Assembly (NCBI RefSeq): GCF_900105595.1
Contig: NZ_LT629784.1
Span: 3,410,001 to 3,474,000 of the forward strand
Origin: Stappia sp. ES.058
Lineage (GTDB): Bacteria; Pseudomonadota; Alphaproteobacteria; Rhizobiales; Stappiaceae
Direction of reading: 5' to 3'
DNA: 64,000 nt
Below, piece by piece: positions 1 through 64,000 of this stretch; within the stretch, counting starts at the first letter, position 1, and each line of letters begins with the position of its first letter. Under the pieces are notes generated by a model, which searched no databases, was not told where the DNA came from, and saw only the letters and a list, made by a program, of their open reading frames with translations. The position numbers were made by a program, and so were the translations under genes.

Positions 1-143
1 CCCGCGCCGTTGGCGCCGAGGAGAGCAACGATTCCCCCCTCGGGCACGGTGAGCGAGACGCCCTTCAACACCAGGATCACGTGATCGTAGATCACCTCGA
101 TGTTGTTCACCGACAGGATTGGATTGGCGGACGTCTCGTTCAT
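1..143 (-). CDS. livF: Branched-chain-type ABC transporter ATP-binding protein LivF, N-terminal part only
   Basis: Read on the minus strand from the ATG at 143, about 47 residues are present before the window edge cuts the gene. They run through a typical LivF N-terminus (ILSVNNIEVIYDHVILVLKG) and end inside the Walker A loop (GANGAG). In the family LivF is the second cytoplasmic ATPase of a LivFGHMK importer and pairs with LivG. It is the last gene seen in a minus-strand operon and lies 39 bases downstream of livK, so it should be co-transcribed. The substrate cannot be read from this fragment. Orientation, start and motif make the identification firm although most of the protein is outside the window. 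Confidence 0.9.
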   Translation of the reverse strand, partial: MNETSANPILSVNNIEVIYDHVILVLKGVSLTVPEGGIVALLGANGA

Positions 144-182
144 TTTCAGCTCCACATTATCGGGATCGTGACCGTTTGGCGG

Positions 183-1502
183 TCAGTTGCAGTCCCGCGG
201 AGTGATGTTGTTTTCCGCCGCATAAGCTGCGGAATCCTCTTCGATCAGCGCATTGATCACCGACCGGTCAGGCTCGATCCCGGAGGCGACGACGTGCCAC
301 GTCCCTGCGGCCGCATCCCACTGCTGGATCAGCACCGTGCCCGGATCGGAGTGAACCGCGCAGGAGATCTCCACCGGATAGGTGAAGTTCGGCAGGCCAA
401 GCTCGCCAAGCCGCTCCTCGGTGACGTTCAGCGCCTCGAGGCCTTCACGCACGTCCTTGCCGACGATCTCGTTGGACCCCTTGATCTCCATCGCCTTGCG
501 GATCGCCTCGGCCGTCCAAACGGCTGCAACGAGACCACGGTTGTAGAGAACCTCGCCGACCCGGTCGCGGTCGCCCGCCCCCATGTCGGCGTCATACACC
601 TTCTCCAGAATTTCCTGATGCAGCGGGAAATCGGCGCCCGGAGCGTGGAAGGTTGCGGAGAGATAGCCGTTGGCGCCCTCGCCCGCCGGCGTGACGTCAT
701 GCTCGGAGCCGGCCCACCAGTTGCCGATGAAGCGATCCATCGGATAGCGGATCGAGGAGGCTTCCTTGACCGCCACCTGGTTCATGACGCCCCAGCCCCA
801 CATCAGGACCCAGTCGGGCTGCATGCGGCGGATCTGCAGCCACGTGGCCTTCTGCTCCTGGCCCGGATGGTCGACCGGCAGGAGCTCCAACGTGAACCCA
901 TGCTTCTCCGCGAGGTTTTCAAGCGTACGGATCGGCTCTTTGCCATAGGCGGAGTTGTGATAGACAAGCGCGATCGTCTTGCCCTTGAGCTGATCCTCGC
1001 CGCCCTCGATCGCAGCCGCATAGTTGACCATGCCGGAGGCTGCGTCCCAGTAGGTTCCCGGGAAGTTGAAGATCCACGGAAACACCTTGCCGTTGGCGGC
1101 CGATGTGCGGCCGTAGCCCATCGTGAACAGCGGGATCTCGTCGACCGAGGCCTTCGGGATCAGCTGATAGGTGATGCCGGTCGAGAGCGGCTGATAGACC
1201 AGCGCGCCGCTGTCGCCCTGCCCCTTGGTGTTCTCGTAGCACTCCACGCCCTGCTGCGTGTTGTAGGCCGTCTCGCACTCCACGAAGTTGATCGTGGCGC
1301 CGTTGATGCCGCCGTCGCGCTGCTCCAGGAGCTTGAAGTAATCGGCGTAACCATTGGCGAAGGGAATGCCGCCCGGCGCATAGGGTCCGGTGCGATAGAC
1401 CAGCGACGGAATCGTCAGTTCATAGGCCTGTGCGGTGGACACCGCCACCGGCCCGGCGACCGCAAGCGCGGCAAGCCCGGCTGTAAGATGCTTCAGTTTC
1501 AT
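183..1502 (-). CDS. Branched-chain-type ABC transporter periplasmic substrate-binding protein
   Basis: A 439-residue periplasmic binding protein of the LivK type (type I fold). The start at 1502 is chosen because it gives a clear Sec signal peptide (MKLKHLTAGLAALAVAGP, likely cut after the AQA near residue 26); reading the frame further upstream would run into the livM region. The mature part has the features of the amide/urea/branched-chain class, for example GKTIALVYHNSAYGKE and the aromatic-rich WVLMWGWGVMN stretch. It lies between livM (74 bases upstream) and livF. There is no lipobox, so it is probably soluble in the periplasm. The nearby acyl-CoA ligase suggests that the ligand may be a carboxylic acid rather than an amino acid; that is inference. 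Confidence 0.88.
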   Translation of the reverse strand: MKLKHLTAGLAALAVAGPVAVSTAQAYELTIPSLVYRTGPYAPGGIPFANGYADYFKLLEQRDGGINGATINFVECETAYNTQQGVECYENTKGQGDSGALVYQPLSTGITYQLIPKASVDEIPLFTMGYGRTSAANGKVFPWIFNFPGTYWDAASGMVNYAAAIEGGEDQLKGKTIALVYHNSAYGKEPIRTLENLAEKHGFTLELLPVDHPGQEQKATWLQIRRMQPDWVLMWGWGVMNQVAVKEASSIRYPMDRFIGNWWAGSEHDVTPAGEGANGYLSATFHAPGADFPLHQEILEKVYDADMGAGDRDRVGEVLYNRGLVAAVWTAEAIRKAMEIKGSNEIVGKDVREGLEALNVTEERLGELGLPNFTYPVEISCAVHSDPGTVLIQQWDAAAGTWHVVASGIEPDRSVINALIEEDSAAYAAENNITPRDCN

Positions 1503-1576
1503 TTTGTTTCCTCCCTTGGAACAGGATATCGGGCAGTCGGCTGAGGGCGCGTGTTTGTCTGTTGTGCTGCGTTGCC

Positions 1577-2653
1577 TCAGTAGGGGAAGGGCCACAATCT
1601 CAGCTTTTCCTTCGTGATCTGCCAGAGCCGGGCAAGGCCGTGCGGCTCGACAATCAGGAAGAAGATGATGAGGAGGCCCATCAAGAGGATTTCGACGTGC
1701 TTGGCCATCGTCGGCATCATGCCAAGTCCGTCGACCATGAAGTTTTTCAGGAAAATCGGCAACAGGATCAGGAAGGCCGCCCCCATGAAGGAGCCGACGA
1801 TGGAGCCCAGCCCGCCAATGATCACCATGAACAGCACCAGGAACGAGACGTTGATGCCGAACACCTCGCCAACCTCGACCGCGCCGAGATAGACGGTGAA
1901 GAGCAGCGACCCGGCCATGCCGATGTAGAACGACGACACGGCGAAGGCCGACAGTTTGGTCAGCAGCGGACGAACGCCGATCAGTTCGGCGGCAATGTCC
2001 ATGTCGCGGATCGCCATCCAGTTGCGGCCCAGACGCCCGCGCACCAGGTTCTTGGCGATAAGCGCGAAAACGGCGAGCAACGACAGGCAGAAGAGATATT
2101 TCACCCACGGAAGCGCCGAGGGGCCGGTCAGCAGGAAACCGAACATCTCGCGGTCGGGCGCGGTGATCTGCCCCGTCATCGAGTAATTGTAGAACCAGCC
2201 GAACTTGTTGAAGACCCAAACCAGAAAGAACTGGGCGGCAAGCGTGGCGACCGCGAGATAAAGCCCCTTGATGCGCAGGCTCGGCAGGCCGAAGACCGAG
2301 CCGACCGCCGCCGTGATCCCGCCCGACAGCATCACAACGAAGATCATGTTCATCTCGGGGAAGGACGTCATCAGCTTGTAGGACGCATAGGCGCCCACCG
2401 CCATGAACCCGCCGGTGCCGAGCGAGATTTGCCCGCAGTAGCCCACCAGAATGTTCAGCCCCAGCGCCGCCAGGCCGTAGATCAGGAGCGGCAGCAGAAC
2501 GGCGTTGGTCCAGTAGTCGTCTACAAAGAACGGCACAACCAGGAACGCAAACGCCACGAACGCCCACACCACCCAGCGGTCCTGGGCGATCGGAAAGATC
2601 GCCTGATCGCGCTGGTAGGACGTCTTGTATTGGCCGGCTTCACGATAAAGCAT
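1577..2653 (-). CDS. livM: Branched-chain-type ABC transporter permease LivM
   Basis: A 358-residue inner-membrane permease, the LivM half of the translocation channel. The start at 2653 (MLYREAGQYKTS) was chosen because family similarity begins just after it. About ten hydrophobic segments are visible, and the family segment GLNILVGYCGQISLGTGGFM lies near residue 70, with the characteristic LRIKGLYLAVATLA further on. The C-terminal part has the EAA-like cytoplasmic loop (RNWMAIRDMDIAAELIGV) that contacts the ATPases. It is 34 bases downstream of livH and 74 bases upstream of livK. Length and motifs are normal for the family and nothing looks degraded. Confidence 0.93.
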   Translation of the reverse strand: MLYREAGQYKTSYQRDQAIFPIAQDRWVVWAFVAFAFLVVPFFVDDYWTNAVLLPLLIYGLAALGLNILVGYCGQISLGTGGFMAVGAYASYKLMTSFPEMNMIFVVMLSGGITAAVGSVFGLPSLRIKGLYLAVATLAAQFFLVWVFNKFGWFYNYSMTGQITAPDREMFGFLLTGPSALPWVKYLFCLSLLAVFALIAKNLVRGRLGRNWMAIRDMDIAAELIGVRPLLTKLSAFAVSSFYIGMAGSLLFTVYLGAVEVGEVFGINVSFLVLFMVIIGGLGSIVGSFMGAAFLILLPIFLKNFMVDGLGMMPTMAKHVEILLMGLLIIFFLIVEPHGLARLWQITKEKLRLWPFPY

Positions 2654-2687
2654 TGAGGTATCACCCGTCCTGAGTAAAAGCGATGCG

Positions 2688-3584
2688 TCAGACGCGCTCG
2701 ATGATGCGTTCGCCGAACAGCCCTTGCGGGCGGACCAGCAGGAAGGCGAGCGCCAGCATGTAGGCGAACCAGTTCTCGATCGCGCCGCCAACCATCGGGC
2801 CGACATAGATCTCCGCGAGCTTTTCGCCGACACCGATGATCAGCCCGCCGACGATGGCGCCGGGGATGGAGGTGAACCCGCCGAGGATCAGCACCGGAAG
2901 CGCCTTGAGCGCGATCAGCGACAGCGAGAACTGCACGCCCGATTTCGCGCCCCACAGCGTTCCCGCGACAAGCGCGACGAAGCCGGCGACCGACCAGACG
3001 ACCACCCAGATGGTTTGCAGCGAGATGCCGACGGACAGGGCCGCCTGATGATCGTCGGCGACCGCCCGCAGCGCCCGGCCAATGCGCGTCTTCTGGAAGA
3101 AGATGGCGAGGAAGGCGACCAGCGTCGCGGCGATCAGCGCCGCGAAGACCTCGAGCTTGTCGATGTAGATGTTGAAGGTGTCGAGCATGTAGTCCGAAGC
3201 GCCCGACGGCAGGCCGATGTTCAGGACCTTGACGTTGGACCCCCACAGGATGTCGCCGACACCTTCCAGCACATAGGCAAGGCCGATGGTCGCCATCAAC
3301 AGGATGATCGGCTCCTGATTGACCAGATGGCGCAGCACGAAACGCTCAACCGCCCAGGCGACGAGGACCATCACACCCATGGTCAGCACAAAGGCGATCG
3401 GCCAGGGAAGGCCGGTCTTTTCCATGATGCCGGCAAAGGTGAGCGCGGCGAAAAGGCACATCACGCCCTGGGCGAAGTTGAAGACACCGGATGCCTTGAA
3501 GATCAGCACGAAGCCAAGGGCAACCAGAGAATACATCACGCCGGCCATGATGCCCGACAGGATCGTTTCGATCAGAAACTCCAT
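2688..3584 (-). CDS. livH: Branched-chain-type ABC transporter permease LivH
   Basis: A 298-residue inner-membrane permease. It opens with the LivH signature (GIMAGVMYSLVALGFVLIFK followed by ASGVFNFAQGVM), has about eight membrane segments, and carries the coupling-loop motif TRIGRALRAVADDHQAALSV in the middle. It forms the channel with LivM. It starts 13 bases after livG and ends 34 bases before livM, so the operon is tightly packed. The length is standard (LivH proteins are about 290-310 residues). The insertion around residues 115-135 (SGASDYMLDTFNIYIDK) is periplasmic and variable between homologues. Confidence 0.93.
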   Translation of the reverse strand: MEFLIETILSGIMAGVMYSLVALGFVLIFKASGVFNFAQGVMCLFAALTFAGIMEKTGLPWPIAFVLTMGVMVLVAWAVERFVLRHLVNQEPIILLMATIGLAYVLEGVGDILWGSNVKVLNIGLPSGASDYMLDTFNIYIDKLEVFAALIAATLVAFLAIFFQKTRIGRALRAVADDHQAALSVGISLQTIWVVVWSVAGFVALVAGTLWGAKSGVQFSLSLIALKALPVLILGGFTSIPGAIVGGLIIGVGEKLAEIYVGPMVGGAIENWFAYMLALAFLLVRPQGLFGERIIERV

Positions 3585-3597
3585 CTCATGCTGTCCT

Positions 3598-4425
3598 TTA
3601 GTGTTCGTGCGGAACGCCGAGATAGGCGTCGATCACGTCCTGGCTGGCCTGGACCTCATCGGGCACGCCATCGGCGATCTTGAGGCCGTAGTCGAGAACG
3701 ACGATGCGGTCGGACAGGTCCATCACGACACCCATGTCGTGCTCGATCAGCGCGATGGTCGTTCCAAACTGCTGGTTCACGTCGAGGATGAAGCGGCTCA
3801 TGTCCTCCTTCTCCTCAAGATTCATGCCGGCCATCGGCTCGTCGAGAAGCAGGAGTTCCGGCTCCATGGCGAGCGCGCGGGCAAGCTCCACCCGCTTTTG
3901 CAGCCCGTAGGGCAGCCGCCCGACCGGCGTCTTGCGGATCGCCTGGATTTCAAGGAAATCGATGATCTCCTCCACCTTGCGGCGATGCTCGATCTCTTCG
4001 GTGAGGGCCGGCCCCCAGTGCAGGCACTGCCAGAAGAAGTTCTTCTTCATCTTCAGGCCGCGGCCGGTCATGATGTTGTCGAGCGTCGTCATGCCCTTGA
4101 ACAACGCCACGTTCTGGAACGTGCGGGCGATGCCGTTGCTCGCCGCCTCATAGGGCTTCATCTTGCGCCGCACCTTGCCGCGCCAGGTGATCGTGCCTTC
4201 CTGGGGATGGTAGAAGCCGTTGATAACGTTCAGCATCGAGGTCTTGCCGGCGCCGTTCGGCCCGATAATGGCGCGCACCTCGCCCTTGACGATGTCGAAG
4301 GAGATGTTGGTGATCGCCTTCACGCCGCCGAACGACAGCGACACGTTGTCGACGCGCAGCAGCACCTCGCCCTTCGACATGCCGGAGTGACCGGCCATGC
4401 GGGCGGGATCGACAAGCACACTCAT
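3598..4425 (-). CDS. livG: Branched-chain-type ABC transporter ATP-binding protein LivG
   Basis: A 275-residue ABC ATPase. Walker A is GPNGAGKT near residue 56; the signature region reads LPYGLQKRVELARALAMEP, as in LivG proteins where LSGGQ is replaced; Walker B is LLLLDEPMAGMN; and the H-loop is IEHDMGVVMDLSDR. A second possible start is Met16 (MSKGEVLLRV), which matches the family N-terminus better. The listed start overlaps the upstream ligase stop by four bases (ATGA) and suggests translational coupling. The insert around HWGPALTEEIEHRRK is normal for LivG. It powers LivHM together with LivF. Confidence 0.92.
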   Translation of the reverse strand: MSVLVDPARMAGHSGMSKGEVLLRVDNVSLSFGGVKAITNISFDIVKGEVRAIIGPNGAGKTSMLNVINGFYHPQEGTITWRGKVRRKMKPYEAASNGIARTFQNVALFKGMTTLDNIMTGRGLKMKKNFFWQCLHWGPALTEEIEHRRKVEEIIDFLEIQAIRKTPVGRLPYGLQKRVELARALAMEPELLLLDEPMAGMNLEEKEDMSRFILDVNQQFGTTIALIEHDMGVVMDLSDRIVVLDYGLKIADGVPDEVQASQDVIDAYLGVPHEH

Positions 4426-6410
4426 TCCGCCGCCTCCTGAATGTTGCGCTCCGAGGCGGGATGAAGCGTCATGTCGCGAATTTCCACGGTCGCCTCGAGA
4501 ACGCCCTTGCGGCCGTCCTCATAGGTCACTTCCGTCTTCACGTGCTTCGATGCCGAGCCGTCGTAGAGCGCCTCGATCAGCGGCGAATAGCGCTCCGCAA
4601 TGAAGGACCGGCGCACCTTCTGGGTGCGGGTCAGTTCCCCGTCATCCGCCTCGAGTTCCTTGTGCAGCACCAAAAACCGCTTGATCTGCGCGCCCGCCAT
4701 CATCGGCTCGCCGGCAAGATCCCGGTTCACCTGGTCGACATGCTTCTCGATCATGTCGTAGACGAGCGGGTGCTGGGCCAGTTCCTGATAGGAGGCATAA
4801 TTGATGTTGTTGCGCTCCGCCCAGGATCCGACCGACGTAAGGTCGATGTTGACGAACACCCCGCAGAAGTCGCGCCCGTCTCCAAAGGCCACGACCTCCT
4901 TCACATTCGGGAAGAACTTCAACTTGTTCTCGATGTATTTCGGTGCGAACAGGGACCCGCTGGTCAGCTTGCCGACGTCCTTGGCACGATCGATGATCTT
5001 GAGGTGACCGTTGTCGGCAATGAAGCCGGCATCGCCGGTCAGCACCCAGCCGTCCTCGGTCTTGGTCGACTTCGTCGCCTCGTCGTTCTTGTAGTAGCCG
5101 ACGAAGACGCCGGGCGAACGGTAGAGCACCTCGCCGTTTTCGGCTATTTTCAGCTCCACCTGGGTGGCCGGCTTGCCGACCGTGTCGCCGAAAATCTCGC
5201 CGTCGGGCTGCATGGTGATGTACACGCTGGCTTCCGTCTGGCCGTAGAGCTGTTTCAGGTTGAGGCCGAGCGAACGATAGAACCGGAAGATCTCGGGACC
5301 GATGGCCTCGCCGGCGGTGTAGCCGACCTTGAGCCGGGTGAAGCCCATCTGGTTCTTCAACGGTCCGTAGACGAAGATCTCGCCCAGCCAATAGGCCAGC
5401 TTGTCCGTCAGCGCCACGTCCTCGCCGTTGAGGATCTTCTCGCCAACGCGGTTTGCCACACCCATGAAGACGTCGAACATGGTCTTCTTGATCTTTCCGG
5501 CGTCTTCCATGCGCACCATGATGTGCGTCAAAAGGCCCTCGAAGACGCGCGGCGGCGCAAAGAAATAGGTCGGCGCGATCTCGCGTCGGTCGGACAGCAC
5601 CGTTTCCAGGCTTTCGGGACAATTGACGCAATAGCCGGCGGTATAGGCCTGGGCGAGCGAGAACACGTGATCGCCGATCCACGCCATCGGCAGATAGGCG
5701 AGCGTTTCCTCATGCTCGTCGAGCTTGTCGAAGGCGTTGCCGTTGCGGCCCGAGATGACGAGATTGTCGAAGGAGAGCATCACGCCCTTGGGCCGACCGG
5801 TAGTGCCGGAGGTGTAGAGCATCACCGACACGTCGTTGCCCTTGCCTGCGGCGATCGCGTCCAGCCAGGCGGTGTCGCGCGCCGGATCGGCATCGATCGC
5901 CTTGCGCCCTGCAGCCTGCATCTCCTCGAAGGAATGCAGCCGGGTGTGATCGTAATCGCGAAGGCCGCGCGGATCGTCGTAGATTACATGCTCAAGGCGC
6001 GGCAGGTTCTCCGACATGGACAAGAGCTTGTCGACCTGCTCCTGGTCCTCCACGCAAGCGAAACGCACCTCGGCGTGCTCCAGCACGAAGGCCATCTCCT
6101 CTGCGACACTGTCGGAATAAAGTGGAACCGGAACGCCCCCGAGCGACTGTGCGGCGACCATCGTCCAGTACAGGCGCGGGCGGTTGGAACCGACAATGGC
6201 GATCCGGTCGCCTGCGGTGAATCCGATGTCCTGCAGGCCGATGGCGAAGGTCCGGATTTCCTCCAGAACCTCGGACCATGTCCATGCCTGCCAGATTCCG
6301 AGATCCTTTTCACGCATTGCCGGACGGTCAGCAAAGACCTTGGCGTTGTGCAAAAGGATTTTCGGAAAGGTGTCCTCGTCGAGGTGCTCGACGACGGCCG
6401 ACCCTGCCAT
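4422..6410 (-). CDS. AMP-dependent acyl-CoA ligase (long-chain type, COG1022) in the liv-type operon
   Basis: A 662-residue adenylate-forming ligase that activates a carboxylic acid to its CoA thioester through an acyl-adenylate. The P-loop motif YTSGTTGRPKGVM lies near residue 215, the second core motif LKQLYGQTEAS near residue 395, and the ribose-binding aspartate in GWVLTGDAGFIADNG near residue 455. The start at 6410 (MAGSAVVEHLDED) has GGGGAAG a few bases upstream, and the extra 15 residues encoded further upstream lack family similarity. It is the first gene of the operon and overlaps livG by four bases. A ligase leading a LivGHMKF operon suggests that the imported acid is trapped as a CoA thioester on entry. 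The exact acid is unknown; aromatic, branched or fatty acids are all possible. Confidence 0.9.
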   Translation of the reverse strand: MAGSAVVEHLDEDTFPKILLHNAKVFADRPAMREKDLGIWQAWTWSEVLEEIRTFAIGLQDIGFTAGDRIAIVGSNRPRLYWTMVAAQSLGGVPVPLYSDSVAEEMAFVLEHAEVRFACVEDQEQVDKLLSMSENLPRLEHVIYDDPRGLRDYDHTRLHSFEEMQAAGRKAIDADPARDTAWLDAIAAGKGNDVSVMLYTSGTTGRPKGVMLSFDNLVISGRNGNAFDKLDEHEETLAYLPMAWIGDHVFSLAQAYTAGYCVNCPESLETVLSDRREIAPTYFFAPPRVFEGLLTHIMVRMEDAGKIKKTMFDVFMGVANRVGEKILNGEDVALTDKLAYWLGEIFVYGPLKNQMGFTRLKVGYTAGEAIGPEIFRFYRSLGLNLKQLYGQTEASVYITMQPDGEIFGDTVGKPATQVELKIAENGEVLYRSPGVFVGYYKNDEATKSTKTEDGWVLTGDAGFIADNGHLKIIDRAKDVGKLTSGSLFAPKYIENKLKFFPNVKEVVAFGDGRDFCGVFVNIDLTSVGSWAERNNINYASYQELAQHPLVYDMIEKHVDQVNRDLAGEPMMAGAQIKRFLVLHKELEADDGELTRTQKVRRSFIAERYSPLIEALYDGSASKHVKTEVTYEDGRKGVLEATVEIRDMTLHPASERNIQEAAE

Positions 6411-6673
6411 TGCGTTTCTTCCCCTCTCCGCGCCCCTGTTTTGTCGGGGTCGCACAATTATTTGGAGCTATCAGACTACCTTCGATCCGCTGGATCAAGC
6501 CTTTCTCTCTTTTTGGAGAATGACAGCCGAATGACGTGGATCAACGCTCAAGGGAACGCTACGGCCCGGTCATTGCGCCAGTATGTGCCAAATGCAACGA
6601 AATGTTTCACTCGCCGCACAGGCAGGCCGGGGTTTTCATTCGACAGCCCGACGACATTGCGTAAACTTGGCCC
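6411..6673. promoter_or_regulatory. Divergent promoter region between the liv-type operon and the two-component genes
   Basis: 263 bases without a convincing gene separate the ligase start (6410, minus) from the kinase start (6674, plus), so both promoters should lie here. The part from about 6450 to 6535 is less GC-rich than its surroundings. A TTGC...GCAA dyad lies around 6574-6598 (attgcgccagtatgtgccaa and following), a possible site for the downstream response regulator. I could not fix -35 and -10 boxes with confidence. Confidence 0.4.
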
Positions 6674-8614
6674 ATGTCCAGCGGCGACCTTTTCCGCGAC
6701 CGCCTCGATCTTCTGCAGGCGGCGCTCGACCACATCAACCAGGGCTTTTCCGTTTTCGACGGCGATCTCCAGCTTGTCGCCTGGAACCGGCAGCTCTTCG
6801 AAATGCTGGATTTTCCGTTTCACCTGGCAAAGCGCGGGACCCATCTGGCGGCCTTTCTGGAGGTGAACGCGGCGCGCGGGGAATACGGCGAGGGCGATGT
6901 CGCCGAAATGGTCGCGCGGCGGGTGGAGCGCGCACGGCTGTTCGAACCGCATGATTTCGAGCGCATACGCCCCGACGGACAGGTTGTTCTGGTCACCGGC
7001 GCGCCCCTGCCGGAAGGCGGCTTCGTCACCACCTACACCGACATCACCCGCGAGCGCGAGCAGCAGGCTTCGCTCGAGCGCACCGTCGTGGAGCGGACCC
7101 GGCAGCTGCGCCAGAGCGAGGACTGGCTCCGGCTGGTGACCGACAACGTTCCCGCGCTCGTTGCCTACCTGGGCCCGGGGCCGGTCTTTCGCTTCGCCAA
7201 CCGCCGCTACGCCAAGTGGTTCGACCAGACGGTGGAATCCATGATCGGCCGAAAGGCGGAAGACGTGATCGGGGCGGATCTTTATCGCGAAATCAGTCCG
7301 CATGTCGAAAAGGCCTTTCGCGGCCATGCGGTGTCCTATGAGTATTCGCGCGCGCGTCCCAACGGACGGCTGGCGCATATGCGCTCGACGCTCATCCCCG
7401 ACCGAACGCTCGACGGGCGCACCCTCGGCTGTTTCGTGCTTTCGCTCGACGCCACGGACCAGAAACGCAGCGAGACCGCACTCGCCCATGCCCAGCGCAT
7501 GGAGGCGGTCGGCCAGCTTACAGGCGGACTGGCACATGATTTCAACAACCTGCTGACAATCATCATCGGCAATGTGCTGGCGTTGCGCCGATGCGCCGAC
7601 ACCCCCCCGATGCCGGATCTCTCCGGGCATCTCGATCCCATTCTTCACGCGGCGCAACGCGGCGCCGACCTGACGAGACGCCTTCTCGCTTTCGCGCGGG
7701 GCGATGCGCCGAACACCAAAGCGGTGCGCCTCTCCGGCGTCATCGCCAACATCGAGGGACTGGTCGCAGGCTCCCTCCCTTCGGCGATCTCCTGGGATGC
7801 CGCCATTGGCGACGACAATCTGGTCGCCAGGGTCGATCCGGCCGAACTGGAAAACGCGCTCGTGAACCTCGTGTTGAATGCGCGCGACGCCATGCCGGAG
7901 GGCGGGCGTGTGTCGCTGTCGCTCAGCCGGCTTCAGTTGTGCGACAGCGAAGCCGACCGCCTTGGCGTCGAACCGGGGACCTATGCGCAGGTCCTCGTCG
8001 GCGACACCGGCTCAGGCATGACCGAGGACGTGCGCCGGCAGGCCTTCGACCCCTTCTTCTCGACAAAACCGTTCGGCACGGGCAGCGGTCTCGGACTGCC
8101 AACGGTTTACGGGTTCGCGCGCCGCGCCGGCGGCGGCGTCGCGATCGACTCGCGTCCGGGGCGGGGAACGGACATCCGGATCCTGCTGCCAATGCTTTCC
8201 GGGACCGATGCGGAAGACGACGACGGAGACGCACACCACACAAAGGGCGGATGCGGAGAGCTGATCCTTCTGGTCGACGACGACGAGGCGGTCGCGAATG
8301 TGGTGCGTGATCAGCTCTGCAATCTCGGCTACACCGTGCTTGTGACCACAGAGGCGCGCGATGCCATCGATCTGGTCCGCGATGTCGCCGACATTCGCGC
8401 GGTTGTCAGCGACATCGTCATGCCCGGCCAGATCAACGGTCTCGCCCTGATTGCCGAGATCCGAAGGATCCGTCCGGGTCTTCCGCTTGCCCTGATGACC
8501 GGATACCGTGAGGGACCGGACGCCGAAGCCGTCCGGCCGGCTTGTCCCGTCCTGCCAAAGCCCTTTACAACCAGTTCCTTGGCGAAAACGATGAGCGAGA
8601 TCCTGGCTCCATGA
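6674..8614 (+). CDS. PAS-domain hybrid histidine kinase with C-terminal receiver domain
   Basis: A 646-residue sensor of the soluble PAS_7 hybrid-kinase type. An N-terminal PAS-like domain (LQAALDHINQGFSVFDGDLQ) covers residues about 12-125, then a short coiled coil (REREQQASLERTVVERTRQL), a second PAS domain (about 155-270), and a DHp domain with the phospho-accepting histidine in GGLAHDFNNLLTIIIGN. The ATPase domain has the N box (LVNLVLNARDAMPEGG), G1 (GDTGSGM) and G2 (GTGSGLGLP). A receiver domain follows (ILLVDDDEAV, phospho-acceptor Asp in VVSDIVMPG, conserved Lys in LPKPF). No membrane segment is seen, so it senses a cytoplasmic cue. It overlaps the response regulator by four bases and is divergent from the liv-type operon, its likely target. 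Confidence 0.93.
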   Translation: MSSGDLFRDRLDLLQAALDHINQGFSVFDGDLQLVAWNRQLFEMLDFPFHLAKRGTHLAAFLEVNAARGEYGEGDVAEMVARRVERARLFEPHDFERIRPDGQVVLVTGAPLPEGGFVTTYTDITREREQQASLERTVVERTRQLRQSEDWLRLVTDNVPALVAYLGPGPVFRFANRRYAKWFDQTVESMIGRKAEDVIGADLYREISPHVEKAFRGHAVSYEYSRARPNGRLAHMRSTLIPDRTLDGRTLGCFVLSLDATDQKRSETALAHAQRMEAVGQLTGGLAHDFNNLLTIIIGNVLALRRCADTPPMPDLSGHLDPILHAAQRGADLTRRLLAFARGDAPNTKAVRLSGVIANIEGLVAGSLPSAISWDAAIGDDNLVARVDPAELENALVNLVLNARDAMPEGGRVSLSLSRLQLCDSEADRLGVEPGTYAQVLVGDTGSGMTEDVRRQAFDPFFSTKPFGTGSGLGLPTVYGFARRAGGGVAIDSRPGRGTDIRILLPMLSGTDAEDDDGDAHHTKGGCGELILLVDDDEAVANVVRDQLCNLGYTVLVTTEARDAIDLVRDVADIRAVVSDIVMPGQINGLALIAEIRRIRPGLPLALMTGYREGPDAEAVRPACPVLPKPFTTSSLAKTMSEILAP

Positions 8615-9357
8615 GCTTTCCAGATCCCCTTCACGATACCGGCACGTGCGAAGGTGCCGACATGCAGATCTACGTCGTGGAGGATGATGCCGACATCCGC
8701 TCCCTCGTGTGCGATACGCTTGCCACCTACGGTTTTCGCGCGATCGGCTTCGCCACCGCCGAGGCCGCGCTTCAGGAGCTGGCGCGACACATGCCCGCCG
8801 CCGTGATTCTCGATCTCGGGCTGCCAGACATGGATGGCATGGAGGCGATCAATCGCATTCGCGCCGGCGGGTCGGTTCCCATTCTGGTTCTGTCGGCACG
8901 CGCGCACGCTTCCGACAGGATCATGGGGCTGGAGTTCGGCGCCGACGACTATGTCGTGAAACCCTTCGACCCGAGGGAGATCGTGGCCCGCATCCGCTCG
9001 CTTTTACGCCGCGCAAACCGGGTGGACACCGACGCACAATCAGGTGTGAGGGCGGCCCGCTTTGCTGGTTGGCGTTTCGAGCCGGGATCGCATCGGCTGA
9101 TTGCACCGGACGGTGAGGAGACCTTTCTCTCCACCGGAGAAACGACCCTGCTGACAGCGCTTCTCAAGGCGCCGAAACGGGTCCTGACCCGCGATCACCT
9201 GCTGGAGCACGGCGGGCGCGACGATACGCTCGACCGGGCCATCGACGTGCGCATCTCGCGCATCCGCAAGAAGCTCACCCGGCCCGACGCGCCGACACTG
9301 ATCCGCACGGTATACGGCTCGGGCTACATGCTCACCGCGCAAGTCGACTGGAGCTGA
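8611..9357 (+). CDS. OmpR-family response regulator
   Basis: A two-domain regulator of 248 residues from the ATG at 8611, which overlaps the kinase stop (ATGA). A second start at 8662 (MQIYVVEDD) has GAAGG about seven bases upstream and gives the more usual family length of 231 residues; I cannot decide between them. The receiver has the acidic pair VVEDDADIR, the phospho-acceptor Asp in LDLGLPDMDG, the switch Ser in LVLSAR and Lys in VVKPFDPRE. The C-terminal winged helix ends with the family pattern RAIDVRISRIRKKL and RTVYGSGYM. It presumably receives phosphate from the adjacent hybrid kinase and binds promoters in 6411-6673. Confidence 0.93.
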   Translation: MSFPDPLHDTGTCEGADMQIYVVEDDADIRSLVCDTLATYGFRAIGFATAEAALQELARHMPAAVILDLGLPDMDGMEAINRIRAGGSVPILVLSARAHASDRIMGLEFGADDYVVKPFDPREIVARIRSLLRRANRVDTDAQSGVRAARFAGWRFEPGSHRLIAPDGEETFLSTGETTLLTALLKAPKRVLTRDHLLEHGGRDDTLDRAIDVRISRIRKKLTRPDAPTLIRTVYGSGYMLTAQVDWS

Positions 9358-9394
9358 AGCGGACCCGGAGGCCCGCCCACAGCGGTCCCGCCCG

Positions 9395-12300
9395 CTATTC
9401 GGCGGCGAGTTTCGCCGTTTCAGGGGTACGATAAGCGGCAAGAAGGTCGGGCACCTTCGCCTGCGCAACCTTCGCGGATTTCTCCCGCACCGGCCCGAAG
9501 CCCTTGATGCTTTCGGGATAGGCCAGAAGCGCCAGCGCCTGGTCGGCATTGGTATCCGACAGCGATCCGCAAACCTCGTCGACGATCGCGACATAATCGT
9601 CGCGCAGCCGGCGCTCCATGCGCCGTTCGTCCGTGCGGGCGAAGAGGTCGAACGCCGTGCCGCGCAGCCCCTTCATCCGTGCCAGCATGCGGAACGCCGG
9701 CATCATCCACGGGCCGAAACGCCGCTTTGCCGGCCGTCCCGTGCGCGGGTCGGTACGGCTGAGAAGCGGCGGTGCGAGGTGGAATTCCAGCCGCTCGTGG
9801 CTTTCGAAGGTCTCGGCGAGCTGCGCGGCGAACTCGCCGGAGGTAAACAGCCGCGCAACCTCGTATTCGTCCTTGATCGCCATCAGCCGAAACAGCTCGC
9901 GCGCTACGGTTCGCGCGATCTCCTCGCCCCGCTCGCCAAGGGGTGCGGCACGCTGGCGAAGCGCCGAGATACGCTGCAGATAGATGTTGGCATAGGCCGC
10001 ATCCTGATAGTCGCGCAGGAAGGCGCTGCGGCGCTCCACCATCTCGTCCATCGTTTCCGACAACCGCCGATGCGCCAGAGCCTCCGGGCGGCTGCGGACC
10101 ATGCGCTGCACGGCTTGCGGATCGACGGCTGCGACGCGCCCCCACGCGAACGCCGAAAGGTTCATCTCCACCGACACCTTGTTGAGCCGGATCGCCTCCT
10201 CGATCGCGTCGCGCGTGAGCGGCAACCCGCCCAGTTGCCACCCGAAGCCGAGCAGGAACATGTTTGCCGCAATCGCATCCCCGAAGAGTTCGGTGGCGAC
10301 GGCGGTGGCGTCGATGAAACGGCTGGCCTCAGGCCCGGCGGCCTCCTCGATGGCCGCGACAAGCCGGCGCCCGGGCAGGCTGAAATCGGGGTCCCGCGCA
10401 AAATCTCCAGGCAGGGTTTCATGGGTGTTGATGACGGCGGTCGTGCGACCGTGTTTCATTGCCGTCAGCACCTTGGCGGAGCCGGCAACCACGATATCGC
10501 AGCCAAGCACCAGATCGGCACTCCCCGGCCCGACCCGGATCGCGGAAATGTCCTCCGGATGCGGCGCGAGTTTCAAATGACTGGTCACCGCACCGCCTTT
10601 TTGGGCGAGCCCGGCCATGTCGATGATGCCGCAGCCCAGCCCGTCGAGATGCGCCGCCATGCCAAGCACCGCACCGATGGTCACCACGCCGGTGCCACCG
10701 ACCCCGGTGATCAACACGGAATGGGTTTGCGTCAACGGCGCGATCTCCGGCTCGTCCACGGCCGGGGCCGGCGGCGGCGAAACGGCACGTCCCTTCAAGA
10801 CACCGCCCTTCACGCTGACGAAGGACGGGCAAAAGCCCTTCACGCAGGAATAGTCCTTATTGCAGGACGACTGGTCGATGGCGCGCTTGCGGCCCCATTC
10901 CGTCTCGACCGGCTGGATCGCGACGCAGTTCGACTGAATGCCGCAGTCTCCGCAGCCCTCGCAGACAAGCTCGTTGATCACGATGCGCTCGTCGGGATCG
11001 GGGAAGAGCCCGCGCTTGCGCCGGCGGCGCTTTTCCGCCGCACAGGTCTGGTCGTAGATCAGGACCGTCAGACCTTCTTGACCTGCCAGTTCGCGCTCGA
11101 CCCCGATCAGGTCGTCGCGGTGGTCGATGCTGGTGTTGGCCGGCCAGTCGGTCGTCGGCGAATATTTTTCCGGTTCGTCGGTGACGATGGCGACGCGGCG
11201 CGCGCCCTCGGCCGCCACCTGGCGGGCGATTTCGGGCACCGTCAGACCGCCGTCATGCGCCTGGCCGCCGGTCATCGCGACAGCGTCGTTGTAGAGGATC
11301 TTGTAGGTGATGTTGACGCCGGCGGCATGGGCGGCGCGGATCGCCAGCGCACCGGAGTGATTGTAGGTGCCGTCGCCGAGGTTCTGGAACACATGGCCGG
11401 TGCGCGAGAACGGCGCCTCGCCGATCCAGTTCGCGCCCTCGCCGCCCATCTGCGTGTAGCCCTCGGTGTTGCGGTCCATCCACTGCACCATGTAGTGGCA
11501 GCCGATGCCCGCATAGGCACGACTGCCTTCCGGGATCACGGTGGAGGAATTGTGCGGACAACCGGCGCAGAAATACGGGCTGCGGACAGCGACGTCGCCG
11601 GTGCGCGCGAGCCGCTCGCGGCGGTCTTCAAGATCCGCGATCGCCGCGCCGAGCGCCTCCGTCGGGCGCCGCTGGTGCAGCCTGCGGCCGATCTCCAGCG
11701 CGATATGCATGGGTTCCAGCGCCGCCGGCGCGGGAAAGAGCACGCGCCCCTCCTCGTCCTGCTTGCCGACAATCATCGGTGCATTGCGCGTGCCGTAGAG
11801 GATTTCCTTGGCCTGGCCCTCGATCAGCCCGCGCTTTTCCTCGACGAAGACGAGAAGCTCCAGACCCTTGGCGAAGTCACCCAAGCGTTGCGCATCGAGC
11901 GGCCAGGGACATCCCACCTTGAGGAACGCCAGTCCGTGATCGGCGGCGGCGACCTCGTCGAGGCCAAGCATGTCGAGCGCTTCCAGCACATCCAGATAGC
12001 TCTTGCCGGTGGAGACGATGCCGATCCGGGGCTGGCGCCCGCCCGACAGCACCACCCGGTCGAGCGGATTGGCGGCGATGAAGGCGCGTGCAGCCGGGAG
12101 CTTGAGGTTGTGCAGCCGCGCTTCCTGGGTCAGCGCATGTTCGGCGGGTCGAATGTGCGGACCGCCCTCGGGAAACGCGAAATCGGGAATGACCGGCATG
12201 ACCCGGTCGATCCGTCCGTCGATGGAGGCGGTCGATTCGACATTGTCCTTGACGAGCTTCAGCCCCGTCCAAAGGCCGGAAAAGCGCGACAGCGCCCAGC

Positions 12301-12856
12301 CGTAGAGACCGAAATCCAGAATCTCCTGCGCCCCGGCGGGATTGAGGATCGGCATCATCGCATCGACCAGCGCGAACTCCGACTGATGCGCCGTGGTCGA
12401 GCTTTCGCAAGTATGATCGTCGCCCATCAGCGCCAGAACGCCGCCATGCGGAGAGGTTCCTGCCAGATTGGCATGACGGAAGGCATCGCCGGAGCGGTCG
12501 ACGCCGGGCCCCTTGCCGTACCAGATGCCGAAGACGCCGTCGTATTTGCCTTCGCCGCGCATCTGCGCCTGCTGGGTGCCCCAAAGCGCGGTCGCCGCCA
12601 GATCCTCGTTGATCGCCGGGCGGAACACGACATCCGCCGGTGAGAGAAGCTTCGACGCCCGTTGAAACTGCTGGTCAAGCGCGCCCAGCGGCGAACCGCG
12701 ATAGCCCGTCACATAGCCGGCGGTGTTGAAGCCCGCCTGCCGGTCGCGTTCCTTCTGCATCAGGACGAGGCGGATCAGCGCCTGCGTGCCGGAAATGAAG
12801 ATCCGCTCCTTGCTGAGGTCGAACTTGTCGTCGAGCGAAACCCGATTGCGCGTCAT
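9395..12856 (-). CDS. Indolepyruvate ferredoxin oxidoreductase, fused alpha/beta form
   Basis: A 1153-residue fused enzyme that oxidatively decarboxylates aryl- or branched 2-oxoacids to acyl-CoA, passing electrons to ferredoxin. The N-terminal half has the pyrimidine-binding domain (YVTGYRGSPLGALDQ) and the thiamine-diphosphate domain with an intact GDGTYNHSG plus YNDAVAMTGGQ. Iron-sulphur ligands cluster in CEGCGDCGIQSNC and CNKDYSCVKGFCPSF (residues about 650-700). A gamma-type domain with GVGGTGVVTIG follows near residue 730, and the last 200 residues are the extra C-terminal domain usual in the proteobacterial fused form. Length is normal. It is convergent with the response regulator. 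With the nearby ligase and importer it could take part in catabolism of aromatic amino acid derivatives, which is inference. Confidence 0.92.
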   Translation of the reverse strand: MTRNRVSLDDKFDLSKERIFISGTQALIRLVLMQKERDRQAGFNTAGYVTGYRGSPLGALDQQFQRASKLLSPADVVFRPAINEDLAATALWGTQQAQMRGEGKYDGVFGIWYGKGPGVDRSGDAFRHANLAGTSPHGGVLALMGDDHTCESSTTAHQSEFALVDAMMPILNPAGAQEILDFGLYGWALSRFSGLWTGLKLVKDNVESTASIDGRIDRVMPVIPDFAFPEGGPHIRPAEHALTQEARLHNLKLPAARAFIAANPLDRVVLSGGRQPRIGIVSTGKSYLDVLEALDMLGLDEVAAADHGLAFLKVGCPWPLDAQRLGDFAKGLELLVFVEEKRGLIEGQAKEILYGTRNAPMIVGKQDEEGRVLFPAPAALEPMHIALEIGRRLHQRRPTEALGAAIADLEDRRERLARTGDVAVRSPYFCAGCPHNSSTVIPEGSRAYAGIGCHYMVQWMDRNTEGYTQMGGEGANWIGEAPFSRTGHVFQNLGDGTYNHSGALAIRAAHAAGVNITYKILYNDAVAMTGGQAHDGGLTVPEIARQVAAEGARRVAIVTDEPEKYSPTTDWPANTSIDHRDDLIGVERELAGQEGLTVLIYDQTCAAEKRRRRKRGLFPDPDERIVINELVCEGCGDCGIQSNCVAIQPVETEWGRKRAIDQSSCNKDYSCVKGFCPSFVSVKGGVLKGRAVSPPPAPAVDEPEIAPLTQTHSVLITGVGGTGVVTIGAVLGMAAHLDGLGCGIIDMAGLAQKGGAVTSHLKLAPHPEDISAIRVGPGSADLVLGCDIVVAGSAKVLTAMKHGRTTAVINTHETLPGDFARDPDFSLPGRRLVAAIEEAAGPEASRFIDATAVATELFGDAIAANMFLLGFGWQLGGLPLTRDAIEEAIRLNKVSVEMNLSAFAWGRVAAVDPQAVQRMVRSRPEALAHRRLSETMDEMVERRSAFLRDYQDAAYANIYLQRISALRQRAAPLGERGEEIARTVARELFRLMAIKDEYEVARLFTSGEFAAQLAETFESHERLEFHLAPPLLSRTDPRTGRPAKRRFGPWMMPAFRMLARMKGLRGTAFDLFARTDERRMERRLRDDYVAIVDEVCGSLSDTNADQALALLAYPESIKGFGPVREKSAKVAQAKVPDLLAAYRTPETAKLAAE

Positions 12857-13235
12857 GTGATGTGCGATCCTTTTGCCTGTTTCGCCCCGTTTCCGGCCGC
12901 GGGCCCGTCTCGCCCGGCTTCATGCGCGGGCCTGATGAGCCGCGACGGGGACGCGAGCCTGCCTTGCGCGTTCCGAGCGCAAGCCCTTTGGCCGCCCACA
13001 AGGGAATACGGGACGGCACGCGCGAGCGTGCTTTGAGATCCATTTAACAGCCTCGCCCCCACCCGGATCAAGCGCTGCGCCGCCTTCCGCGCTGGCGGCC
13101 GATCACGGGCGCGGGCGGCACAAAGCACAGTCACCGGGCTCGGGAGCGGTCAGACCGGAGCGCTCGCATCAAAGCGCCCGAACCGGGGCGATCTGGCGGG
13201 CGCACCGCAGCACGCCCGGCCTGGTCCTCAACGCC
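12857..13235. other. Intergenic region upstream of the indolepyruvate oxidoreductase
   Basis: 379 bases with no gene I can support; reading frames here lack ribosome sites and family features. It must hold the minus-strand promoter of the oxidoreductase and the end of the TRAP operon transcript. Two stem-loops are visible: GCACGC-gcga-GCGTGC at 13016-13031 and GCGCCCG...CGGGCGC at 13174-13203. The second could terminate the TRAP transcript but has only a three-base T run behind it on the minus strand. Confidence 0.4.
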
Positions 13236-15899
13236 TTAGAAACTCAGCGACACATCGCGATGGCTGGAGTTGCAGGACGCGACATAGAGCGCCTGCTCGC
13301 GCGGCAGGCTCGGCTGGCCGCGCAGTCCGATGGTGTCCTTGATCGCATCGTTGTAGGCCCTGAGTTGGGGCAGGAGTTCATCCTGCGCGCGCAACCGCCA
13401 GGCCATGTCCGCCTCGAACAGCTGCATGGCTTCGGCCAGCGCGGCGCGCGCGACCTCCGGCTCCGGCGTTCCCGAGCGCATCGCCTTGCGCGCATCGTTC
13501 ACCGCGGAGCGGACATCACGGGCGCCCTCGATGTCGGAGTAGATGCTGCGCACGTCCGTGATCCGGTCGACGAAGGCGTCCGGCTCCATCGTGTCCAATT
13601 CCTGGACGAGCCCGCGCAGATCGTCTTCGCTGGCCGCCAGCCTGTCGACGTCGGAGATCACGGTCATGAGTTCGACGAGCGGCTCATAGGCATCGTCGAC
13701 CGCGCGCCGATACTCGCGCCGCGTCTGGTTCTCGTTGGTCTGGATCTTGGCGAAGGTCGTGTGGCGTTCGTCCCAACCCGCCGGAATCTCCGCGACGAGA
13801 ACCTCGCGGTCCGTCTTGAGATCCTCGATTTGCGCGCTTGCGCGCTCACCGCGCGCGGCGGAGTAGATCTGCCCCTCGCCGGACCGGCGCACGACCAGCT
13901 CGAGGGCGGTGATCCGTTCGTCGATGCGACGGATATCGCGCTCGATGGCCCGAACCGTGACATGCAGCGGCCGGTAGTCGACGGCGGCCACCTTGACTGC
14001 CGCTTCCGCATCGACGATCTGCGCCATCAGCGTCAGGCTTTCCTCGGCCTTTTCAAAGCTCTCCGCGAGGTCTTCGCGCAGGTCTTCGGGAACATAGGAC
14101 AGATCGAGCGCCCTCGCCGTCTGGATCGCGGCGCGAATGTCCTCGCCGTTTTTCGCGAACTCATCCTGCACGTAGCTTTCCATGCAGTATTGCAAGCGCG
14201 GATTGAGCGGCGGCGGCGCGGTTTCCGACAGGAGCGAGGCCCTGTTCGGCAGGTAGTTCACCAGCGCCGGATAGAAACCGACGATGCCGAGCGCCAAAAT
14301 CTGGAGACCGATGAAAGCGATGACACCCTTGTACATCGCGGTGGTCTTCACGGTCGCCGGCGCAACACCGCGCAGATAAAACAGCGCGAACCCGAACGGT
14401 GGAGTGAGGAACGATGTCTGGATGTTCAGCCCGATCATCACGCCAAGCCAGACCGCCGTCACATTGGCGGACGGATCGGCCAGGAGAATCGGCGCGACGA
14501 TGGGCACGACGACCACGGCGATCTCGATGAAGTCGAGAAAGAAGCCGAGGACGAAGATCACCAGCATGACGATTAGGAACTGGATCCAGAACCCGCCGGG
14601 CAGCCCTTGCAGGAATTCCTTTACCAGTTCCTCGCCGCCAAACGCGCGGAAGGCGGAGGTCAGCATGGCCGCGCCAAGCAGGATGATGAAAACGAGCGAC
14701 GACGTTTTCGCCGTCTCGACCATCACGCCCTTCAGCGTGTCGGCGATCGTCAGTGCGCGCCAGCCGCTCCAGAAGATCGCAATGAGCAAAAGCGACACCG
14801 CAATCAGCGCAACCACAAGGCCAAGAACATCGGCGCTCGTGTCGATGCGCTTGATGTTGATCTCGTGAAAGCTGACGATCATGGCGATGGCAAGAAGCGC
14901 CAGGATCGCGAGGATCGCGGGGGTATATTGCCCCTTCTCGCCATCGTTCAGGCGATAACCCGCCATGATCATGGCGCCGATCGCGCCGATGGCACCGGCC
15001 TGGTTGACGGTTGCCACGCCGGCGATGATGGAGCCGAGCACCAGAAAGATCAGGGCAAGCGGGGGAAACAGGGTCAAGACGACCTTCAGAAAGAAGGCCC
15101 GGTCGAACTTGCCGCCATAGTGGACCGCGGGCGCCGATTTCGGGTTCAGCATCGCGAAACCGAGAATAAACAGCATGTACAGCCCGACGAGCACCAGACC
15201 CGGCAAAAAGGCGCCGAGGAACATTTCGCCCGCGCTCGTCGAGGTCACGGAGAAATCGGACGGCATCGACAACTCGCCGGTGCTCTCCTTGTAGAGCGCC
15301 TGACGCAGGGACCCGGCCTGATCGACCGCGCTCGCCAGCTGATCGGCCAGAATGATGAGAACGATGGAGGGCGGAATGATCTGCCCGAGCGTGCCGGAGG
15401 CGGCGATCGTGCCGGTGGCGAGCGAGGGCGAATACTTGTTGCGCAGCATCGCGGGCAAGGAGATCAGCCCCATCGCCACCACGGTTGCACCGACGATGCC
15501 GGTGGTCGCCGCCAGAAGCGCGCCCACGAACACGACGGAAATGCCGAGCCCGCCCGGGATCGGGCCGAAAAGCTGCGCCATGGTGACGAGGAGATCCTCG
15601 GCGATCTTGGAGCGCTGCAGCATGATGCCCATGAAGACGAACAGCGGGATCGCGATCAGCGTGTCTCGCTCCGCCTCCCAGTAGACGCCGCGGAAGTTGG
15701 TCACGCCGGCGCTGAGCCATTGCGACGGCCCGCCATGCGAAAAGAAGGCATCCGTTTCGCCGGCGAAGAGATAGCCGCTCAATGCGGCAATGCCGATCGT
15801 CAGGATCGCGGACCCCGGCAGCGCGAAGGCGACCGGAAACCCGGATCCGAGAGCACCGGCCATCAGGACGACCAGCATTACGAGAAAGAAGAGTTCCAT
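13236..15899 (-). CDS. dctM: TRAP transporter large permease (DctM type) with a long C-terminal coiled-coil extension
   Basis: An 887-residue protein: residues about 1-560 are the large TRAP membrane subunit and the remaining 320 or so are extra. The start at 15899 (MELFFLVMLVVLMAG) gives the normal DctM N-terminus. The membrane part has FMGIMLQRSKIAEDLL, GTLGQIIPPSIVLIILADQL and the C-terminal PPFGFALFYLRGVAP, all typical of DctM, with extra membrane segments around residues 345-400. The extension (from about SLLSETAPPPLNP) is hydrophilic and rich in Glu, Arg, Asp and Ala with heptad-like spacing (RAIERDIRRIDERITALELV), so it is probably coiled coil; no family name can be given. Usual DctM proteins have 425-650 residues. 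It is the last gene of the dctP-dctQ-dctM operon. Confidence 0.9.
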   Translation of the reverse strand: MELFFLVMLVVLMAGALGSGFPVAFALPGSAILTIGIAALSGYLFAGETDAFFSHGGPSQWLSAGVTNFRGVYWEAERDTLIAIPLFVFMGIMLQRSKIAEDLLVTMAQLFGPIPGGLGISVVFVGALLAATTGIVGATVVAMGLISLPAMLRNKYSPSLATGTIAASGTLGQIIPPSIVLIILADQLASAVDQAGSLRQALYKESTGELSMPSDFSVTSTSAGEMFLGAFLPGLVLVGLYMLFILGFAMLNPKSAPAVHYGGKFDRAFFLKVVLTLFPPLALIFLVLGSIIAGVATVNQAGAIGAIGAMIMAGYRLNDGEKGQYTPAILAILALLAIAMIVSFHEINIKRIDTSADVLGLVVALIAVSLLLIAIFWSGWRALTIADTLKGVMVETAKTSSLVFIILLGAAMLTSAFRAFGGEELVKEFLQGLPGGFWIQFLIVMLVIFVLGFFLDFIEIAVVVVPIVAPILLADPSANVTAVWLGVMIGLNIQTSFLTPPFGFALFYLRGVAPATVKTTAMYKGVIAFIGLQILALGIVGFYPALVNYLPNRASLLSETAPPPLNPRLQYCMESYVQDEFAKNGEDIRAAIQTARALDLSYVPEDLREDLAESFEKAEESLTLMAQIVDAEAAVKVAAVDYRPLHVTVRAIERDIRRIDERITALELVVRRSGEGQIYSAARGERASAQIEDLKTDREVLVAEIPAGWDERHTTFAKIQTNENQTRREYRRAVDDAYEPLVELMTVISDVDRLAASEDDLRGLVQELDTMEPDAFVDRITDVRSIYSDIEGARDVRSAVNDARKAMRSGTPEPEVARAALAEAMQLFEADMAWRLRAQDELLPQLRAYNDAIKDTIGLRGQPSLPREQALYVASCNSSHRDVSLSF

Positions 15900-15974
15900 C
15901 GTCCGAGACCCGTCGGCATGAGAAAACGGGAACATGTCGCGTGCGACTGCGCCCGCCCCCGGCTGTGAGGTTTC

Positions 15975-15997
15975 AGCAACAGCTGTCGGCTGTTGCT
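15975..15997 (-). other. Stem-loop between dctQ and dctM
   Basis: A perfect 8-base inverted repeat (AGCAACAG, 7-base loop, CTGTTGCT) lies in the 110-base gap between the dctQ stop and the dctM start. It has no good U tract, so it is more likely an mRNA processing or stability element than a full terminator. Confidence 0.5.
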
Positions 15998-16009
15998 AAT
16001 TTGCAGATA

Positions 16010-17047
16010 TCAATGCGCGGCTGACCCGGACATCGAGCGTCCGCCCGGATCCTCGCGAATGTCGGCCGCCGCCTCCAGCAGATAGGCTGTGAAGATGATC
16101 AGCATCGACACGGCGAAGACGCCGAGAAAGCCTGCCATCAGATATTTGACGTAGAGACCGAAGCCGGCCTGCGTTGTCTCGTAGGACAGGATCGGCGCGT
16201 TGATGATGTTCTGTTTGCCGCCCATCCCGATGATCAGGATGGTCCAGCACAGGCTCATGCCGAGAAAAACCGAACCGATCGCGTTCACATAGCCCTTGGT
16301 GCGCGACTTGAACGCGGCATAGAAGACATCGACGCGGACATGTCCCTCGTCCCACATGGTGTAGGCACTGGCGAACAGGAACAGCGCCGCGTACCAGAAC
16401 CGCACGAGGTCGGCCATGAACGCCTGTTCGTAGGAAAAGATGAACCGTCCGATGACGATCAGCAGTTCGGCAGCGACGACCAGAAGCGCCAGCCAGATGA
16501 ACCCGATCGAGCGGGAAAACGCTGCAAGCACGACCGACAGCGCGATCAGCGGCATATGCAGGTACGGCCCGCGAAACTGGGACCGGCCGAGGTCGCTGGA
16601 CAACGCCTCGCCGACGAGGCCATCGAGCAGGCCTTCGACCCTCAGGAAGGAAATCGTGGCATCGACGCACCCGACGATCAGCACGGCAAAGAACGCCGCG
16701 CGAATGATGAAGCTGTTGATGGCGACCATCTTCGCGCTGTCCGTGCGCAGCGCCACGGCGGGTGAACGAAGCACATATGCGGCCGCGGCAACGACAAACG
16801 CGGCATAGACAAGCATCTGGAGCCACGACAACGCCATGTTGACGGCCCCGTTGGCCACGCCGCCGAAGATCGGCGCCACACCTGGAAGATCGTGCCAATA
16901 GGTCAGGTAATTGTTGAGAACGAACGCGGTCATGACGGCCAGCATGGTCCATCCGAACCAGCGAACGATCAGCGCGCTCCGATCGGACCGCCGCGCCGGG
17001 TTGTGAAACCCGTCAGCGGTATCCGAAGCCCCTGCGAAGGACGACAT
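16010..17047 (-). CDS. dctQ: TRAP transporter small permease (DctQ type), enlarged
   Basis: A 345-residue inner-membrane protein. The C-terminal half has the DctQ pattern: a hydrophobic hairpin, then MWDEGHVRVDVFYAAFKSRT, followed by two further membrane helices, as in small TRAP subunits that bridge binding protein and channel. The first 170 residues add about four more hydrophobic segments (MLAVMTAFVLNNYL, LVYAAFVVAAAAYVL, IIRAAFFAVLIVG, LIALSVVLAAF), so it is roughly twice the usual 160-200 residues. Such extended DctQ proteins occur with large DctM partners in the TakP-like branch. The dctP stop is 93 bases upstream. The start at 17047 is the only upstream ATG in frame with a plausible N-terminus. 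Confidence 0.85.
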   Translation of the reverse strand: MSSFAGASDTADGFHNPARRSDRSALIVRWFGWTMLAVMTAFVLNNYLTYWHDLPGVAPIFGGVANGAVNMALSWLQMLVYAAFVVAAAAYVLRSPAVALRTDSAKMVAINSFIIRAAFFAVLIVGCVDATISFLRVEGLLDGLVGEALSSDLGRSQFRGPYLHMPLIALSVVLAAFSRSIGFIWLALLVVAAELLIVIGRFIFSYEQAFMADLVRFWYAALFLFASAYTMWDEGHVRVDVFYAAFKSRTKGYVNAIGSVFLGMSLCWTILIIGMGGKQNIINAPILSYETTQAGFGLYVKYLMAGFLGVFAVSMLIIFTAYLLEAAADIREDPGGRSMSGSAAH

Positions 17048-17087
17048 GTCGGATTAGCCTCATGCAATGTGGGACGGGGTGTGGAAA

Positions 17088-17115
17088 CGGGACGGAGCGA
17101 CAAGGCCCCGTCCCG
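17088..17115 (-). other. Stem-loop between dctP and dctQ
   Basis: A perfect 8-base inverted repeat (CGGGACGG...CCGTCCCG, 12-base loop) lies between the dctP stop and the dctQ start. Such intercistronic hairpins commonly protect the upstream binding-protein message and raise its level relative to the permeases; no U tract follows. Confidence 0.55.
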
Positions 17116-17140
17116 AATGTCACACCGGCAAGACGATCGA

Positions 17141-18241
17141 TCAGATCGTGATGCCCAGCACGCGGTTGCGCTGCTGCGTGTAGCCCGTGTCGGCAAGCAG
17201 CATCCAGCGACCGATTTCCGACCGTGCCTTGGCGAAGCTGTCGTGGGTCCTTGCTGCGAGATCGCTGTGCTCGCGGGTTTCCTCGAACACTTCGGCTGCG
17301 GCTTCACCGAACGCGTCATAGACTTCGTCGTTGAAGCGCTTCAGTTCGACGCCGTGCTCATTGATCAGCTTGTCGAGATAAACGCCGTTGTTGGCGTTGC
17401 TCTCGGCCATCTGGAGCGCGTTTTCCTCGTTGCAGGCGGCCTCGATGATTGCCTGGTCGGTCTTCGACAGACCGTCGAACCATGCCTTGTTCATGCCCAT
17501 GGCCAACTGCGAACCCGGCTCGTGCATGCCCGGATAATAGTAGTATTTCGCAGCTTCGTAGAACTTCATGAAGTAGTCGTTCCACGGACCGACCCACTCG
17601 GTAGCGTCGACCGCACCCGAGACAAGGTTTTCGTAAATCTGACCACCCGGCAAGGACACCGGCGAGGCGCCGAGCTTTGCCATGACGTCGCCGCCAAGGC
17701 CCGGGATACGCATCTTCAGACCCTTGAGGTCGTCTGCGGTCTCGATTTCCTTGTTGAACCAGCCACCCATCTGCACGCCGGTGTTGCCGGCGGCAAAGTT
17801 CTTGAGGCCGTAGTCGCCGGCGAGCTCGTCCCAGAGCTCCTGGCCGCCGCCGTACTTGATCCAGGCGTCGATCTCGGCATAGGTCAGGCCGAACGGCACG
17901 GCCGTGAAATACGCCCAGGCCGGGTGCTTGCCCTTCCAGTAATAGTCGGCTCCGATGTAGGCCTGCGCATTGCCCGAGGCGACTTCGTCGAAAGAGTCGA
18001 ACGCGCCGACGCGCTCGCCTGCGGCGAAATACTGGACGTTGATGCGGCCTTCGGTCAGGTTTCCGATGCGGGCAGCGAGACGCTGCGCGCTGGTGCCAAG
18101 ACCCGGAAAGTCACGCGGCCACGTCGACACGATGACCATGTCGGTGGTGCCCTGCGCGATGGCGGGTGCGGCCAGCGTGGTAGCTGCAGCAGCTGCACCT
18201 GCGCCGAGTCCGGCATTCTTCAGAAATGAACGGCGATCCAT
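17141..18241 (-). CDS. dctP: TRAP transporter periplasmic substrate-binding protein (DctP type, Tat-exported, TakP-like)
   Basis: A 366-residue solute receptor. The start at 18241 has a strong Shine-Dalgarno (GGGAGGAG, about five bases away) and gives a twin-arginine signal (RRSFLKNAGLGAGAAAA, cut near AIA-QG). Export already folded via Tat is common in this branch. The ligand-binding part contains GGQIYENLVSGAVDATEWVG, the pattern seen in TakP and lactate-binding TRAP receptors, where the Glu-Trp region helps bind a 2-oxo or 2-hydroxy acid with a metal ion. A 2-oxoacid or lactate-like ligand is therefore likely, but this is inference from family. It is the first gene of the operon and is divergent from the amidotransferase/nitrile hydratase genes. 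Confidence 0.92.
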   Translation of the reverse strand: MDRRSFLKNAGLGAGAAAAATTLAAPAIAQGTTDMVIVSTWPRDFPGLGTSAQRLAARIGNLTEGRINVQYFAAGERVGAFDSFDEVASGNAQAYIGADYYWKGKHPAWAYFTAVPFGLTYAEIDAWIKYGGGQELWDELAGDYGLKNFAAGNTGVQMGGWFNKEIETADDLKGLKMRIPGLGGDVMAKLGASPVSLPGGQIYENLVSGAVDATEWVGPWNDYFMKFYEAAKYYYYPGMHEPGSQLAMGMNKAWFDGLSKTDQAIIEAACNEENALQMAESNANNGVYLDKLINEHGVELKRFNDEVYDAFGEAAAEVFEETREHSDLAARTHDSFAKARSEIGRWMLLADTGYTQQRNRVLGITI

Positions 18242-18458
18242 ACTTCTCCTCCCACAGAGAAAGAAAAAAAACTGCCGGCAGCGTCTTCCGCTGCGCGACC
18301 TTGAAAGTGCCTTCTTGGTTATAGGCACCCTGACTATGATATAAAGCCCATGTGGATGCCCTAGACAAGTGCATCCGATTGCAAGTGGGTAATTTTTTTA
18401 ACCACTCGTGCATCCGTCCCCGCCGCCTCGTGCGATCCCAACCCTCTCCGGAGCCGCC
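18242..18458. promoter_or_regulatory. Divergent control region of the TRAP operon and the nitrile hydratase gene group
   Basis: This 217-base gap is more AT-rich than its flanks and has clear dyads. GGATGC (18354-18359) and GCATCC (18371-18376) form an inverted pair 11 bases apart, with a third GCATCC at 18410-18415. AGTGGGTAA (18384-18392) pairs with TTAACCACT (18398-18406) with one mismatch around a T run. These look like regulator sites or a leader hairpin. An AT-rich stretch at about 18330-18345 (tgactatgatataaag) is a candidate for -10 elements. No regulator gene lies next to it. Confidence 0.5.
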
Positions 18459-19232
18459 ATGCGAAAGCCTGTCGTCCTTGTCAGCACCGACATCAAGCCA
18501 CTCGACGGATTCGAGTGGCACGCTGTCATTTCCGCCTATGTGGAAGCCGTTGCCTACGGGTCCGAAGCCATCCCGCTCACGCTCCCCGCCCTTGGTCCGG
18601 CAATCGACCTGGACAGCGTTCTGGACCGCGTGGACGGTGTCCTTCTGACCGGAGCCCGCTCCAATGTGCACCCCTCCCTCTACGGCGGCGAGGCAAATGA
18701 GGCGAACGGCCCCTACGACATGCGCCGGGATTCGACGACGCTGCCTCTGATTCGCCGGGCCATCGAGCGCCGGTTCCCGATCTTCGCGATCTGCCGTGGT
18801 TTGCAGGAAGTCAATGTCGCGCTTGGCGGCTCGCTGATCCCCGAAGTCCACGAGCTCGAGGGTCGGCGCGATCACCGTGCGCCCGACGCGACGGACCAGG
18901 ATGCCCGGTTCGCGCTCGCCCATCATGTCGAGATCTCTCCCGGCGGGCGCCTGTCCAAGGTGCTCGGCGATGCGCGCATCGAGGTCAACTCGCTGCACCG
19001 CCAGGCCGTCGGGCGGCTCGCCGCCGGCCTGAGCGTGGAGGCGACGGCGGAAGACGGCACCGTGGAGGCGGCGTCGGTCGATGCCGTGCCGGGCTTCGCC
19101 TTTGCCACCCAGTGGCATCCCGAGTACTGGGTCGGCAGCGACGCCGCATCCAGGCGGCTGTTCGCAGCCTTCGGCGACGCGTTGCGCGCCCACATGCGCA
19201 TGCGCGACAGTGTCTCCGAGGCGGCCGAATAA
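18459..19232 (+). CDS. Class I glutamine-amidotransferase-like hydrolase (gamma-glutamyl-GABA hydrolase / PuuD family)
   Basis: A 257-residue hydrolase of the peptidase C26 family. The nucleophilic Cys is in FAICRGLQEVNVALGGSL (about residue 110) and the His-Glu pair in TQWHPEYW (about residue 213), completing the catalytic triad. The family cleaves gamma-glutamyl amides; PuuD releases GABA from gamma-glutamyl-GABA in putrescine breakdown, but no other Puu gene is present here. The start at 18459 has CGGAG at the right distance and begins with MRKPVVLVSTDIK, typical for the family; 17 more residues could be read from 18408 but look non-native. It lies 42 bases upstream of nitrile hydratase alpha, so an amide-hydrolysing role linked to that enzyme is possible. 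Confidence 0.85.
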   Translation: MRKPVVLVSTDIKPLDGFEWHAVISAYVEAVAYGSEAIPLTLPALGPAIDLDSVLDRVDGVLLTGARSNVHPSLYGGEANEANGPYDMRRDSTTLPLIRRAIERRFPIFAICRGLQEVNVALGGSLIPEVHELEGRRDHRAPDATDQDARFALAHHVEISPGGRLSKVLGDARIEVNSLHRQAVGRLAAGLSVEATAEDGTVEAASVDAVPGFAFATQWHPEYWVGSDAASRRLFAAFGDALRAHMRMRDSVSEAAE

Positions 19233-19274
19233 GGCCGTCAGACCCGAGAGCTGAACGACACAGGACCCATTTCG

Positions 19275-19928
19275 ATGGCACACGAGCACCCGAACGACCA
19301 CCATCACGGCGATCATGACCACGGCTCCCATCTGGATGAGACCGATGCGCGGGTCCGCGCACTGGAATCGGTTCTCGTCGAGAAGGGCTATGTCGATCCG
19401 GCCGCCCTCGACCTCCTGATCGAGACCTATGAAACGAAGGTCGGGCCGCACAATGGAGCACGGGTCGTGGCCAGGGCCTGGAGCGACCCGGCGTATCGCG
19501 ACTGGCTGCGCAAGGATGCGACCGCCGCCATTCATTCGCTCGGCTTCATCGGCCGCCAGGGCGAACATATGGTCGCGGTCGAGAACACGCCCGAGGAACA
19601 CAACATGGTGGTCTGCACCCTGTGCTCCTGCTACCCGTGGCCGGTGCTCGGGCTGCCACCGGTCTGGTACAAGTCTGCGCCCTACCGGGCCAAGGCCGTG
19701 CGCGATCCGCGCGGCGTGCTGGCGGACTTCGACGTCTCGCTGCCCGAGCGAACCCGCATCAAGGTCTGGGATTCCACCGCCGAGGTTCGCTATCTGGTCA
19801 TTCCGATGCGCCCCGCCGGCACGGACGGCTGGAGCGAGGACGCGCTTGCGCGCCTCGTCACCCGCGACAGCATGATCGGCACCGGTCTCGCCCTGTCGCC
19901 GGATATGGCCGAAGGCGCGATGCAATGA
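19275..19928 (+). CDS. nthA: Nitrile hydratase alpha subunit, cobalt type
   Basis: A 217-residue metal-binding subunit of nitrile hydratase, which hydrates nitriles to amides. The metal site [14 protein letters not shown] (about residues 115-128) has the cysteines that become sulfenic and sulfinic acids. Thr and Tyr in CTLCSCY, instead of Ser and Thr, are the residues associated with cobalt rather than iron enzymes. The N-terminus is unusually histidine-rich ([15 protein letters not shown]), which may help metal loading. [15 protein letters not shown] and the C-terminal [16 protein letters not shown] also match the family. The stop overlaps the beta start by four bases (ATGA). Length is normal. 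Confidence 0.96.
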
Positions 19929-20584
19929 ACGGCGCACAGGACCTCGGCGGGATGATGGGCTTCGGCCCCGTGGTGCCCGAACCGGTGAAGCCTCTGTTCC
20001 ACGCGGCCTGGGAACCGCGCGCCTTCGCCGTGACATTGGCCATGGGCGCCACCGGCGAATGGACGATCGACATGGCGCGCTTTGCCCGCGAGAGCCTGCC
20101 CCCGCCGGTCTATCTGACCTCGAGCTACTATCAGGTCTGGCTCGCCGGACTGGAACGCCTGCTGGCGGAGCGCGATCTCGTCAAGCCAGAGGAAATCGCC
20201 GCGGGAAAGAGCCTCGTCGACAGCCGCCCGGTCAAGCGGGTGCTTGCCGCCGACGCCGTCGCAGACACGCTTGCGCGCGGCGGCCCGAGCGAGCGCGACG
20301 CCACCGCGCCGGCGCGGTTCAAGGTCGGCGACCGGGTGCGCGCAAAGACGATGAACCCCACAGGCCACACCCGCATTCCGCGCTATTGCCGAGGCCACAT
20401 CGGCACCATCGAGACGATCCACGGCGTGCACGTCTTTCCAGATACAAATGCGGCGGGCACCGGCGAGAACCCCGACTGGCTCTACGGCGTCGCCTTCGAG
20501 GGTCGCGAGATCTGGGGAGAGACCTCGACTGCGGACTTGAGCCTGCGTGTCGACCTGTGGGAGGCTTATCTTGACGACGTTTGA
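19925..20584 (+). CDS. nthB: Nitrile hydratase beta subunit
   Basis: A 219-residue partner of the alpha subunit. The start at 19925 overlaps the alpha stop (ATGA) and gives the family N-terminus [16 protein letters not shown]. The N-terminal helical part has [20 protein letters not shown] and [15 protein letters not shown]; the C-terminal SH3-like barrel has [20 protein letters not shown] and [20 protein letters not shown] followed by [12 protein letters not shown]. The two arginines usually contacting the modified cysteines in alpha are among these conserved segments. It overlaps the accessory gene by 14 bases if that gene starts at its TTG. Confidence 0.95.
20558..20564 (+). promoter_or_regulatory. 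Ribosome binding site supporting a TTG start for the nitrile hydratase accessory gene
   Basis: TGGGAGG lies six bases before the TTG at 20571, inside the end of the beta-subunit gene. The only other in-frame candidate, GTG at 20547, has no such site, so TTG is preferred. Confidence 0.55.
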
Positions 20585-20984
20585 AACGATCTCGCCCGGT
20601 GTCGTGCAGGGCCATCCGCGGCAAGACCTTTTCGCCGATCTGCCCCGCGCACGGGACGAACCGGTGTTCCACGCGCCGTGGGAGGCCCGCGCCTTCGCAC
20701 TCGCCGTTTCGCTCCATGCCAAAGGTCTGTTCACCTGGAGCGAATGGGCCGACACACTGGCCGGGACCATCAAGCAGGCCCAGGCCGGCGGCGATCCGGA
20801 TTGCGGCGACAGCTACTATCGCCACTGGCTGACGGCGCTGGAGCGCCTGGTCACCGAGCGCGAGGTGACGACCCGCGCGCGCCTGGACGCCCGGCGCGAG
20901 GCCTGGGAGCGCGCAGCCGTCGCCACGCCGCATGGCGAGCCGATCGAACTGGGGCGCGACGGGCAGCCAGTGCCACCCGCCTGA
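20571..20984 (+). CDS. Nitrile hydratase accessory protein (beta-subunit-like cobalt activator)
   Basis: About 137 residues, starting at a TTG with a good ribosome site inside nthB. The protein resembles the N-terminal half of the beta subunit (VFHAPWEARAFALAVSLHAK, YYRHWLTALERLVTE), which is the hallmark of the p14K/NhlE-type activator. In characterised cobalt nitrile hydratases such a protein carries alpha through subunit swapping to deliver oxidised, cobalt-loaded alpha to beta. Its presence supports a functional cobalt enzyme. The last 30 residues (TPHGEPIELGRDGQPVPP) are a hydrophilic tail. Confidence 0.88.
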   Translation: MTTFETISPGVVQGHPRQDLFADLPRARDEPVFHAPWEARAFALAVSLHAKGLFTWSEWADTLAGTIKQAQAGGDPDCGDSYYRHWLTALERLVTEREVTTRARLDARREAWERAAVATPHGEPIELGRDGQPVPPA

Positions 20985-21110
20985 TCCCGAAGGTGCCGCG
21001 CCCGGAACGCCTGTCGTGCAGCGGCACTGGCCATGCTTGGCCGGCACATGTGCGGCTGCCCGCCACGGCTGGTGAGCGCGGCATGGCATCCCCGTCACAA
21101 GACAGGCTGG

Positions 21111-21164
21111 AAAAGCCCGACAGGACGAATTACAACTGACCACAACCTCGGGTTTTTCTTTTTT
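21111..21164 (+). terminator. Rho-independent terminator of the nitrile hydratase genes
   Basis: AAAAGCCCGA (21111-21120) pairs with TCGGGTTTTT (21148-21157), ten pairs including one G-U, followed by CTTTTTT. It ends three bases before the ATG assigned to the next gene. Confidence 0.5.
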
Positions 21165-21166
21165 CG

Positions 21167-22108
21167 ATGACGAACCGCCCCGCCTGGATGACCCACATGC
21201 CTATCGCCGACCGCCCGATGCTCGGAATGCTCCTGATGACGGGTTTTTGCGTGCTCGCGCCGCTCGGCGATTCCATCGCCAAGATCCTGGGCGACACTGT
21301 CCCGCTGGCGCATCTCCTGTTCGTTCGCTTCGCCATGCAGGCCATGATCCTGGTTCCGCTGGCGGTGGCCAGCCGCATCAATCTGCGGCTGTCGCCACGG
21401 GTGCTGAAGCTGACGGTTCTGCGCACCGTGCTGCATATTCTGGGGATCGGCGCGATGTTCGCCTCGCTGCGCTACCTTCCGCTGGCCGATGCGATCGCCA
21501 TCGCCTTCGTCATGCCGTTCCTGATGCTGCTGCTTGGAAAATTCGTGCTCGACGAGCAAGTCGGCCCCTACAGGCTCGGCGCCTGCGTGGTCGGATTCCT
21601 CGGCACGCTTCTGGTGATTCGCCCGAACTACGCGGAGGTCGGCGCGCCGGCGCTTTTGCCGCTTCTCGTGGCGGTCGCCTTCGCGTTGTTCATGCTGGTC
21701 ACCCGCCATGTCGCCAAGGCGGCGGATCCGATCGCGCTCCAGGGCGTGAGCGGGGTGATCGCGACCGTGCTGATCGGCGCGATCATGCTCCTCGCCCCCG
21801 GGCACGGCGGCGCGGCGTTTCCGCTGGAGATGCCGTCACCACGCGACACCGCGCTTCTGGCCGCGATCGGCGTGCTCGGCACGGTGGCGCATCTGCTGAT
21901 GACCTGGTCGCTGCGTCTCGCACCCTCCGCAACGCTTGCGCCGATGCAGTATCTGGAAATTCCCTTCGCGACGCTGATCGGCTGGATGATCTTCCGCGAC
22001 CTTCCGGATGCCATGGCCTCGGCCGGCATCGCGCTCACTGTCGCCTCCGGGCTCTACGTCATTCACCGTGAACAGGTCACGGCCCGGCGCGCGCCGGAAC
22101 AGGCCTGA
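21167..22108 (+). CDS. DMT-superfamily (EamA) transporter
   Basis: A 313-residue inner-membrane protein with ten hydrophobic segments in two EamA repeats, for example LLFVRFAMQAMILVPLAVA in the first and ALLAAIGVLGTVAHLLMTW in the second. The signature LRTVLHILGIGAMFASLRYL and the end ASGLYVIHREQVTAR are usual for the drug/metabolite exporter group. The substrate is unknown; amino acids or small amides are common in the family. The start is uncertain: the first ATG (21167) has no ribosome site and directly follows a terminator, and Met8 or Met11 would also work. It is convergent with the NicO gene, three bases apart. Confidence 0.85.
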   Translation: MTNRPAWMTHMPIADRPMLGMLLMTGFCVLAPLGDSIAKILGDTVPLAHLLFVRFAMQAMILVPLAVASRINLRLSPRVLKLTVLRTVLHILGIGAMFASLRYLPLADAIAIAFVMPFLMLLLGKFVLDEQVGPYRLGACVVGFLGTLLVIRPNYAEVGAPALLPLLVAVAFALFMLVTRHVAKAADPIALQGVSGVIATVLIGAIMLLAPGHGGAAFPLEMPSPRDTALLAAIGVLGTVAHLLMTWSLRLAPSATLAPMQYLEIPFATLIGWMIFRDLPDAMASAGIALTVASGLYVIHREQVTARRAPEQA

Positions 22109-22111
22109 GCC

Positions 22112-23221
22112 TCAAAGACCGCCCCAGCCGGCCGCAGCGAGAAACAGCGTTGCGCCCAGAAGAAACACCAGCAGCGCGCCCGCGCCCTCTGCGACGCGGT
22201 GCACCAGAACCGCGCTGCCCGCGCCGGTAAGCCTGAGCGCCACGTCCTTGGCGCTGACCGCCAGCGTCGCCAGCACGGAGACCGTCAGTCCTGTGCCGAT
22301 CGCCATGGCGAATGTCGCAGCGACACCGGCAAGCACCAGCCCTTGCGAGATCGCGAAGACCAGAACCACCAGCGCGCCGGTGCAGGGTCTGAGGCCAACG
22401 GCCAGGATCACCGACCAGGCGCGGGCCAGCGACACCGGCTCCATAAGCATTTCTGGCGGCGGCGCATGCACGTGGCCGCAGCTTGAACACGTTTCACCCG
22501 CCCCCGCCCCATGATCATGCGCGTGATGATCATGCGCGTGATGATCATGATGATCGTGGCCATGCGCGTGATGGGAGCGGGCATGATGGGAATGGTCGCA
22601 GCCGGTCGCGGCAACGGCCTGCGCGCCCAGCGCCGCCGGACGACGCGCCGGCAGGAGCGGACGCAGGATCTTTTGCCAGACGAGGTAGGCGCCAAGCAGC
22701 ATCACCGCGAGATAGGACCCCAGCTCGAACCAGCGGGTCGTCTCGGTGATGGCGATGGACGTCATGCGCAGGATCACGGTGGCCACCCCGATCAGCACGA
22801 CCGCGGTCACCGCCTGCGCGAGCGCCGAGGCGAAGGAGAGCGCGATGCCGCGCTTCAGCGTCTCGCCATTGGCCAGCACGTAGGAGGAGATCACGGCCTT
22901 GCCGTGTCCGGGGCCAGCGGCATGGAAAACGCCATAACCGAAGGACAGGCCCATCAGCCACCACACGGCGGTGCCGTCGGCCTTGATCTCCTTGATCGCC
23001 GCGGTGAGTGCTGAATAGAAGGCCGTCTGCTGCGCCGCGACCCAGGCGAAGAACCCCGACAAAGGCCCGCCCGGGTTCAGTGTTTGCTCCGGCAATCCGA
23101 CACCGAAGGGCGACGGCGCCGCCACGGCCCCGGTCGCGGACAGGCCGCAGATCGCCAAGACGAGAAACACGGCGGCGAGCGCGGGAATCCTTGCCGAACG
23201 GGCGGCGGGCTTCTTCAACAC
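22112..23221 (-). CDS. NicO-family nickel/cobalt transporter with histidine-rich loop
   Basis: A 369-residue inner-membrane transporter. It has the NicO motif GVFHAAGPGHGKAVISSYVL near residue 105 and GLRPCTGALVVLVFA near residue 280, plus a signal-like N-terminus. The cytoplasmic or periplasmic loop at residues about 205-245 is a His/Asp run (HDHHDHHAHDHHAHDHG) followed by CSSCGHVH, probable metal ligands. The family includes importers and the RcnA exporter, so direction cannot be told from sequence alone. It is 11 bases downstream of a DUF1007 gene, a common pair. The cobalt-type nitrile hydratase next door makes cobalt a reasonable substrate. Confidence 0.9.
   Translation of the reverse strand: MLKKPAARSARIPALAAVFLVLAICGLSATGAVAAPSPFGVGLPEQTLNPGGPLSGFFAWVAAQQTAFYSALTAAIKEIKADGTAVWWLMGLSFGYGVFHAAGPGHGKAVISSYVLANGETLKRGIALSFASALAQAVTAVVLIGVATVILRMTSIAITETTRWFELGSYLAVMLLGAYLVWQKILRPLLPARRPAALGAQAVAATGCDHSHHARSHHAHGHDHHDHHAHDHHAHDHGAGAGETCSSCGHVHAPPPEMLMEPVSLARAWSVILAVGLRPCTGALVVLVFAISQGLVLAGVAATFAMAIGTGLTVSVLATLAVSAKDVALRLTGAGSAVLVHRVAEGAGALLVFLLGATLFLAAAGWGGL
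22510..22566. repeat. Short tandem repeat encoding the NicO histidine-rich loop
   Basis: ATGATCATGCGCGTG is repeated twice in tandem, followed by degenerate copies. It encodes the His-Ala-His-Asp-His runs of the metal-binding loop on the minus strand. Slippage here would change loop length in frame because the unit is 15 bases. Confidence 0.7.
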
Positions 23222-23232
23222 GTCGCGATCTC

Positions 23233-23883
23233 CTACGAGCAGCCGATGGTCGCGGAATTGGACAGGGTTTCCGTGACCTCCAGCAGGTCGGACGAGAGCT
23301 GACGCTCGCTCGCGGGAATCTCGGCCAGGGTGGTCGCGGTCTGGGCGTCGAGCTCCGGGGGGGGCGTGAAACTCAGCTTGCAGGTGTCCGGGGCGTCGAC
23401 GAGTGCGAAGGGATGCTCCTTCGCCATCTCGAAGGCGACGAAATAGCTCGGATCGAAGACATCGAGTGTCAGCGAGGAGGCGTCGGCGATGATCGGCTCG
23501 CTGAGCGGCAGCGTGTAGAACAGCGTCAGCCGGCCGCCATAGAAGTCGAGCCAGTATTCCTCCGGCTCGGCGAAGGCCACCTCCGCCCCTCCCCGATAGA
23601 GAAAGGTGAAGAAACCGAATTCGGCCAGCGATTCGACATTGATCTGCGCAAGCGGCTGAAGCTCCGCGCGGGTGAGGTCGCCGTCGCCGTCGGCATCCAG
23701 CCCCTGGACCGCAAAAGCGGTAAAGGCCTCGTCGAAGCGCCAGACATGCCGCACGGCATGGACCCGTTTCTGGTCATCAAACACCACTTCGGCCCGCGCC
23801 TCGACGAAAACATGCGGATGCGCCAGCGCCGCCGCAGCCGACAGCAACATCGCCAGCATCGCAATCGCCGCACGTATCCCCAT
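23233..23883 (-). CDS. DUF1007-family periplasmic protein, NicO partner
   Basis: A 216-residue secreted protein with a Sec signal (MGIRAAIAMLAMLLSAAAAL, cut near AAALA-HPH). The mature N-terminus HPHVFVEARAEVVFDD is the DUF1007 hallmark, and an EF-hand-like loop DADGDGDLTRAEL lies near residue 63. The family is usually encoded next to NicO transporters and is presumed to bind or present a metal ion in the periplasm; no biochemical role is established to my knowledge. The start at 23883 is preceded by AGAGGT. Spacing of 11 bases to the transporter indicates an operon. Confidence 0.85.
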   Translation of the reverse strand: MGIRAAIAMLAMLLSAAAALAHPHVFVEARAEVVFDDQKRVHAVRHVWRFDEAFTAFAVQGLDADGDGDLTRAELQPLAQINVESLAEFGFFTFLYRGGAEVAFAEPEEYWLDFYGGRLTLFYTLPLSEPIIADASSLTLDVFDPSYFVAFEMAKEHPFALVDAPDTCKLSFTPPPELDAQTATTLAEIPASERQLSSDLLEVTETLSNSATIGCS

Positions 23884-24202
23884 ACCTGTACCTCTTTTCG
23901 GCCCGTCAGATGATTTGCACGGCCCATATTGGCGCGCATCGCGGCAACAGCAAGGCGTGAACCGCACGACGTTGCACCGCAGCACAAATTCCGGAAAGAT
24001 TTATCCCCGGTTTGACCAATTCATGCGAATTTTTAAACAATTTTGCCAATTTTAGCGTTAGAAAAGAGCGATATTGCTGCAAAATTCACTCATATTTTCC
24101 AAACTATCGACGCGGTTCTTAAGCGCCCGCCATGACCGGGAGTTTTTTCCGCACCTCTCGCCCGAAGCGTTTTCACCGCCGGGCCATATCGTGGAGACAC
24201 CC
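23884..24202. promoter_or_regulatory. AT-rich divergent promoter region, DUF1007/NicO versus dehydrogenase
   Basis: 319 bases without a gene. The middle (about 23985-24115) is markedly AT-rich. A plus-strand promoter candidate is TTGACC (24012-24017) and TAAACA (24034-24039) with a 16-base spacer. Repeated A/T tracts follow (caattttgccaattttag, gcaaaattcactcatatttt), the kind of sequence bound by Lrp/AsnC regulators, which often control this class of dehydrogenase. The binding suggestion is inference. Confidence 0.4.
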
Positions 24203-25279
24203 ATGAACGCCCCGATGACACGTCGCGATCTCACGGCGGACACGCCTGCCGTTTTCGATCATCCCGAATTCGCCGGGCACGAACAGGTCGTGCAGGGCCA
24301 CGATGCGGTCACCGGCCTGAAGACCATCATCGCGGTCCACGACACCCGCCTCGGTCCGGCGCTCGGCGGGTGCCGGATGTGGTCCTACGCCTCCAGCGGC
24401 GAGGCGCTCACCGATGCTTTGCGCCTGTCGCGCGGCATGACCTACAAGAACGCGCTCGCCGGTCTCGACCTTGGCGGCGGCAAATCCGTGATCATCGCCG
24501 ATCCGCGCAGCGAGAAGACGCCGGCGCTCTTGCGCGCCTTCGGGAGGCAGGTGGAGCGGCTTTCGGGCACCTATCTCACCGCCGAGGACGTTGGGATCTC
24601 GGCGGACGACATGGAGATCGTCGCGCAGGAAACCGCCCATGTGCGCGGCACAAGCGCCACCGGCCTCGGCGATCCCTCGCCCTATACCGCGCTTGGCATC
24701 TTCGTCGGCATCAAGGCCGCACTGCGCCACCGGTTCGGCAGCGACGACCTCTCGGGCCGGACCGTCTGCGTCCAGGGTCTCGGGCATGTCGGCTATTTGG
24801 TCGCCGAACTGCTGCACGATGCCGGCGCACGGCTCATCGTCGCCGACATTCACACCCCCTCGGCAGAACGCGCCGTGACGGCCTTCGGCGCGACCGCCGT
24901 TCCAGCCGAGGCCGCACATGCGCAAAAAGCCGACGTCTTCGCCCCCTGCGCGCTTGGCGCGGTGCTGAACGATCCTAGCATCGCGGAGCTCGGCGCACAT
25001 ATCGTGGCGGGTGCGGCCAACAACCAGCTCGCCGAGCCGCGCCACGGCGAGGTTCTGCGCGACCGCGATATCCTCTTTGCGCCCGACTATGCGATCAACG
25101 CCGGCGGCGCGATCTCGATCGCGCTCGCCCGTCCGGGCGGCGACGACAAGGCCGTGCGCGACAAGGTCCTGGGAATCGCACAAACGCTGACCCATATCTT
25201 CCAGCGCGCGGACACGCTCGGCCTGCCCACGCAGACCGTCGCGGACCAGATCGCGGAGGAACGTCTCGCAGGGGCCTGA
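24203..25279 (+). CDS. Leucine-dehydrogenase-like Glu/Leu/Phe/Val dehydrogenase
   Basis: A 358-residue NAD-dependent amino acid dehydrogenase that would interconvert branched-chain or aromatic L-amino acids and 2-oxoacids plus ammonia. The substrate glycine-rich motif is PALGGCRMWSY, the active-site region SRGMTYKNALAGLDLGGGKS carries the catalytic lysine, and the NAD site is VCVQGLGHVGYLVAELL. GAANNQL and DYAINAGGAIS near the end also match the family. The start at 24203 has GTGGAG about six bases upstream and is near-typical in length; the frame is open for 43 more codons, but those residues look non-native. 2-Oxoacids made here would be substrates for the ferredoxin oxidoreductases in the window. 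Confidence 0.92.
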   Translation: MNAPMTRRDLTADTPAVFDHPEFAGHEQVVQGHDAVTGLKTIIAVHDTRLGPALGGCRMWSYASSGEALTDALRLSRGMTYKNALAGLDLGGGKSVIIADPRSEKTPALLRAFGRQVERLSGTYLTAEDVGISADDMEIVAQETAHVRGTSATGLGDPSPYTALGIFVGIKAALRHRFGSDDLSGRTVCVQGLGHVGYLVAELLHDAGARLIVADIHTPSAERAVTAFGATAVPAEAAHAQKADVFAPCALGAVLNDPSIAELGAHIVAGAANNQLAEPRHGEVLRDRDILFAPDYAINAGGAISIALARPGGDDKAVRDKVLGIAQTLTHIFQRADTLGLPTQTVADQIAEERLAGA

Positions 25280-25301
25280 TCCGTCCCCGCGCGGGGATCA
25301 G
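25276..25301. terminator. Bidirectional stem-loop overlapping two convergent stop codons
   Basis: CTGATCC (25276-25282) pairs with GGATCAG (25295-25301), and the loop holds CCCC-GCGC-GGGG. The dehydrogenase stop lies in one arm and the LysR stop in the other. There is no long T tract, so efficiency is uncertain. Confidence 0.45.
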
Positions 25302-26206
25302 CAGATTTCCCCATTTCGACGCTTTTCGGCAAACCAGTCCGACAGGAAATCAACGAAGGCACGGACCTTTCCCGAAAGGTGCCGTCGGTGCGGGTAAACC
25401 ACGTGGATCGCCTGCCCGTCGGGCTGGAAAGCATCCAGCACCTCGACCAGCCGGCCCTCCACGATATCCTGGTGCACGAAGATATGGGGCGTGCGCAGGA
25501 ACCCCAGGCCCTCGCGGGCGGCGACCCGGGCGGCCTGCGCGCTGTTGACCTCGACCCGCCCCTTCACGGCGACGCCGACCTTCGATCCGTCAACCTCGAA
25601 CTGCCAGTTGTTGCGGAAGCGGTAATTGTTGTCGATGATGCAGGGAACGCCGGCGAGATCCTGCGGATGGCGCGGCGCACCAAAGCGCTCGATCGCCTCG
25701 GGAGAGGCGCATACGGTTGCGCGAAACGGGGCGAGCTTGCGCGCGATCAGGCTGGAATCGGTCAGTTCCGTCACCCGGATCGCCGCATCGAAGCCTTCCT
25801 CGACCAGATCGACGAACCGGTCCTCGAGCCGGAGATCCACCGAAATGTCCGGCTCCGCCACCAGAAAGGCCATGATCGCCGGATTGATGAAGTCGTCGCC
25901 CATCGAGCGTGGCGCGGAGACCCTGAGCGTGCCGCGCGCGGCCTGATGCGTGTTTTGCACCGACGCCTTCAGATCGTCGATCCGGGTCAGAATATCGGTC
26001 GCCTCCTTGTAGAAGGCATGACCGACCTCCGTCATCGAGATCTGGCGGGTCGTACGGTTGAGAAGCCGCGCGCCCAGTTCGTCCTCAAGTTCGCCGACGT
26101 ATTTCGAAACCAGCGCCTTGGAGCGGCCCAGCGCCCGGGCGGCCGCGGAAAACCCGCCCTCGTCGACGACCTTCAGGAAACACCGCATCCGGCTCAACGT
26201 GTCCAT
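25298..26206 (-). CDS. LysR-family transcriptional regulator
   Basis: A 302-residue regulator. The N-terminal winged helix-turn-helix reads FLKVVDEGGFSAAARALGRS followed by KALVSKYVGELEDELGARLL, placing it in the common LysR group where Met-Asp-Thr opens the protein. The effector domain includes LRVSAPRSMGDDFINPAIMA and a DLRLEDRFVDLVEEGFDAAI segment typical of the DsdC/AaeR-like subgroup. It is convergent with the dehydrogenase and downstream of the DUF2937 gene (58-base gap). LysR proteins mostly act on divergent genes; none is directly divergent here, so the target is unknown. Confidence 0.92.
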   Translation of the reverse strand: MDTLSRMRCFLKVVDEGGFSAAARALGRSKALVSKYVGELEDELGARLLNRTTRQISMTEVGHAFYKEATDILTRIDDLKASVQNTHQAARGTLRVSAPRSMGDDFINPAIMAFLVAEPDISVDLRLEDRFVDLVEEGFDAAIRVTELTDSSLIARKLAPFRATVCASPEAIERFGAPRHPQDLAGVPCIIDNNYRFRNNWQFEVDGSKVGVAVKGRVEVNSAQAARVAAREGLGFLRTPHIFVHQDIVEGRLVEVLDAFQPDGQAIHVVYPHRRHLSGKVRAFVDFLSDWFAEKRRNGEIC

Positions 26207-26264
26207 TCACATCCCCCGCCCCGGGTCCGCCAATTGCGATGCGGTCCAGGGTCCTTGTTCGCCG

Positions 26265-26780
26265 TCAGGCCTTCTGCGATCCGCGCCGGCGCATCCGCCG
26301 GGCCATGCGCCCGGTGACCCGGCCCGTCAGGCCAAGGCCGAAGACGGCGGCGAGAAAGCCGCCTCCCGCCGCAATCGCCCCTTCCATGGTAACGGGCACC
26401 GCGGGTTCGAAATCACGATAGGTCGCACTGGCAAGCTGCGGATCGAGATCCGTCACGAAGACCCCCAAACGGCCGAACGGCCCCGCCTCCTGCAGGGCCG
26501 CGCGTTGCCGGGTGAGCGCCGCCAGCCTGTCGAGCGATTGCTCCATGCGCCGGCCGCGCAGGACGACCAGCGGATCCTGTGCATTCTCCAGGCGCTGCAG
26601 CGCCTCGGGCACGCTCAGTCCATGGCGTGTCGCATCCTCGCGAAAATCGGTCACCACCTGCGACAACGCATCGATCGCGCCGCCCATGCGCTGCCGGTAC
26701 TGCTGGGCGAACTCGGGAAGCTGTGACGTCGTGGCGCCGCTGACGACGGCAACGCCGAGCACCATGGTGCGGAAAATCAT
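26265..26780 (-). CDS. DUF2937-family membrane protein
   Basis: A 171-residue protein with a hydrophobic N-terminus (MIFRTMVLGVAVVSGATTS), the family motif SQLPEFAQQYRQRMGGAIDAL right after it, a helical middle (residues about 40-120), and a second membrane segment near the C-terminus (GAIAAGGGFLAAVFGLGL) followed by a basic tail. This two-anchor layout is that of DUF2937. The function is unknown. The start at 26780 has GGGAAGGGAG upstream, and an upstream ATG adding 17 residues looks non-native. It lies 55 bases downstream of the WD40 gene, probably in the same transcript. Confidence 0.75.
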   Translation of the reverse strand: MIFRTMVLGVAVVSGATTSQLPEFAQQYRQRMGGAIDALSQVVTDFREDATRHGLSVPEALQRLENAQDPLVVLRGRRMEQSLDRLAALTRQRAALQEAGPFGRLGVFVTDLDPQLASATYRDFEPAVPVTMEGAIAAGGGFLAAVFGLGLTGRVTGRMARRMRRRGSQKA

Positions 26781-26835
26781 TCCCGGACTCCCTTCCCGTA
26801 ACGCCCCGGCCGGCAAGCGGGATCGCCGCAAGACG

Positions 26836-27819
26836 TCAAAGCGAAATCACGCCGGCCTCACCCGCCTCGGTGCCAAACAGCAACCGGGTGCCGCCGGCGT
26901 CCCAGCACAGCGCGCTGACCGGCGACCCGCCCGGACGGCGCAACAGCACTTCCTGGCTGTCGGAAAATCGCGCGACGAGGACCATTCCGTCCTGGTAGCC
27001 GATGGCGACCACCTCCTCCGCCGGGTGACAGACCACCTGGCTGACGAGTTGATCGCCCCGCGCGCCCAGTTGCAAGGGCTGCTGTCCCATCGGGCCGGTC
27101 TTTCCAAAGAACGGCCACAGGATAGCGGCACTGGCGCCCGAGGTCGCCAGATAGCGGCCTTTCGCCGACCAGTGCGTGGACTTCACCTTGCCCGGATACC
27201 CGGTCATGCGCATGTCCTGGCCATCCGAAAGACGCCAGCCGTGCAGCGCGTTCTCCTGCATGGTCGTGACAAGATACTTTCCGTCGGGAGAAAACGCGGC
27301 CATGGCATGCGCGCCCTTCCACACGAGATCCTGCGGCGGCGCTTCGGTGTTGACCCAATGCAGCGTCGCACCGTCGTAGCGTGACACGGCCAACCGAAGC
27401 CCCTTCGGCGCGAAGGCGAGCCCGCCGACGGCGCGCGCCGGCGAAACGTCGCGTGTCTCGCCATTGGGAAGGCGGACCATCGCGCTGCGACCGGAACCGT
27501 AGGCGATGGCGCCCTGCGGACCGGCGGCGAGCAGGTCGATCCACTTGCGCGGCAGGTCCGCCATCAGCGTCGCCTCGCCCTCCGCATCGGTACGCATCAC
27601 GCGCCCGTCGCCGCCACCGGTCAGGATCGCCGCCCCGTCCAGCGTCTTGCAGGCGGCCAGCAAACCGCCGCCATGCACCTCCACCCGGCGCTCGCCATCA
27701 GCCGTCAGCATCAACAGCGCGCCATCCCCGAGGGCGAAAACAGGGTCTCCATCGAGAAAAAACGCCGCGACGACGTAGCTTCCAGTGTCATAGGGGGCCA
27801 CAGAAACCATTCCGCTCAC
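26836..27819 (-). CDS. WD40-repeat protein paired with a COG0523 GTPase
   Basis: A 327-residue beta-propeller candidate with repeated Gly-His/Asp and Trp-like blades, such as AMAAFSPDGKYLVTTMQENA followed by LHGWRLSDGQ, and STHWSAKGRYLATSGASAAI followed by LWPF. No signal peptide is seen, so it acts in the cytoplasm as a protein-interaction scaffold. It can start at a GTG (27819) that overlaps the GTPase stop by four bases, or at the ATG at 27810. WD40 proteins directly behind COG0523 GTPases recur in alphaproteobacteria and are thought to be linked to zinc or cobalt handling; the mechanism is not known to me. Confidence 0.85.
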   Translation of the reverse strand: MSGMVSVAPYDTGSYVVAAFFLDGDPVFALGDGALLMLTADGERRVEVHGGGLLAACKTLDGAAILTGGGDGRVMRTDAEGEATLMADLPRKWIDLLAAGPQGAIAYGSGRSAMVRLPNGETRDVSPARAVGGLAFAPKGLRLAVSRYDGATLHWVNTEAPPQDLVWKGAHAMAAFSPDGKYLVTTMQENALHGWRLSDGQDMRMTGYPGKVKSTHWSAKGRYLATSGASAAILWPFFGKTGPMGQQPLQLGARGDQLVSQVVCHPAEEVVAIGYQDGMVLVARFSDSQEVLLRRPGGSPVSALCWDAGGTRLLFGTEAGEAGVISL

Positions 27820-28871
27820 GCCTCGCAGGCCTTGAAGCCGGTTTCCAGCGCATCGAAATCAAGATCGCGACCGATAACGACCAGACGGCTTTGACGCGCC
27901 TCGCCTTCTTTCCAGTCGCGCTGGTGATCGCCTTCCAGAATCATGTGGACGCCCTGCACCACATAGCGCTGCGGGTCGTCCTTGAAGGCCATGATGCCCT
28001 TGAGCCGAAGGATGCCCGGACCCTGGATCTGGCTGACATTGCCGATCCACTGGAAGAACACATCCGGGTCCAGCTCTCCAGCGGTCATCGAGACGCTCTT
28101 CACCGAATGCGGATCCTCATGCCCGTGCCCGTGATCATGCGCGTGCCCGTGGTGACCATGGTCGTGATGGTGGTCATGATCGCAGTCCGGTTCGCAGTCA
28201 TGCGTGTGCTCATGCTCTTCCAGGAAATGCGGATCGAGCGTGAGAATGCGGTTGAGATCGAAGGCGCCGCGATTGAGAACCGTGTCGAGCGGCACATCGC
28301 AGCGCTCGCTGCGCGTCAGCCGGGCATAGGGATTGATCTTCTGGATGCGCGCTTCTACCGCCGCGAGCTCCTCCGCCGTCACAAGATCGGTCTTGTTCAG
28401 GAGAATGACGTCGGCGAATGCGATCTGGTCCTGGGCTTCCGTCGTGTCGGCGAGACGCTGCAGCACGTGCCGGCAGTCGACGACGGCGACCACCGCGTCG
28501 AGCCGCGCCTTGCCGCGTACGTCATCATCCATGAAGAACGTCTGGGCAACCGGCGCGGGGTCGGCGACGCCTGTGGTTTCCACGACAATGGCATCGAAGC
28601 TGCCCTGGCGCTTCATCAGGTTCTCCACCGTGCGGATCAGGTCGCCGCGTACGGTGCAGCAGATGCAGCCGTTGTTCATCTCGAAGATCTCTTCGTCCGA
28701 CTCGACCAAGAGGTCGTTGTCGATGCCGATCTCGCCGAACTCGTTGACGATCACCGCATAGCGCACGCCGTGGTTCTCGCTGAGGATGCGATTGAGCAGC
28801 GTCGTCTTGCCGGCGCCGAGATATCCGGTGAGGACGGTAACGGGGGTCTTGGTGTCCTGGGTGAGGGTCAT
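27816..28871 (-). CDS. COG0523 / CobW-like metallochaperone GTPase
   Basis: A 351-residue G3E GTPase. Walker A is GYLGAGKTTLLN near residue 16, the metal-binding CxCC is in NGCICCTVRGD, the switch/Walker B part is VVETTGVADPAP, and the base-recognition motif is NKTD. A His-rich loop (HEHTHDCEPDCDHDHHHD and following) lies around residues 225-255, then a CobW C-terminal domain. The family inserts or traffics Zn, Co or Fe. It includes P47K, the activator of iron-type nitrile hydratase, and zinc-starvation proteins. It lies 7 kb from the cobalt nitrile hydratase and NicO gene, so cobalt or zinc is possible. I see no convincing Zur box upstream. Confidence 0.93.
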   Translation of the reverse strand: MTLTQDTKTPVTVLTGYLGAGKTTLLNRILSENHGVRYAVIVNEFGEIGIDNDLLVESDEEIFEMNNGCICCTVRGDLIRTVENLMKRQGSFDAIVVETTGVADPAPVAQTFFMDDDVRGKARLDAVVAVVDCRHVLQRLADTTEAQDQIAFADVILLNKTDLVTAEELAAVEARIQKINPYARLTRSERCDVPLDTVLNRGAFDLNRILTLDPHFLEEHEHTHDCEPDCDHDHHHDHGHHGHAHDHGHGHEDPHSVKSVSMTAGELDPDVFFQWIGNVSQIQGPGILRLKGIMAFKDDPQRYVVQGVHMILEGDHQRDWKEGEARQSRLVVIGRDLDFDALETGFKACEA

Positions 28872-29101
28872 GTGCCTGCCTGGTCGTCTTGCGGTGGACG
28901 GATCGGCCGCATCGGGCGGATCCCGGTCTCTCGTCCCCGCATATGGGGTGTCTCACCCGTCGGACTATAGACTTTCTCGCCATTTGGCAAAGCGCGGGAC
29001 CACGCGCACTTGCGGCAGATCAATTCCGTCAGGGCGCATCCATGACAGCCTTGGCTCCCGAAGGCGCAAGGCCCGGCGGCCCGCCCTTTTCTTGAACCGG
29101 A

Positions 29102-30880
29102 ATGCGGACCAGAGCAATGAACGAATGTTCTCGCAGCGACGGCGTGACGATCCGGATCGCAGGCGAGGTGGATGACGTGCCGCAATTCATCCGTGGCCGA
29201 TTGGGCCGAACGGACACATCCGCGCGGTTCCGGGTGGAGCTCGACGACACGGCATACGAGACCCCGAACGCCCGCCTCGACGCTCTCGCCGTGTTTTCCG
29301 CGGCGTCCCTGCGTCGCCACGGCGCGGATCTGGCCGCCGGCGGAACATTGATCCTCGACAGTGCGGGCTTCACGCCCTCCGCCCTGCAGGCTGCCGGATA
29401 CGAACGTGATCCTCGCGATGCCCTTCGGCGCGCAGGGCTGCGTCTTTTGACAATCAACATGAGCGCTCTCGCATCGGGTTTTGCCGGCGCGGCACCGACA
29501 CGAACCGCGCCGCAAGGCAGTTTGCGCATGTACTGGGCGCTTGGTCTGATGCTTGCGCTGCATGGGCACACGACCGCCGCGAGCGAAGCGTGGATCGTGA
29601 CGTGCTCTGCCGGCGACACCACGCAAGCCCGCAACGCGCTGCGCGACGGCCACGCCTTTGCGCAAACCGCGCGGATACCGCCGACATGGCAGACCTGGTC
29701 GAGCGAACGAGACCCGTTCTCCGCCGGCACCTGGCGCAAGGTCACCGGCTCGCAGGCCCTTGCCTTCGGACTGAGCGCGGGAGCGCAAGACCTCGGACTG
29801 GACCCGTTCTTCAGTGCTCCCCCCACAGATCATGCCGGCGCTCTGCTTGATGCAATGCGCGACCTGGGACCATCGGCGGGCGTGCGCTGCGTCGAGACGG
29901 AAAGTGCGGCTGCCGCGATGTCGGCCGCCCTTGGGGCGTCCTTTGCAGGGGCCATAGGGATCGCTGCGACGGCGGGCAGGGACACGGCCCTTGCCGCGGC
30001 GACGCTTGGCCTTGCGGTTTCAGCGGAATTGCCGCTCATCGCGATCGCTATCCAGCGCCCCGGCCCCGCCGCCGGTCTTCCGCCGGGCACGGCCCAGGCG
30101 GACCTTTCCTGGGCAATAAACGGACGCACGGGCGACGCCCCCTGCCCGGTGATCGCGCTCCGCTCGCCCGCCCATGCCTTCGCGGTTGCCCGCGAGGCCG
30201 TTCGCCTGTCAGTCGCGCACATGACCCCCGTGATCCTGCTCTGCGACGCCCATGCGATGGTTTCCGCCGAAGCCTTTCGCATTCCCTTCCTGCCGCCGGC
30301 CTCGCCCCGCACGCCGGCACAGACGCTGACGCACGATTTCCAGCCCTTCGCGCGCGACACCCGCACACTGGCGCGCCCCTGGGCCGTGCCTGGAACCGCC
30401 GGCGGCGCGCATCGCACCGGCGGACTGGAGCAGCGTGACGGCAGCGGCGCAATCTCGGGCGATCCCGGAAACCATGCGCGCATGACCATGCTTCGGGAGC
30501 GCAAGCTGGCGCTGATCGTCGAGCGGGAGCCGGAGGTCGACCTCGCCAGCGGCACACCCGGCGGCGAAATTCTCCTCGTTGGCTGGGGGTCGAGCTTCAC
30601 GGCCATCGCGGAAGCGGCCGCCGGCTTGCGCGCGGGAGGCATTCACGCCGCCCATCTGCATCTGGATCTGGTCATCCCGCTGCCGCGCGGCCTGACCGCC
30701 CTGGTGGCCTCTTTTCGCCATGTCCTGGTGCCGGAGATGAACGCGGGCCAACTGGTTCATCTGTTGCGTGCCACCTCACTGGTCAACGCCCGCCCGCTGT
30801 CGCGCGTGAACGGCCAGCCCCTCTCCGGCTACGAAATCGAGGCAGCCGTATGGTCGCTTCTGAAAGGCGATGCGGCATGA
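29102..30880 (+). CDS. KorA-like 2-oxoacid:ferredoxin oxidoreductase alpha subunit (gamma-alpha fusion), divergent
   Basis: A 592-residue protein. The first 140 residues resemble the gamma domain but lack its usual Gly-rich loop. The alpha part has SAALGASFAGAIGIAATAGR, PLIAIAIQRPGPAAGLPPGT and the C-terminal LLVGWGSSFTAIAEAAAG and VLVPEMNAGQLVHLLRAT, all recognisable KorA segments. Canonical KorA has a PT-Q-D pattern after the Gly-Leu-Pro, here PPGTAQADL, and the usual E-(D/N)E-I-AA stretch reads VETESAAAAMSAA, so several active-site residues may differ. It overlaps korB by four bases. It is probably a subunit of a 2-oxoacid dehydrogenase feeding ferredoxin, but the substrate is unclear. Confidence 0.8.
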   Translation: MRTRAMNECSRSDGVTIRIAGEVDDVPQFIRGRLGRTDTSARFRVELDDTAYETPNARLDALAVFSAASLRRHGADLAAGGTLILDSAGFTPSALQAAGYERDPRDALRRAGLRLLTINMSALASGFAGAAPTRTAPQGSLRMYWALGLMLALHGHTTAASEAWIVTCSAGDTTQARNALRDGHAFAQTARIPPTWQTWSSERDPFSAGTWRKVTGSQALAFGLSAGAQDLGLDPFFSAPPTDHAGALLDAMRDLGPSAGVRCVETESAAAAMSAALGASFAGAIGIAATAGRDTALAAATLGLAVSAELPLIAIAIQRPGPAAGLPPGTAQADLSWAINGRTGDAPCPVIALRSPAHAFAVAREAVRLSVAHMTPVILLCDAHAMVSAEAFRIPFLPPASPRTPAQTLTHDFQPFARDTRTLARPWAVPGTAGGAHRTGGLEQRDGSGAISGDPGNHARMTMLRERKLALIVEREPEVDLASGTPGGEILLVGWGSSFTAIAEAAAGLRAGGIHAAHLHLDLVIPLPRGLTALVASFRHVLVPEMNAGQLVHLLRATSLVNARPLSRVNGQPLSGYEIEAAVWSLLKGDAA

Positions 30881-31857
30881 ACCGGCACATACAACCCGAA
30901 GGGTCCGGACACCCGTCAGACGCCGGCGGCTGGTGCCGGGGCTGTGGCTATCACTCGGTGTTTGCCTCCCTGCAGACCCTCGTGGAGCGAAACGGCCACG
31001 CGCAGGAGCGCACCGTCTTCCTGTGCGGCGATGGCTGCCCCTCGCTTCTGCCCGACCCGCCACGCAATTTCATCTTTCAGGGCGCGTCGGGATGCGCCGC
31101 GACGCTGGCGCTCGGCGTTACCTCGGCCAACCCGTCGCTCGATGTCTGGGCGATGAGCGCCGATGGCGATGCGCTGGCAGACGGGGCAGCCGCACTGCTG
31201 GAGCTGATCCGCCACAACGCCGATGTGAGTTGCCTTGTGTTTCGCGACGCCTTCGCCGGGCGGACCGACAGTCCGCAGAATGCATCGACGACAGCGCTGG
31301 AGGTTCCCGGGGGCCCGGTCGTGCCGAACGCCAATGCCTGCCGGCTGGCAATCGGCGCCGGAGGCAGCTTCGTCGCGCGTGCGCACGAAGCACACGACGA
31401 GACGCTGCGGACGGTTCTGGCGGCCGCTCAGGCCCATCGCGGAGCGGGATTTGTCGAGATCCTGCAGGTGTGCCTCGCCCGCCACCCCGTCATGGACGTC
31501 GGGGCCGAGGAGATGCTGGAGGTGACACACGGCGCGCCGATGATCTTTGGTGCGGATCGCGACAAAGGGCTGCGCCGAACCACTGCGGTGGCCTGCGGTT
31601 TCGAGGTCGTGGCACTGACGAAAGGCTCACGCGAGGACGCCGGACTTGCCGTGCATGACGAGACCGACCCCGGACAGGCCATTCTCCTGACGGATCTGCC
31701 GCGCCCCGCCTTCCCGATCGTGACCGGGGTGCTCTACCGGCAGCCCGAGCCTCGACCCCGACCTGCCGCCCCGGTGGAACCGGACTTTCAGGCACGCCGC
31801 GCGGCGCTGGCGCGGGCCATGCAGGACGCCCCGACGTGGGACGGCACCGGCGAATGA
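30877..31857 (+). CDS. KorB-like 2-oxoacid:ferredoxin oxidoreductase beta subunit, divergent
   Basis: A 326-residue thiamine-diphosphate subunit; the start at 30877 overlaps the KorA-like stop (ATGA). Four cysteines in the positions expected for the 4Fe-4S cluster are kept: CRGCGYHSV, LCGDGCPSLL and EILQVCLARH. The usual thiamine motif GDGD...DN-x-x-YGMT-GQ is changed: here ADGDALADG is followed by FRDAFAGRTDSPQ, so the Asn ligand and the YGMTGGQ loop are not present as such. The family would decarboxylate a 2-oxoacid to acyl-CoA; the altered loop may mean a different substrate or loss of activity. The fused enzyme at 9395-12856 keeps the normal motif. Confidence 0.8.
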   Translation: MNRHIQPEGSGHPSDAGGWCRGCGYHSVFASLQTLVERNGHAQERTVFLCGDGCPSLLPDPPRNFIFQGASGCAATLALGVTSANPSLDVWAMSADGDALADGAAALLELIRHNADVSCLVFRDAFAGRTDSPQNASTTALEVPGGPVVPNANACRLAIGAGGSFVARAHEAHDETLRTVLAAAQAHRGAGFVEILQVCLARHPVMDVGAEEMLEVTHGAPMIFGADRDKGLRRTTAVACGFEVVALTKGSREDAGLAVHDETDPGQAILLTDLPRPAFPIVTGVLYRQPEPRPRPAAPVEPDFQARRAALARAMQDAPTWDGTGE

Positions 31858-31863
31858 CGCCCC

Positions 31864-32319
31864 TCATAACAAAAAACGAAAGCCGCCCTCGAGCTTGAGC
31901 AGCGCGATCTTGGTCTCCACGCCCCCCGCGCCGGAATAGCCGCCGAGTCCGGTCGCGGACACCACCCGGTGACAGGGAATGACAATGGGCACCGGATTGC
32001 CGCCGCAGGCCTGGCCGACCGGCTGAGCGGAGGTCGAGAGCGCGGCGGCGATCTCGCCGTAGGTCGCGGTCTCGCCGTAGGGAATGGCACACATCGCCTT
32101 GTAGACATCCTGACGAAAGGCGTTGCCGGCCGGCGCCAGTGGCAGGTCGAACGCCAGGAGATCGCCGGCGAAATACGCCTCTATCTGGCGGGCAGCCTCC
32201 TTGAGAAGCGGCGAGGACGCCGCCCTGTCGCCGCTGACCCACGACAGGCGCACCAGCGCGCCGTCGCGCTCTTCCAGTTCCAGATCGCCGACCGGGCTGC
32301 TGATATGGGCAATCGTCAT
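31864..32319 (-). CDS. ogt: Methylated-DNA--protein-cysteine methyltransferase
   Basis: A 151-residue suicide DNA-repair protein that takes the alkyl group from O6-alkylguanine onto its own cysteine. The active site is PIVIPCHRVVSATGLGGYSG near residue 118, and the DNA-binding helix-turn-helix region is IPYGETATYGEIAAAL. The start at 32319 gives MTIAHISSPVGDLEL, typical for the family; 21 more residues could be read upstream but are non-native. It is convergent with the KorB-like gene (6 bases apart). No Ada-type N-terminal domain is present, so it is the constitutive Ogt form. Confidence 0.93.
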   Translation of the reverse strand: MTIAHISSPVGDLELEERDGALVRLSWVSGDRAASSPLLKEAARQIEAYFAGDLLAFDLPLAPAGNAFRQDVYKAMCAIPYGETATYGEIAAALSTSAQPVGQACGGNPVPIVIPCHRVVSATGLGGYSGAGGVETKIALLKLEGGFRFLL

Positions 32320-32469
32320 GGGTCGGCCTTTTCGCCTTCGAAGCACGCCGGATGTGCTGCCGCAATGCTGGCAGTTTCGCAAACCGGTTGCGGGCGCTAC
32401 AAGATGAGCAGGACATCAGGGCCGGGACAAGGCCGAAAGCGGGCCGGAACGATCCGCAGGGGAGGACAC

Positions 32470-33648
32470 ATGCTGAAAACCATCGAGGGCTTCAACCGGA
32501 TCGGCGAGGAAAACGCCTTCGCCGTGCTCGCCCGCGCAACCGCTCTCGCGGCCGAGGGCCGCGACATCATCAATCTCGGCATCGGCCAGCCGGATTTCCG
32601 CACGCCGGACCACATCGTCGAGGCCGCGGTCAAGGCATTGCGCGACGGCCACCACGGCTACACGCCGGCGACCGGCATCCTGCCGCTGCGCGAGGCGGTG
32701 GCGAAGGACCTGCACACCCGCCTTTCGGTCGACGTTTCGCCGGACAATGTGGTCGTCGTGCCGGGTGGCAAGGTCACCATGTTCATGGCGATCCTGATGT
32801 TCGGCGAACCGGGTGTCGACATCCTCTATCCCGATCCGGGCTTTCCGATTTATCGCTCGATGATCGAGTTCACCGGCGCGCGCCCCGTCCCCGTGCCGAT
32901 CCGCGAGGAAAACGGCTTTGCCTTTTCCGCGGAAGAGACGCTGTCGCTGCTGACGCCCGAGACCCGTCTGGTCATCCTGAACTCGCCCGCGAACCCGACC
33001 GGCGGCGTCACGCCGCGCGCCGAGATCGAGGCGCTTGTCAGGGGGCTGGAGGCCCGGCCCGACATCGCCATCCTGTCCGACGAGATCTACGGACAGATGA
33101 CCTATGACGGCGCGCCGCATTGCTCGCTGCTGGAGTTCGAGGCGGTGCGCGACCGGCTGATCCTGCTCGACGGCTGGTCCAAGACCTACGCGATGACCGG
33201 CTGGCGCATGGGCTATGCCGTGTGGCCTGACCAGCTGATCGACAAGGCGCGCAAGCTCGCCGTCAACGCCTGGTCCTGCGTCAACGCACCGGCGCAATAT
33301 GCCGGCCTTGCCGCGCTGGAAGGCCCGCAGGACGCGGTTGCCGCGATGATGCGCGAATTCGACAGTCGCCGGAAACTGGTGGTGGAGGGTCTGAACGCCC
33401 TGCCCGGCGTCTCGGCGCGCACGCCGGCGGGCGCCTTCTACGCCTTTCCCAACATCAAGGAGACGGGATGGAAGGCCAAGCCGCTCGCCAGCGCGCTTTT
33501 GGAGGAGGCCGGCGTCGCGGTGATCGGCGGGCCGGATTTCGGCATTCTGGGCGAGGGCTACATCCGCCTGTCCTACGCCAATTCGGCGGAAAACATCTCC
33601 CGCGCGCTCAAGCGCATGGAGGCGTTTCTCGGCGAAAACGCGCCGTGA
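32470..33648 (+). CDS. Pyridoxal-phosphate aminotransferase, class I/II
   Basis: A 392-residue aminotransferase of the aspartate-type fold I. The substrate region LGIGQPDFRTPDHI lies near residue 40, NSPANPTGG near residue 175, the cofactor Asp/Tyr in ILSDEIYGQMTY, and the Schiff-base lysine in DGWSKTYAMTGWRMGY near residue 240; the distal Arg is in GYIRLSYANS. The start at 32470 has a strong GGAGG four bases away. The upstream Ogt gene is divergent from it. The amino-group acceptor is unknown; the group includes aspartate, alanine and aromatic aminotransferases. Confidence 0.93.
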   Translation: MLKTIEGFNRIGEENAFAVLARATALAAEGRDIINLGIGQPDFRTPDHIVEAAVKALRDGHHGYTPATGILPLREAVAKDLHTRLSVDVSPDNVVVVPGGKVTMFMAILMFGEPGVDILYPDPGFPIYRSMIEFTGARPVPVPIREENGFAFSAEETLSLLTPETRLVILNSPANPTGGVTPRAEIEALVRGLEARPDIAILSDEIYGQMTYDGAPHCSLLEFEAVRDRLILLDGWSKTYAMTGWRMGYAVWPDQLIDKARKLAVNAWSCVNAPAQYAGLAALEGPQDAVAAMMREFDSRRKLVVEGLNALPGVSARTPAGAFYAFPNIKETGWKAKPLASALLEEAGVAVIGGPDFGILGEGYIRLSYANSAENISRALKRMEAFLGENAP

Positions 33649-33670
33649 ACGGGTGACCAGCGCGCCAGGG

Positions 33671-33760
33671 TCATGCCCCGGTGATGCCGGTCCCGAAGAA
33701 CAGCAGCGAAAAAAGCGCCCACGACAGGACGGTGCCGATCCGGCTCATGTGAATATGCAT
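33671..33760 (-). CDS. Small single-pass membrane protein, 29 residues
   Basis: On the minus strand from the ATG at 33760 a complete 29-codon frame reads MHIHMSRIGTVLSWALFSLL then FFGTGITGA and a TGA. GGGGGAAAG lies a few bases upstream as a ribosome site. Residues about 8-28 form one hydrophobic helix after a basic and histidine-containing start. It fills the gap between the aminotransferase and the 2-hydroxyacid dehydrogenase. I do not recognise a family. The length, good ribosome site and helix suggest a real small protein, but chance cannot be excluded. Met5 is a second possible start. Confidence 0.5.
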   Translation of the reverse strand: MHIHMSRIGTVLSWALFSLLFFGTGITGA

Positions 33761-33881
33761 GGGCTTTCCCCCAACACAGGGCGGGTGCGGGCATTGCGCC
33801 GCGACAACCGCTCGCACGGCCGCCCCGGCCGCTTCCTTTCCTAAAATGCGACCGGTTTCGTTAAGAGGCGGTTAAGAAAGC

Positions 33882-34850
33882 TTACCCTGTCTTCACGAAA
33901 GGGGTTTCGGCGACAGGCGTGAGCGGGCGGCCGTCGCGGAACCAGGACGCCAGATTGTCGACGACCAGTTGCCCCATGGCGTCACGGGTGTGACGCGAGG
34001 CCGATCCGACATGCGGCAGGAGCACGACATGCTCCATGTCCATCAGCGCCTGCGGCACCTGCGGCTCCTTGTCGAAGACATCGAGGCCGGCCGACAGGAT
34101 GGTGCCGTCCCGAAGCGCCGCGATCAGCGCCGGCTCGTCGATCACGGTTCCGCGGCCGACATTGACGACGATCCCGTCCGGCCCCAGCGCCGCCAGCACC
34201 CGTCGGTCGACGATGCCCCGCGTCGCCTCACCGCCCGGTGCCACCACCATCAGCGTGTCGCAGGCCCGCGCCAGCCCCTCCAGCGTATCGTGATAGGGAT
34301 AATCGACATCCGCGCGCTGCGTGCGCCCGTGGTAGCGCACCTCCATTCCGAAGGCCTCCGCGCGCCGGGCAATCGCCTGGCCGATGCGCCCGAGACCCAG
34401 AATACCGAGCGTGCGTCCGCGCAAGGTGGCCGGTGTCAGCGGATAGGGGCCGTCCGCCTCCCAGCGCCCGGCGCGCAGGTAGCGCTCCGCGGCCGACAGC
34501 TGACGCACGGTCATCAAAAGAAGGCCAAACGCGGTATCCGCGACCTCTTCGGTCAGGACGTCCGGCGTATTGGTCACACAGATCCGGCGTTCGCCGCAAA
34601 AGGCGGCATCGACGGAATCATAGCCGACGCCGAAATTGGCGACGATTTCCAGCGCGGGCATTCGCTCGATCAGCGCCCGGTTGACCGGAACATGCGCGCC
34701 GCTGGCGATCCCGCGCACGTTCTTCAGAAGCGCCGGCGAGAGCCCGTCCACCTCACCGGGGCCGGCCCGGTGCACGGTGAACTGGCGGGAGAGCTGCTCT
34801 CCGACAATCGCGGGCGTGCGCCCCAACATCAGAATTTCGGCCAAGGCCAT
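33882..34850 (-). CDS. D-isomer-specific 2-hydroxyacid dehydrogenase (glyoxylate/hydroxypyruvate reductase type)
   Basis: A 322-residue NAD(P)-dependent dehydrogenase. The Rossmann motif is LGILGLGRIGQAIARRAEAF near residue 150, the catalytic Arg is in VNVGRGTVIDE, and the His in LLPHVGSASRHTR near residue 287. It would reduce glyoxylate, hydroxypyruvate or a similar 2-oxoacid to the D-hydroxyacid. The start at 34850 (MALAEILMLG) is the natural one; 34 further codons upstream are probably not translated. It is 52 bases downstream of a LacI-type regulator gene on the same strand, so the regulator may control both. Confidence 0.92.
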   Translation of the reverse strand: MALAEILMLGRTPAIVGEQLSRQFTVHRAGPGEVDGLSPALLKNVRGIASGAHVPVNRALIERMPALEIVANFGVGYDSVDAAFCGERRICVTNTPDVLTEEVADTAFGLLLMTVRQLSAAERYLRAGRWEADGPYPLTPATLRGRTLGILGLGRIGQAIARRAEAFGMEVRYHGRTQRADVDYPYHDTLEGLARACDTLMVVAPGGEATRGIVDRRVLAALGPDGIVVNVGRGTVIDEPALIAALRDGTILSAGLDVFDKEPQVPQALMDMEHVVLLPHVGSASRHTRDAMGQLVVDNLASWFRDGRPLTPVAETPFVKTG

Positions 34851-34902
34851 ATGCGTCCTCCAGAAAATCGGCCCGCGCCGTGACTGGTCGCGGGCGGGAT
34901 GG

Positions 34903-36039
34903 TCAATGTTGCGGTGAGGAAGCCGGGATCGACGCCCGTGCGTCGCTCTCACTGCGCGGCGGCGGCGTCGATTCGCGCACCCGCAGTTCGGGCAGGATCG
35001 GCGCGGGCACCGGACCGACCGGCGCGCCGGAAATCTGGCGCAGCATCAAGGCGGCGGCGATCTTGCCGATCTCGTCGGGCTTGTTCCAGACCGAGGTGAG
35101 CGCCGGCGTGCGGCTCGCCGCGCCGTCGGTGTCATCGTAGCCGGCGACCGCAATGTCGCGCCCGGGCTCCACGCCTGCCCGACGCAGGGCCGACAGCAAT
35201 CCGTGCGCGATCAGGTCGTTGAAGGCGAACACCGCCGTCGGACGCGGCCTGGCGCTCAACAGTTGCCCCACCGCATCGCGTCCGTCCGCCGTCGTCATCA
35301 GTTCGGGGATGTCGAGCTGAGCGGTGACATCGATGCCGGCGTCCTGAAGCGCCAGCTTCCAGCCCAGATTGCGGTCGTGGCCCGACGAGCTTTGCCGCCG
35401 CCCGCCGATCATCGCGATCTGCCGGTGGCCCTGGGCGATCAGATGCGACACGACCATGCGCGCGCCCGCGACGTCGTCGCTGCGCACCACCGGCACGCGG
35501 GCGCCCGGCACGTCCCGGCAAATCAGTGTCACGGGAATACCGCTGTCGGCCAGGCCATTGATGGCCTCGACCCGCGTCCCGACAGAGGCGCAGATCACCA
35601 GCCCGTCGACGCGATGCTGCATCAACGTGTCGATGAAGCGGGTCTGACGATCGACGTCGTCGCGGTGATTGCAAATGAGGACCACCTGGTTCTCGCGGCC
35701 GAGCTCGTCCTCCAGCGCACGGAAAACTTCCGCGAAATAGGGATTGAGAATATCGTGAACCGCGACGCCGATCATGTTGGAGCGCGCGGTGCGAAGCGCG
35801 GCGGCCGAGCGGTTGTAGACATAGCCGGCGTCAAGCGCATGCGCCTTGATGCGTTCGCGCGTCGCCGGCGCGACCAGCGGCGAATCCCTGAGCGCGAGCG
35901 AGACCGTGGCGGTCGAGACGTCGAGCGCCTCCGCCATGTCGCCGAGCGTGAGCCGGCGTGCGCTGTGCCGCCCGCCGGGTTTGCGATCCGACGCCGATGC
36001 CGGTGCGTCCGGCGGTCCTTTCGGCGTCTTCATGCTCAC
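34903..36039 (-). CDS. LacI-family transcriptional repressor
   Basis: A 378-residue regulator. The helix-turn-helix is DMAEALDVSTATVSLALRDS near residue 35, with the hinge helix region RSAAALRTARSNMIGV after it. The ligand domain has the periplasmic-binding-protein fold (NPYFAEVFRALEDELGRENQ, AVAGYDDTDGA). There is a GTG start at 36039 with GAGG seven bases away; the ATG two codons on would also serve. A perfect palindrome (36054-36067) lies just upstream, so it probably represses itself and the downstream dehydrogenase gene. The sugar or acid effector is unknown. Confidence 0.92.
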   Translation of the reverse strand: MSMKTPKGPPDAPASASDRKPGGRHSARRLTLGDMAEALDVSTATVSLALRDSPLVAPATRERIKAHALDAGYVYNRSAAALRTARSNMIGVAVHDILNPYFAEVFRALEDELGRENQVVLICNHRDDVDRQTRFIDTLMQHRVDGLVICASVGTRVEAINGLADSGIPVTLICRDVPGARVPVVRSDDVAGARMVVSHLIAQGHRQIAMIGGRRQSSSGHDRNLGWKLALQDAGIDVTAQLDIPELMTTADGRDAVGQLLSARPRPTAVFAFNDLIAHGLLSALRRAGVEPGRDIAVAGYDDTDGAASRTPALTSVWNKPDEIGKIAAALMLRQISGAPVGPVPAPILPELRVRESTPPPRSESDARASIPASSPQH

Positions 36040-36053
36040 TGCTCAACCTCTGA

Positions 36054-36067
36054 TTCAATCGATTGAA
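36054..36067. promoter_or_regulatory. Likely LacI-type operator
   Basis: TTCAATCGATTGAA is a perfect 14-base palindrome with the central CG typical of LacI/GalR operators. It lies 15 bases before the repressor start and would block its own promoter. Confidence 0.65.
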
Positions 36068-36128
36068 GTGTTGCCAATCGCGGCCCCGCTGGCAAGCGCG
36101 AATGCAGGCCGCGGCAGGCCGGCACGCG

Positions 36129-37064
36129 CTACATGCCACCGTCCGCGCGCGCTTCGCCGCGCGAGATCTTGCGTTCGCGGTACAGAATATAGAGCCCCGA
36201 GCTGACGACAATCGCGGCCCCGAGCACCGTGAACGGTCCCGGCACGTCGTCGAACACCAGATAGCCGAGGCCGCTCATCCACAGGATCTGGATGTACATG
36301 AAAGGCGCAAGCACGGGCGCTGGCGCAAGCACATGCGCGCGGATCAGCGCGAAATGACCGATGCAGCCCCAGGCGCCGGTCGACAGAAGCAGCGCCCATG
36401 TCCACAGATCGCCCGGAGCGGTCCAGGCGGCGAGACCGAAGGGCGTGATCGCCAGCGTGGCGACGACGGCGGATATGATCAGCATGCCGACGGGCGATTC
36501 CGAATGGGCCAGCATCCGCGTCGTCAGCGCGTAAAGCGCATAGCAGGTCATGGAGCAGACCGAGAGAAGTGCCGCCCAGTTCAACCCGCCCAGTCCCGGC
36601 CGCGTCACCACCAGCACACCCAGAAAGCCGACGATGATCGCCATCCAGCGGCGAAAGCCCGCCCATTCGTTGAGCAGCGGACCGGCAAGCGCCGTCACCA
36701 CGAAGGGCGCGGCGAACATGATCGACACGGTTTCGGCGAGCTGCAGGTGGCGGACGGCGAAAAAGTTGAACACCGTGGAGCCGAGCAGGAACATCGAGCG
36801 CAGGATCTGCAAAGGCCAGCGCTTGCTGCGAAAGGCGCCGGGAATCCGCCAGACCCGGAAGAGCAGGATGGCGAAGATCACATGCGTCAGGAACCGCATC
36901 CACACGATTTGTTCCGCGGGAAGCGTCTGTCCCAGATATTTTGCCGTCGCATCGAGGCCGGAGAAGGAAAAGAAGGCAAAAGAGATCAGGGCAATACCGA
37001 GAAACCGTTCCGGCACCGCAATCACCGGTCCGCCCGTGGACCGCAGCAGTCCGCCAAGTCGCAT
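36129..37064 (-). CDS. DMT-superfamily (EamA) transporter
   Basis: A 311-residue inner-membrane protein with about ten hydrophobic segments in two EamA repeats. Recognisable family stretches are SFSGLDATAKYLGQ, ILRSMFLLGSTVFNFFAVRH and WGCIGHFALIRAHVLAPAPV, ending in a basic tail. The family exports metabolites or amino acids; the substrate is not readable. It is divergent from chrA and lies 61 bases upstream of the LacI operator. It is only distantly like the DMT gene at 21167. The start at 37064 (MRLGGLLRSTGG) is the furthest upstream; Met18-like starts are absent. Confidence 0.87.
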   Translation of the reverse strand: MRLGGLLRSTGGPVIAVPERFLGIALISFAFFSFSGLDATAKYLGQTLPAEQIVWMRFLTHVIFAILLFRVWRIPGAFRSKRWPLQILRSMFLLGSTVFNFFAVRHLQLAETVSIMFAAPFVVTALAGPLLNEWAGFRRWMAIIVGFLGVLVVTRPGLGGLNWAALLSVCSMTCYALYALTTRMLAHSESPVGMLIISAVVATLAITPFGLAAWTAPGDLWTWALLLSTGAWGCIGHFALIRAHVLAPAPVLAPFMYIQILWMSGLGYLVFDDVPGPFTVLGAAIVVSSGLYILYRERKISRGEARADGGM

Positions 37065-37224
37065 TCTCTATCCTTCGGTTCCCGTCGGCCCCCCGGCATC
37101 CAGGAGTCCATTTGTACGATGAATTCAATTCTGTAAGGGTTAAACCACATTGTCATGATACGGAAACGCACATCCGCTATGCGCTCACGGCAACCCGGCT
37201 CTTCGATCCGCACAGGCCCTTCGC

Positions 37225-38577
37225 ATGAATAACAAGCAGCAGCAGCCGGACAAGGCCGCCGCGGGCACAAAGGGCGCGACAGATATTGGATGGCTCGCCC
37301 GGCGGTCCCTGCACATCGGCCTGCTTTCCTTCGGCGGCCCCGCGGCACAGATCGCCCTGCTGCACAAGGAGTTCGTCGCCGACGGCAAGCGGATTTCGGA
37401 AGCCCGTTTCCTCAATGCCCTGAACTATTGCATGCTTCTGCCCGGACCCGAAGCGCAGCAACTGGCGACCTATTGCGGCTGGATCGTCGCCGGAACGCGC
37501 GGCGGCATCGTCTCCGGCCTCCTCTTCATCGCCCCCGGCGCGATCGCGATGCTGGCGTTGTCCCTCGTCTATGTGACATTTGGCGCGTCTCCGATTGTCG
37601 CAAGCCTCTTCTTCGGCATCAAGGCGGGCGTTCTGGCGATCGTTTTGCAGGCGCTGATCCGGCTCGCCGGTCGGGCAATGACCTCGACAGCCGCCTTTGC
37701 CATCGCGGCCGCATCCTTTTGCGCACTGTTCTTTCTCGACCTTCCCTTTCCGCAGGTGATCGTGGCCGCCGGTCTGTGCGGGCTCGGCTTGCCGCGCCGC
37801 GCGGGCGAGGCCGGACCCGATCCGGTTGACCCCGCACCGCCGGGCCGACACACCTTGCATGCGCGCGCCCTTCGCATCCTGTGCGCCGGCCTCGTCCTTT
37901 GGGGACTGCCCGTGGCCGCCGGTCTCGTCCTGCTGTCGCCCGACCACGTGCTGGCCGATATCGCCGCGTTCTTTTCCACCATGGCTCTGGTCAGCTTCGG
38001 CGGCGCCTATGCGCTGCTGAGCTACATGGCCCAGGTCGCGGTGGAGACCAACGGCTGGCTGACAGCCGGCGAAATGCTCGACGGCCTCGGGCTTGCCGAA
38101 ACGACGCCCGGACCGCTGATCCTCGTCACGCAGTTCGTCGGCTTTCTGGGCGGCCACCGGGCGCCGGCCCCTTTCGATCCGCTGATCGCCGGCATTCTGG
38201 CCGCGGGACTGACCACCTGGGTGACCTTCGCGCCGAGCTTCGTCTTCGTGCTGGCCGGCGCGCCCTACGTCGACCGCATTCGCGAGATCACCTGGCTGTC
38301 GAATGTCCTGTCGGCGATCACGGCGGCGGTCGTCGGCACGATCTTGAACCTTTCGCTCTGGTTCGCGATCAACGTCGTCTTCGCCGAGGTCGGCGCGTTC
38401 GAAGGGGGATGGATTTCCGCGCCCCTGCCCGTCCTCGCCAGCGTGCAGCCCTGGAGCCTGGCGATCGCGGCGGGCGCGGGCGTGATGCTGTTCGCGCTGA
38501 AGCGCGGCATTGCCGAGGTGGTGATCGCGGCAAGCCTGGCCGGCCTTGTCGTCAGGATGGGCGGGCTGTCAGGGTGA
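37225..38577 (+). CDS. chrA: ChrA chromate transporter family protein
   Basis: A 450-residue inner-membrane protein of the long ChrA type, two homologous halves each with about five to six helices. The first half has SFGGPAAQIALLHKEFV and NYCMLLPGPEAQQLATYCGW; the second has SFGGAYALLSYMAQVAV and LAETTPGPLILVTQFVGFLG, matching the duplicated family motifs (GPE/PGP signatures). Known ChrA proteins export chromate by the proton gradient. Other regulators or Chr genes are not seen. The start at 37225 has a good polar N-terminus. The divergent region 37065-37224 holds its promoter. Confidence 0.92.
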   Translation: MNNKQQQPDKAAAGTKGATDIGWLARRSLHIGLLSFGGPAAQIALLHKEFVADGKRISEARFLNALNYCMLLPGPEAQQLATYCGWIVAGTRGGIVSGLLFIAPGAIAMLALSLVYVTFGASPIVASLFFGIKAGVLAIVLQALIRLAGRAMTSTAAFAIAAASFCALFFLDLPFPQVIVAAGLCGLGLPRRAGEAGPDPVDPAPPGRHTLHARALRILCAGLVLWGLPVAAGLVLLSPDHVLADIAAFFSTMALVSFGGAYALLSYMAQVAVETNGWLTAGEMLDGLGLAETTPGPLILVTQFVGFLGGHRAPAPFDPLIAGILAAGLTTWVTFAPSFVFVLAGAPYVDRIREITWLSNVLSAITAAVVGTILNLSLWFAINVVFAEVGAFEGGWISAPLPVLASVQPWSLAIAAGAGVMLFALKRGIAEVVIAASLAGLVVRMGGLSG

Positions 38578-38588
38578 TCCGTGGCCGG

Positions 38589-39062
38589 CTATTCGCCGGC
38601 CTCGCCATCCTCGGCGTCCAGATCGTCGCCCCTGCGCGAACCGAGGTTCTTCTCGACCTGACGCAGCAGCTTGCGAAGCTTCTTGCGGTCCTTTTCATCG
38701 AGCCCGACAAGCGCCTCGCGCTCCAGCCGCTTCCAGGACGTGTCGACGGTCTCGACAAGAGCCCGTCCCTCGTCGGTCAGGAAAACGCGCGCGAGCCGCC
38801 CGTCGGCCTCCGACGTGGCACGCCTCAAGAAACCCTGGGCGGACAGGCGCGTGACCATCTTGGTGACCGTCGGCGGCTGAACCGCGAGCGTGGTGGCAAG
38901 CTGGCTCATCGTCTGTCCGTCGACATCCGCGAGGATCTTCAGGACGGTCTCCTGGCCCGGATGCAGTCCGATCCGGGCGAGGTGGGTGCCGGCGCGCGAG
39001 CGATGGGCCTTGGCGGCTTGCGCCAGACGGAACGTCACGCTTTTTTTGAAATTGAACGCCAT
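38589..39062 (-). CDS. MarR-family transcriptional regulator
   Basis: A 157-residue winged-helix regulator. The DNA-binding helices lie at TMSQLATTLAVQPPTVTKMV followed by TRLSAQGFLRRATSEADGRL, and the beta wing ends with RVFLTDEGRALVE, which is the MarR pattern. Family members dissociate from DNA on binding phenolic or oxidant ligands. It is convergent with chrA and is at the far end of the seven-gene quinone reductase/amidohydrolase group (166-base gap from its last gene). It may respond to a quinone or phenol linked to those enzymes, which is inference. The C-terminus is acidic and basic mixed (RRGDDLDAEDGEAGE). Confidence 0.92.
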   Translation of the reverse strand: MAFNFKKSVTFRLAQAAKAHRSRAGTHLARIGLHPGQETVLKILADVDGQTMSQLATTLAVQPPTVTKMVTRLSAQGFLRRATSEADGRLARVFLTDEGRALVETVDTSWKRLEREALVGLDEKDRKKLRKLLRQVEKNLGSRRGDDLDAEDGEAGE

Positions 39063-39228
39063 GACACGACTTCTAACGCCGGCAAATGACCGAAGGATGA
39101 CACCCGCCCCGGCGGAAAACGCGCGCCGGCTGCGCCGCCGGGCTCAGGTGCATGCCTGCGAGAATGCATGGGCGCGCGGCCGCGATCAAAGCCTTTTCAC
39201 GCCCCGCGCGCGGAATTCCAGACCCGGC

Positions 39229-39816
39229 TCACCACCTGGAATAAACGGTCTCGACCCGTCTCATGAAACTCGCGCGACTGTCGGCGGACGAACTGTCCAT
39301 GTTGTAATGCGCCAGATAGGTCGACTTGCAGCGCGGCGCGCAGAGCGCGCGAATGCCGCGCAGAACCGTCTTGCGTCCGGGCTCGCCCATCAGCTTGGAG
39401 ACCAGCCACGACGCGCCGCAGGTCGTCACCACGCCGATGCGCTTGATGTGCTGCATGCGCGGACGCATCGGGCTGGTCGCCGTCGGGATCTCGAAAGTGA
39501 CATGCGGCACCCAGACCCGGTCGAGATAGCCCTTCAGCATCGCCGGCAGGCCGAACCACCAGGTCGGATAGACGAAGACGAGCGCCTCCGCCCACAGGAT
39601 GTCGTCGACGTGGGATTCGACCGGAGCACGGTTCAGTTTCGCGTCCGAATAGCGGACCCATTCCGGCTCCAGCATCACGGGATCGAAGCCATCCGCGTAA
39701 AGATCCGTCACGCGCAGCTCATGCCCGCCCTTTTCCAGGGAGGCCCGGACGGTCCCGGCCAAAGCCGTCCCGAAACTGTTCGCGCTTGGATGACACTGAA
39801 TGAGCAGGATGCGCAT
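39229..39816 (-). CDS. Flavodoxin-fold NAD(P)H:quinone oxidoreductase, copy 1
   Basis: A 195-residue FMN/FAD-binding reductase of the Flavodoxin_2 (MdaB/KefF) family. It begins MRILLIQCHPSANSFGTALA, has AEALVFVYPTWWFGLPAMLK and GYLDRVWVPHVTF in the middle, the family dinucleotide region. It would do two-electron reduction of quinones or similar compounds. It is the last gene in a seven-gene run and is a tandem paralogue of the next gene, nine bases apart. The C-terminus (MDSSSADSRASFMRRVETVY) is similar to that of copy 2. Confidence 0.87.
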   Translation of the reverse strand: MRILLIQCHPSANSFGTALAGTVRASLEKGGHELRVTDLYADGFDPVMLEPEWVRYSDAKLNRAPVESHVDDILWAEALVFVYPTWWFGLPAMLKGYLDRVWVPHVTFEIPTATSPMRPRMQHIKRIGVVTTCGASWLVSKLMGEPGRKTVLRGIRALCAPRCKSTYLAHYNMDSSSADSRASFMRRVETVYSRW

Positions 39817-39825
39817 GAAAAGGTC

Positions 39826-40407
39826 CTAGAGCCGCGCCATCTCGGCGTCGACGCGCGACAGGAAGGCCGTTCGGGCATCCGCGTCGGCGCGGTTGAGGTC
39901 GTATTTGGCGAGATAGGCGAGACGCGCGGTCGGCGCGACCAGCGAGCGCAGCACCCGGCGCACGATCCGGCGCGGCGGATCGCCGAGAAAGAAGGCGCGC
40001 CAGCGCGCCCCGCCATAGGTTGTGATGGCGACAAGGCGGCGGATGTGCTGCAGGTTCGGCTTCACCCGTCCGTTCTCCATCCGGAAGGAAACGCCCGGCA
40101 GCAACACCCGGTCGAAATAGCCTTTCAGGATCGCCGGGAAACCGAAATTCCAGACCGGATAGACCAGAACCAGCGCCTCCGCCCGCTGCAATTGCTCGAC
40201 CTGCGAGGCCACCCTGGCCCGGTTTTCCGGAACATCGTGATAGGCAAGCCGCTCCGCCCGGCTCAGGACCGGATCGAAGCCCTGATCATAAAGATCGAGC
40301 ACCTCGACCTCATGTCCCCTGGAAACGAGCGTGTTCAGGGCGCGCTCTTTCAGCGCGGCACAAAAACTCGTTTCCACCGGATGGGCGTAGATCAACAGAA
40401 CGCGCAT
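39826..40407 (-). CDS. Flavodoxin-fold NAD(P)H:quinone oxidoreductase, copy 2
   Basis: A 193-residue Flavodoxin_2 reductase. It starts MRVLLIYAHPVETSFCAALK, with AEALVLVYPVWNFGFPAILK and GYFDRVLLPGVSFRM, and ends in the same SRVDAEM-like tail as its neighbour, so the two arose by duplication. It could reduce a quinone or quinonoid product of the upstream FAD-linked oxidase, or a nitro or azo compound. It lies 12 bases downstream of that oxidase gene and nine bases upstream of copy 1, clearly one transcript. The start at 40407 is the natural family N-terminus. Confidence 0.88.
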   Translation of the reverse strand: MRVLLIYAHPVETSFCAALKERALNTLVSRGHEVEVLDLYDQGFDPVLSRAERLAYHDVPENRARVASQVEQLQRAEALVLVYPVWNFGFPAILKGYFDRVLLPGVSFRMENGRVKPNLQHIRRLVAITTYGGARWRAFFLGDPPRRIVRRVLRSLVAPTARLAYLAKYDLNRADADARTAFLSRVDAEMARL

Positions 40408-40419
40408 CGCGATCGCGCC

Positions 40420-41817
40420 TCAGGACAGGCCGGGAAAGAGATACGTCTGGTCCGACGTGAAGTCGAAGTCCGGGTTCTCCCACGCGATCATCTTGCCCGG
40501 ATTGAGCAACCCCTTCGGATCCGCTTCTTTCTTGAAGGCAAGTTGCACCGCGTCCGTCTGCTTCATGCCGCCCTCTTCCAGCGTGTAGCGATGCGGATTG
40601 AAAATCGGACAGCCGTGCTCCTCGTGGATCCTGATGATCTCGTCGAGCCGCTCTTCCGTCGTGTAACGCACGATCGGCAGGCCGAAGCAGGTGACCTTGC
40701 CGTCGAACCGCACGAACTCCAGGTGACCCAACACCTCGTCGCCGAAGAGATCGGCGAGTTGGACCGCCTTCTTCACGTGATCGGGGAAGGGGTAGAGCAC
40801 CTGCAGGTAGGTGATCGTCGGATCGACCCTGAGGCCGCGCAACGTCGTGTGGTTCCACGTCAGTTCCGGCACCGGCGGCAGGCTCTTGCGATCGCTGTCG
40901 GACGCCTCGTCGGAGCGGTAGACGAGTTCGCCCGCCGCGCGACGCGCCAGGAAGGCGGAGAATGCATCCATCGCGAAGGGCGCAACCATGATCGCGCAGA
41001 CCGACTGGCTGGACCGCAGGAACTTCTTGTGCCGCAGGAAATACTCATACGGGACCGGCGCCGAGATCGGCGCGATTTCCTTGGTCAGAATGCCGTCCTG
41101 ATTGGCAAGCGCATCGGCGAAGCCGGCGGCGTCCGCGAAACTGTCGAAGCCGACGAGCACATCGACCCAGTCGTAACTTGCGGTCAGCGGCATGGTCACC
41201 TCGGTGATGATGCCGTTGGTGCCATAGGCATGGCTGACCTTGTGCAGATCCGACCCCGACAAGGTGAGGACCTGCGGCTCCTCCTCCATCGTCACGACGC
41301 GCAAGGAAAGGATGTTGCCGAAATCCCGCAAGCCGCCCCAGTTGATCGAGCCGATCCCGCCCGAGCCGCCGGCGACGAAGCCGCCGATGGTCGCCGTGCG
41401 ATGGGTGGAGGGATGCATCCTCAGTTCCTGCCCGCTCTCGCGGGTGGCGTCGTCGATGGTCGCCATGATGGCGCCGGCCTCGGCCCGCACATGTCCGCGC
41501 CCGACCTCCAGCACCTTGTTCATCTCGGCGAGATTGAGAACGACCCCGCCCGACAGCGGCATGGCCTGGCCGTAGTTGCCGGTGCCCGCGCCGCGCGTGG
41601 TGACCGGAACGTCATGCGCGTAGCAGGCCTTGAGCACGCGAATCACGTCCGCCTCGCTCGTGGCATTGACCACGATGTCCGCCGTCACCTCGTCGAGCTG
41701 GCGCTTGAGCACCGGCGAGTACCAGAAGAAGTCGCGGCTTTTCTGCCGCACGATCTGCGGGTTGTCCTCGATGGCCAGACCCTCGAGGTCGGCCTTCAAC
41801 GCGGCAATGTCGCTCAT
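40420..41817 (-). CDS. FAD-linked oxidase (GlcD-like, FAD_binding_4)
   Basis: A 465-residue flavoprotein of the vanillyl-alcohol-oxidase fold. The FAD-binding loop is TTRGAGTGNYGQAMPLSGGV near residue 68, and the flavin-binding stretch TATIGGFVAGGSGGIGSINW near residue 140. The C-terminal end KEADPKGLLNPGKMIAWENP is the GlcD-type ending. Such enzymes oxidise 2-hydroxyacids or, in related forms, aldehydes and N-heterocycles. The start at 41817 (MSDIAALKADLEGLA) was chosen by family N-terminus; 40 codons upstream look non-native. The deaminase gene ends 19 bases upstream, and the two quinone reductases follow, so it may deliver electrons to a quinone or act on a deaminated product. Confidence 0.87.
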   Translation of the reverse strand: MSDIAALKADLEGLAIEDNPQIVRQKSRDFFWYSPVLKRQLDEVTADIVVNATSEADVIRVLKACYAHDVPVTTRGAGTGNYGQAMPLSGGVVLNLAEMNKVLEVGRGHVRAEAGAIMATIDDATRESGQELRMHPSTHRTATIGGFVAGGSGGIGSINWGGLRDFGNILSLRVVTMEEEPQVLTLSGSDLHKVSHAYGTNGIITEVTMPLTASYDWVDVLVGFDSFADAAGFADALANQDGILTKEIAPISAPVPYEYFLRHKKFLRSSQSVCAIMVAPFAMDAFSAFLARRAAGELVYRSDEASDSDRKSLPPVPELTWNHTTLRGLRVDPTITYLQVLYPFPDHVKKAVQLADLFGDEVLGHLEFVRFDGKVTCFGLPIVRYTTEERLDEIIRIHEEHGCPIFNPHRYTLEEGGMKQTDAVQLAFKKEADPKGLLNPGKMIAWENPDFDFTSDQTYLFPGLS

Positions 41818-41836
41818 AATCCTGTTTCCCCAGATC

Positions 41837-43165
41837 CTAGGTCGCCATGAGATCGTCGAGTTCGCGAAAATCGGGAAGCTTCCGCGATATCGCGCGCCCG
41901 GCACGCAAGACCGTACGCGCTCCCGCCGGACGCGCAATCAGTTCGTTCCAGTTTCTGGCCCGGAAGACGACCATGTCGGCCGGCGAGCCGACATCGAGCC
42001 GCCCGCGCGTGCTGTCGCCCAGAAGATCAGCGGGCGTCGAGGTCGCGGCGCGGATCCAGTCACCGGACGGATGATCGAGATGCAGGATGCGCACGGCCTG
42101 GGCGTAGACCTCGACCATGTCGAGGTCGCCATAGGCATAAAAGGGATCGCGCGTGTTGTCGGAGGCAACGGCGACGGGAATGCCGCGCGCCTTCATCTCG
42201 TGCAGCAGCGTCACCCCGCGCCAGCGCGGCGTGCGACCGCCCGCGCGATCCATCAGGTACATGTTGCAAAGCGGCAGGCTGACGACGCCGATCCCGGCGT
42301 CTGCGACAAGGTCGAGGGTCCGGTCGACCGCGTCATCGGACTGTCGTGCCAGCGAACAGCAATGGCCGCACACCACCTTGCCGGAGAAGCTGGTCCGGAT
42401 GGCCGCCTCGGCAATCACCCGCAGGGAGGTCGCATCCGGGTCCGCGGTTTCATCCACATGAAAATCGAGCGACAGGCCTCGGCGTTCGGCAGCATGGAAC
42501 ATCGCCTCGACACGATCTTCCAGACCGTCGATCATATAGGTCACCGCACCAAGGCTGCCGCCAGCCTCCGCCGCCCGGTCCGCAATCGACGGCAGGAACG
42601 CCGGATCGTCGAGACTGTCGATCCCGAAGAGTGCGGAGGCCTGAAGATCGATCCGGTCCGCCCACTCCCGACGGATATCCTTGAACACATCCCAGCTGAT
42701 TCCGTCCTGCGGCGGAATGCTGTCCAGATGGGTGCGCATCAAGACGGTGCCATGCGCATGGGCGCAGGCGAGCGCGAACGACATGCGCCGACGCACGTCG
42801 CCGGCAGACCAGCGCGCCTCCCGGTCCGCTTTCACCGCATCAAGCGCGCCCGGAAAAGTGCCGTCGGGATTGGGGCGACGCGACCAGATATGCCCCTTGT
42901 CGAGATGGGTGTGCATGTCGACCAGCCCGGGCAGCACCAATCCGCCGTCGAGATCGACCATCGCCGCGCCGTCGGGATCGATCAACTCGCCGCAGGGCGC
43001 GATCACCGCGACCTCGCCCTTGTCGATCAGGATGTCCGCGCGCCCCAGCCCGTCGCCGATGTGATTGAGAACCCCGGATGTCACGGCGCTTGGAAGCGTC
43101 GCGTTGGCGAGGAGAACCGCGCCGTCGCCCATTGTCAGTTCGCGTGTGTCGATTGCGTCAGCCAT
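41837..43165 (-). CDS. Amidohydrolase of the cytosine deaminase (COG0402) type
   Basis: A 442-residue metal-dependent hydrolase. Metal ligands are visible: LPGLVDMHTHLDKGHIW, the His in SLDFHVDETADPDAT, the His in GKVVCGHCCSLARQ, and the Asp in PVAVASDNTRDPFYAYG, the full pattern of cytosine deaminase and related aminohydrolases. It should remove an amino group from a nitrogen heterocycle or split a cyclic amide. It overlaps the permease gene by eight bases and precedes the FAD-linked oxidase. The true substrate may not be cytosine; isocytosine, hydroxypyrimidine or a creatinine-like ring fit as well. Confidence 0.88.
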   Translation of the reverse strand: MADAIDTRELTMGDGAVLLANATLPSAVTSGVLNHIGDGLGRADILIDKGEVAVIAPCGELIDPDGAAMVDLDGGLVLPGLVDMHTHLDKGHIWSRRPNPDGTFPGALDAVKADREARWSAGDVRRRMSFALACAHAHGTVLMRTHLDSIPPQDGISWDVFKDIRREWADRIDLQASALFGIDSLDDPAFLPSIADRAAEAGGSLGAVTYMIDGLEDRVEAMFHAAERRGLSLDFHVDETADPDATSLRVIAEAAIRTSFSGKVVCGHCCSLARQSDDAVDRTLDLVADAGIGVVSLPLCNMYLMDRAGGRTPRWRGVTLLHEMKARGIPVAVASDNTRDPFYAYGDLDMVEVYAQAVRILHLDHPSGDWIRAATSTPADLLGDSTRGRLDVGSPADMVVFRARNWNELIARPAGARTVLRAGRAISRKLPDFRELDDLMAT

Positions 43166-44030
43166 CCCGTTTGATCGCGCTTTCGTGCCAGCGCCGCAAC
43201 ATCAAATGCGACAGGATGCTGAGGCTCGCGAAAATCACGATCCCCGTCAGCGAGATCAGAACGATCGCGGCGAACATGCGCGGGATGTTGAGACGGTAGC
43301 TGGCTTCCAGGATCTTGAACGCAAGTCCCGACCCCAGCCCGCCCGTTCCCGCGACGAATTCGGCGACGATGGCGCCGATCAGCGACAGGCCGCCGGCGAT
43401 CTTCAGGCCGCCGAGGAAATAGGGCAGCGCGGACGGAAGCCGCAGATGCCACAGGGTCTGCCAGCGGCTCGCGCCATAGAGCTGGAACAGGTTGCGCAGA
43501 TTGTGGTCCGCGGAATTCAGCCCGAGCGTCGTGTTCGACAGGATCGGAAAGAAGGCGACGATCCACGCGCAGATCAGGAGGCCGACGATCTTGGAGGGCA
43601 CATAGATGAAGATCAGCGGGGCGATCACGATCACCGGCGTCACCTGGAGAATGACGGCATAGGGGAAGAAGGACATCTCCACCCATTTCGACTGCGCGAA
43701 GAGCACCGCCAGGCCGACACCGCCGATGGTGGCGATGACGAGCGCGCCGAGCGTGATCTGCAGGGTTACGAGCAGGGCCGGCCAAAGCATCGACCAGTCC
43801 TTCACCAGCGCACCGGCCACCCGGTCGGGTCCGGGCAGAATGTAATGCGGCACCTGATAGGCATCGACGTACCACTGCCAGCCGGCGATGGTGGCGATCA
43901 TCACCGCGGCCGGAAGGGCCCAGCGCGCGACGCGATCGATTCGCGCGCGGCGGAGCTTGTCCGCCTCCGCCGCGTCGAGCGGGGGAAGCGCCGCGGTTTC
44001 AAGGCGGTCCGGTTCGGTCTCTGGCGTCAT
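43158..44030 (-). CDS. ABC transporter permease (TauC/SsuC/ThiX type)
   Basis: A 290-residue inner-membrane permease with about six membrane helices and the EAA loop near the middle (LRNLFQLYGASRWQTLWHLR followed by LPSALPYFLGGLKIAGG). This is the binding-protein-dependent permease type of nitrate, taurine, sulfonate and thiamine-precursor importers. The start at 44030 (MTPETEPDRLE) was chosen because the frame upstream is non-native, adding 62 residues without family likeness. It lies 52 bases downstream of the ATPase gene and overlaps the amidohydrolase by eight bases. Confidence 0.92.
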   Translation of the reverse strand: MTPETEPDRLETAALPPLDAAEADKLRRARIDRVARWALPAAVMIATIAGWQWYVDAYQVPHYILPGPDRVAGALVKDWSMLWPALLVTLQITLGALVIATIGGVGLAVLFAQSKWVEMSFFPYAVILQVTPVIVIAPLIFIYVPSKIVGLLICAWIVAFFPILSNTTLGLNSADHNLRNLFQLYGASRWQTLWHLRLPSALPYFLGGLKIAGGLSLIGAIVAEFVAGTGGLGSGLAFKILEASYRLNIPRMFAAIVLISLTGIVIFASLSILSHLMLRRWHESAIKRDG

Positions 44031-44082
44031 TGCACCCTCTCCGTCAGTCTTGCATGCGCGCCGTTCGACGATCGCGCAGCCT

Positions 44083-44919
44083 TCATGCGCCGCTCGCATC
44101 GCCCGCCATTGCCGCCTGAAGCGCCTCGGACGCACGCCGGCAATGATCGGAGTACAGATGCGAGGTGCGAAAATCCTCCCCACGTGGATAGGGCGCGTCG
44201 ACGGCCAGATCGGCAACCACCCGGCCGGGCCGCGCAGCCATGATCACGATCCGGTTCGACAGGTAGACGCTTTCGAACACGGAATGCGTGACGAAGACCA
44301 CCGTCCAGCCGAACTCCTCCCACAGCCGCAACAAATCATTGTTGAGCCGGAAGCGCGTGATCTCGTCCAGCGCCGCGAAGGGTTCATCCATCAACAGGAG
44401 TTTGGGCTTGGTCACCAGGGCGCGGGCGATCGAGACGCGCATTTTCATGCCGCCGGACAATTCGCGCGGATAGCTTTCGGCAAAGCCCTCCAGACCCACC
44501 ATTTCGAGCGCTTCCATCACCCGGTCCCGGGCGGCGCGGGCGCTCTCGCCCTTCAGCCTGAGCGGCAGATGCACATTGGCGAAGACCGTCGCCCAGGGCA
44601 TCAGCGTCGGCTCCTGGAAGACGAAGCTGATGTCGTGATCCTTCTGCCCGGGACGCTCGCCCGGCCAGACCAGACGTCCGGCACTCGGGCTGGACAGGCC
44701 GGCAACGATCCTGAGCGCCGTCGACTTGCCGCAGCCAGACGGGCCCAGCAGGCTGACGAACTCGCCCTCCCGGATGCTCAAGGACATGTCCTTGAGGGCA
44801 ACGGTCGCGTTGGAAAAGGTCTTGGTGACGCTCTGCAGCGAGACAACCGTTCCGGCCGTCTCGCCGTCGTTCTGCGGGGAAACGGATGTCACGGCGCGAT
44901 CTCCGTCGCGCCGTGACAT
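44083..44919 (-). CDS. ABC transporter ATP-binding protein (TauB/SsuB/ThiZ type)
   Basis: A 278-residue ATPase. Walker A is LLGPSGCGKST near residue 60, the Q-loop is ISFVFQEPTLMPWATV, the signature is ELSGGMKMRVSIARAL, Walker B is LLLMDEPFAALDE, and the H-loop is VVFVTHSVFESVYL. The first 28 residues (MSRRDGDRAVTSVSPQNDGE) are a polar extension. It powers the permease that follows (52 bases). It is 34 bases downstream of the binding-protein gene. No substrate can be deduced from it alone. Confidence 0.93.
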   Translation of the reverse strand: MSRRDGDRAVTSVSPQNDGETAGTVVSLQSVTKTFSNATVALKDMSLSIREGEFVSLLGPSGCGKSTALRIVAGLSSPSAGRLVWPGERPGQKDHDISFVFQEPTLMPWATVFANVHLPLRLKGESARAARDRVMEALEMVGLEGFAESYPRELSGGMKMRVSIARALVTKPKLLLMDEPFAALDEITRFRLNNDLLRLWEEFGWTVVFVTHSVFESVYLSNRIVIMAARPGRVVADLAVDAPYPRGEDFRTSHLYSDHCRRASEALQAAMAGDASGA

Positions 44920-44953
44920 CCGGCAGTGGGTCCAGGCTTGATGCGCACGCCGA

Positions 44954-45997
44954 TCAGTTTCCGGTCAGGGTCTTCTTGAGATCCAGCCCAACGCCCTTGT
45001 TGATGAAATCGAGCGTGTAGCTTTCCTTGATGTCGATGCCGTCCTCGATGACGCCGGCCTTGACCATCTTGGCATAGAAGTCGGCGTTGCGCGCGTCGGT
45101 CATCGCGCCGATGCCCCGGGTTTCGCTGTCTCCGGAATCGACGATGCCGTATTTCTTCATCTGTTCGATGGAAAAGGCGATCTGTTCGGCTGTCATTTCC
45201 GGATTGTCCTTCATGATCAGCGCATTGGCGGCACTGTTGTCACCATAAAGGTAGTTGTACCACCCGATCGCCGAGCCATCGACGAAACATTGCACCGCCT
45301 CGGGCCGATTGGCGATGGTGTCTTCCATCGTCTCGACCGTCGTCGAATAGCTGTTGAACCCGTAGTCGGCGATCAGGAAGACATCCGGCATGAAGCCGCC
45401 TTCGCGCTGGATTGAATAGGGCTCCGCGGTAACATAACCCTGCTGGCCAGCGGTTTCATCCGCAAGAAAGGGTGCCGGGTTGAAGGTATAGGGCCGGCGC
45501 TGCTCGACCGTGAAACCGTACTCGGAGATCATCCACTGGTAATAGGATGCAAAGCCGTTGTCGCCGATCAGGAGCGGCGCGGTCCCCGCCAGGCTCTCCC
45601 AGCTTTCGTATTTGCCCGGATGGGTAAGGATGACCTGCGGCTCCTTCTGGAACAGCGAGCTGACCACCACCACGGGGATCCCCTCGCGCCGCGCGTAGAA
45701 CGCCTGCAGCATGTTTCCGCCCATGTGGAAGTCCATCTTGCCGGCAAGCATCAGGGCGCGGTTGTTGACCTGTGGCCCGCCCGGAACGATCGATACGTCG
45801 AGACCGCAAGCCTCATAGGTTCCGTCGGCCACGGACTGATAGAACCCGCCGTGCTCCGCCTGGGCCAGCCAGTTGGTGCCGAAGGTGACAGCTTCCTGAG
45901 CGGTCGCGCCCGCGGTTCCCGCAAGCATCGCCGCAAGCGCGGACGCCGCAACACCGCACACCGTCCGTGCGCCACCCTTAGTCGTGAATTTCCCCAT
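44954..45997 (-). CDS. ABC transporter substrate-binding protein (NMT1/THI5-like)
   Basis: A 347-residue secreted binding protein with a Sec signal (CGVAASALAAMLAGTAGA, cut near TAQ). The mature domain begins VTFGTNWLAQAEHGGFYQSV followed by ADGTYEACGLDVSIVPGG, the NMT1/THI5 pattern found in binding proteins for thiamine pyrimidine (ThiY), riboflavin (RibY) and other nitrogen heterocycles. The start at 45997 is natural; 33 residues upstream look non-native. No thiamine riboswitch was seen. It heads a minus-strand operon with its ATPase and permease, then catabolic genes, so the ligand is probably a heterocycle that is broken down. Confidence 0.9.
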   Translation of the reverse strand: MGKFTTKGGARTVCGVAASALAAMLAGTAGATAQEAVTFGTNWLAQAEHGGFYQSVADGTYEACGLDVSIVPGGPQVNNRALMLAGKMDFHMGGNMLQAFYARREGIPVVVVSSLFQKEPQVILTHPGKYESWESLAGTAPLLIGDNGFASYYQWMISEYGFTVEQRRPYTFNPAPFLADETAGQQGYVTAEPYSIQREGGFMPDVFLIADYGFNSYSTTVETMEDTIANRPEAVQCFVDGSAIGWYNYLYGDNSAANALIMKDNPEMTAEQIAFSIEQMKKYGIVDSGDSETRGIGAMTDARNADFYAKMVKAGVIEDGIDIKESYTLDFINKGVGLDLKKTLTGN

Positions 45998-46409
45998 AGC
46001 GCTGTACGCCTCCAATAGATGTTGCAATCGATACGGGCCGCCGTTGACCGGCCGCCGCTTTGTGATTGGCCACCCCCGCAAGGCACGTGGCGGCAACGCA
46101 CGGGGGCCCCCCGTTCGACCGAACGCGCGCCGTAAACGCCTTTCAAAGCAATCGGCGTGCCATGCATCAGCCCCTGCTTCGCGGAACGGGCCCGGCCGGA
46201 CCTCCTCTTCCGGTCTCGCCGGATTTCGTGTGGTCGTGGCGGGTCGCGAAACCTGCGACGCTCCACACTAGCGCAGGTTCGCCGCACAAAAAAGCGCCAT
46301 GCTTGATACAAAAATGCGCCTGAAAACATGCTCTTTTGCGCAAAAAGGAATTCCTTCCAGCCTGCAATTGCCTAGGGTCAGGGATTGACCGGCGAAGGAC
46401 ACAAAACCG
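45998..46409. promoter_or_regulatory. Divergent control region of the heterocycle operon and ridA
   Basis: 412 bases without a gene between the binding protein (minus) and ridA (plus). Two perfect 12-base palindromes abut near ridA: TTTTGCGCAAAA (46334-46345) and AAGGAATTCCTT (46345-46356). GCGC is repeated in AT-rich context around 46290-46340 (aaaaaagcgcc, aaaatgcgcc), possible regulator half-sites. A long G/C dyad ACGGGGG-c-CCCCCGT lies at 46100-46114. I looked for a thiamine or purine riboswitch in the minus-strand leader and did not see one. Confidence 0.5.
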
Positions 46410-46793
46410 ATGAAGACCATCACACCACAAGACATCGCCCCGCCATTCGCCCGCTACAGCCATGCCGTGGAAATCCCGCCCGGTGCGCGCACGCTGGTGT
46501 GCTCCGGCCAGCTCGGGATCTCGCCGGAAATGGAGGTTCCGGACGGGGCGCAAGCCCAGACGGCGCTGTGTTTCGAAAACATCGGCGCTATCCTGCGCGA
46601 GGCCGGGATGGACTACGCCGACATCGTGCGCATCAATGCCTTCGTGACTGATCGCGCGCATCTGGCCGGCTATATGGCCGCCCGCGACCGCTTCACCGGC
46701 ACACCGCCGCCGGCCTCCACCTTGATGATCGTCTCGGGTTTCGCCCGGCCCGAATTCGTCGTCGAGATCGAGGTGATCGCGGCCCGCGTCTGA
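46410..46793 (+). CDS. RidA-family protein
   Basis: A 127-residue RidA/YjgF/Rut-C-like protein. The hallmark ends are GARTLVCSGQLGISPEMEV near residue 28 and the C-terminal VEIEVIAAR; the middle has FENIGAILREAGMDYADIV and the Arg-binding region. Such proteins hydrolyse enamine or imine intermediates or aminoacrylate; RutC is the version in pyrimidine breakdown. It is the first gene divergent from the heterocycle operon and is followed by the 8-oxoguanine-deaminase-like gene. Which imine it acts on is unknown. Confidence 0.9.
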   Translation: MKTITPQDIAPPFARYSHAVEIPPGARTLVCSGQLGISPEMEVPDGAQAQTALCFENIGAILREAGMDYADIVRINAFVTDRAHLAGYMAARDRFTGTPPPASTLMIVSGFARPEFVVEIEVIAARV

Positions 46794-46981
46794 CTGGGGT
46801 TGCGGACCACCCGGCGATGCGCTCCCTCGCGAAGCCGTTGCCGGGGTCCGTTAGGCGATGCTAATTTGACGGTGGCGGCATGGCGACGTGCCGCAAGGCT
46901 CCACTCCCTGTCTGGAACTCGGGCGGTCACCGGGATCGCTAGCCAAGCCTGCAGGTCGACAAGACGACAGGACGAACCGGC

Positions 46982-48325
46982 ATGCGCAAATGGATCAAGA
47001 CACCGCTCGCAATCCTCGCGGACAACGCGGACGGCGGCGTCGTCGTCGACGGCGGAAAAATCGTGGAATGCGTGGCCGCGGGCGCGGAACCGGACGCCCC
47101 CGTCGACGCCACCTTCGACGCGTCCTCTCACGTGGTGATCCCGGGTCTGATCAACACGCATCACCATTTCTTCCAGACGCTGACGCGCGCGCATCCAAGC
47201 GCGATCAACAAGGAGCTGTTTCCCTGGCTCCAGTCGCTCTACCCGATCTGGGCGAAGAACGTGACGCCGGAGACCTTCCGGATGGGAACGCGACTTGCGC
47301 TTACCGAACTGATGATGTCGGGCTGCACCGCCGCCTCCGATCACCACTATCTCTTCCCCGACGGGCTGGAGAACGCCATCGACATCCAGGTCGAAGAGGC
47401 AACCCGGCTCGGCATCCGCATGACGGTGACGCGCGGCTCGATGAACCTCAGCCAGAAGGACGGCGGCCTGCCGCCCGACAGCGTCGTGCAGGACGAGGAC
47501 ACCATCCTCGCCGACTGCGAGCGCGTGCTGTCGCGCTATCACGACACCCGCGAGGGCGCGCGCATCCAGGTGGCGCTTGCGCCCTGCGCGCCCTTCACCG
47601 TGACCAAGCGGCTGATGCGCGAGAGCGTGGCGCTCGCCGAACGGTTCGACTGCCGGCTGCACACCCATCTCGGCGAGACCATCGACGAGGACGACTATTG
47701 CCTGCACCACTTCCAGTGCCGGCCGGTCGACTATCTGGAGGACTGCGGCTGGCTCAACGACCGCGTCTGGCTCGCCCACGGCATCCACTTCAACGACGAC
47801 GAGATCAGGCGGCTGGGCCATGCCTGCGTCGGCGTGTGCCACTGCCCGACCTCCAACATGGTGCTCGCCTCCGGTCAATGCCGCACCAGGGAGCTGGAGG
47901 CCGCCGGCTGCCCGGTCGGGCTCGGCGTCGACGGATCGGCTTCCAACGACAATTCCAACCTGATGGAAGGCCTGCGCCACGCGCTGATGATCAACCGGCT
48001 GACCTATGATGCGGCGAGCGTGACCCACCACGACACCTACCGCTGGGCGACCGAAGGTTCCGCCCGCTGCCTCGGACGCGACGATCTCGGCTCCCTCACG
48101 GTTGGAAAGCAGGCGGATCTTGCAATGTATACGCTGGACGAACTGCGCTTTTCCGGCTCCGGCGACCCGCTGGCCGCCCTCATCCTGTGCGGCGCCCACA
48201 GCGCGGACCGGGTGATGGTCGGCGGCGAATGGACGGTCGTCGACGGCGATCCCGTCAACATCGACGTCGAGAAGCTGCGCGCCGAACATGGCGCCGCCGC
48301 GAAGCGTTTTCTGGAAGCGCTTTAA
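46982..48325 (+). CDS. 8-oxoguanine deaminase-like amidohydrolase
   Basis: A 447-residue amidohydrolase of the ATZ/TRZ and guanine-deaminase-like branch. The metal motif is PGLINTHHHFFQTLTRAHP near residue 55, further ligands in FDCRLHTHLGETIDEDDYC (near 220) and WLAHGIHF, and the Asp in VGLGVDGSASNDNSN near residue 320. The last motif and the NTHHHFFQ stretch are those of 8-oxoguanine deaminase, which makes urate from 8-oxoguanine; isoguanine or related purines are also accepted by family members. It is 188 bases downstream of ridA, on the same strand. The start at 46982 fits the family N-terminus. Confidence 0.88.
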   Translation: MRKWIKTPLAILADNADGGVVVDGGKIVECVAAGAEPDAPVDATFDASSHVVIPGLINTHHHFFQTLTRAHPSAINKELFPWLQSLYPIWAKNVTPETFRMGTRLALTELMMSGCTAASDHHYLFPDGLENAIDIQVEEATRLGIRMTVTRGSMNLSQKDGGLPPDSVVQDEDTILADCERVLSRYHDTREGARIQVALAPCAPFTVTKRLMRESVALAERFDCRLHTHLGETIDEDDYCLHHFQCRPVDYLEDCGWLNDRVWLAHGIHFNDDEIRRLGHACVGVCHCPTSNMVLASGQCRTRELEAAGCPVGLGVDGSASNDNSNLMEGLRHALMINRLTYDAASVTHHDTYRWATEGSARCLGRDDLGSLTVGKQADLAMYTLDELRFSGSGDPLAALILCGAHSADRVMVGGEWTVVDGDPVNIDVEKLRAEHGAAAKRFLEAL

Positions 48326-48333
48326 GGCGCGGC

Positions 48334-49203
48334 CTAAGCGATCCGCCCGCTGTCGGATGAAGTGCCGAAGACAGCAGATGCAACGACAGCTGCCGCACCG
48401 CGATAGGCCGTTGTAGCGGCTGCGGCGCGCGGGTCTGTTTTCTCGCCGGAAGCGCTCGACGGATCGACGGCGCCGATTGGCGCATTGTCTGCGCCGGCCG
48501 GGTCATCGGCATCGCCGGCCTGTTCTTCCGCGCGCTTCTTTTGCAGTTCCGCCTGGGCCTCGCTGCGCTGCTGGCTTGCCTGCGCCGCCACCTGGCGGTC
48601 CTGCGGCGAGGGCTCCGCCGGCGCAAGGGCTGCACGAATGACGATCTCCATCTTTCGGATCGTCTGCTCCGGCTCGCGCTCCGCCGAGGCGTCGATCGGC
48701 ACTTCGCCCGAAACCGCGTAGCGCTTGCCGTCGGGCCCGCGGGCATATTCGTAGCTTGGCGAGCCGGCATAGGGCCCGCCGACGCTGGCATGCGCCTGCT
48801 CGTGCTGCTTGACCTCGGCGTCGCGCTTCTTGAGATCGCGGACCTGGCCTTCCTCTTCCTGAGAAAGCTCATCGCCCTCGGCAGCGCCAGGCCCCTTGGT
48901 CTCTTCGTCTTCAAAGGCCGGCTGTGCCGCAAGCGCGGACGTCTGCGGCGCCGCCGGATCGCGTTCGTCCCTTCGGGCCCGGGCGCTGGCGTCGCCGGCC
49001 TGCAAGGCGGCGACCGCGTCGGCGCGCAAGGTCGTGACCGCCGTGACGTCCGCGCCCCCTTCGCCACCAACCGCCGAAGACGGCGCGCGCGGTTTTACCG
49101 CCGCCTCCGCGCCGGAAGCCGCGCCAGATGACGGCTCGACACGCGCGGCGCGGGTCGCGGCGAGCGCGACCGTGGAGCCTTGGGAATGCAGACCTGCGAA
49201 CAT
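48334..49203 (-). CDS. SprA-related putative zinc metalloprotease, HExxH protein
   Basis: A 289-residue protein, low in hydrophobic residues. The conserved block is [20 protein letters not shown] near residue 125, followed by [20 protein letters not shown] and [12 protein letters not shown]; this is the SprA-related family with the HExxH zinc motif HEQAH. Around it are long Ala/Pro/Ser/Gln-rich and charged stretches ([20 protein letters not shown]), probably disordered. No signal peptide is clear. The family is widespread but has no established substrate to my knowledge. It is convergent with the 8-oxoguanine deaminase gene (8 bases apart) and divergent from the creatininase gene. Confidence 0.85.
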
Positions 49204-49381
49204 GCTTCAATCTTCCGCAGCGGCAGGTAAACGAGCGGTTAAATCGTGCCGCGCACGCCTTTCAGTTTTTTGTGAAGGCGCTCCACGGCCGGCGATGACG
49301 CTGCCGCCCCCGCGCGTTATGGTTGGCACACATCACGCGGACCATTCGCATCCGCACCGCGTCCAATCGCACGAGGCACAT

Positions 49382-50191
49382 ATGTCCGACCTTCCCCGCC
49401 GCTTCTGGCATGAGATGACCGCATCTGATTTCGCGGAAAACGACACCGCATCGTGGATCGCGGTCCTGCCGGTCGCCGCCATAGAACAGCACGGCCCGCA
49501 TTTGCCGGTCTTCACCGACACCTGCATCGCGGAAGGCCAGATCTCGCGCGTTCTGGAACTGCTTCCCTCCGATGTGCCGGCAACCTTCCTGCCCGTGCAA
49601 GCGGTCGGCAAGTCGAACGAACACATCTCCTCGCCGGGCACGCTGACCCAGTCCTGGGAGACCGTGACGAGGGCGTGGGAGGAGATCGGCGAAAGCGTGC
49701 ACCGCGCCGGCATCAAAAAGCTCGTGCTCGTCACCTCGCACGGCGGCAACGTGCCGATCATCGACATCGTCGCCCGCGAATTGCGGGTGAAATACGACAT
49801 GCTGGTCACAGCGACCGGCTGGGCGCGTTTCGGCCAGCCGCATGGCCTCTTTCCGCAAGAGGAATTCGCCTATGGCATCCACGGCGGCGATATCGAAACC
49901 TCGATCATGCTCCATCTGCGCCCCGACCTCGTGAAGATGGACAAGACCGCGGACTTCCGCTCCACCCAGCTCGAATTCATCGAGGAATTCAAGCACCTGC
50001 GTGGCCACGGCCCGGCACAATTCGGCTGGAAGGCGCAGGATCTCAACCCGGCCGGCGCAGTCGGAAATGCGGCAGCCGCCACCAGAGCCAAGGGCGAGGC
50101 CTCGCTCGACCATGCCGCGCGCGGCTTCGTCGATCTCCTGAAGGACATCCACGCCTTCGACATGACCCGGCTGTGGACGCCGAAGGCGTGA
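49382..50191 (+). CDS. Creatininase-family amidohydrolase
   Basis: A 269-residue metal enzyme of the creatinine amidohydrolase family. The metal-binding sequence AAIEQHGPHLPVFTDTC lies near residue 35 (Glu, His and Asp ligands), with LVTSHGGNVPIIDIV near residue 115 and AYGIHGGDIETSIMLHL near residue 165, the full family pattern. It would open a cyclic amide such as creatinine or a related lactam. The start at 49382 gives MSDLPRRFWHEMT, typical; the frame is open further but non-native. It is convergent with the ArsC-like gene. With the nearby deaminases it suggests cyclic-amide turnover. Confidence 0.9.
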   Translation: MSDLPRRFWHEMTASDFAENDTASWIAVLPVAAIEQHGPHLPVFTDTCIAEGQISRVLELLPSDVPATFLPVQAVGKSNEHISSPGTLTQSWETVTRAWEEIGESVHRAGIKKLVLVTSHGGNVPIIDIVARELRVKYDMLVTATGWARFGQPHGLFPQEEFAYGIHGGDIETSIMLHLRPDLVKMDKTADFRSTQLEFIEEFKHLRGHGPAQFGWKAQDLNPAGAVGNAAAATRAKGEASLDHAARGFVDLLKDIHAFDMTRLWTPKA

Positions 50192-50195
50192 GCGC

Positions 50196-50543
50196 TCAGC
50201 TCAGCATGCGCCAGTCGGCGGGATCGAAACCGATCAGCCACTGACGATCCGCCTGCAGGATCGGGCGCTTGATCGCCGCCGGATGCTGTTCAAGCACCGC
50301 GATGGCCGACGCCGCATCGGTGACGCGCTCGCGCGTTGCCTCGTCGAGCTTGCGCCAGGTGGTGCCGCGCGTGTTGACCAGCGCCTGCCAGTCGAATGCC
50401 TCGACGAAGCGGGTCAGCAACGCGGCATCCACGCCGTTCTTGCGGTAGTCGTGAAAGACATGGGCAATGCCATTTTCGTCGAGAAAGCGACGCGCGCTCT
50501 TCACCTTGTCGCAATTCGCTATACCGTAGAGCGTGACAGTCAT
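50196..50543 (-). CDS. ArsC/Spx-family (YffB-like) protein
   Basis: A 115-residue thioredoxin-fold protein. It begins MTVTLYGIANCDKVKSARRF, with one conserved Cys (YGIANCDKVKSAR) and the Arg of RPILQADRQWLIGF, the YffB-type pattern. The family includes glutaredoxin-dependent arsenate reductases and Spx, but the YffB group has no proven role. No arsenic resistance genes are nearby. The start at 50543 gives the natural N-terminus; the extra 75 residues upstream are non-native. It is convergent with the creatininase gene, 4 bases apart, and its start lies close to the divergent cyclase gene. Confidence 0.88.
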   Translation of the reverse strand: MTVTLYGIANCDKVKSARRFLDENGIAHVFHDYRKNGVDAALLTRFVEAFDWQALVNTRGTTWRKLDEATRERVTDAASAIAVLEQHPAAIKRPILQADRQWLIGFDPADWRMLS

Positions 50544-50658
50544 TGCAGGGTCCCGGGATCTTGACGTCGACATCAGGCGTGGCCGCGACGCCCGGCAAGA
50601 GGGGCGGAGGGGAACGGCGAACGCCGTGCGATGGGACACCAGACGAGGGCAATTGGCA

Positions 50659-52362
50659 ATGGCAGCAAGAAATATCCGCAAGGCCGACAGCGGCGCCGGA
50701 CTGCGCCAGAACCTCAGGCTGGCGAGCGGGCTGGTGCTGCTCACCTTCGCCTTCACCCATTTCCTCAATCACATGCTGGGCATCTGGTCGCTCGAAGCGA
50801 TGGAGGCCGGACGCCTTGTCTTTCTCGCCGTATGGCGCAGTGCGCCGGGCGAAGCGGTGTTGCTGGCGAGCCTTCTCACCCATGTCTCGCTGACGCTCTG
50901 GAAGACCGGGCGGCGGCGGACGCTGCGCCTGTCCGTCTGGCAATGGGCGCAGCTCCTGCTCGGCCTCGGCATTCCCTTCCTCTTGATCCCCCATGCCATT
51001 GGCACGGGCGGGCTCGCCGAGCGCTTCGGCTATGAAGATACCTACAAGAACGTTCTCAGCATCCTGTGGCCCGGCCTGGTGCTGAACCAGACCGTCCTGA
51101 TGCTGCTGGTGTGGACGCACGGCATGATCGGCCTGCACTTCTGGCTCAGGGTGAAGCCGGGCTACAAGCGCTGGTTCCCGATGCTGCTGTCGGTCGCCCT
51201 TGTGGTGCCGGTGCTTGCCTCCTGGGGCTGGATCGCTACGGCGCGTCGTTTGAAGCTGACGGAAAACGTCCCGTTTCCCCTGACCGGTGAGATGATCGCC
51301 TGGTCCGACCCGCTGATCATGTGGCTGAAATGGGGGTTCTACGGCCTCGTCGGCCTCGCGTTGGCCATCGTAGCGTTGCGGATGATGCGTCGGCGGTTCG
51401 TTCAGACCATCGAGATCACCTATCCCGGCGACCGCAAGGTCCGCTCCCCCGCCGGACCGACGCTTCTGGAGATCAGCCGGATGAACGGCATTCCCCATGC
51501 CGACGTCTGCGGCGGCCGCGCCCGCTGCTCGACATGCCGCACGCGCATTCTCGACGGCGCCGACACTCTGCCGCCACCCGCCGCAAACGAGCAGAAGGTG
51601 CTCGCGCGCATCGGCGCGCAGGATGACATCCGCCTGGCCTGCCAGATCCGGCCGCAATCAGCCCTGAAGGTCCAGCCGCTCGTGCCGGCGCGCGGCGCGA
51701 CAAAGGCGTCCGGGCTTGCCGGCGACGCCTATCAGTGGGGGGTGGAACAGCCGGCCGCGATCCTCTTCGTCGACTTGCGCAATTTCACCGGCCTTTCGGA
51801 ACATCGCCTGTCCTATGATGTCGTATTCCTGCTCAACCGCTACCTCGGCGAAACGGCCCATGCGATCGAGGCCTGTGGAGGATATGTGGACAAGTTCATC
51901 GGCGACGGTGTGATGGCGATCTTCGGCATGACCGACGGTCTCCAGGCAGGGTGCCGCAACGCGCTTGCCGCCACCAATGCGATCGCCGAACGCATGGAAC
52001 ACCTCAACGCCGAACTCGCCGGCCAGCTCGACGCGCCCTTGCGGGTGGGCATGGGACTGCACGCCGGGCCGGTGATTCTCGGACGGATCGGTGCGCTGGA
52101 CACCAATGGCGCGAATGCGCGCATCACCGCGCTTGGCGATGTCGTGAACACCGCGAGCCGGCTTGAATCGAGTTCCAAGGAACTCGGCCATGCGCTTGTC
52201 GTCTCCACCACGGTTCTCACATCCGCCGGCTACAGCTGCGACGCGACCCGGGAGCGGGAAATCCCGATTCGCGGTAGAAAGGACCCCTTGCGCGTCTATG
52301 CGCTCGACCCGCCCTCTCCGCTTGCAGACATGTTTGCACCCGCCGCGAAGCCTTCTTCATGA
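50659..52362 (+). CDS. Membrane haem-type domain / 2Fe-2S ferredoxin / class III adenylate cyclase fusion
   Basis: A 567-residue fusion. Residues about 20-245 form six membrane helices with several buried histidines (THFLNH, LTHVS, IPHAIG, WTHGMIGLHFW), resembling quinone-reducing cytochrome b subunits. Residues about 255-340 are a plant-type ferredoxin domain: cysteines in CGGRARCSTCRTRI and CQIRP. The last 190 residues are a class III cyclase: metal Asp in FVDLRNFTG, VDKFIGDGVMAIFG with the Lys expected for ATP use, and Asn/Arg in VVNTASRLESS. It should make cAMP in response to redox or quinone state. The start at 50659 has GAGGG upstream. The gene overlaps the downstream deacylase (ATGA). 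Confidence 0.9.
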   Translation: MAARNIRKADSGAGLRQNLRLASGLVLLTFAFTHFLNHMLGIWSLEAMEAGRLVFLAVWRSAPGEAVLLASLLTHVSLTLWKTGRRRTLRLSVWQWAQLLLGLGIPFLLIPHAIGTGGLAERFGYEDTYKNVLSILWPGLVLNQTVLMLLVWTHGMIGLHFWLRVKPGYKRWFPMLLSVALVVPVLASWGWIATARRLKLTENVPFPLTGEMIAWSDPLIMWLKWGFYGLVGLALAIVALRMMRRRFVQTIEITYPGDRKVRSPAGPTLLEISRMNGIPHADVCGGRARCSTCRTRILDGADTLPPPAANEQKVLARIGAQDDIRLACQIRPQSALKVQPLVPARGATKASGLAGDAYQWGVEQPAAILFVDLRNFTGLSEHRLSYDVVFLLNRYLGETAHAIEACGGYVDKFIGDGVMAIFGMTDGLQAGCRNALAATNAIAERMEHLNAELAGQLDAPLRVGMGLHAGPVILGRIGALDTNGANARITALGDVVNTASRLESSSKELGHALVVSTTVLTSAGYSCDATREREIPIRGRKDPLRVYALDPPSPLADMFAPAAKPSS

Positions 52363-53540
52363 CACGGAACAGACCCATGCCAGAGATCCTTACCGCCCGC
52401 GACATGCTGGCCCGCCTCGTAGGCTTTCCCACCGTTTCCAGCGTCAGCAATCTCGATCTCGTCGCCTTCGTCGAGGACTATCTCGCCGGTCACGGTGTGG
52501 TGGCGACCCGGGTTTACGACGAAACCGGCACGAAGGCCGCGCTTCACGCCTGCATCGGACCGCAGGTCGACGGCGGCGTGGTCCTGTCCGCCCACACCGA
52601 CGTGGTGCCGGTCGAGGGACAGGAGTGGACGCGCGATCCCTTCACGCTCCACGAGGAAGCCGGCAGGCTTTACGGGCGCGGCACCTGCGACATGAAAGGC
52701 TTCGCGGCCCTCATGCTCGCCGGTGTTCCGGAGATGGTGAAGGCCGACCTGAAACGGCCGATCCACCTGGCGCTCTCCTACGACGAAGAGGTCGGCTGTC
52801 TCGGCGCACCGCCGATGATCGAGGACATGTTGTCCGACGGCCCCCGGCCCGACTGTGTAATCGTCGGCGAACCCAGCATGATGAAGGTGATCACCGGCCA
52901 CAAGGGCACGAGCCTCCTCAAGATCACGGTGCGCGGCCATTCGGTGCATTCCAGCCAGTGGGACCGGGGCGTGTCGGCGGTCGCCAATGCGGCGCGGATC
53001 GTGACCTGGCTCGACGACCGCACCCGCGAAAACCGCGACACCGCAGATCGCGACCTGCCCTTCGATCCGCCCTTCACCACCTTGCATTGCGGCATCATCG
53101 AAGGGGGAACGGCCGCGAACATCGTCTCCAAGCACTGCGAATTCGTGACGGATATCCGCAGCCTGCCCGACGAGACCATAGACATGTGGCAGGACCGGCT
53201 GGAAAGTTTCGTCGCGCGGCAGATCCTGCCGGAGATGAAACGGGTGACCCCCGAGGCCGGCGTCACCATCGAGCGCCTGGCACACGTTCCGGCCCTGCGC
53301 CCGGAGGAAAATGGCGCGGCGGAAACGCTGGCGCGGCGCCTGACCGGCGACAACGGCGAGCACATGGTCGTCTATGGAACCGAGGCCGGACAGTTTCAGG
53401 CACGCGGGCTTTCCGCGATTGTTTGCGGTCCGGGTTCCATCGACCAAGCACACCAGCCGGATGAATTCATCGACCTCACCCAGTTGCAGGCCGGCAATGC
53501 TTTCATGTCGCGGCTGGTCGACACATTGAGCGATGGATAA
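52359..53540 (+). CDS. argE: M20 family deacylase, acetylornithine-deacetylase-like
   Basis: A 393-residue zinc amidohydrolase. The zinc motifs are SAHTDVVPV near residue 78, GRGTCDMKGFAA near residue 107, and the Glu pair in SYDEEVGCLGAPPM near residue 142; the dimerisation segment RGHSVHSSQWDRGVS is also present. ArgE releases ornithine from N-acetylornithine. The protein may instead act on other N-acyl amino acids brought in by the peptide-type ABC system that follows 176 bases downstream. It overlaps the cyclase stop by four bases. Met7 (MPEILTARDML, 52377) is a second start. Confidence 0.88.
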   Translation: MTRNRPMPEILTARDMLARLVGFPTVSSVSNLDLVAFVEDYLAGHGVVATRVYDETGTKAALHACIGPQVDGGVVLSAHTDVVPVEGQEWTRDPFTLHEEAGRLYGRGTCDMKGFAALMLAGVPEMVKADLKRPIHLALSYDEEVGCLGAPPMIEDMLSDGPRPDCVIVGEPSMMKVITGHKGTSLLKITVRGHSVHSSQWDRGVSAVANAARIVTWLDDRTRENRDTADRDLPFDPPFTTLHCGIIEGGTAANIVSKHCEFVTDIRSLPDETIDMWQDRLESFVARQILPEMKRVTPEAGVTIERLAHVPALRPEENGAAETLARRLTGDNGEHMVVYGTEAGQFQARGLSAIVCGPGSIDQAHQPDEFIDLTQLQAGNAFMSRLVDTLSDG

Positions 53541-53715
53541 TCCAGAGGGTGCTGGACGGACACCCGTCAGCTTGCTTAGATGCAGCTTCCAGAGACAGCG
53601 ATTGCTGGCTTGAATTGTATCCTGCCCGGATCCACGCATCGGTAAAAGCACCTATAAGCGGAACCGGATGCGACGGTCGGGATTGCCGAAACGCAAAAGA
53701 CGCCAAGAGGGGACT

Positions 53716-55299
53716 ATGCGATATTTCAAACCACTGGCCACGGCCGCGCTTGTCGCGTCGCTGATGGGAACCGCCGCTTCGGCGGAAACCCTTCGCTACG
53801 CATTTCAGGGAACGCTGAACCAGCTCGATCCCTACACGCTGAACGAGACCTTCACGCTCGGCTCGCACGGCAATGTCTATGAGGGTCTGACGCGGCGCGG
53901 CCCGGATCTCGCGATCGAGCCGGCTCTTGCCGAACGCTGGGAGGTAGTTGAGCCGACCCGCTGGCGCTTCCACCTGCGTCAGGGCGTGAAATTCCAAAAC
54001 GGCAACGATTTCACCGCCGACGACGTGGTCTTCTCCGCCGACCGCGTGCGCTCCGAAGGCTCCGACCTGAAGACGCGAATCAATGCCGACGTGAAGGTGG
54101 TCAAGGTCGACGACCATACGGTCGACTTCATCCTGCCCGCCCCCAATCCCATCCTGCACTACGAATGGGACACCTGGTACATCATGGACAAGGAGTGGAC
54201 GGAGGCGAACGAGGCCGTCGCCGTGACCTCCGCCTCCGACACCACGCCGAACCACGCGGCTCTCAACGCCAATGGCACCGGACCCTACAAGGTCGCGAGC
54301 CACGAACCGGGCGTGAAGACGATCTACGAGCGCAACGAAAACTGGTGGGACACGCCGGACGGCAACATCGATACGGTCGAGTTTACCCCGATCGGCTCGG
54401 ATGCAACGCGGATCGCGGCCCTGCTCAGCGGCGAGCTGGACATGGTCTATCCGGTGCCCGTGCAAGACATCAAGCGCGTCAACGACAACGAGGGAACGCG
54501 CGCGCTGACCGGTCCGGAACTGCGCACCATCTTCCTCGGCATGGACCAGAAGCGTGACGAACTGCTCTATTCCAACGTCAAGGGCAAGAACCCGTTCAAG
54601 GACGTGCGCGTGCGCAAGGCTTTCTACCAGGCCATCAACATGGACGCGATCCGCGACAAGGTGATGCGCGGTCTGTCCACGCCCTCGGCGCTGCTGATCT
54701 CGCCGTTCCTCTATTCGCGCTCCGACGAATTCGAGCGCTACCCCTACGATCCGGAGGCCGCCAAGGCGCTGTTGGCGGAAGCGGGCTATCCGGACGGCTT
54801 CACGGTCAGCATGGACTGCCCGAACGACCGCTATGTCAACGACGAGGCGATCTGCCAGACGATTGCCGCCTTCATGGCGCGCATCGGGGTCACGATCGAG
54901 CTCAACGCGCAGCCGAAGGCGCAATATTTCGCCAAGGTTCTGGCCTCCAACGGCTATGACACGTCGTTTTACCTGCTCGGCTGGACCCCGGGATCGTTCG
55001 ACAGCTGGAACGTGCTGCACAACATCACCGGCTGCCGCGACGACAAGGGCGCCGGTGGTCCGTTCAACCTCGGCGGCTACTGCAGCCCCAAGGTCGACGA
55101 GATCGCCGCCAAGGTGCTTGAGGAAAACGACCCGGCGAAGCGCGACGAGCTGATCGCGCAGGCCTTCACCATCCTGCACGACGAGGTCTCGCACATCCCG
55201 CTCCACCAGCAAGGTCTCGCCTGGGGCGTATCCTCGGACATCGAGCTGAAGCAGCGGGCGGACAACCAGTTCCACTTCCGCTGGGTGACCAAGAAGTAA
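53716..55299 (+). CDS. Peptide/nickel-type ABC transporter substrate-binding protein
   Basis: A 527-residue family 5 binding protein. It has a Sec signal (FKPLATAALVASLMGTAASA) and the family opening LRYAFQGTLNQLDPYTLNET, then RWRFHLRQGVKFQNGNDFTA near residue 90 and NGTGPYKVASHEPGVKTIYE near residue 195. The start at 53716 has GAGGGG four bases upstream. It is the first gene of a five-gene operon (SBP, two permeases, two ATPases). Length is normal. Ligands of this family include dipeptides, oligopeptides and other metabolites; I cannot tell which. Confidence 0.93.
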   Translation: MRYFKPLATAALVASLMGTAASAETLRYAFQGTLNQLDPYTLNETFTLGSHGNVYEGLTRRGPDLAIEPALAERWEVVEPTRWRFHLRQGVKFQNGNDFTADDVVFSADRVRSEGSDLKTRINADVKVVKVDDHTVDFILPAPNPILHYEWDTWYIMDKEWTEANEAVAVTSASDTTPNHAALNANGTGPYKVASHEPGVKTIYERNENWWDTPDGNIDTVEFTPIGSDATRIAALLSGELDMVYPVPVQDIKRVNDNEGTRALTGPELRTIFLGMDQKRDELLYSNVKGKNPFKDVRVRKAFYQAINMDAIRDKVMRGLSTPSALLISPFLYSRSDEFERYPYDPEAAKALLAEAGYPDGFTVSMDCPNDRYVNDEAICQTIAAFMARIGVTIELNAQPKAQYFAKVLASNGYDTSFYLLGWTPGSFDSWNVLHNITGCRDDKGAGGPFNLGGYCSPKVDEIAAKVLEENDPAKRDELIAQAFTILHDEVSHIPLHQQGLAWGVSSDIELKQRADNQFHFRWVTKK

Positions 55300-55321
55300 G
55301 CGGACATCCTTCACCGCAATC

Positions 55322-55346
55322 GGCCCGGCGGGATTTCCGCCGGGCC
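55322..55346 (+). other. Strong intercistronic stem-loop after the binding-protein gene
   Basis: GGCCCGGCGG and CCGCCGGGCC form a perfect ten-base stem with a five-base loop (gattt), between the binding-protein stop and the first permease start. It should partly stop or stabilise the message so that the binding protein is made in excess. Confidence 0.65.
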
Positions 55347-55378
55347 CTTCGATTTCGCTCTCGCATCATCGAGGCATC

Positions 55379-56356
55379 ATGCTCGCCTTTTCCATACGGC
55401 GTTTGCTGCAGGCCATTCTGGTCATGCTGGTCGTTGCGCTGATTTCCTTTACGCTCTTCCGCTTCGTCGGCGACCCCGTCAACCAGATGGTCGGCGTCGA
55501 GACCACCCCTGAACAGCGCGAGGCGCTGCGCGACCGGCTCGGACTGAACGACCCGATCATGACCCAGTTCGCCCGCTTCATCGTCAAGGCGGCGCAATTC
55601 GATTTCGGCACCTCCTACCAGTTTCGCCAGCCGGTCTCCGACCTCATCGGCAAGCGCCTTCCGGCAACTCTGGAACTGTCGCTGGTATCGGCGATCTTCG
55701 CGCTGCTCGTCGGCATTCCAATGGGCGTTTACACCGGGCTGCACCGAGACAGCGTCCTGTCGAAGCTCTTTTTGTCGATCTCGCTGATCGGCATATCGCT
55801 GCCGACCTTCTTCATCGGCATCCTGCTGATCTTCCTGTTTTCCGTGACGTTGCAATGGCTGCCGAGTTTCGGGCGCGGCGACACGGTCGCGATCGGCTGG
55901 TGGACGACCGGTCTGCTGACGGTCAGCGGGCTGAAGGCGCTCGTGCTGCCCTCCATCACGCTCGGCCTGTTCCAGATGACGCTGATCATGCGCCTGGTGC
56001 GGTCCGAAATGCTGGAAGTCATCCGCACCGACTATATCAAGTTCGCCCGCGCACGCGGGCTGCGCCAGCGCAGCATCAACTTCCGCCACGCGCTGAAGAA
56101 CACGCTGGTGCCGGTGATCACCATCACAGGCCTTCAGGTCGGCTCGATCATCGCCTTCGCGATCATCACCGAGACCGTGTTCCAATGGCCCGGCATGGGG
56201 CTCTTGTTCCTTCAGTCTGTGCAGAACGTCGATATCCCGATCATGGCGGCCTATCTGATGCTGATCGCCTTTCTCTTCGTGGTGATCAACCTGATCGTCG
56301 ACCTGCTCTATTTCGTCGTCGACCCGCGTCTGCGGGCCGACCGAGCAGCGCTGTGA
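55379..56356 (+). CDS. dppB: Peptide-type ABC transporter permease, DppB type
   Basis: A 325-residue inner-membrane permease. The start MLAFSIRRLLQAILVMLVVA is typical of DppB, with five to six helices, the family periplasmic region after FRFVGDPVNQMVGVETTPEQ, and the EAA loop YIKFARARGLRQRSINFRHA followed by LKNTLVPVITI. It pairs with the DppC-type protein seven bases downstream. Length is normal. It follows the strong stem-loop after the binding-protein gene. Confidence 0.94.
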   Translation: MLAFSIRRLLQAILVMLVVALISFTLFRFVGDPVNQMVGVETTPEQREALRDRLGLNDPIMTQFARFIVKAAQFDFGTSYQFRQPVSDLIGKRLPATLELSLVSAIFALLVGIPMGVYTGLHRDSVLSKLFLSISLIGISLPTFFIGILLIFLFSVTLQWLPSFGRGDTVAIGWWTTGLLTVSGLKALVLPSITLGLFQMTLIMRLVRSEMLEVIRTDYIKFARARGLRQRSINFRHALKNTLVPVITITGLQVGSIIAFAIITETVFQWPGMGLLFLQSVQNVDIPIMAAYLMLIAFLFVVINLIVDLLYFVVDPRLRADRAAL

Positions 56357-56363
56357 GGCCGAC

Positions 56364-57362
56364 ATGACCGCAAACACCGCAAAAGACGCTGCGAAAGACG
56401 CAACAGATGCCACTGCTGATGCGGCGGCCGGCGTGCCGCCCGCTGCCCCGCGCGGACGCTTCACCCGCGCCCTCGACAGCGACATCATGTATTCCTTCCT
56501 GCGTTCCAAGGTGACGATCGTGTCGGCGATCGTGACCCTGCTGTACTTCGCCGGCGCCGCCTTCGCGCCCTGGGTCGCGCCGCACAACCCCTTCGACCTG
56601 GCGACGATCTCCATTCTCGACGCCCGCCTGCCCCCGCTTGGCATGGAATACTCCGATCCGCGCTTCCTCCTGGGCACCGACGATCAGGGCCGCGATGTCT
56701 TCTCCGGCATTCTCTACGGCGCGCGCATCTCGCTCGCCGTCGGCTTTTTGTCGGTCTTCTTCGCGGCCATCGTCGGGGTGATGCTCGGCCTGATCGCCGG
56801 CTATGTCGGCGGCAAGGTCGATGCCGTCATCATGCGCATCGCCGAGGTGCAGCTCACCTTCCCGGCGATCCTGATCGCGCTTCTGGTCGACGGCGTCGCG
56901 CGTGCCCTTTTCGGCAATCTCGACCGAGAACGCTTCGCCTTCTGGATCCTCGTGTTCTCGATCGCGCTGTCGTTCTGGGTGCAGTTCGCCCGCACGGTGC
57001 GCGGCTCGACGCTGGTGGAGCGCAACAAGGAATACGTCCAGGCGGCGAGACTGATCGGCATTCCCCGCTTCCTCATCATGATCCGCCATGTGCTGCCCAA
57101 CGTGATCGGCCCGGTGCTCGTCATCGCGACGATCAACCTGGGGCTTGCGATCATCACCGAGGCGACGCTGTCGTTCCTCGGGGTCGGCATACCCCCGACA
57201 CAGCCCTCGCTCGGCACATTGGTGCGGATCGGCAACGACTTCCTGTTCTCCGGCGAATGGTGGATCGCGATGTTCCCCGGGTTCGCGCTGGCCGTGCTCG
57301 TACTCGCCGTCAACCTGCTTGGCGACTGGCTGCGCGACGCGCTGAACCCGAAACTGCGCTAG
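56364..57362 (+). CDS. dppC: Peptide-type ABC transporter permease, DppC type
   Basis: A 332-residue inner-membrane permease. The N-terminus is a polar Ala/Thr/Asp-rich extension (AKDAAKDATDATADAAAGVP) before the first helix. The DppC-type GTDDQGRDVFSGILYGARIS near residue 110 and the EAA loop YVQAARLIGIPRFLIMIRHV near residue 225 are clear. It forms the channel with DppB and ends at 57362, just at the edge of the first of two palindromes. Length is slightly longer than usual because of the N-terminal extension. Confidence 0.94.
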   Translation: MTANTAKDAAKDATDATADAAAGVPPAAPRGRFTRALDSDIMYSFLRSKVTIVSAIVTLLYFAGAAFAPWVAPHNPFDLATISILDARLPPLGMEYSDPRFLLGTDDQGRDVFSGILYGARISLAVGFLSVFFAAIVGVMLGLIAGYVGGKVDAVIMRIAEVQLTFPAILIALLVDGVARALFGNLDRERFAFWILVFSIALSFWVQFARTVRGSTLVERNKEYVQAARLIGIPRFLIMIRHVLPNVIGPVLVIATINLGLAIITEATLSFLGVGIPPTQPSLGTLVRIGNDFLFSGEWWIAMFPGFALAVLVLAVNLLGDWLRDALNPKLR

Positions 57363-57432
57363 TGGTTCGCTTCCGACATTTGCCTCCCCGTGCAGCACCG
57401 CCGCCGCAAATGCCGGAATCAAGAGAACCACT
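57361..57432. repeat. Palindromic element 1 between dppC and dppD
   Basis: AGTGGTTC (57361-57368) pairs with GAACCACT (57425-57432), and TTCCGACATTTGC (57371-57383) with GCAAATGCCGGAA (57406-57418), one mismatch. The left arm overlaps the dppC stop codon. It shares the AGTGG start and GACATTTG core with element 2. Confidence 0.7.
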
Positions 57433-57450
57433 AGATATGTATATGATTTT

Positions 57451-57525
57451 AGTGGAGCTTTTGAATTTGACATTTGATCAGGAGCCTCGCCGCAAACGGG
57501 ACTCAAATGTCAAATTCGCTCCACT
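57451..57525. repeat. Palindromic element 2 between dppC and dppD
   Basis: AGTGGAGC (57451-57458) pairs with GCTCCACT (57518-57525), and GAATTTGACATTTGA (57463-57477) with TCAAATGTCAAATTC (57503-57517): 23 pairs with one four-base bulge and a 25-base loop. It is more AT-rich than the surrounding genes. Together with element 1 it resembles a compound repetitive palindrome. Confidence 0.75.
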
Positions 57526-57557
57526 TTGAGGACACACGTGACGGGATCGCAAACAAG

Positions 57558-58544
57558 ATGACCCAAACCCCGCTTCTTTCCGTTCAAGACCTTCGGGTCG
57601 AGTTTCCGACCCGGCGCGGCATTCTCAAGGCGATCGACGGCATTTCCTTCGACATCAAGGAGGGCGAGGTGCTCGGCGTCGTCGGGGAATCGGGCGCCGG
57701 CAAGTCGATCACCGGAACGGCCGTGATCGGCCTGCTCGAACCGCCCGGGCGCATCGCCGGCGGCGAGGTCCGGCTCAAGGGCGAGCGCATCGACAACCTG
57801 CCGCAGCAGGCCATGCGCAAGATCCGGGGCAAGCGGATCGGCATGATCTTCCAGGATCCGCTGACGAGCCTCAATCCGCTCTTCACCATCGGCGAGCAGA
57901 TCATCGAGACGATCCTGACCCATATGCCGGTGTCGGAACGCGAGGCGCGCGACCGCGCCGTCGCGCTCCTGGAGGAGGTCGGCATCCCGGCCGCCGCCGA
58001 CCGGCTCAACGCCTATCCGCACCAGTTTTCCGGCGGCATGCGCCAGCGCGTCGTCATCGCGCTGGCACTTTGCGCGGAGCCGGAACTGGTCATCGCCGAC
58101 GAGCCGACCACCGCGCTCGACGTGTCGGTGCAGGCCCAGATCATCCGCCTCATCCAGCGCGTGTGCCGCGACCATGGCACGGCGGTCATGCTGATCACCC
58201 ACGACATGGGCGTGATCGCGGAAACCGCCGACCGTGTCGCGGTGATGTATTCCGGACGGATCGCGGAAATCGGCCCGGTGCGCGATGTCATCAAGGCGCC
58301 GCGCCACCCCTATACCGTCGGCCTGATGGGTGCGATTCCGTCACTGACCGGCGATCACGACCGGCTGACGCAGATCCCCGGATCGATGCCGCGCCTCGAT
58401 TCGATTCCCGACGGCTGCGCCTTCAATCCGCGCTGCTCGCTGGTGATGGACAAATGCTACCGGGAACGCCCCGATCTGGTTGCGGCGGGCGAAAGCCGGG
58501 CCGCCTGCTGGAAAGTGTCCGAGACAGAAGAGGCCGCAGGATGA
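57558..58544 (+). CDS. dppD: Peptide-type ABC transporter ATP-binding protein, DppD type
   Basis: A 328-residue ATPase. Walker A is GVVGESGAGKSITGTAVIGL near residue 40, the Q-loop IGMIFQDPLTSLNPLFTIGE, signature QFSGGMRQRVVIALAL, Walker B LVIADEPTTALDV. The C-terminal oligopeptide/dipeptide domain has HPYTVGLMGAIPSL and two cysteines (GCAFNPRCSL) typical of the family, which can hold an iron-sulphur cluster. The start at 57558 (MTQTPLLSVQDLR) matches the family; an ATG at 57507 lies inside palindrome 2 and would add 17 residues. The stop overlaps the dppF start (ATGA). Confidence 0.94.
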   Translation: MTQTPLLSVQDLRVEFPTRRGILKAIDGISFDIKEGEVLGVVGESGAGKSITGTAVIGLLEPPGRIAGGEVRLKGERIDNLPQQAMRKIRGKRIGMIFQDPLTSLNPLFTIGEQIIETILTHMPVSEREARDRAVALLEEVGIPAAADRLNAYPHQFSGGMRQRVVIALALCAEPELVIADEPTTALDVSVQAQIIRLIQRVCRDHGTAVMLITHDMGVIAETADRVAVMYSGRIAEIGPVRDVIKAPRHPYTVGLMGAIPSLTGDHDRLTQIPGSMPRLDSIPDGCAFNPRCSLVMDKCYRERPDLVAAGESRAACWKVSETEEAAG

Positions 58545-59557
58545 TGACCAACGCCGCTCAACCCGTCGTCGAGGTCACCGGCCTGTCGCGCACCTTCGAC
58601 GTGTCCAAACCCTGGCTGAACCGTGTGCTGGAGCGCTCGCCCCGCGCACTTCTCCGGGCGGCGAAGGACATTTCCTTCTCGATCTCCAGGGGCGAAACCT
58701 TCGCGCTTGTCGGCGAATCCGGGTCGGGCAAGTCCACGGTCGCCAAGATGGTCGTCGGCCTGCTGGAAGCCAGCGCCGGCGAGATCCGCATCGACGGCGT
58801 CGACATGCGCTCGCGCCGCCAGGCGGGCGTCGAGATGCGCGAGCTGCGTCGTCGCATCCAGATGATCTTCCAGGATCCCTATGCCAGTCTCAACCCGCGC
58901 TGGCGCGTCGACCGGATCATCTCCGAGCCGATCCGCGCCTTCAAGATGGAGCACTCCGAGGAGGCGATCTCCAAACGGGTCGGCGAGCTGCTGGAGCTGG
59001 TGCGCCTGCATCCGCGCGACGGTGCGAAATATCCGCACGAGTTTTCCGGCGGCCAGCGCCAGCGCATCTGCATCGCCCGCGCTCTGGCCTCGAAGCCCGA
59101 GTTCCTGGTGTGCGACGAGCCGACCTCCGCGCTCGACGTCTCGGTCCAGGCGCAGATCCTCAACCTGATGCGCGACCTGCAGGACGAGTTCGGTCTTACC
59201 TATCTGTTCATCAGCCACGATCTGGCGGTCGTACGCCACATGGCCAAACGCATCGGCGTGATGTATCTGGGCCGTCTGGTGGAGGTCGCGGAAAGCCGCA
59301 CGCTGTTCAAGACACCGAAGCATCCCTATACGCGCATGCTGCTGGAGGCGATCCCGGACCTCGAAATGTCGGGCAAGCCCCGCCGCCCGGTGGAAGGCGA
59401 GATCCCCAATCCGATCAATCCTCCGTCGGGATGCGCCTTTCACCCGCGCTGTCCGCTTGCCAACGCCCGCTGTTCGCACGAGTTTCCCGAATTCCGCCAG
59501 GTCGGCGAGACCGGGGTTGCCTGCCATGCCGTCGAAGAGGGCCGCACCTCCGTTTAA
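58541..59557 (+). CDS. dppF: Peptide-type ABC transporter ATP-binding protein, DppF type
   Basis: A 338-residue ATPase. Walker A is LVGESGSGKSTVAKMVVGLL near residue 60, the Q-loop IQMIFQDPYASLNPRWRVDR, signature EFSGGQRQRICIARALA, Walker B LVCDEPTSALDVSVQAQIL. The C-terminal domain has HPYTRMLLEAIPDL and GCAFHPRCPLANARC. The start at 58541 overlaps the dppD stop by four bases. It is the last gene of the operon; the next gene is a copper ATPase behind its own promoter. Confidence 0.94.
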   Translation: MMTNAAQPVVEVTGLSRTFDVSKPWLNRVLERSPRALLRAAKDISFSISRGETFALVGESGSGKSTVAKMVVGLLEASAGEIRIDGVDMRSRRQAGVEMRELRRRIQMIFQDPYASLNPRWRVDRIISEPIRAFKMEHSEEAISKRVGELLELVRLHPRDGAKYPHEFSGGQRQRICIARALASKPEFLVCDEPTSALDVSVQAQILNLMRDLQDEFGLTYLFISHDLAVVRHMAKRIGVMYLGRLVEVAESRTLFKTPKHPYTRMLLEAIPDLEMSGKPRRPVEGEIPNPINPPSGCAFHPRCPLANARCSHEFPEFRQVGETGVACHAVEEGRTSV

Positions 59558-59579
59558 ACCCGGATGATGCGGTCCGTGC

Positions 59580-59614
59580 TTGACCTTCCCGTGACTGGAA
59601 GCCCCATGTGTGGC
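59580..59614 (+). promoter_or_regulatory. CueR/MerR-type promoter upstream of copA
   Basis: TTGACC (59580-59585) is followed by the dyad ACCTTCC...GGAAGCC with CGTGACT between. CueR sites place this dyad in a 19-20-base spacer overlapping the -35 box, as here. The -10 is weak; candidates are CATGTG (59605-59610) or a site near 59614. No cueR gene is in the window. Confidence 0.6.
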
Positions 59615-59710
59615 TTATCCCGGTGCTTCGGCGGGCATGCGCGCACGTATGCCGGCCGGACCCGCCCCAGATGAAAGACGCCCCGCTTCGAAACGGGGCC
59701 GGAGACCCCA

Positions 59711-61948
<2,238 letters not shown>

Positions 61949-62005
61949 GCGCGGCCGTTTCGCGCGCGGAAGACGGGTCTTCGCACTTGCAATTGCGGCC
62001 CTCTG

Positions 62006-62018
62006 TTTGTCATACAAA
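62006..62018. promoter_or_regulatory. GntR/FadR-type operator upstream of the dehydratase gene
   Basis: TTTGTCATACAAA contains the core TTGTCATACAA, which fits the FadR-subfamily consensus TNGTNNNACNA, 39 bases before the dehydratase start. This is the usual place for a GntR repressor of a sugar-acid pathway. Confidence 0.6.
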
Positions 62019-62057
62019 TAAGAGCCGCACTTTTCCTTCATCGCCGGAGACCAGCAT

Positions 62058-63857
62058 ATGTCCGCGAAAGATCCCAAACACTTGCGTTCCCGCGCCTGGT
62101 TCGACGACCCGGCCGACCCCGGCATGACCGCGCTTTATATCGAGCGCTACCTGAACTACGGGCTGACCCGCGAGGAGTTGCAATCCGGCAAGCCGATCAT
62201 CGGCATCGCCCAGACCGGCTCGGATCTCTCGCCCTGCAACCGCCATCACATCGAGCTTGCCAAACGCGTGCGCGAGGGCATTCGCGAGGCCGGCGGCATC
62301 TGTTTCGAATTTCCTGTCCATCCGATCCAGGAAACCGGCAAGCGCCCGACCGCCTCGCTCGACCGCAACCTCGCCTATCTGGGTCTCGTGGAGCTGCTGC
62401 ATGGCTACCCGATCGACGGCGTGGTGCTGACCATCGGCTGCGACAAGACCACACCGGCCTGCCTGATGGCGGCGGCAACGGTGAACATCCCGGCCATTGC
62501 CTTGTCCGTGGGGCCGATGCTCAACGGCTGGCACCGGGGCGAGCGCACCGGATCCGGCACCATCGTTTGGAAGGCGCGCGAAATGCTCGCCGCCGGCGAG
62601 ATCGACTACGCGGGCTTTATGGACCGGGTGGCCTCCGCCGCGCCCTCCGTCGGCTATTGCAACACCATGGGCACGGCCACGACGATGAACTCGCTTGCCG
62701 AGGCCCTCGGCATGCAGTTGCCGGGCGCGGCCGCCATTCCCGCCACCTACCGCGAGCGCGCGCAGGTCTCCTACGAGACCGGCAAACGCATCGTCGACAT
62801 GGTGTGGGAGGACCTGAAACCCACCGACATCATGACCCGCGCAGCCTTCGAAAACGCCATCGTGGTGAATTCCGCCATCGGCGGCTCGACCAATGCACCG
62901 ATCCATCTCAACGCCATCGCCAGTCATCTCGGCGTCCCGCTCGACAACGACGACTGGCAGGAGATCGGCCACGACGTTCCGCTATTGGTCAACATGCAGC
63001 CGGCCGGCGAATACCTCGGCGAGGACTATCACCACGCCGGCGGCGTTCCGGCGGTGATCGCGGAACTGATGAAGGCGGACGCCCTGCCGCACCCGCAAGC
63101 ACTGACCGTCAACGGCGCGAGCCTTGGCGACAATTGTCGCGATACGGAGAATCTCGACCCGCGCGTGATCCGGCCGATGTCCGATCCGCTGGTGGAAAAG
63201 GCCGGGTTCCTCAATCTCCACGGCAACCTCTTCGACAGCGCGATCATGAAGACCAGCGTGATCTCGAAGGAGTTTCGCGACCGCTACCTGTCGAACCCGG
63301 ACGATCCCGAAGCCTTCGAGGGCCGCGCCGTCGTCTTCGAGGGACCGGAGGACTATCACGCCCGCATTGAGGATCCGGATCTCGACATCGACGAGTATTG
63401 CCTGCTGTTCATTCGCGGCTCCGGTCCGATCGGCTATCCCGGCGGCGCCGAGGTGGTGAACATGCAGCCGCCGGCGACCCTGATCAAACGCGGCATCCAC
63501 GCCATGCCCTGCATTGGTGACGGGCGCCAGTCGGGCACCTCGGGCTCCGCCTCGATCCTGAACGCAGCCCCAGAAGCCGCCGCCGGCGGCGGGCTGGCGC
63601 TCTTGAAGAGCGGCGACCGCGTGCGCATCGATCTGCGCAAAGCAACGGCCGACATCCTGATTTCCGACGCGGAGCTTGAAGACCGCCGCAAGGCGCTCGC
63701 TGCCGCAGGCGGTTTCAGCTATCCGGACCACCAGACGCCCTGGCAGGAGATCCAGCGCGCCCTCGTCGAGCAGTTCGACAAGGGCATGGTGCTCAAAGGG
63801 GCGACGGACTACCGCGACATCGCCCACACCAGGGGCATTCCGCGCCACAACCATTGA
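62058..63857 (+). CDS. IlvD/Edd-family sugar-acid dehydratase (D-xylonate/L-arabinonate dehydratase type)
   Basis: A 599-residue iron-sulphur dehydratase. Cysteine ligands lie in [20 protein letters not shown] near residue 60, [19 protein letters not shown] near residue 130 and [14 protein letters not shown] near residue 200; the C-terminal [20 protein letters not shown] and end RGIPRHNH match xylonate dehydratase. Compared with true dihydroxyacid dehydratase, [20 protein letters not shown] and the TTPA stretch point to a sugar-acid enzyme that makes 2-keto-3-deoxy acid. It is alone behind the GntR-type operator. The following gene may be the next step, but is cut. The start at 62058 has GGAGA upstream. 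Confidence 0.9.
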
Positions 63858-63863
63858 GCCCCG

Positions 63864-63905
63864 TGCCGCCGCCTGCAACAAGGGTTGGTGGCGGCGCATT
63901 TTTGT
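63864..63905 (+). terminator. Rho-independent terminator after the dehydratase gene
   Basis: TGCCGCCGCC (63864-63873) pairs with GGCGGCGCA (63890-63898) with one bulged base, followed by TTTTTGTTG. This gives a GC-rich stem with a T tail seven bases after the dehydratase stop (63857). Confidence 0.6.
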
Positions 63906-63967
63906 TGATGGTTACGTAAGCGTCATGCTTGGTTGCCACAATCATCCAGGCCTCAGAAACCATCAAC
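63904..63967. promoter_or_regulatory. Ten-base inverted repeat in the control region of the last gene
   Basis: GTTGATGGTT (63904-63913) and AACCATCAAC (63958-63967) are perfect inverted copies 44 bases apart, framing the likely promoter of the gene at 63981. They could be two operator half-sites or the arms of a leader hairpin. Confidence 0.5.
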
Positions 63968-63980
63968 CGGGAGACCAGAC

Positions 63981-64000
63981 ATGGCACTGAACGAACTCAC
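63981..64000 (+). CDS. Start of a gene cut by the window edge
   Basis: ATG at 63981 follows GGGAGACC at a suitable distance and opens a frame reading Met-Ala-Leu-Asn-Glu-Leu before the sequence ends. Nothing more can be said about the product. The dehydratase terminator and the inverted repeat lie just upstream, so it probably has its own promoter. Confidence 0.55.

Follow-up and report, generated by a model that had tools for sequence, protein, structure and literature searches.

A conserved operon of Stappia sp. ES.058 that probably imports and degrades a folate-derived pteridine

Results

The window analysed here is a stretch of 64,000 nt from the marine bacterium Stappia sp. ES.058 (assembly GCF_900105595.1, contig NZ_LT629784.1, positions 3,410,001-3,474,000 of the forward strand), whose genome of 4.63 Mb forms a single contig. 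Seven genes follow one another on its minus strand. The first three encode an ABC importer, composed of an NMT1/THI5-type periplasmic binding protein (44954..45997), an ATPase (44083..44919; PF00005, 117 bits) and a permease (43158..44030; PF00528, 89.7 bits), the start of the last being approximate, as placed at an internal ATG. They are followed by a CodA-like amidohydrolase of the NCBIfam family PRK07583, which bears the name of cytosine deaminase (41837..43165; 619.7 bits, cut-off 403), an FAD-binding enzyme of the PF01565 type (40420..41820), and two flavodoxin-fold NAD(P)H oxidoreductases (39826..40407 and 39229..39816; PF02525, 116 and 114 bits, respectively). With gene starts chosen from orthologues, the consecutive gaps amount to 34, 52, -8, 16, 12 and 9 bases, and because of this spacing the seven genes are very likely to constitute one transcription unit; the operon proposed in a sequence-only reading, with spacing of -8 to 52 bases, is thus upheld.

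Divergently from this unit lie the genes of a RidA-family protein (46410..46793, plus strand), an accessory 8-oxoguanine-deaminase-like amidohydrolase (46982..48325, plus strand; 656.4 bits, cut-off 532) and a creatininase-family amidohydrolase (49382..50191, plus strand; PF02633, 240.8 against 31.3 bits). A SprA-related gene (48334-49203, minus strand) is inserted between the latter two, and such genes occupy the equivalent place at loci L041 and L043. A MarR-family regulator (38589..39062, minus strand; PF01047, 41.8 bits) is likely to control the operon. All nine genes named in the sequence-only reading proved to be open frames of the claimed families, but the set was incomplete, as the creatininase-family and MarR genes had been left out.

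A promoter-like element, conserved in relatives from the same family, is present 5' of the binding-protein gene (46269..46295, minus strand). It has the form GCTTTTTTGTGC-N7-CTGNGNTA, and the whole block has one exact match genome-wide. The core GCTTTTTTGTGC was found unchanged in six of nine aligned divergent regions and with one change in two, being absent from L043. A search for riboswitches found none.

Several other genes are located in the vicinity. Downstream of the operon there are genes of a 2-hydroxyacid dehydrogenase and a LacI-type regulator (33882-34952 and 34903-36039, both on the minus strand), relatives of which occur near the operon in 18 and 10 of 112 loci, respectively. A chromate transporter gene (37225-38577, plus strand) adjoins that of MarR, and its homologue stands beside MarR also in L041. 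Further away, an acetylornithine-deacetylase-type M20 gene precedes a dipeptide-type ABC importer (52359-57362, plus strand), with no sign of operon membership.

Among 199 sampled genomes of the order, the FAD gene (E 1e-80) was detected in 67, three of which (G036, G144 and G171) gave only matches of at most 50% identity, and the amidohydrolase gene (E 1e-70) likewise in 67. Both genes co-occurred in 62 genomes, with five carrying only the former and five only the latter (Fisher p = 3e-39, a value that is merely indicative because the sampled genomes are related). At a stricter threshold (E 1e-120), 16 of 385 genomes of the class were positive for the FAD gene. The FAD protein encoded in the window is 95% identical to its Stappia stellulata counterpart.

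Gene order was compared at 40 loci, fetched from among the 67 genomes of the order that carry the FAD gene, most of them chosen near the head of the hit list. The arrangement of binding protein, ATPase, permease, amidohydrolase, FAD enzyme and flavodoxin, on one strand and in this order, was kept in 33 of the 40 loci; this layout exceeds chance. Within 9.5 kb, the amidohydrolase and ATPase genes were each present in 38 loci, those of the binding protein, permease and RidA each in 35, creatininase in 25, a MarR homologue in 24 and the 8-oxoguanine-deaminase-like gene in 16, while flavodoxin genes were found in 39 (two copies in 13, one in 26, none in the remaining locus). In a wider set of 112 distinct loci, clustered by similarity, some of them ending at contig edges and five being variant plasmid loci, the counts were 106 for the ATPase, 104 for the binding protein, 99 for the amidohydrolase, 89 for creatininase, 85 for RidA, 36 for LysR, 29 for MarR and 18 for the 8-oxoguanine-deaminase-like gene; a looser one-by-one search raised those of the amidohydrolase and RidA to 109 and 99.

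Some neighbours at other loci deserve mention. In 14 of the 112 loci (L089:549-3815 and 13 others) a dehydrogenase of the DAO/GCV_T type, which has an aminomethyltransferase domain that binds folate, is encoded near the FAD gene, and may provide a link to one-carbon units. On plasmid pRL12 of Rhizobium johnstonii (L038:1896-5692) the creatininase gene of the operon adjoins a cluster (PaoABC, XdhC) for a molybdenum hydroxylase, an enzyme potentially capable of heterocycle hydroxylation. In the Mesorhizobium loci L091, L138 and L141 the operon adjoins cobalamin genes (CobO, CobU and CobD representatives), an adjacency that probably reflects a single shared ancestry.

The FAD enzyme is a full-length orthologue, with 66% identity, of the protein in PDB entry 6v42, titled in 2020 as a flavin oxygenase of folate catabolism (6v42 is grouped here with 6v43). 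When one genus was queried with 6v42, matches (E 1e-100) were obtained in 142 of 146 genomes, those in G228 and G326 only at 43-50% identity. All four fetched loci with FAD proteins 84-89% identical to 6v42 (L195-L198) contain the same nine-gene arrangement, to which the window adds the 8-oxoguanine-deaminase-like and SprA-related genes between those of RidA and creatininase. The system had been called possibly undescribed, and this is now doubtful because an orthologous FAD enzyme has already been filed under folate catabolism.

Variants of the module were also encountered. On two Rhodobacterales plasmids (L160 and L163) a 2-oxoglutarate/iron oxygenase and a creatininase are added in the same run. 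Four enterobacterial loci (two from Klebsiella, one each from Rahnella and Pantoea) encode a PDR/VanB reductase, amidohydrolase, RidA, creatininase, the importer and an FAD enzyme (39-41% identical), with no flavodoxin match in any of these four, while a Comamonadaceae locus has a flavodoxin in place of the PDR/VanB reductase. Neither reductase was seen at the Agrobacterium plasmid loci L162 and L184 or in Pseudosulfitobacter (L182), which argues against a strict reductase swap. Three amidohydrolases from variant loci have PRK07583 as their best match, below its cut-off (229.9, 298.1 and 334.2 against 403). The enterobacterial and Comamonadaceae plasmid records with a variant of the module (L159, L179, L180, L181 and L183) share the same creatininase/FAD/importer core. 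Second FAD genes, 43-51% identical, accompany a creatininase and/or an importer in the same or nearby loci (L167-L170, L177 and L074), which suggests sister pathways for other substrates.

The CodA-like amidohydrolase matches E. coli CodA and AtzC by profile across most of its length, and shares with CodA the metal and proton-shuttle residues (H62, H64, H215, E218, H247 and D314), retained in all 109 homologues found at the loci. It differs from CodA (and AtzC) in lacking the catalytic glutamine and in having an HTHLDKG motif. The position of CodA Gln157, following strand 3, is occupied in the 109 homologues by G (48), P (47), A (8) or S (6), and that of the GuaD glutamine by Lys in every one; CodA Asp315 is invariably replaced by Asn, and Trp320 by Phe. 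The catalytic glutamine is essential in both CodA and GuaD (PMC12828455). The 8-oxoguanine-deaminase-like enzyme, in turn, keeps the GuaD-type HxHxxQ glutamine in the window and in 21 of 21 homologues at the loci, and with its equivalog score it qualifies as a putative 8-oxoguanine deaminase. Members of this family act on 2-amino-4-oxo-pyrimidine rings.

The RidA protein has the Rid fold (PF01042, 80 bits) and is devoid of the imine-hydrolysing Arg: its Ser103 aligns with Arg in three of the four solved proteins shown and with Asn in the fourth, and Ser was found in all 101 aligned rows. The conserved Arg is required for imine hydrolysis by RidA (PMC4433059). The sequence-only reading had taken two deaminases and a RidA to fit ring opening; as plain cytosine or guanine chemistry this is not supported, the CodA-like enzyme being deprived of its essential glutamine and the RidA of this residue.

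Discussion

The binding protein has the NMT1 fold in common with the ThiY/THI5 pyrimidine binders, and its closest solved folds bind thiamin and the thiamin-type pyrimidine FAMP, in agreement with the heterocycle-type binding protein proposed before. Breakdown of thiamin or a related pyrimidine (HMP, FAMP) might therefore be considered, in which the binding protein would serve import, the amidohydrolase would remove the 4-amino group, the FAD enzyme would oxidise the hydroxymethyl arm and the creatininase-fold enzyme would deformylate. The closest binders by sequence are those of thiamin and FAMP as well, but identity to them is just 16%, no TenA- or ThiD-like gene is found among the annotated neighbours, and the orthologue of the FAD enzyme is filed under folate catabolism, so that we regard this route as improbable. 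Another redox-active heterocycle, such as PQQ, a flavin or an oxidised purine, could in principle be reduced by the quinone-reductase-like enzymes and cleaved by the flavin oxygenase; nevertheless, PqqT is clearly more distant from the binding protein than the thiamin and FAMP binders are, and the folate title speaks against such substrates too, which leaves them with little probability. Catabolism of cytosine, isocytosine, guanine or creatinine, as raised initially, is very unlikely, despite the NCBIfam names of both amidohydrolases and the creatinine amidohydrolases being the closest solved sequences to the creatininase-family protein, since the glutamine and the Asp315 and Trp320 counterparts are replaced throughout the CodA-like homologues, and the creatininase-family protein scores 84.5 against the creatininase equivalog TIGR04448 (cut-off 235), below its score of 94.1 for mycofactocin MftE (cut-off 172).

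A heterocycle is the likely kind of substrate, as had been proposed, and folate or a pterin is more likely than cytosine or creatinine. In our view the operon probably serves for the uptake of a pteridine derived from folate, be it folate itself, pteroate or a pterin in free or dihydro form, and for its oxygen-dependent breakdown. By its orthology the FAD enzyme would oxygenate folate or a pterin; however, at 66% identity its substrate may differ from that of 6v42. The folate link depends on one PDB title, and no paper with data for it was found in the open literature searched, one listing of which covered 25 of 3,533 matches.

The gene families, the conservation of the set, the orthology of the FAD enzyme to 6v42 and the altered active sites are established here, and we infer the substrate, the following order of steps and the roles of RidA and creatininase. 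The ABC importer would bring the pteridine into the cell, where the flavodoxin-fold NAD(P)H reductases would donate electrons either to the pterin ring or to the flavin. The FAD enzyme would then oxygenate either the ring or the carbon of the side chain at C6, and hydrolysis of amidine bonds or of C-N bonds in the ring would fall to the glutamine-less amidohydrolase and, where present, to the 8-oxoguanine-deaminase-like enzyme. A cyclic amide would be opened by the creatininase-fold enzyme, the serine-type RidA would deal with a reactive intermediate without a carboxylate, and MarR would probably repress the operon until an intermediate accumulates. Neither reductase type occurs at the variant loci L162, L184 and L182 or at locus L073 of the order, and the electron-donor argument is therefore weaker.

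Two known systems bear some resemblance to this scheme. The Rut pyrimidine pathway (RutA-G) also has a flavin oxygenase supplied by a flavin reductase, a member of the RidA family, and hydrolases that open a nitrogen-containing ring (PMC7662398). The window RidA, however, scores 25.8 against a RutC cut-off of 169.1. The FAD enzyme of the operon, of the PF01565 type, presumably differs in type from RutA. Folic acid degradation by Variovorax sp. F1 is likewise carried out by a bacterium with a deaminase of the amidohydrolase type; it proceeds through carboxypeptidase G and a pterin deaminase, the latter an Arad3529 orthologue, and the main text of the paper describing it mentions neither 'creatininase' nor 'ABC transporter' (PMC9513972). 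Carboxypeptidase G, p-aminobenzoyl-glutamate hydrolase and an Arad3529-type deaminase were all absent from the annotated neighbour representatives, and the M20 gene in the vicinity is assigned by its score to acetylornithine deacetylase.

A bolder version of the proposal is possible, though we would rather doubt it: the ten genes would constitute a complete, unpublished aerobic route of pteridine ring opening and mineralisation, with the glutamine-less CodA-fold amidohydrolase and the serine-type RidA performing reactions new to their families, and with the module, bearing swapped reductases and added 2-oxoglutarate oxygenases, serving related heterocycles in Rhodobacterales and Enterobacterales.

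Folate is ubiquitous, and no description of bacterial dismantling of its pteridine ring was found in the open literature searched. For the FAD step a solved and named orthologue exists already; what the present analysis contributes is the complete gene set, the extent of its distribution and the misnamed enzymes. A whole clade filed as cytosine deaminase (109 members checked), and its RidA partners, are without the residues that their names imply, and the locus offers a defined and widely conserved gene set for probing pteridine ring breakdown.
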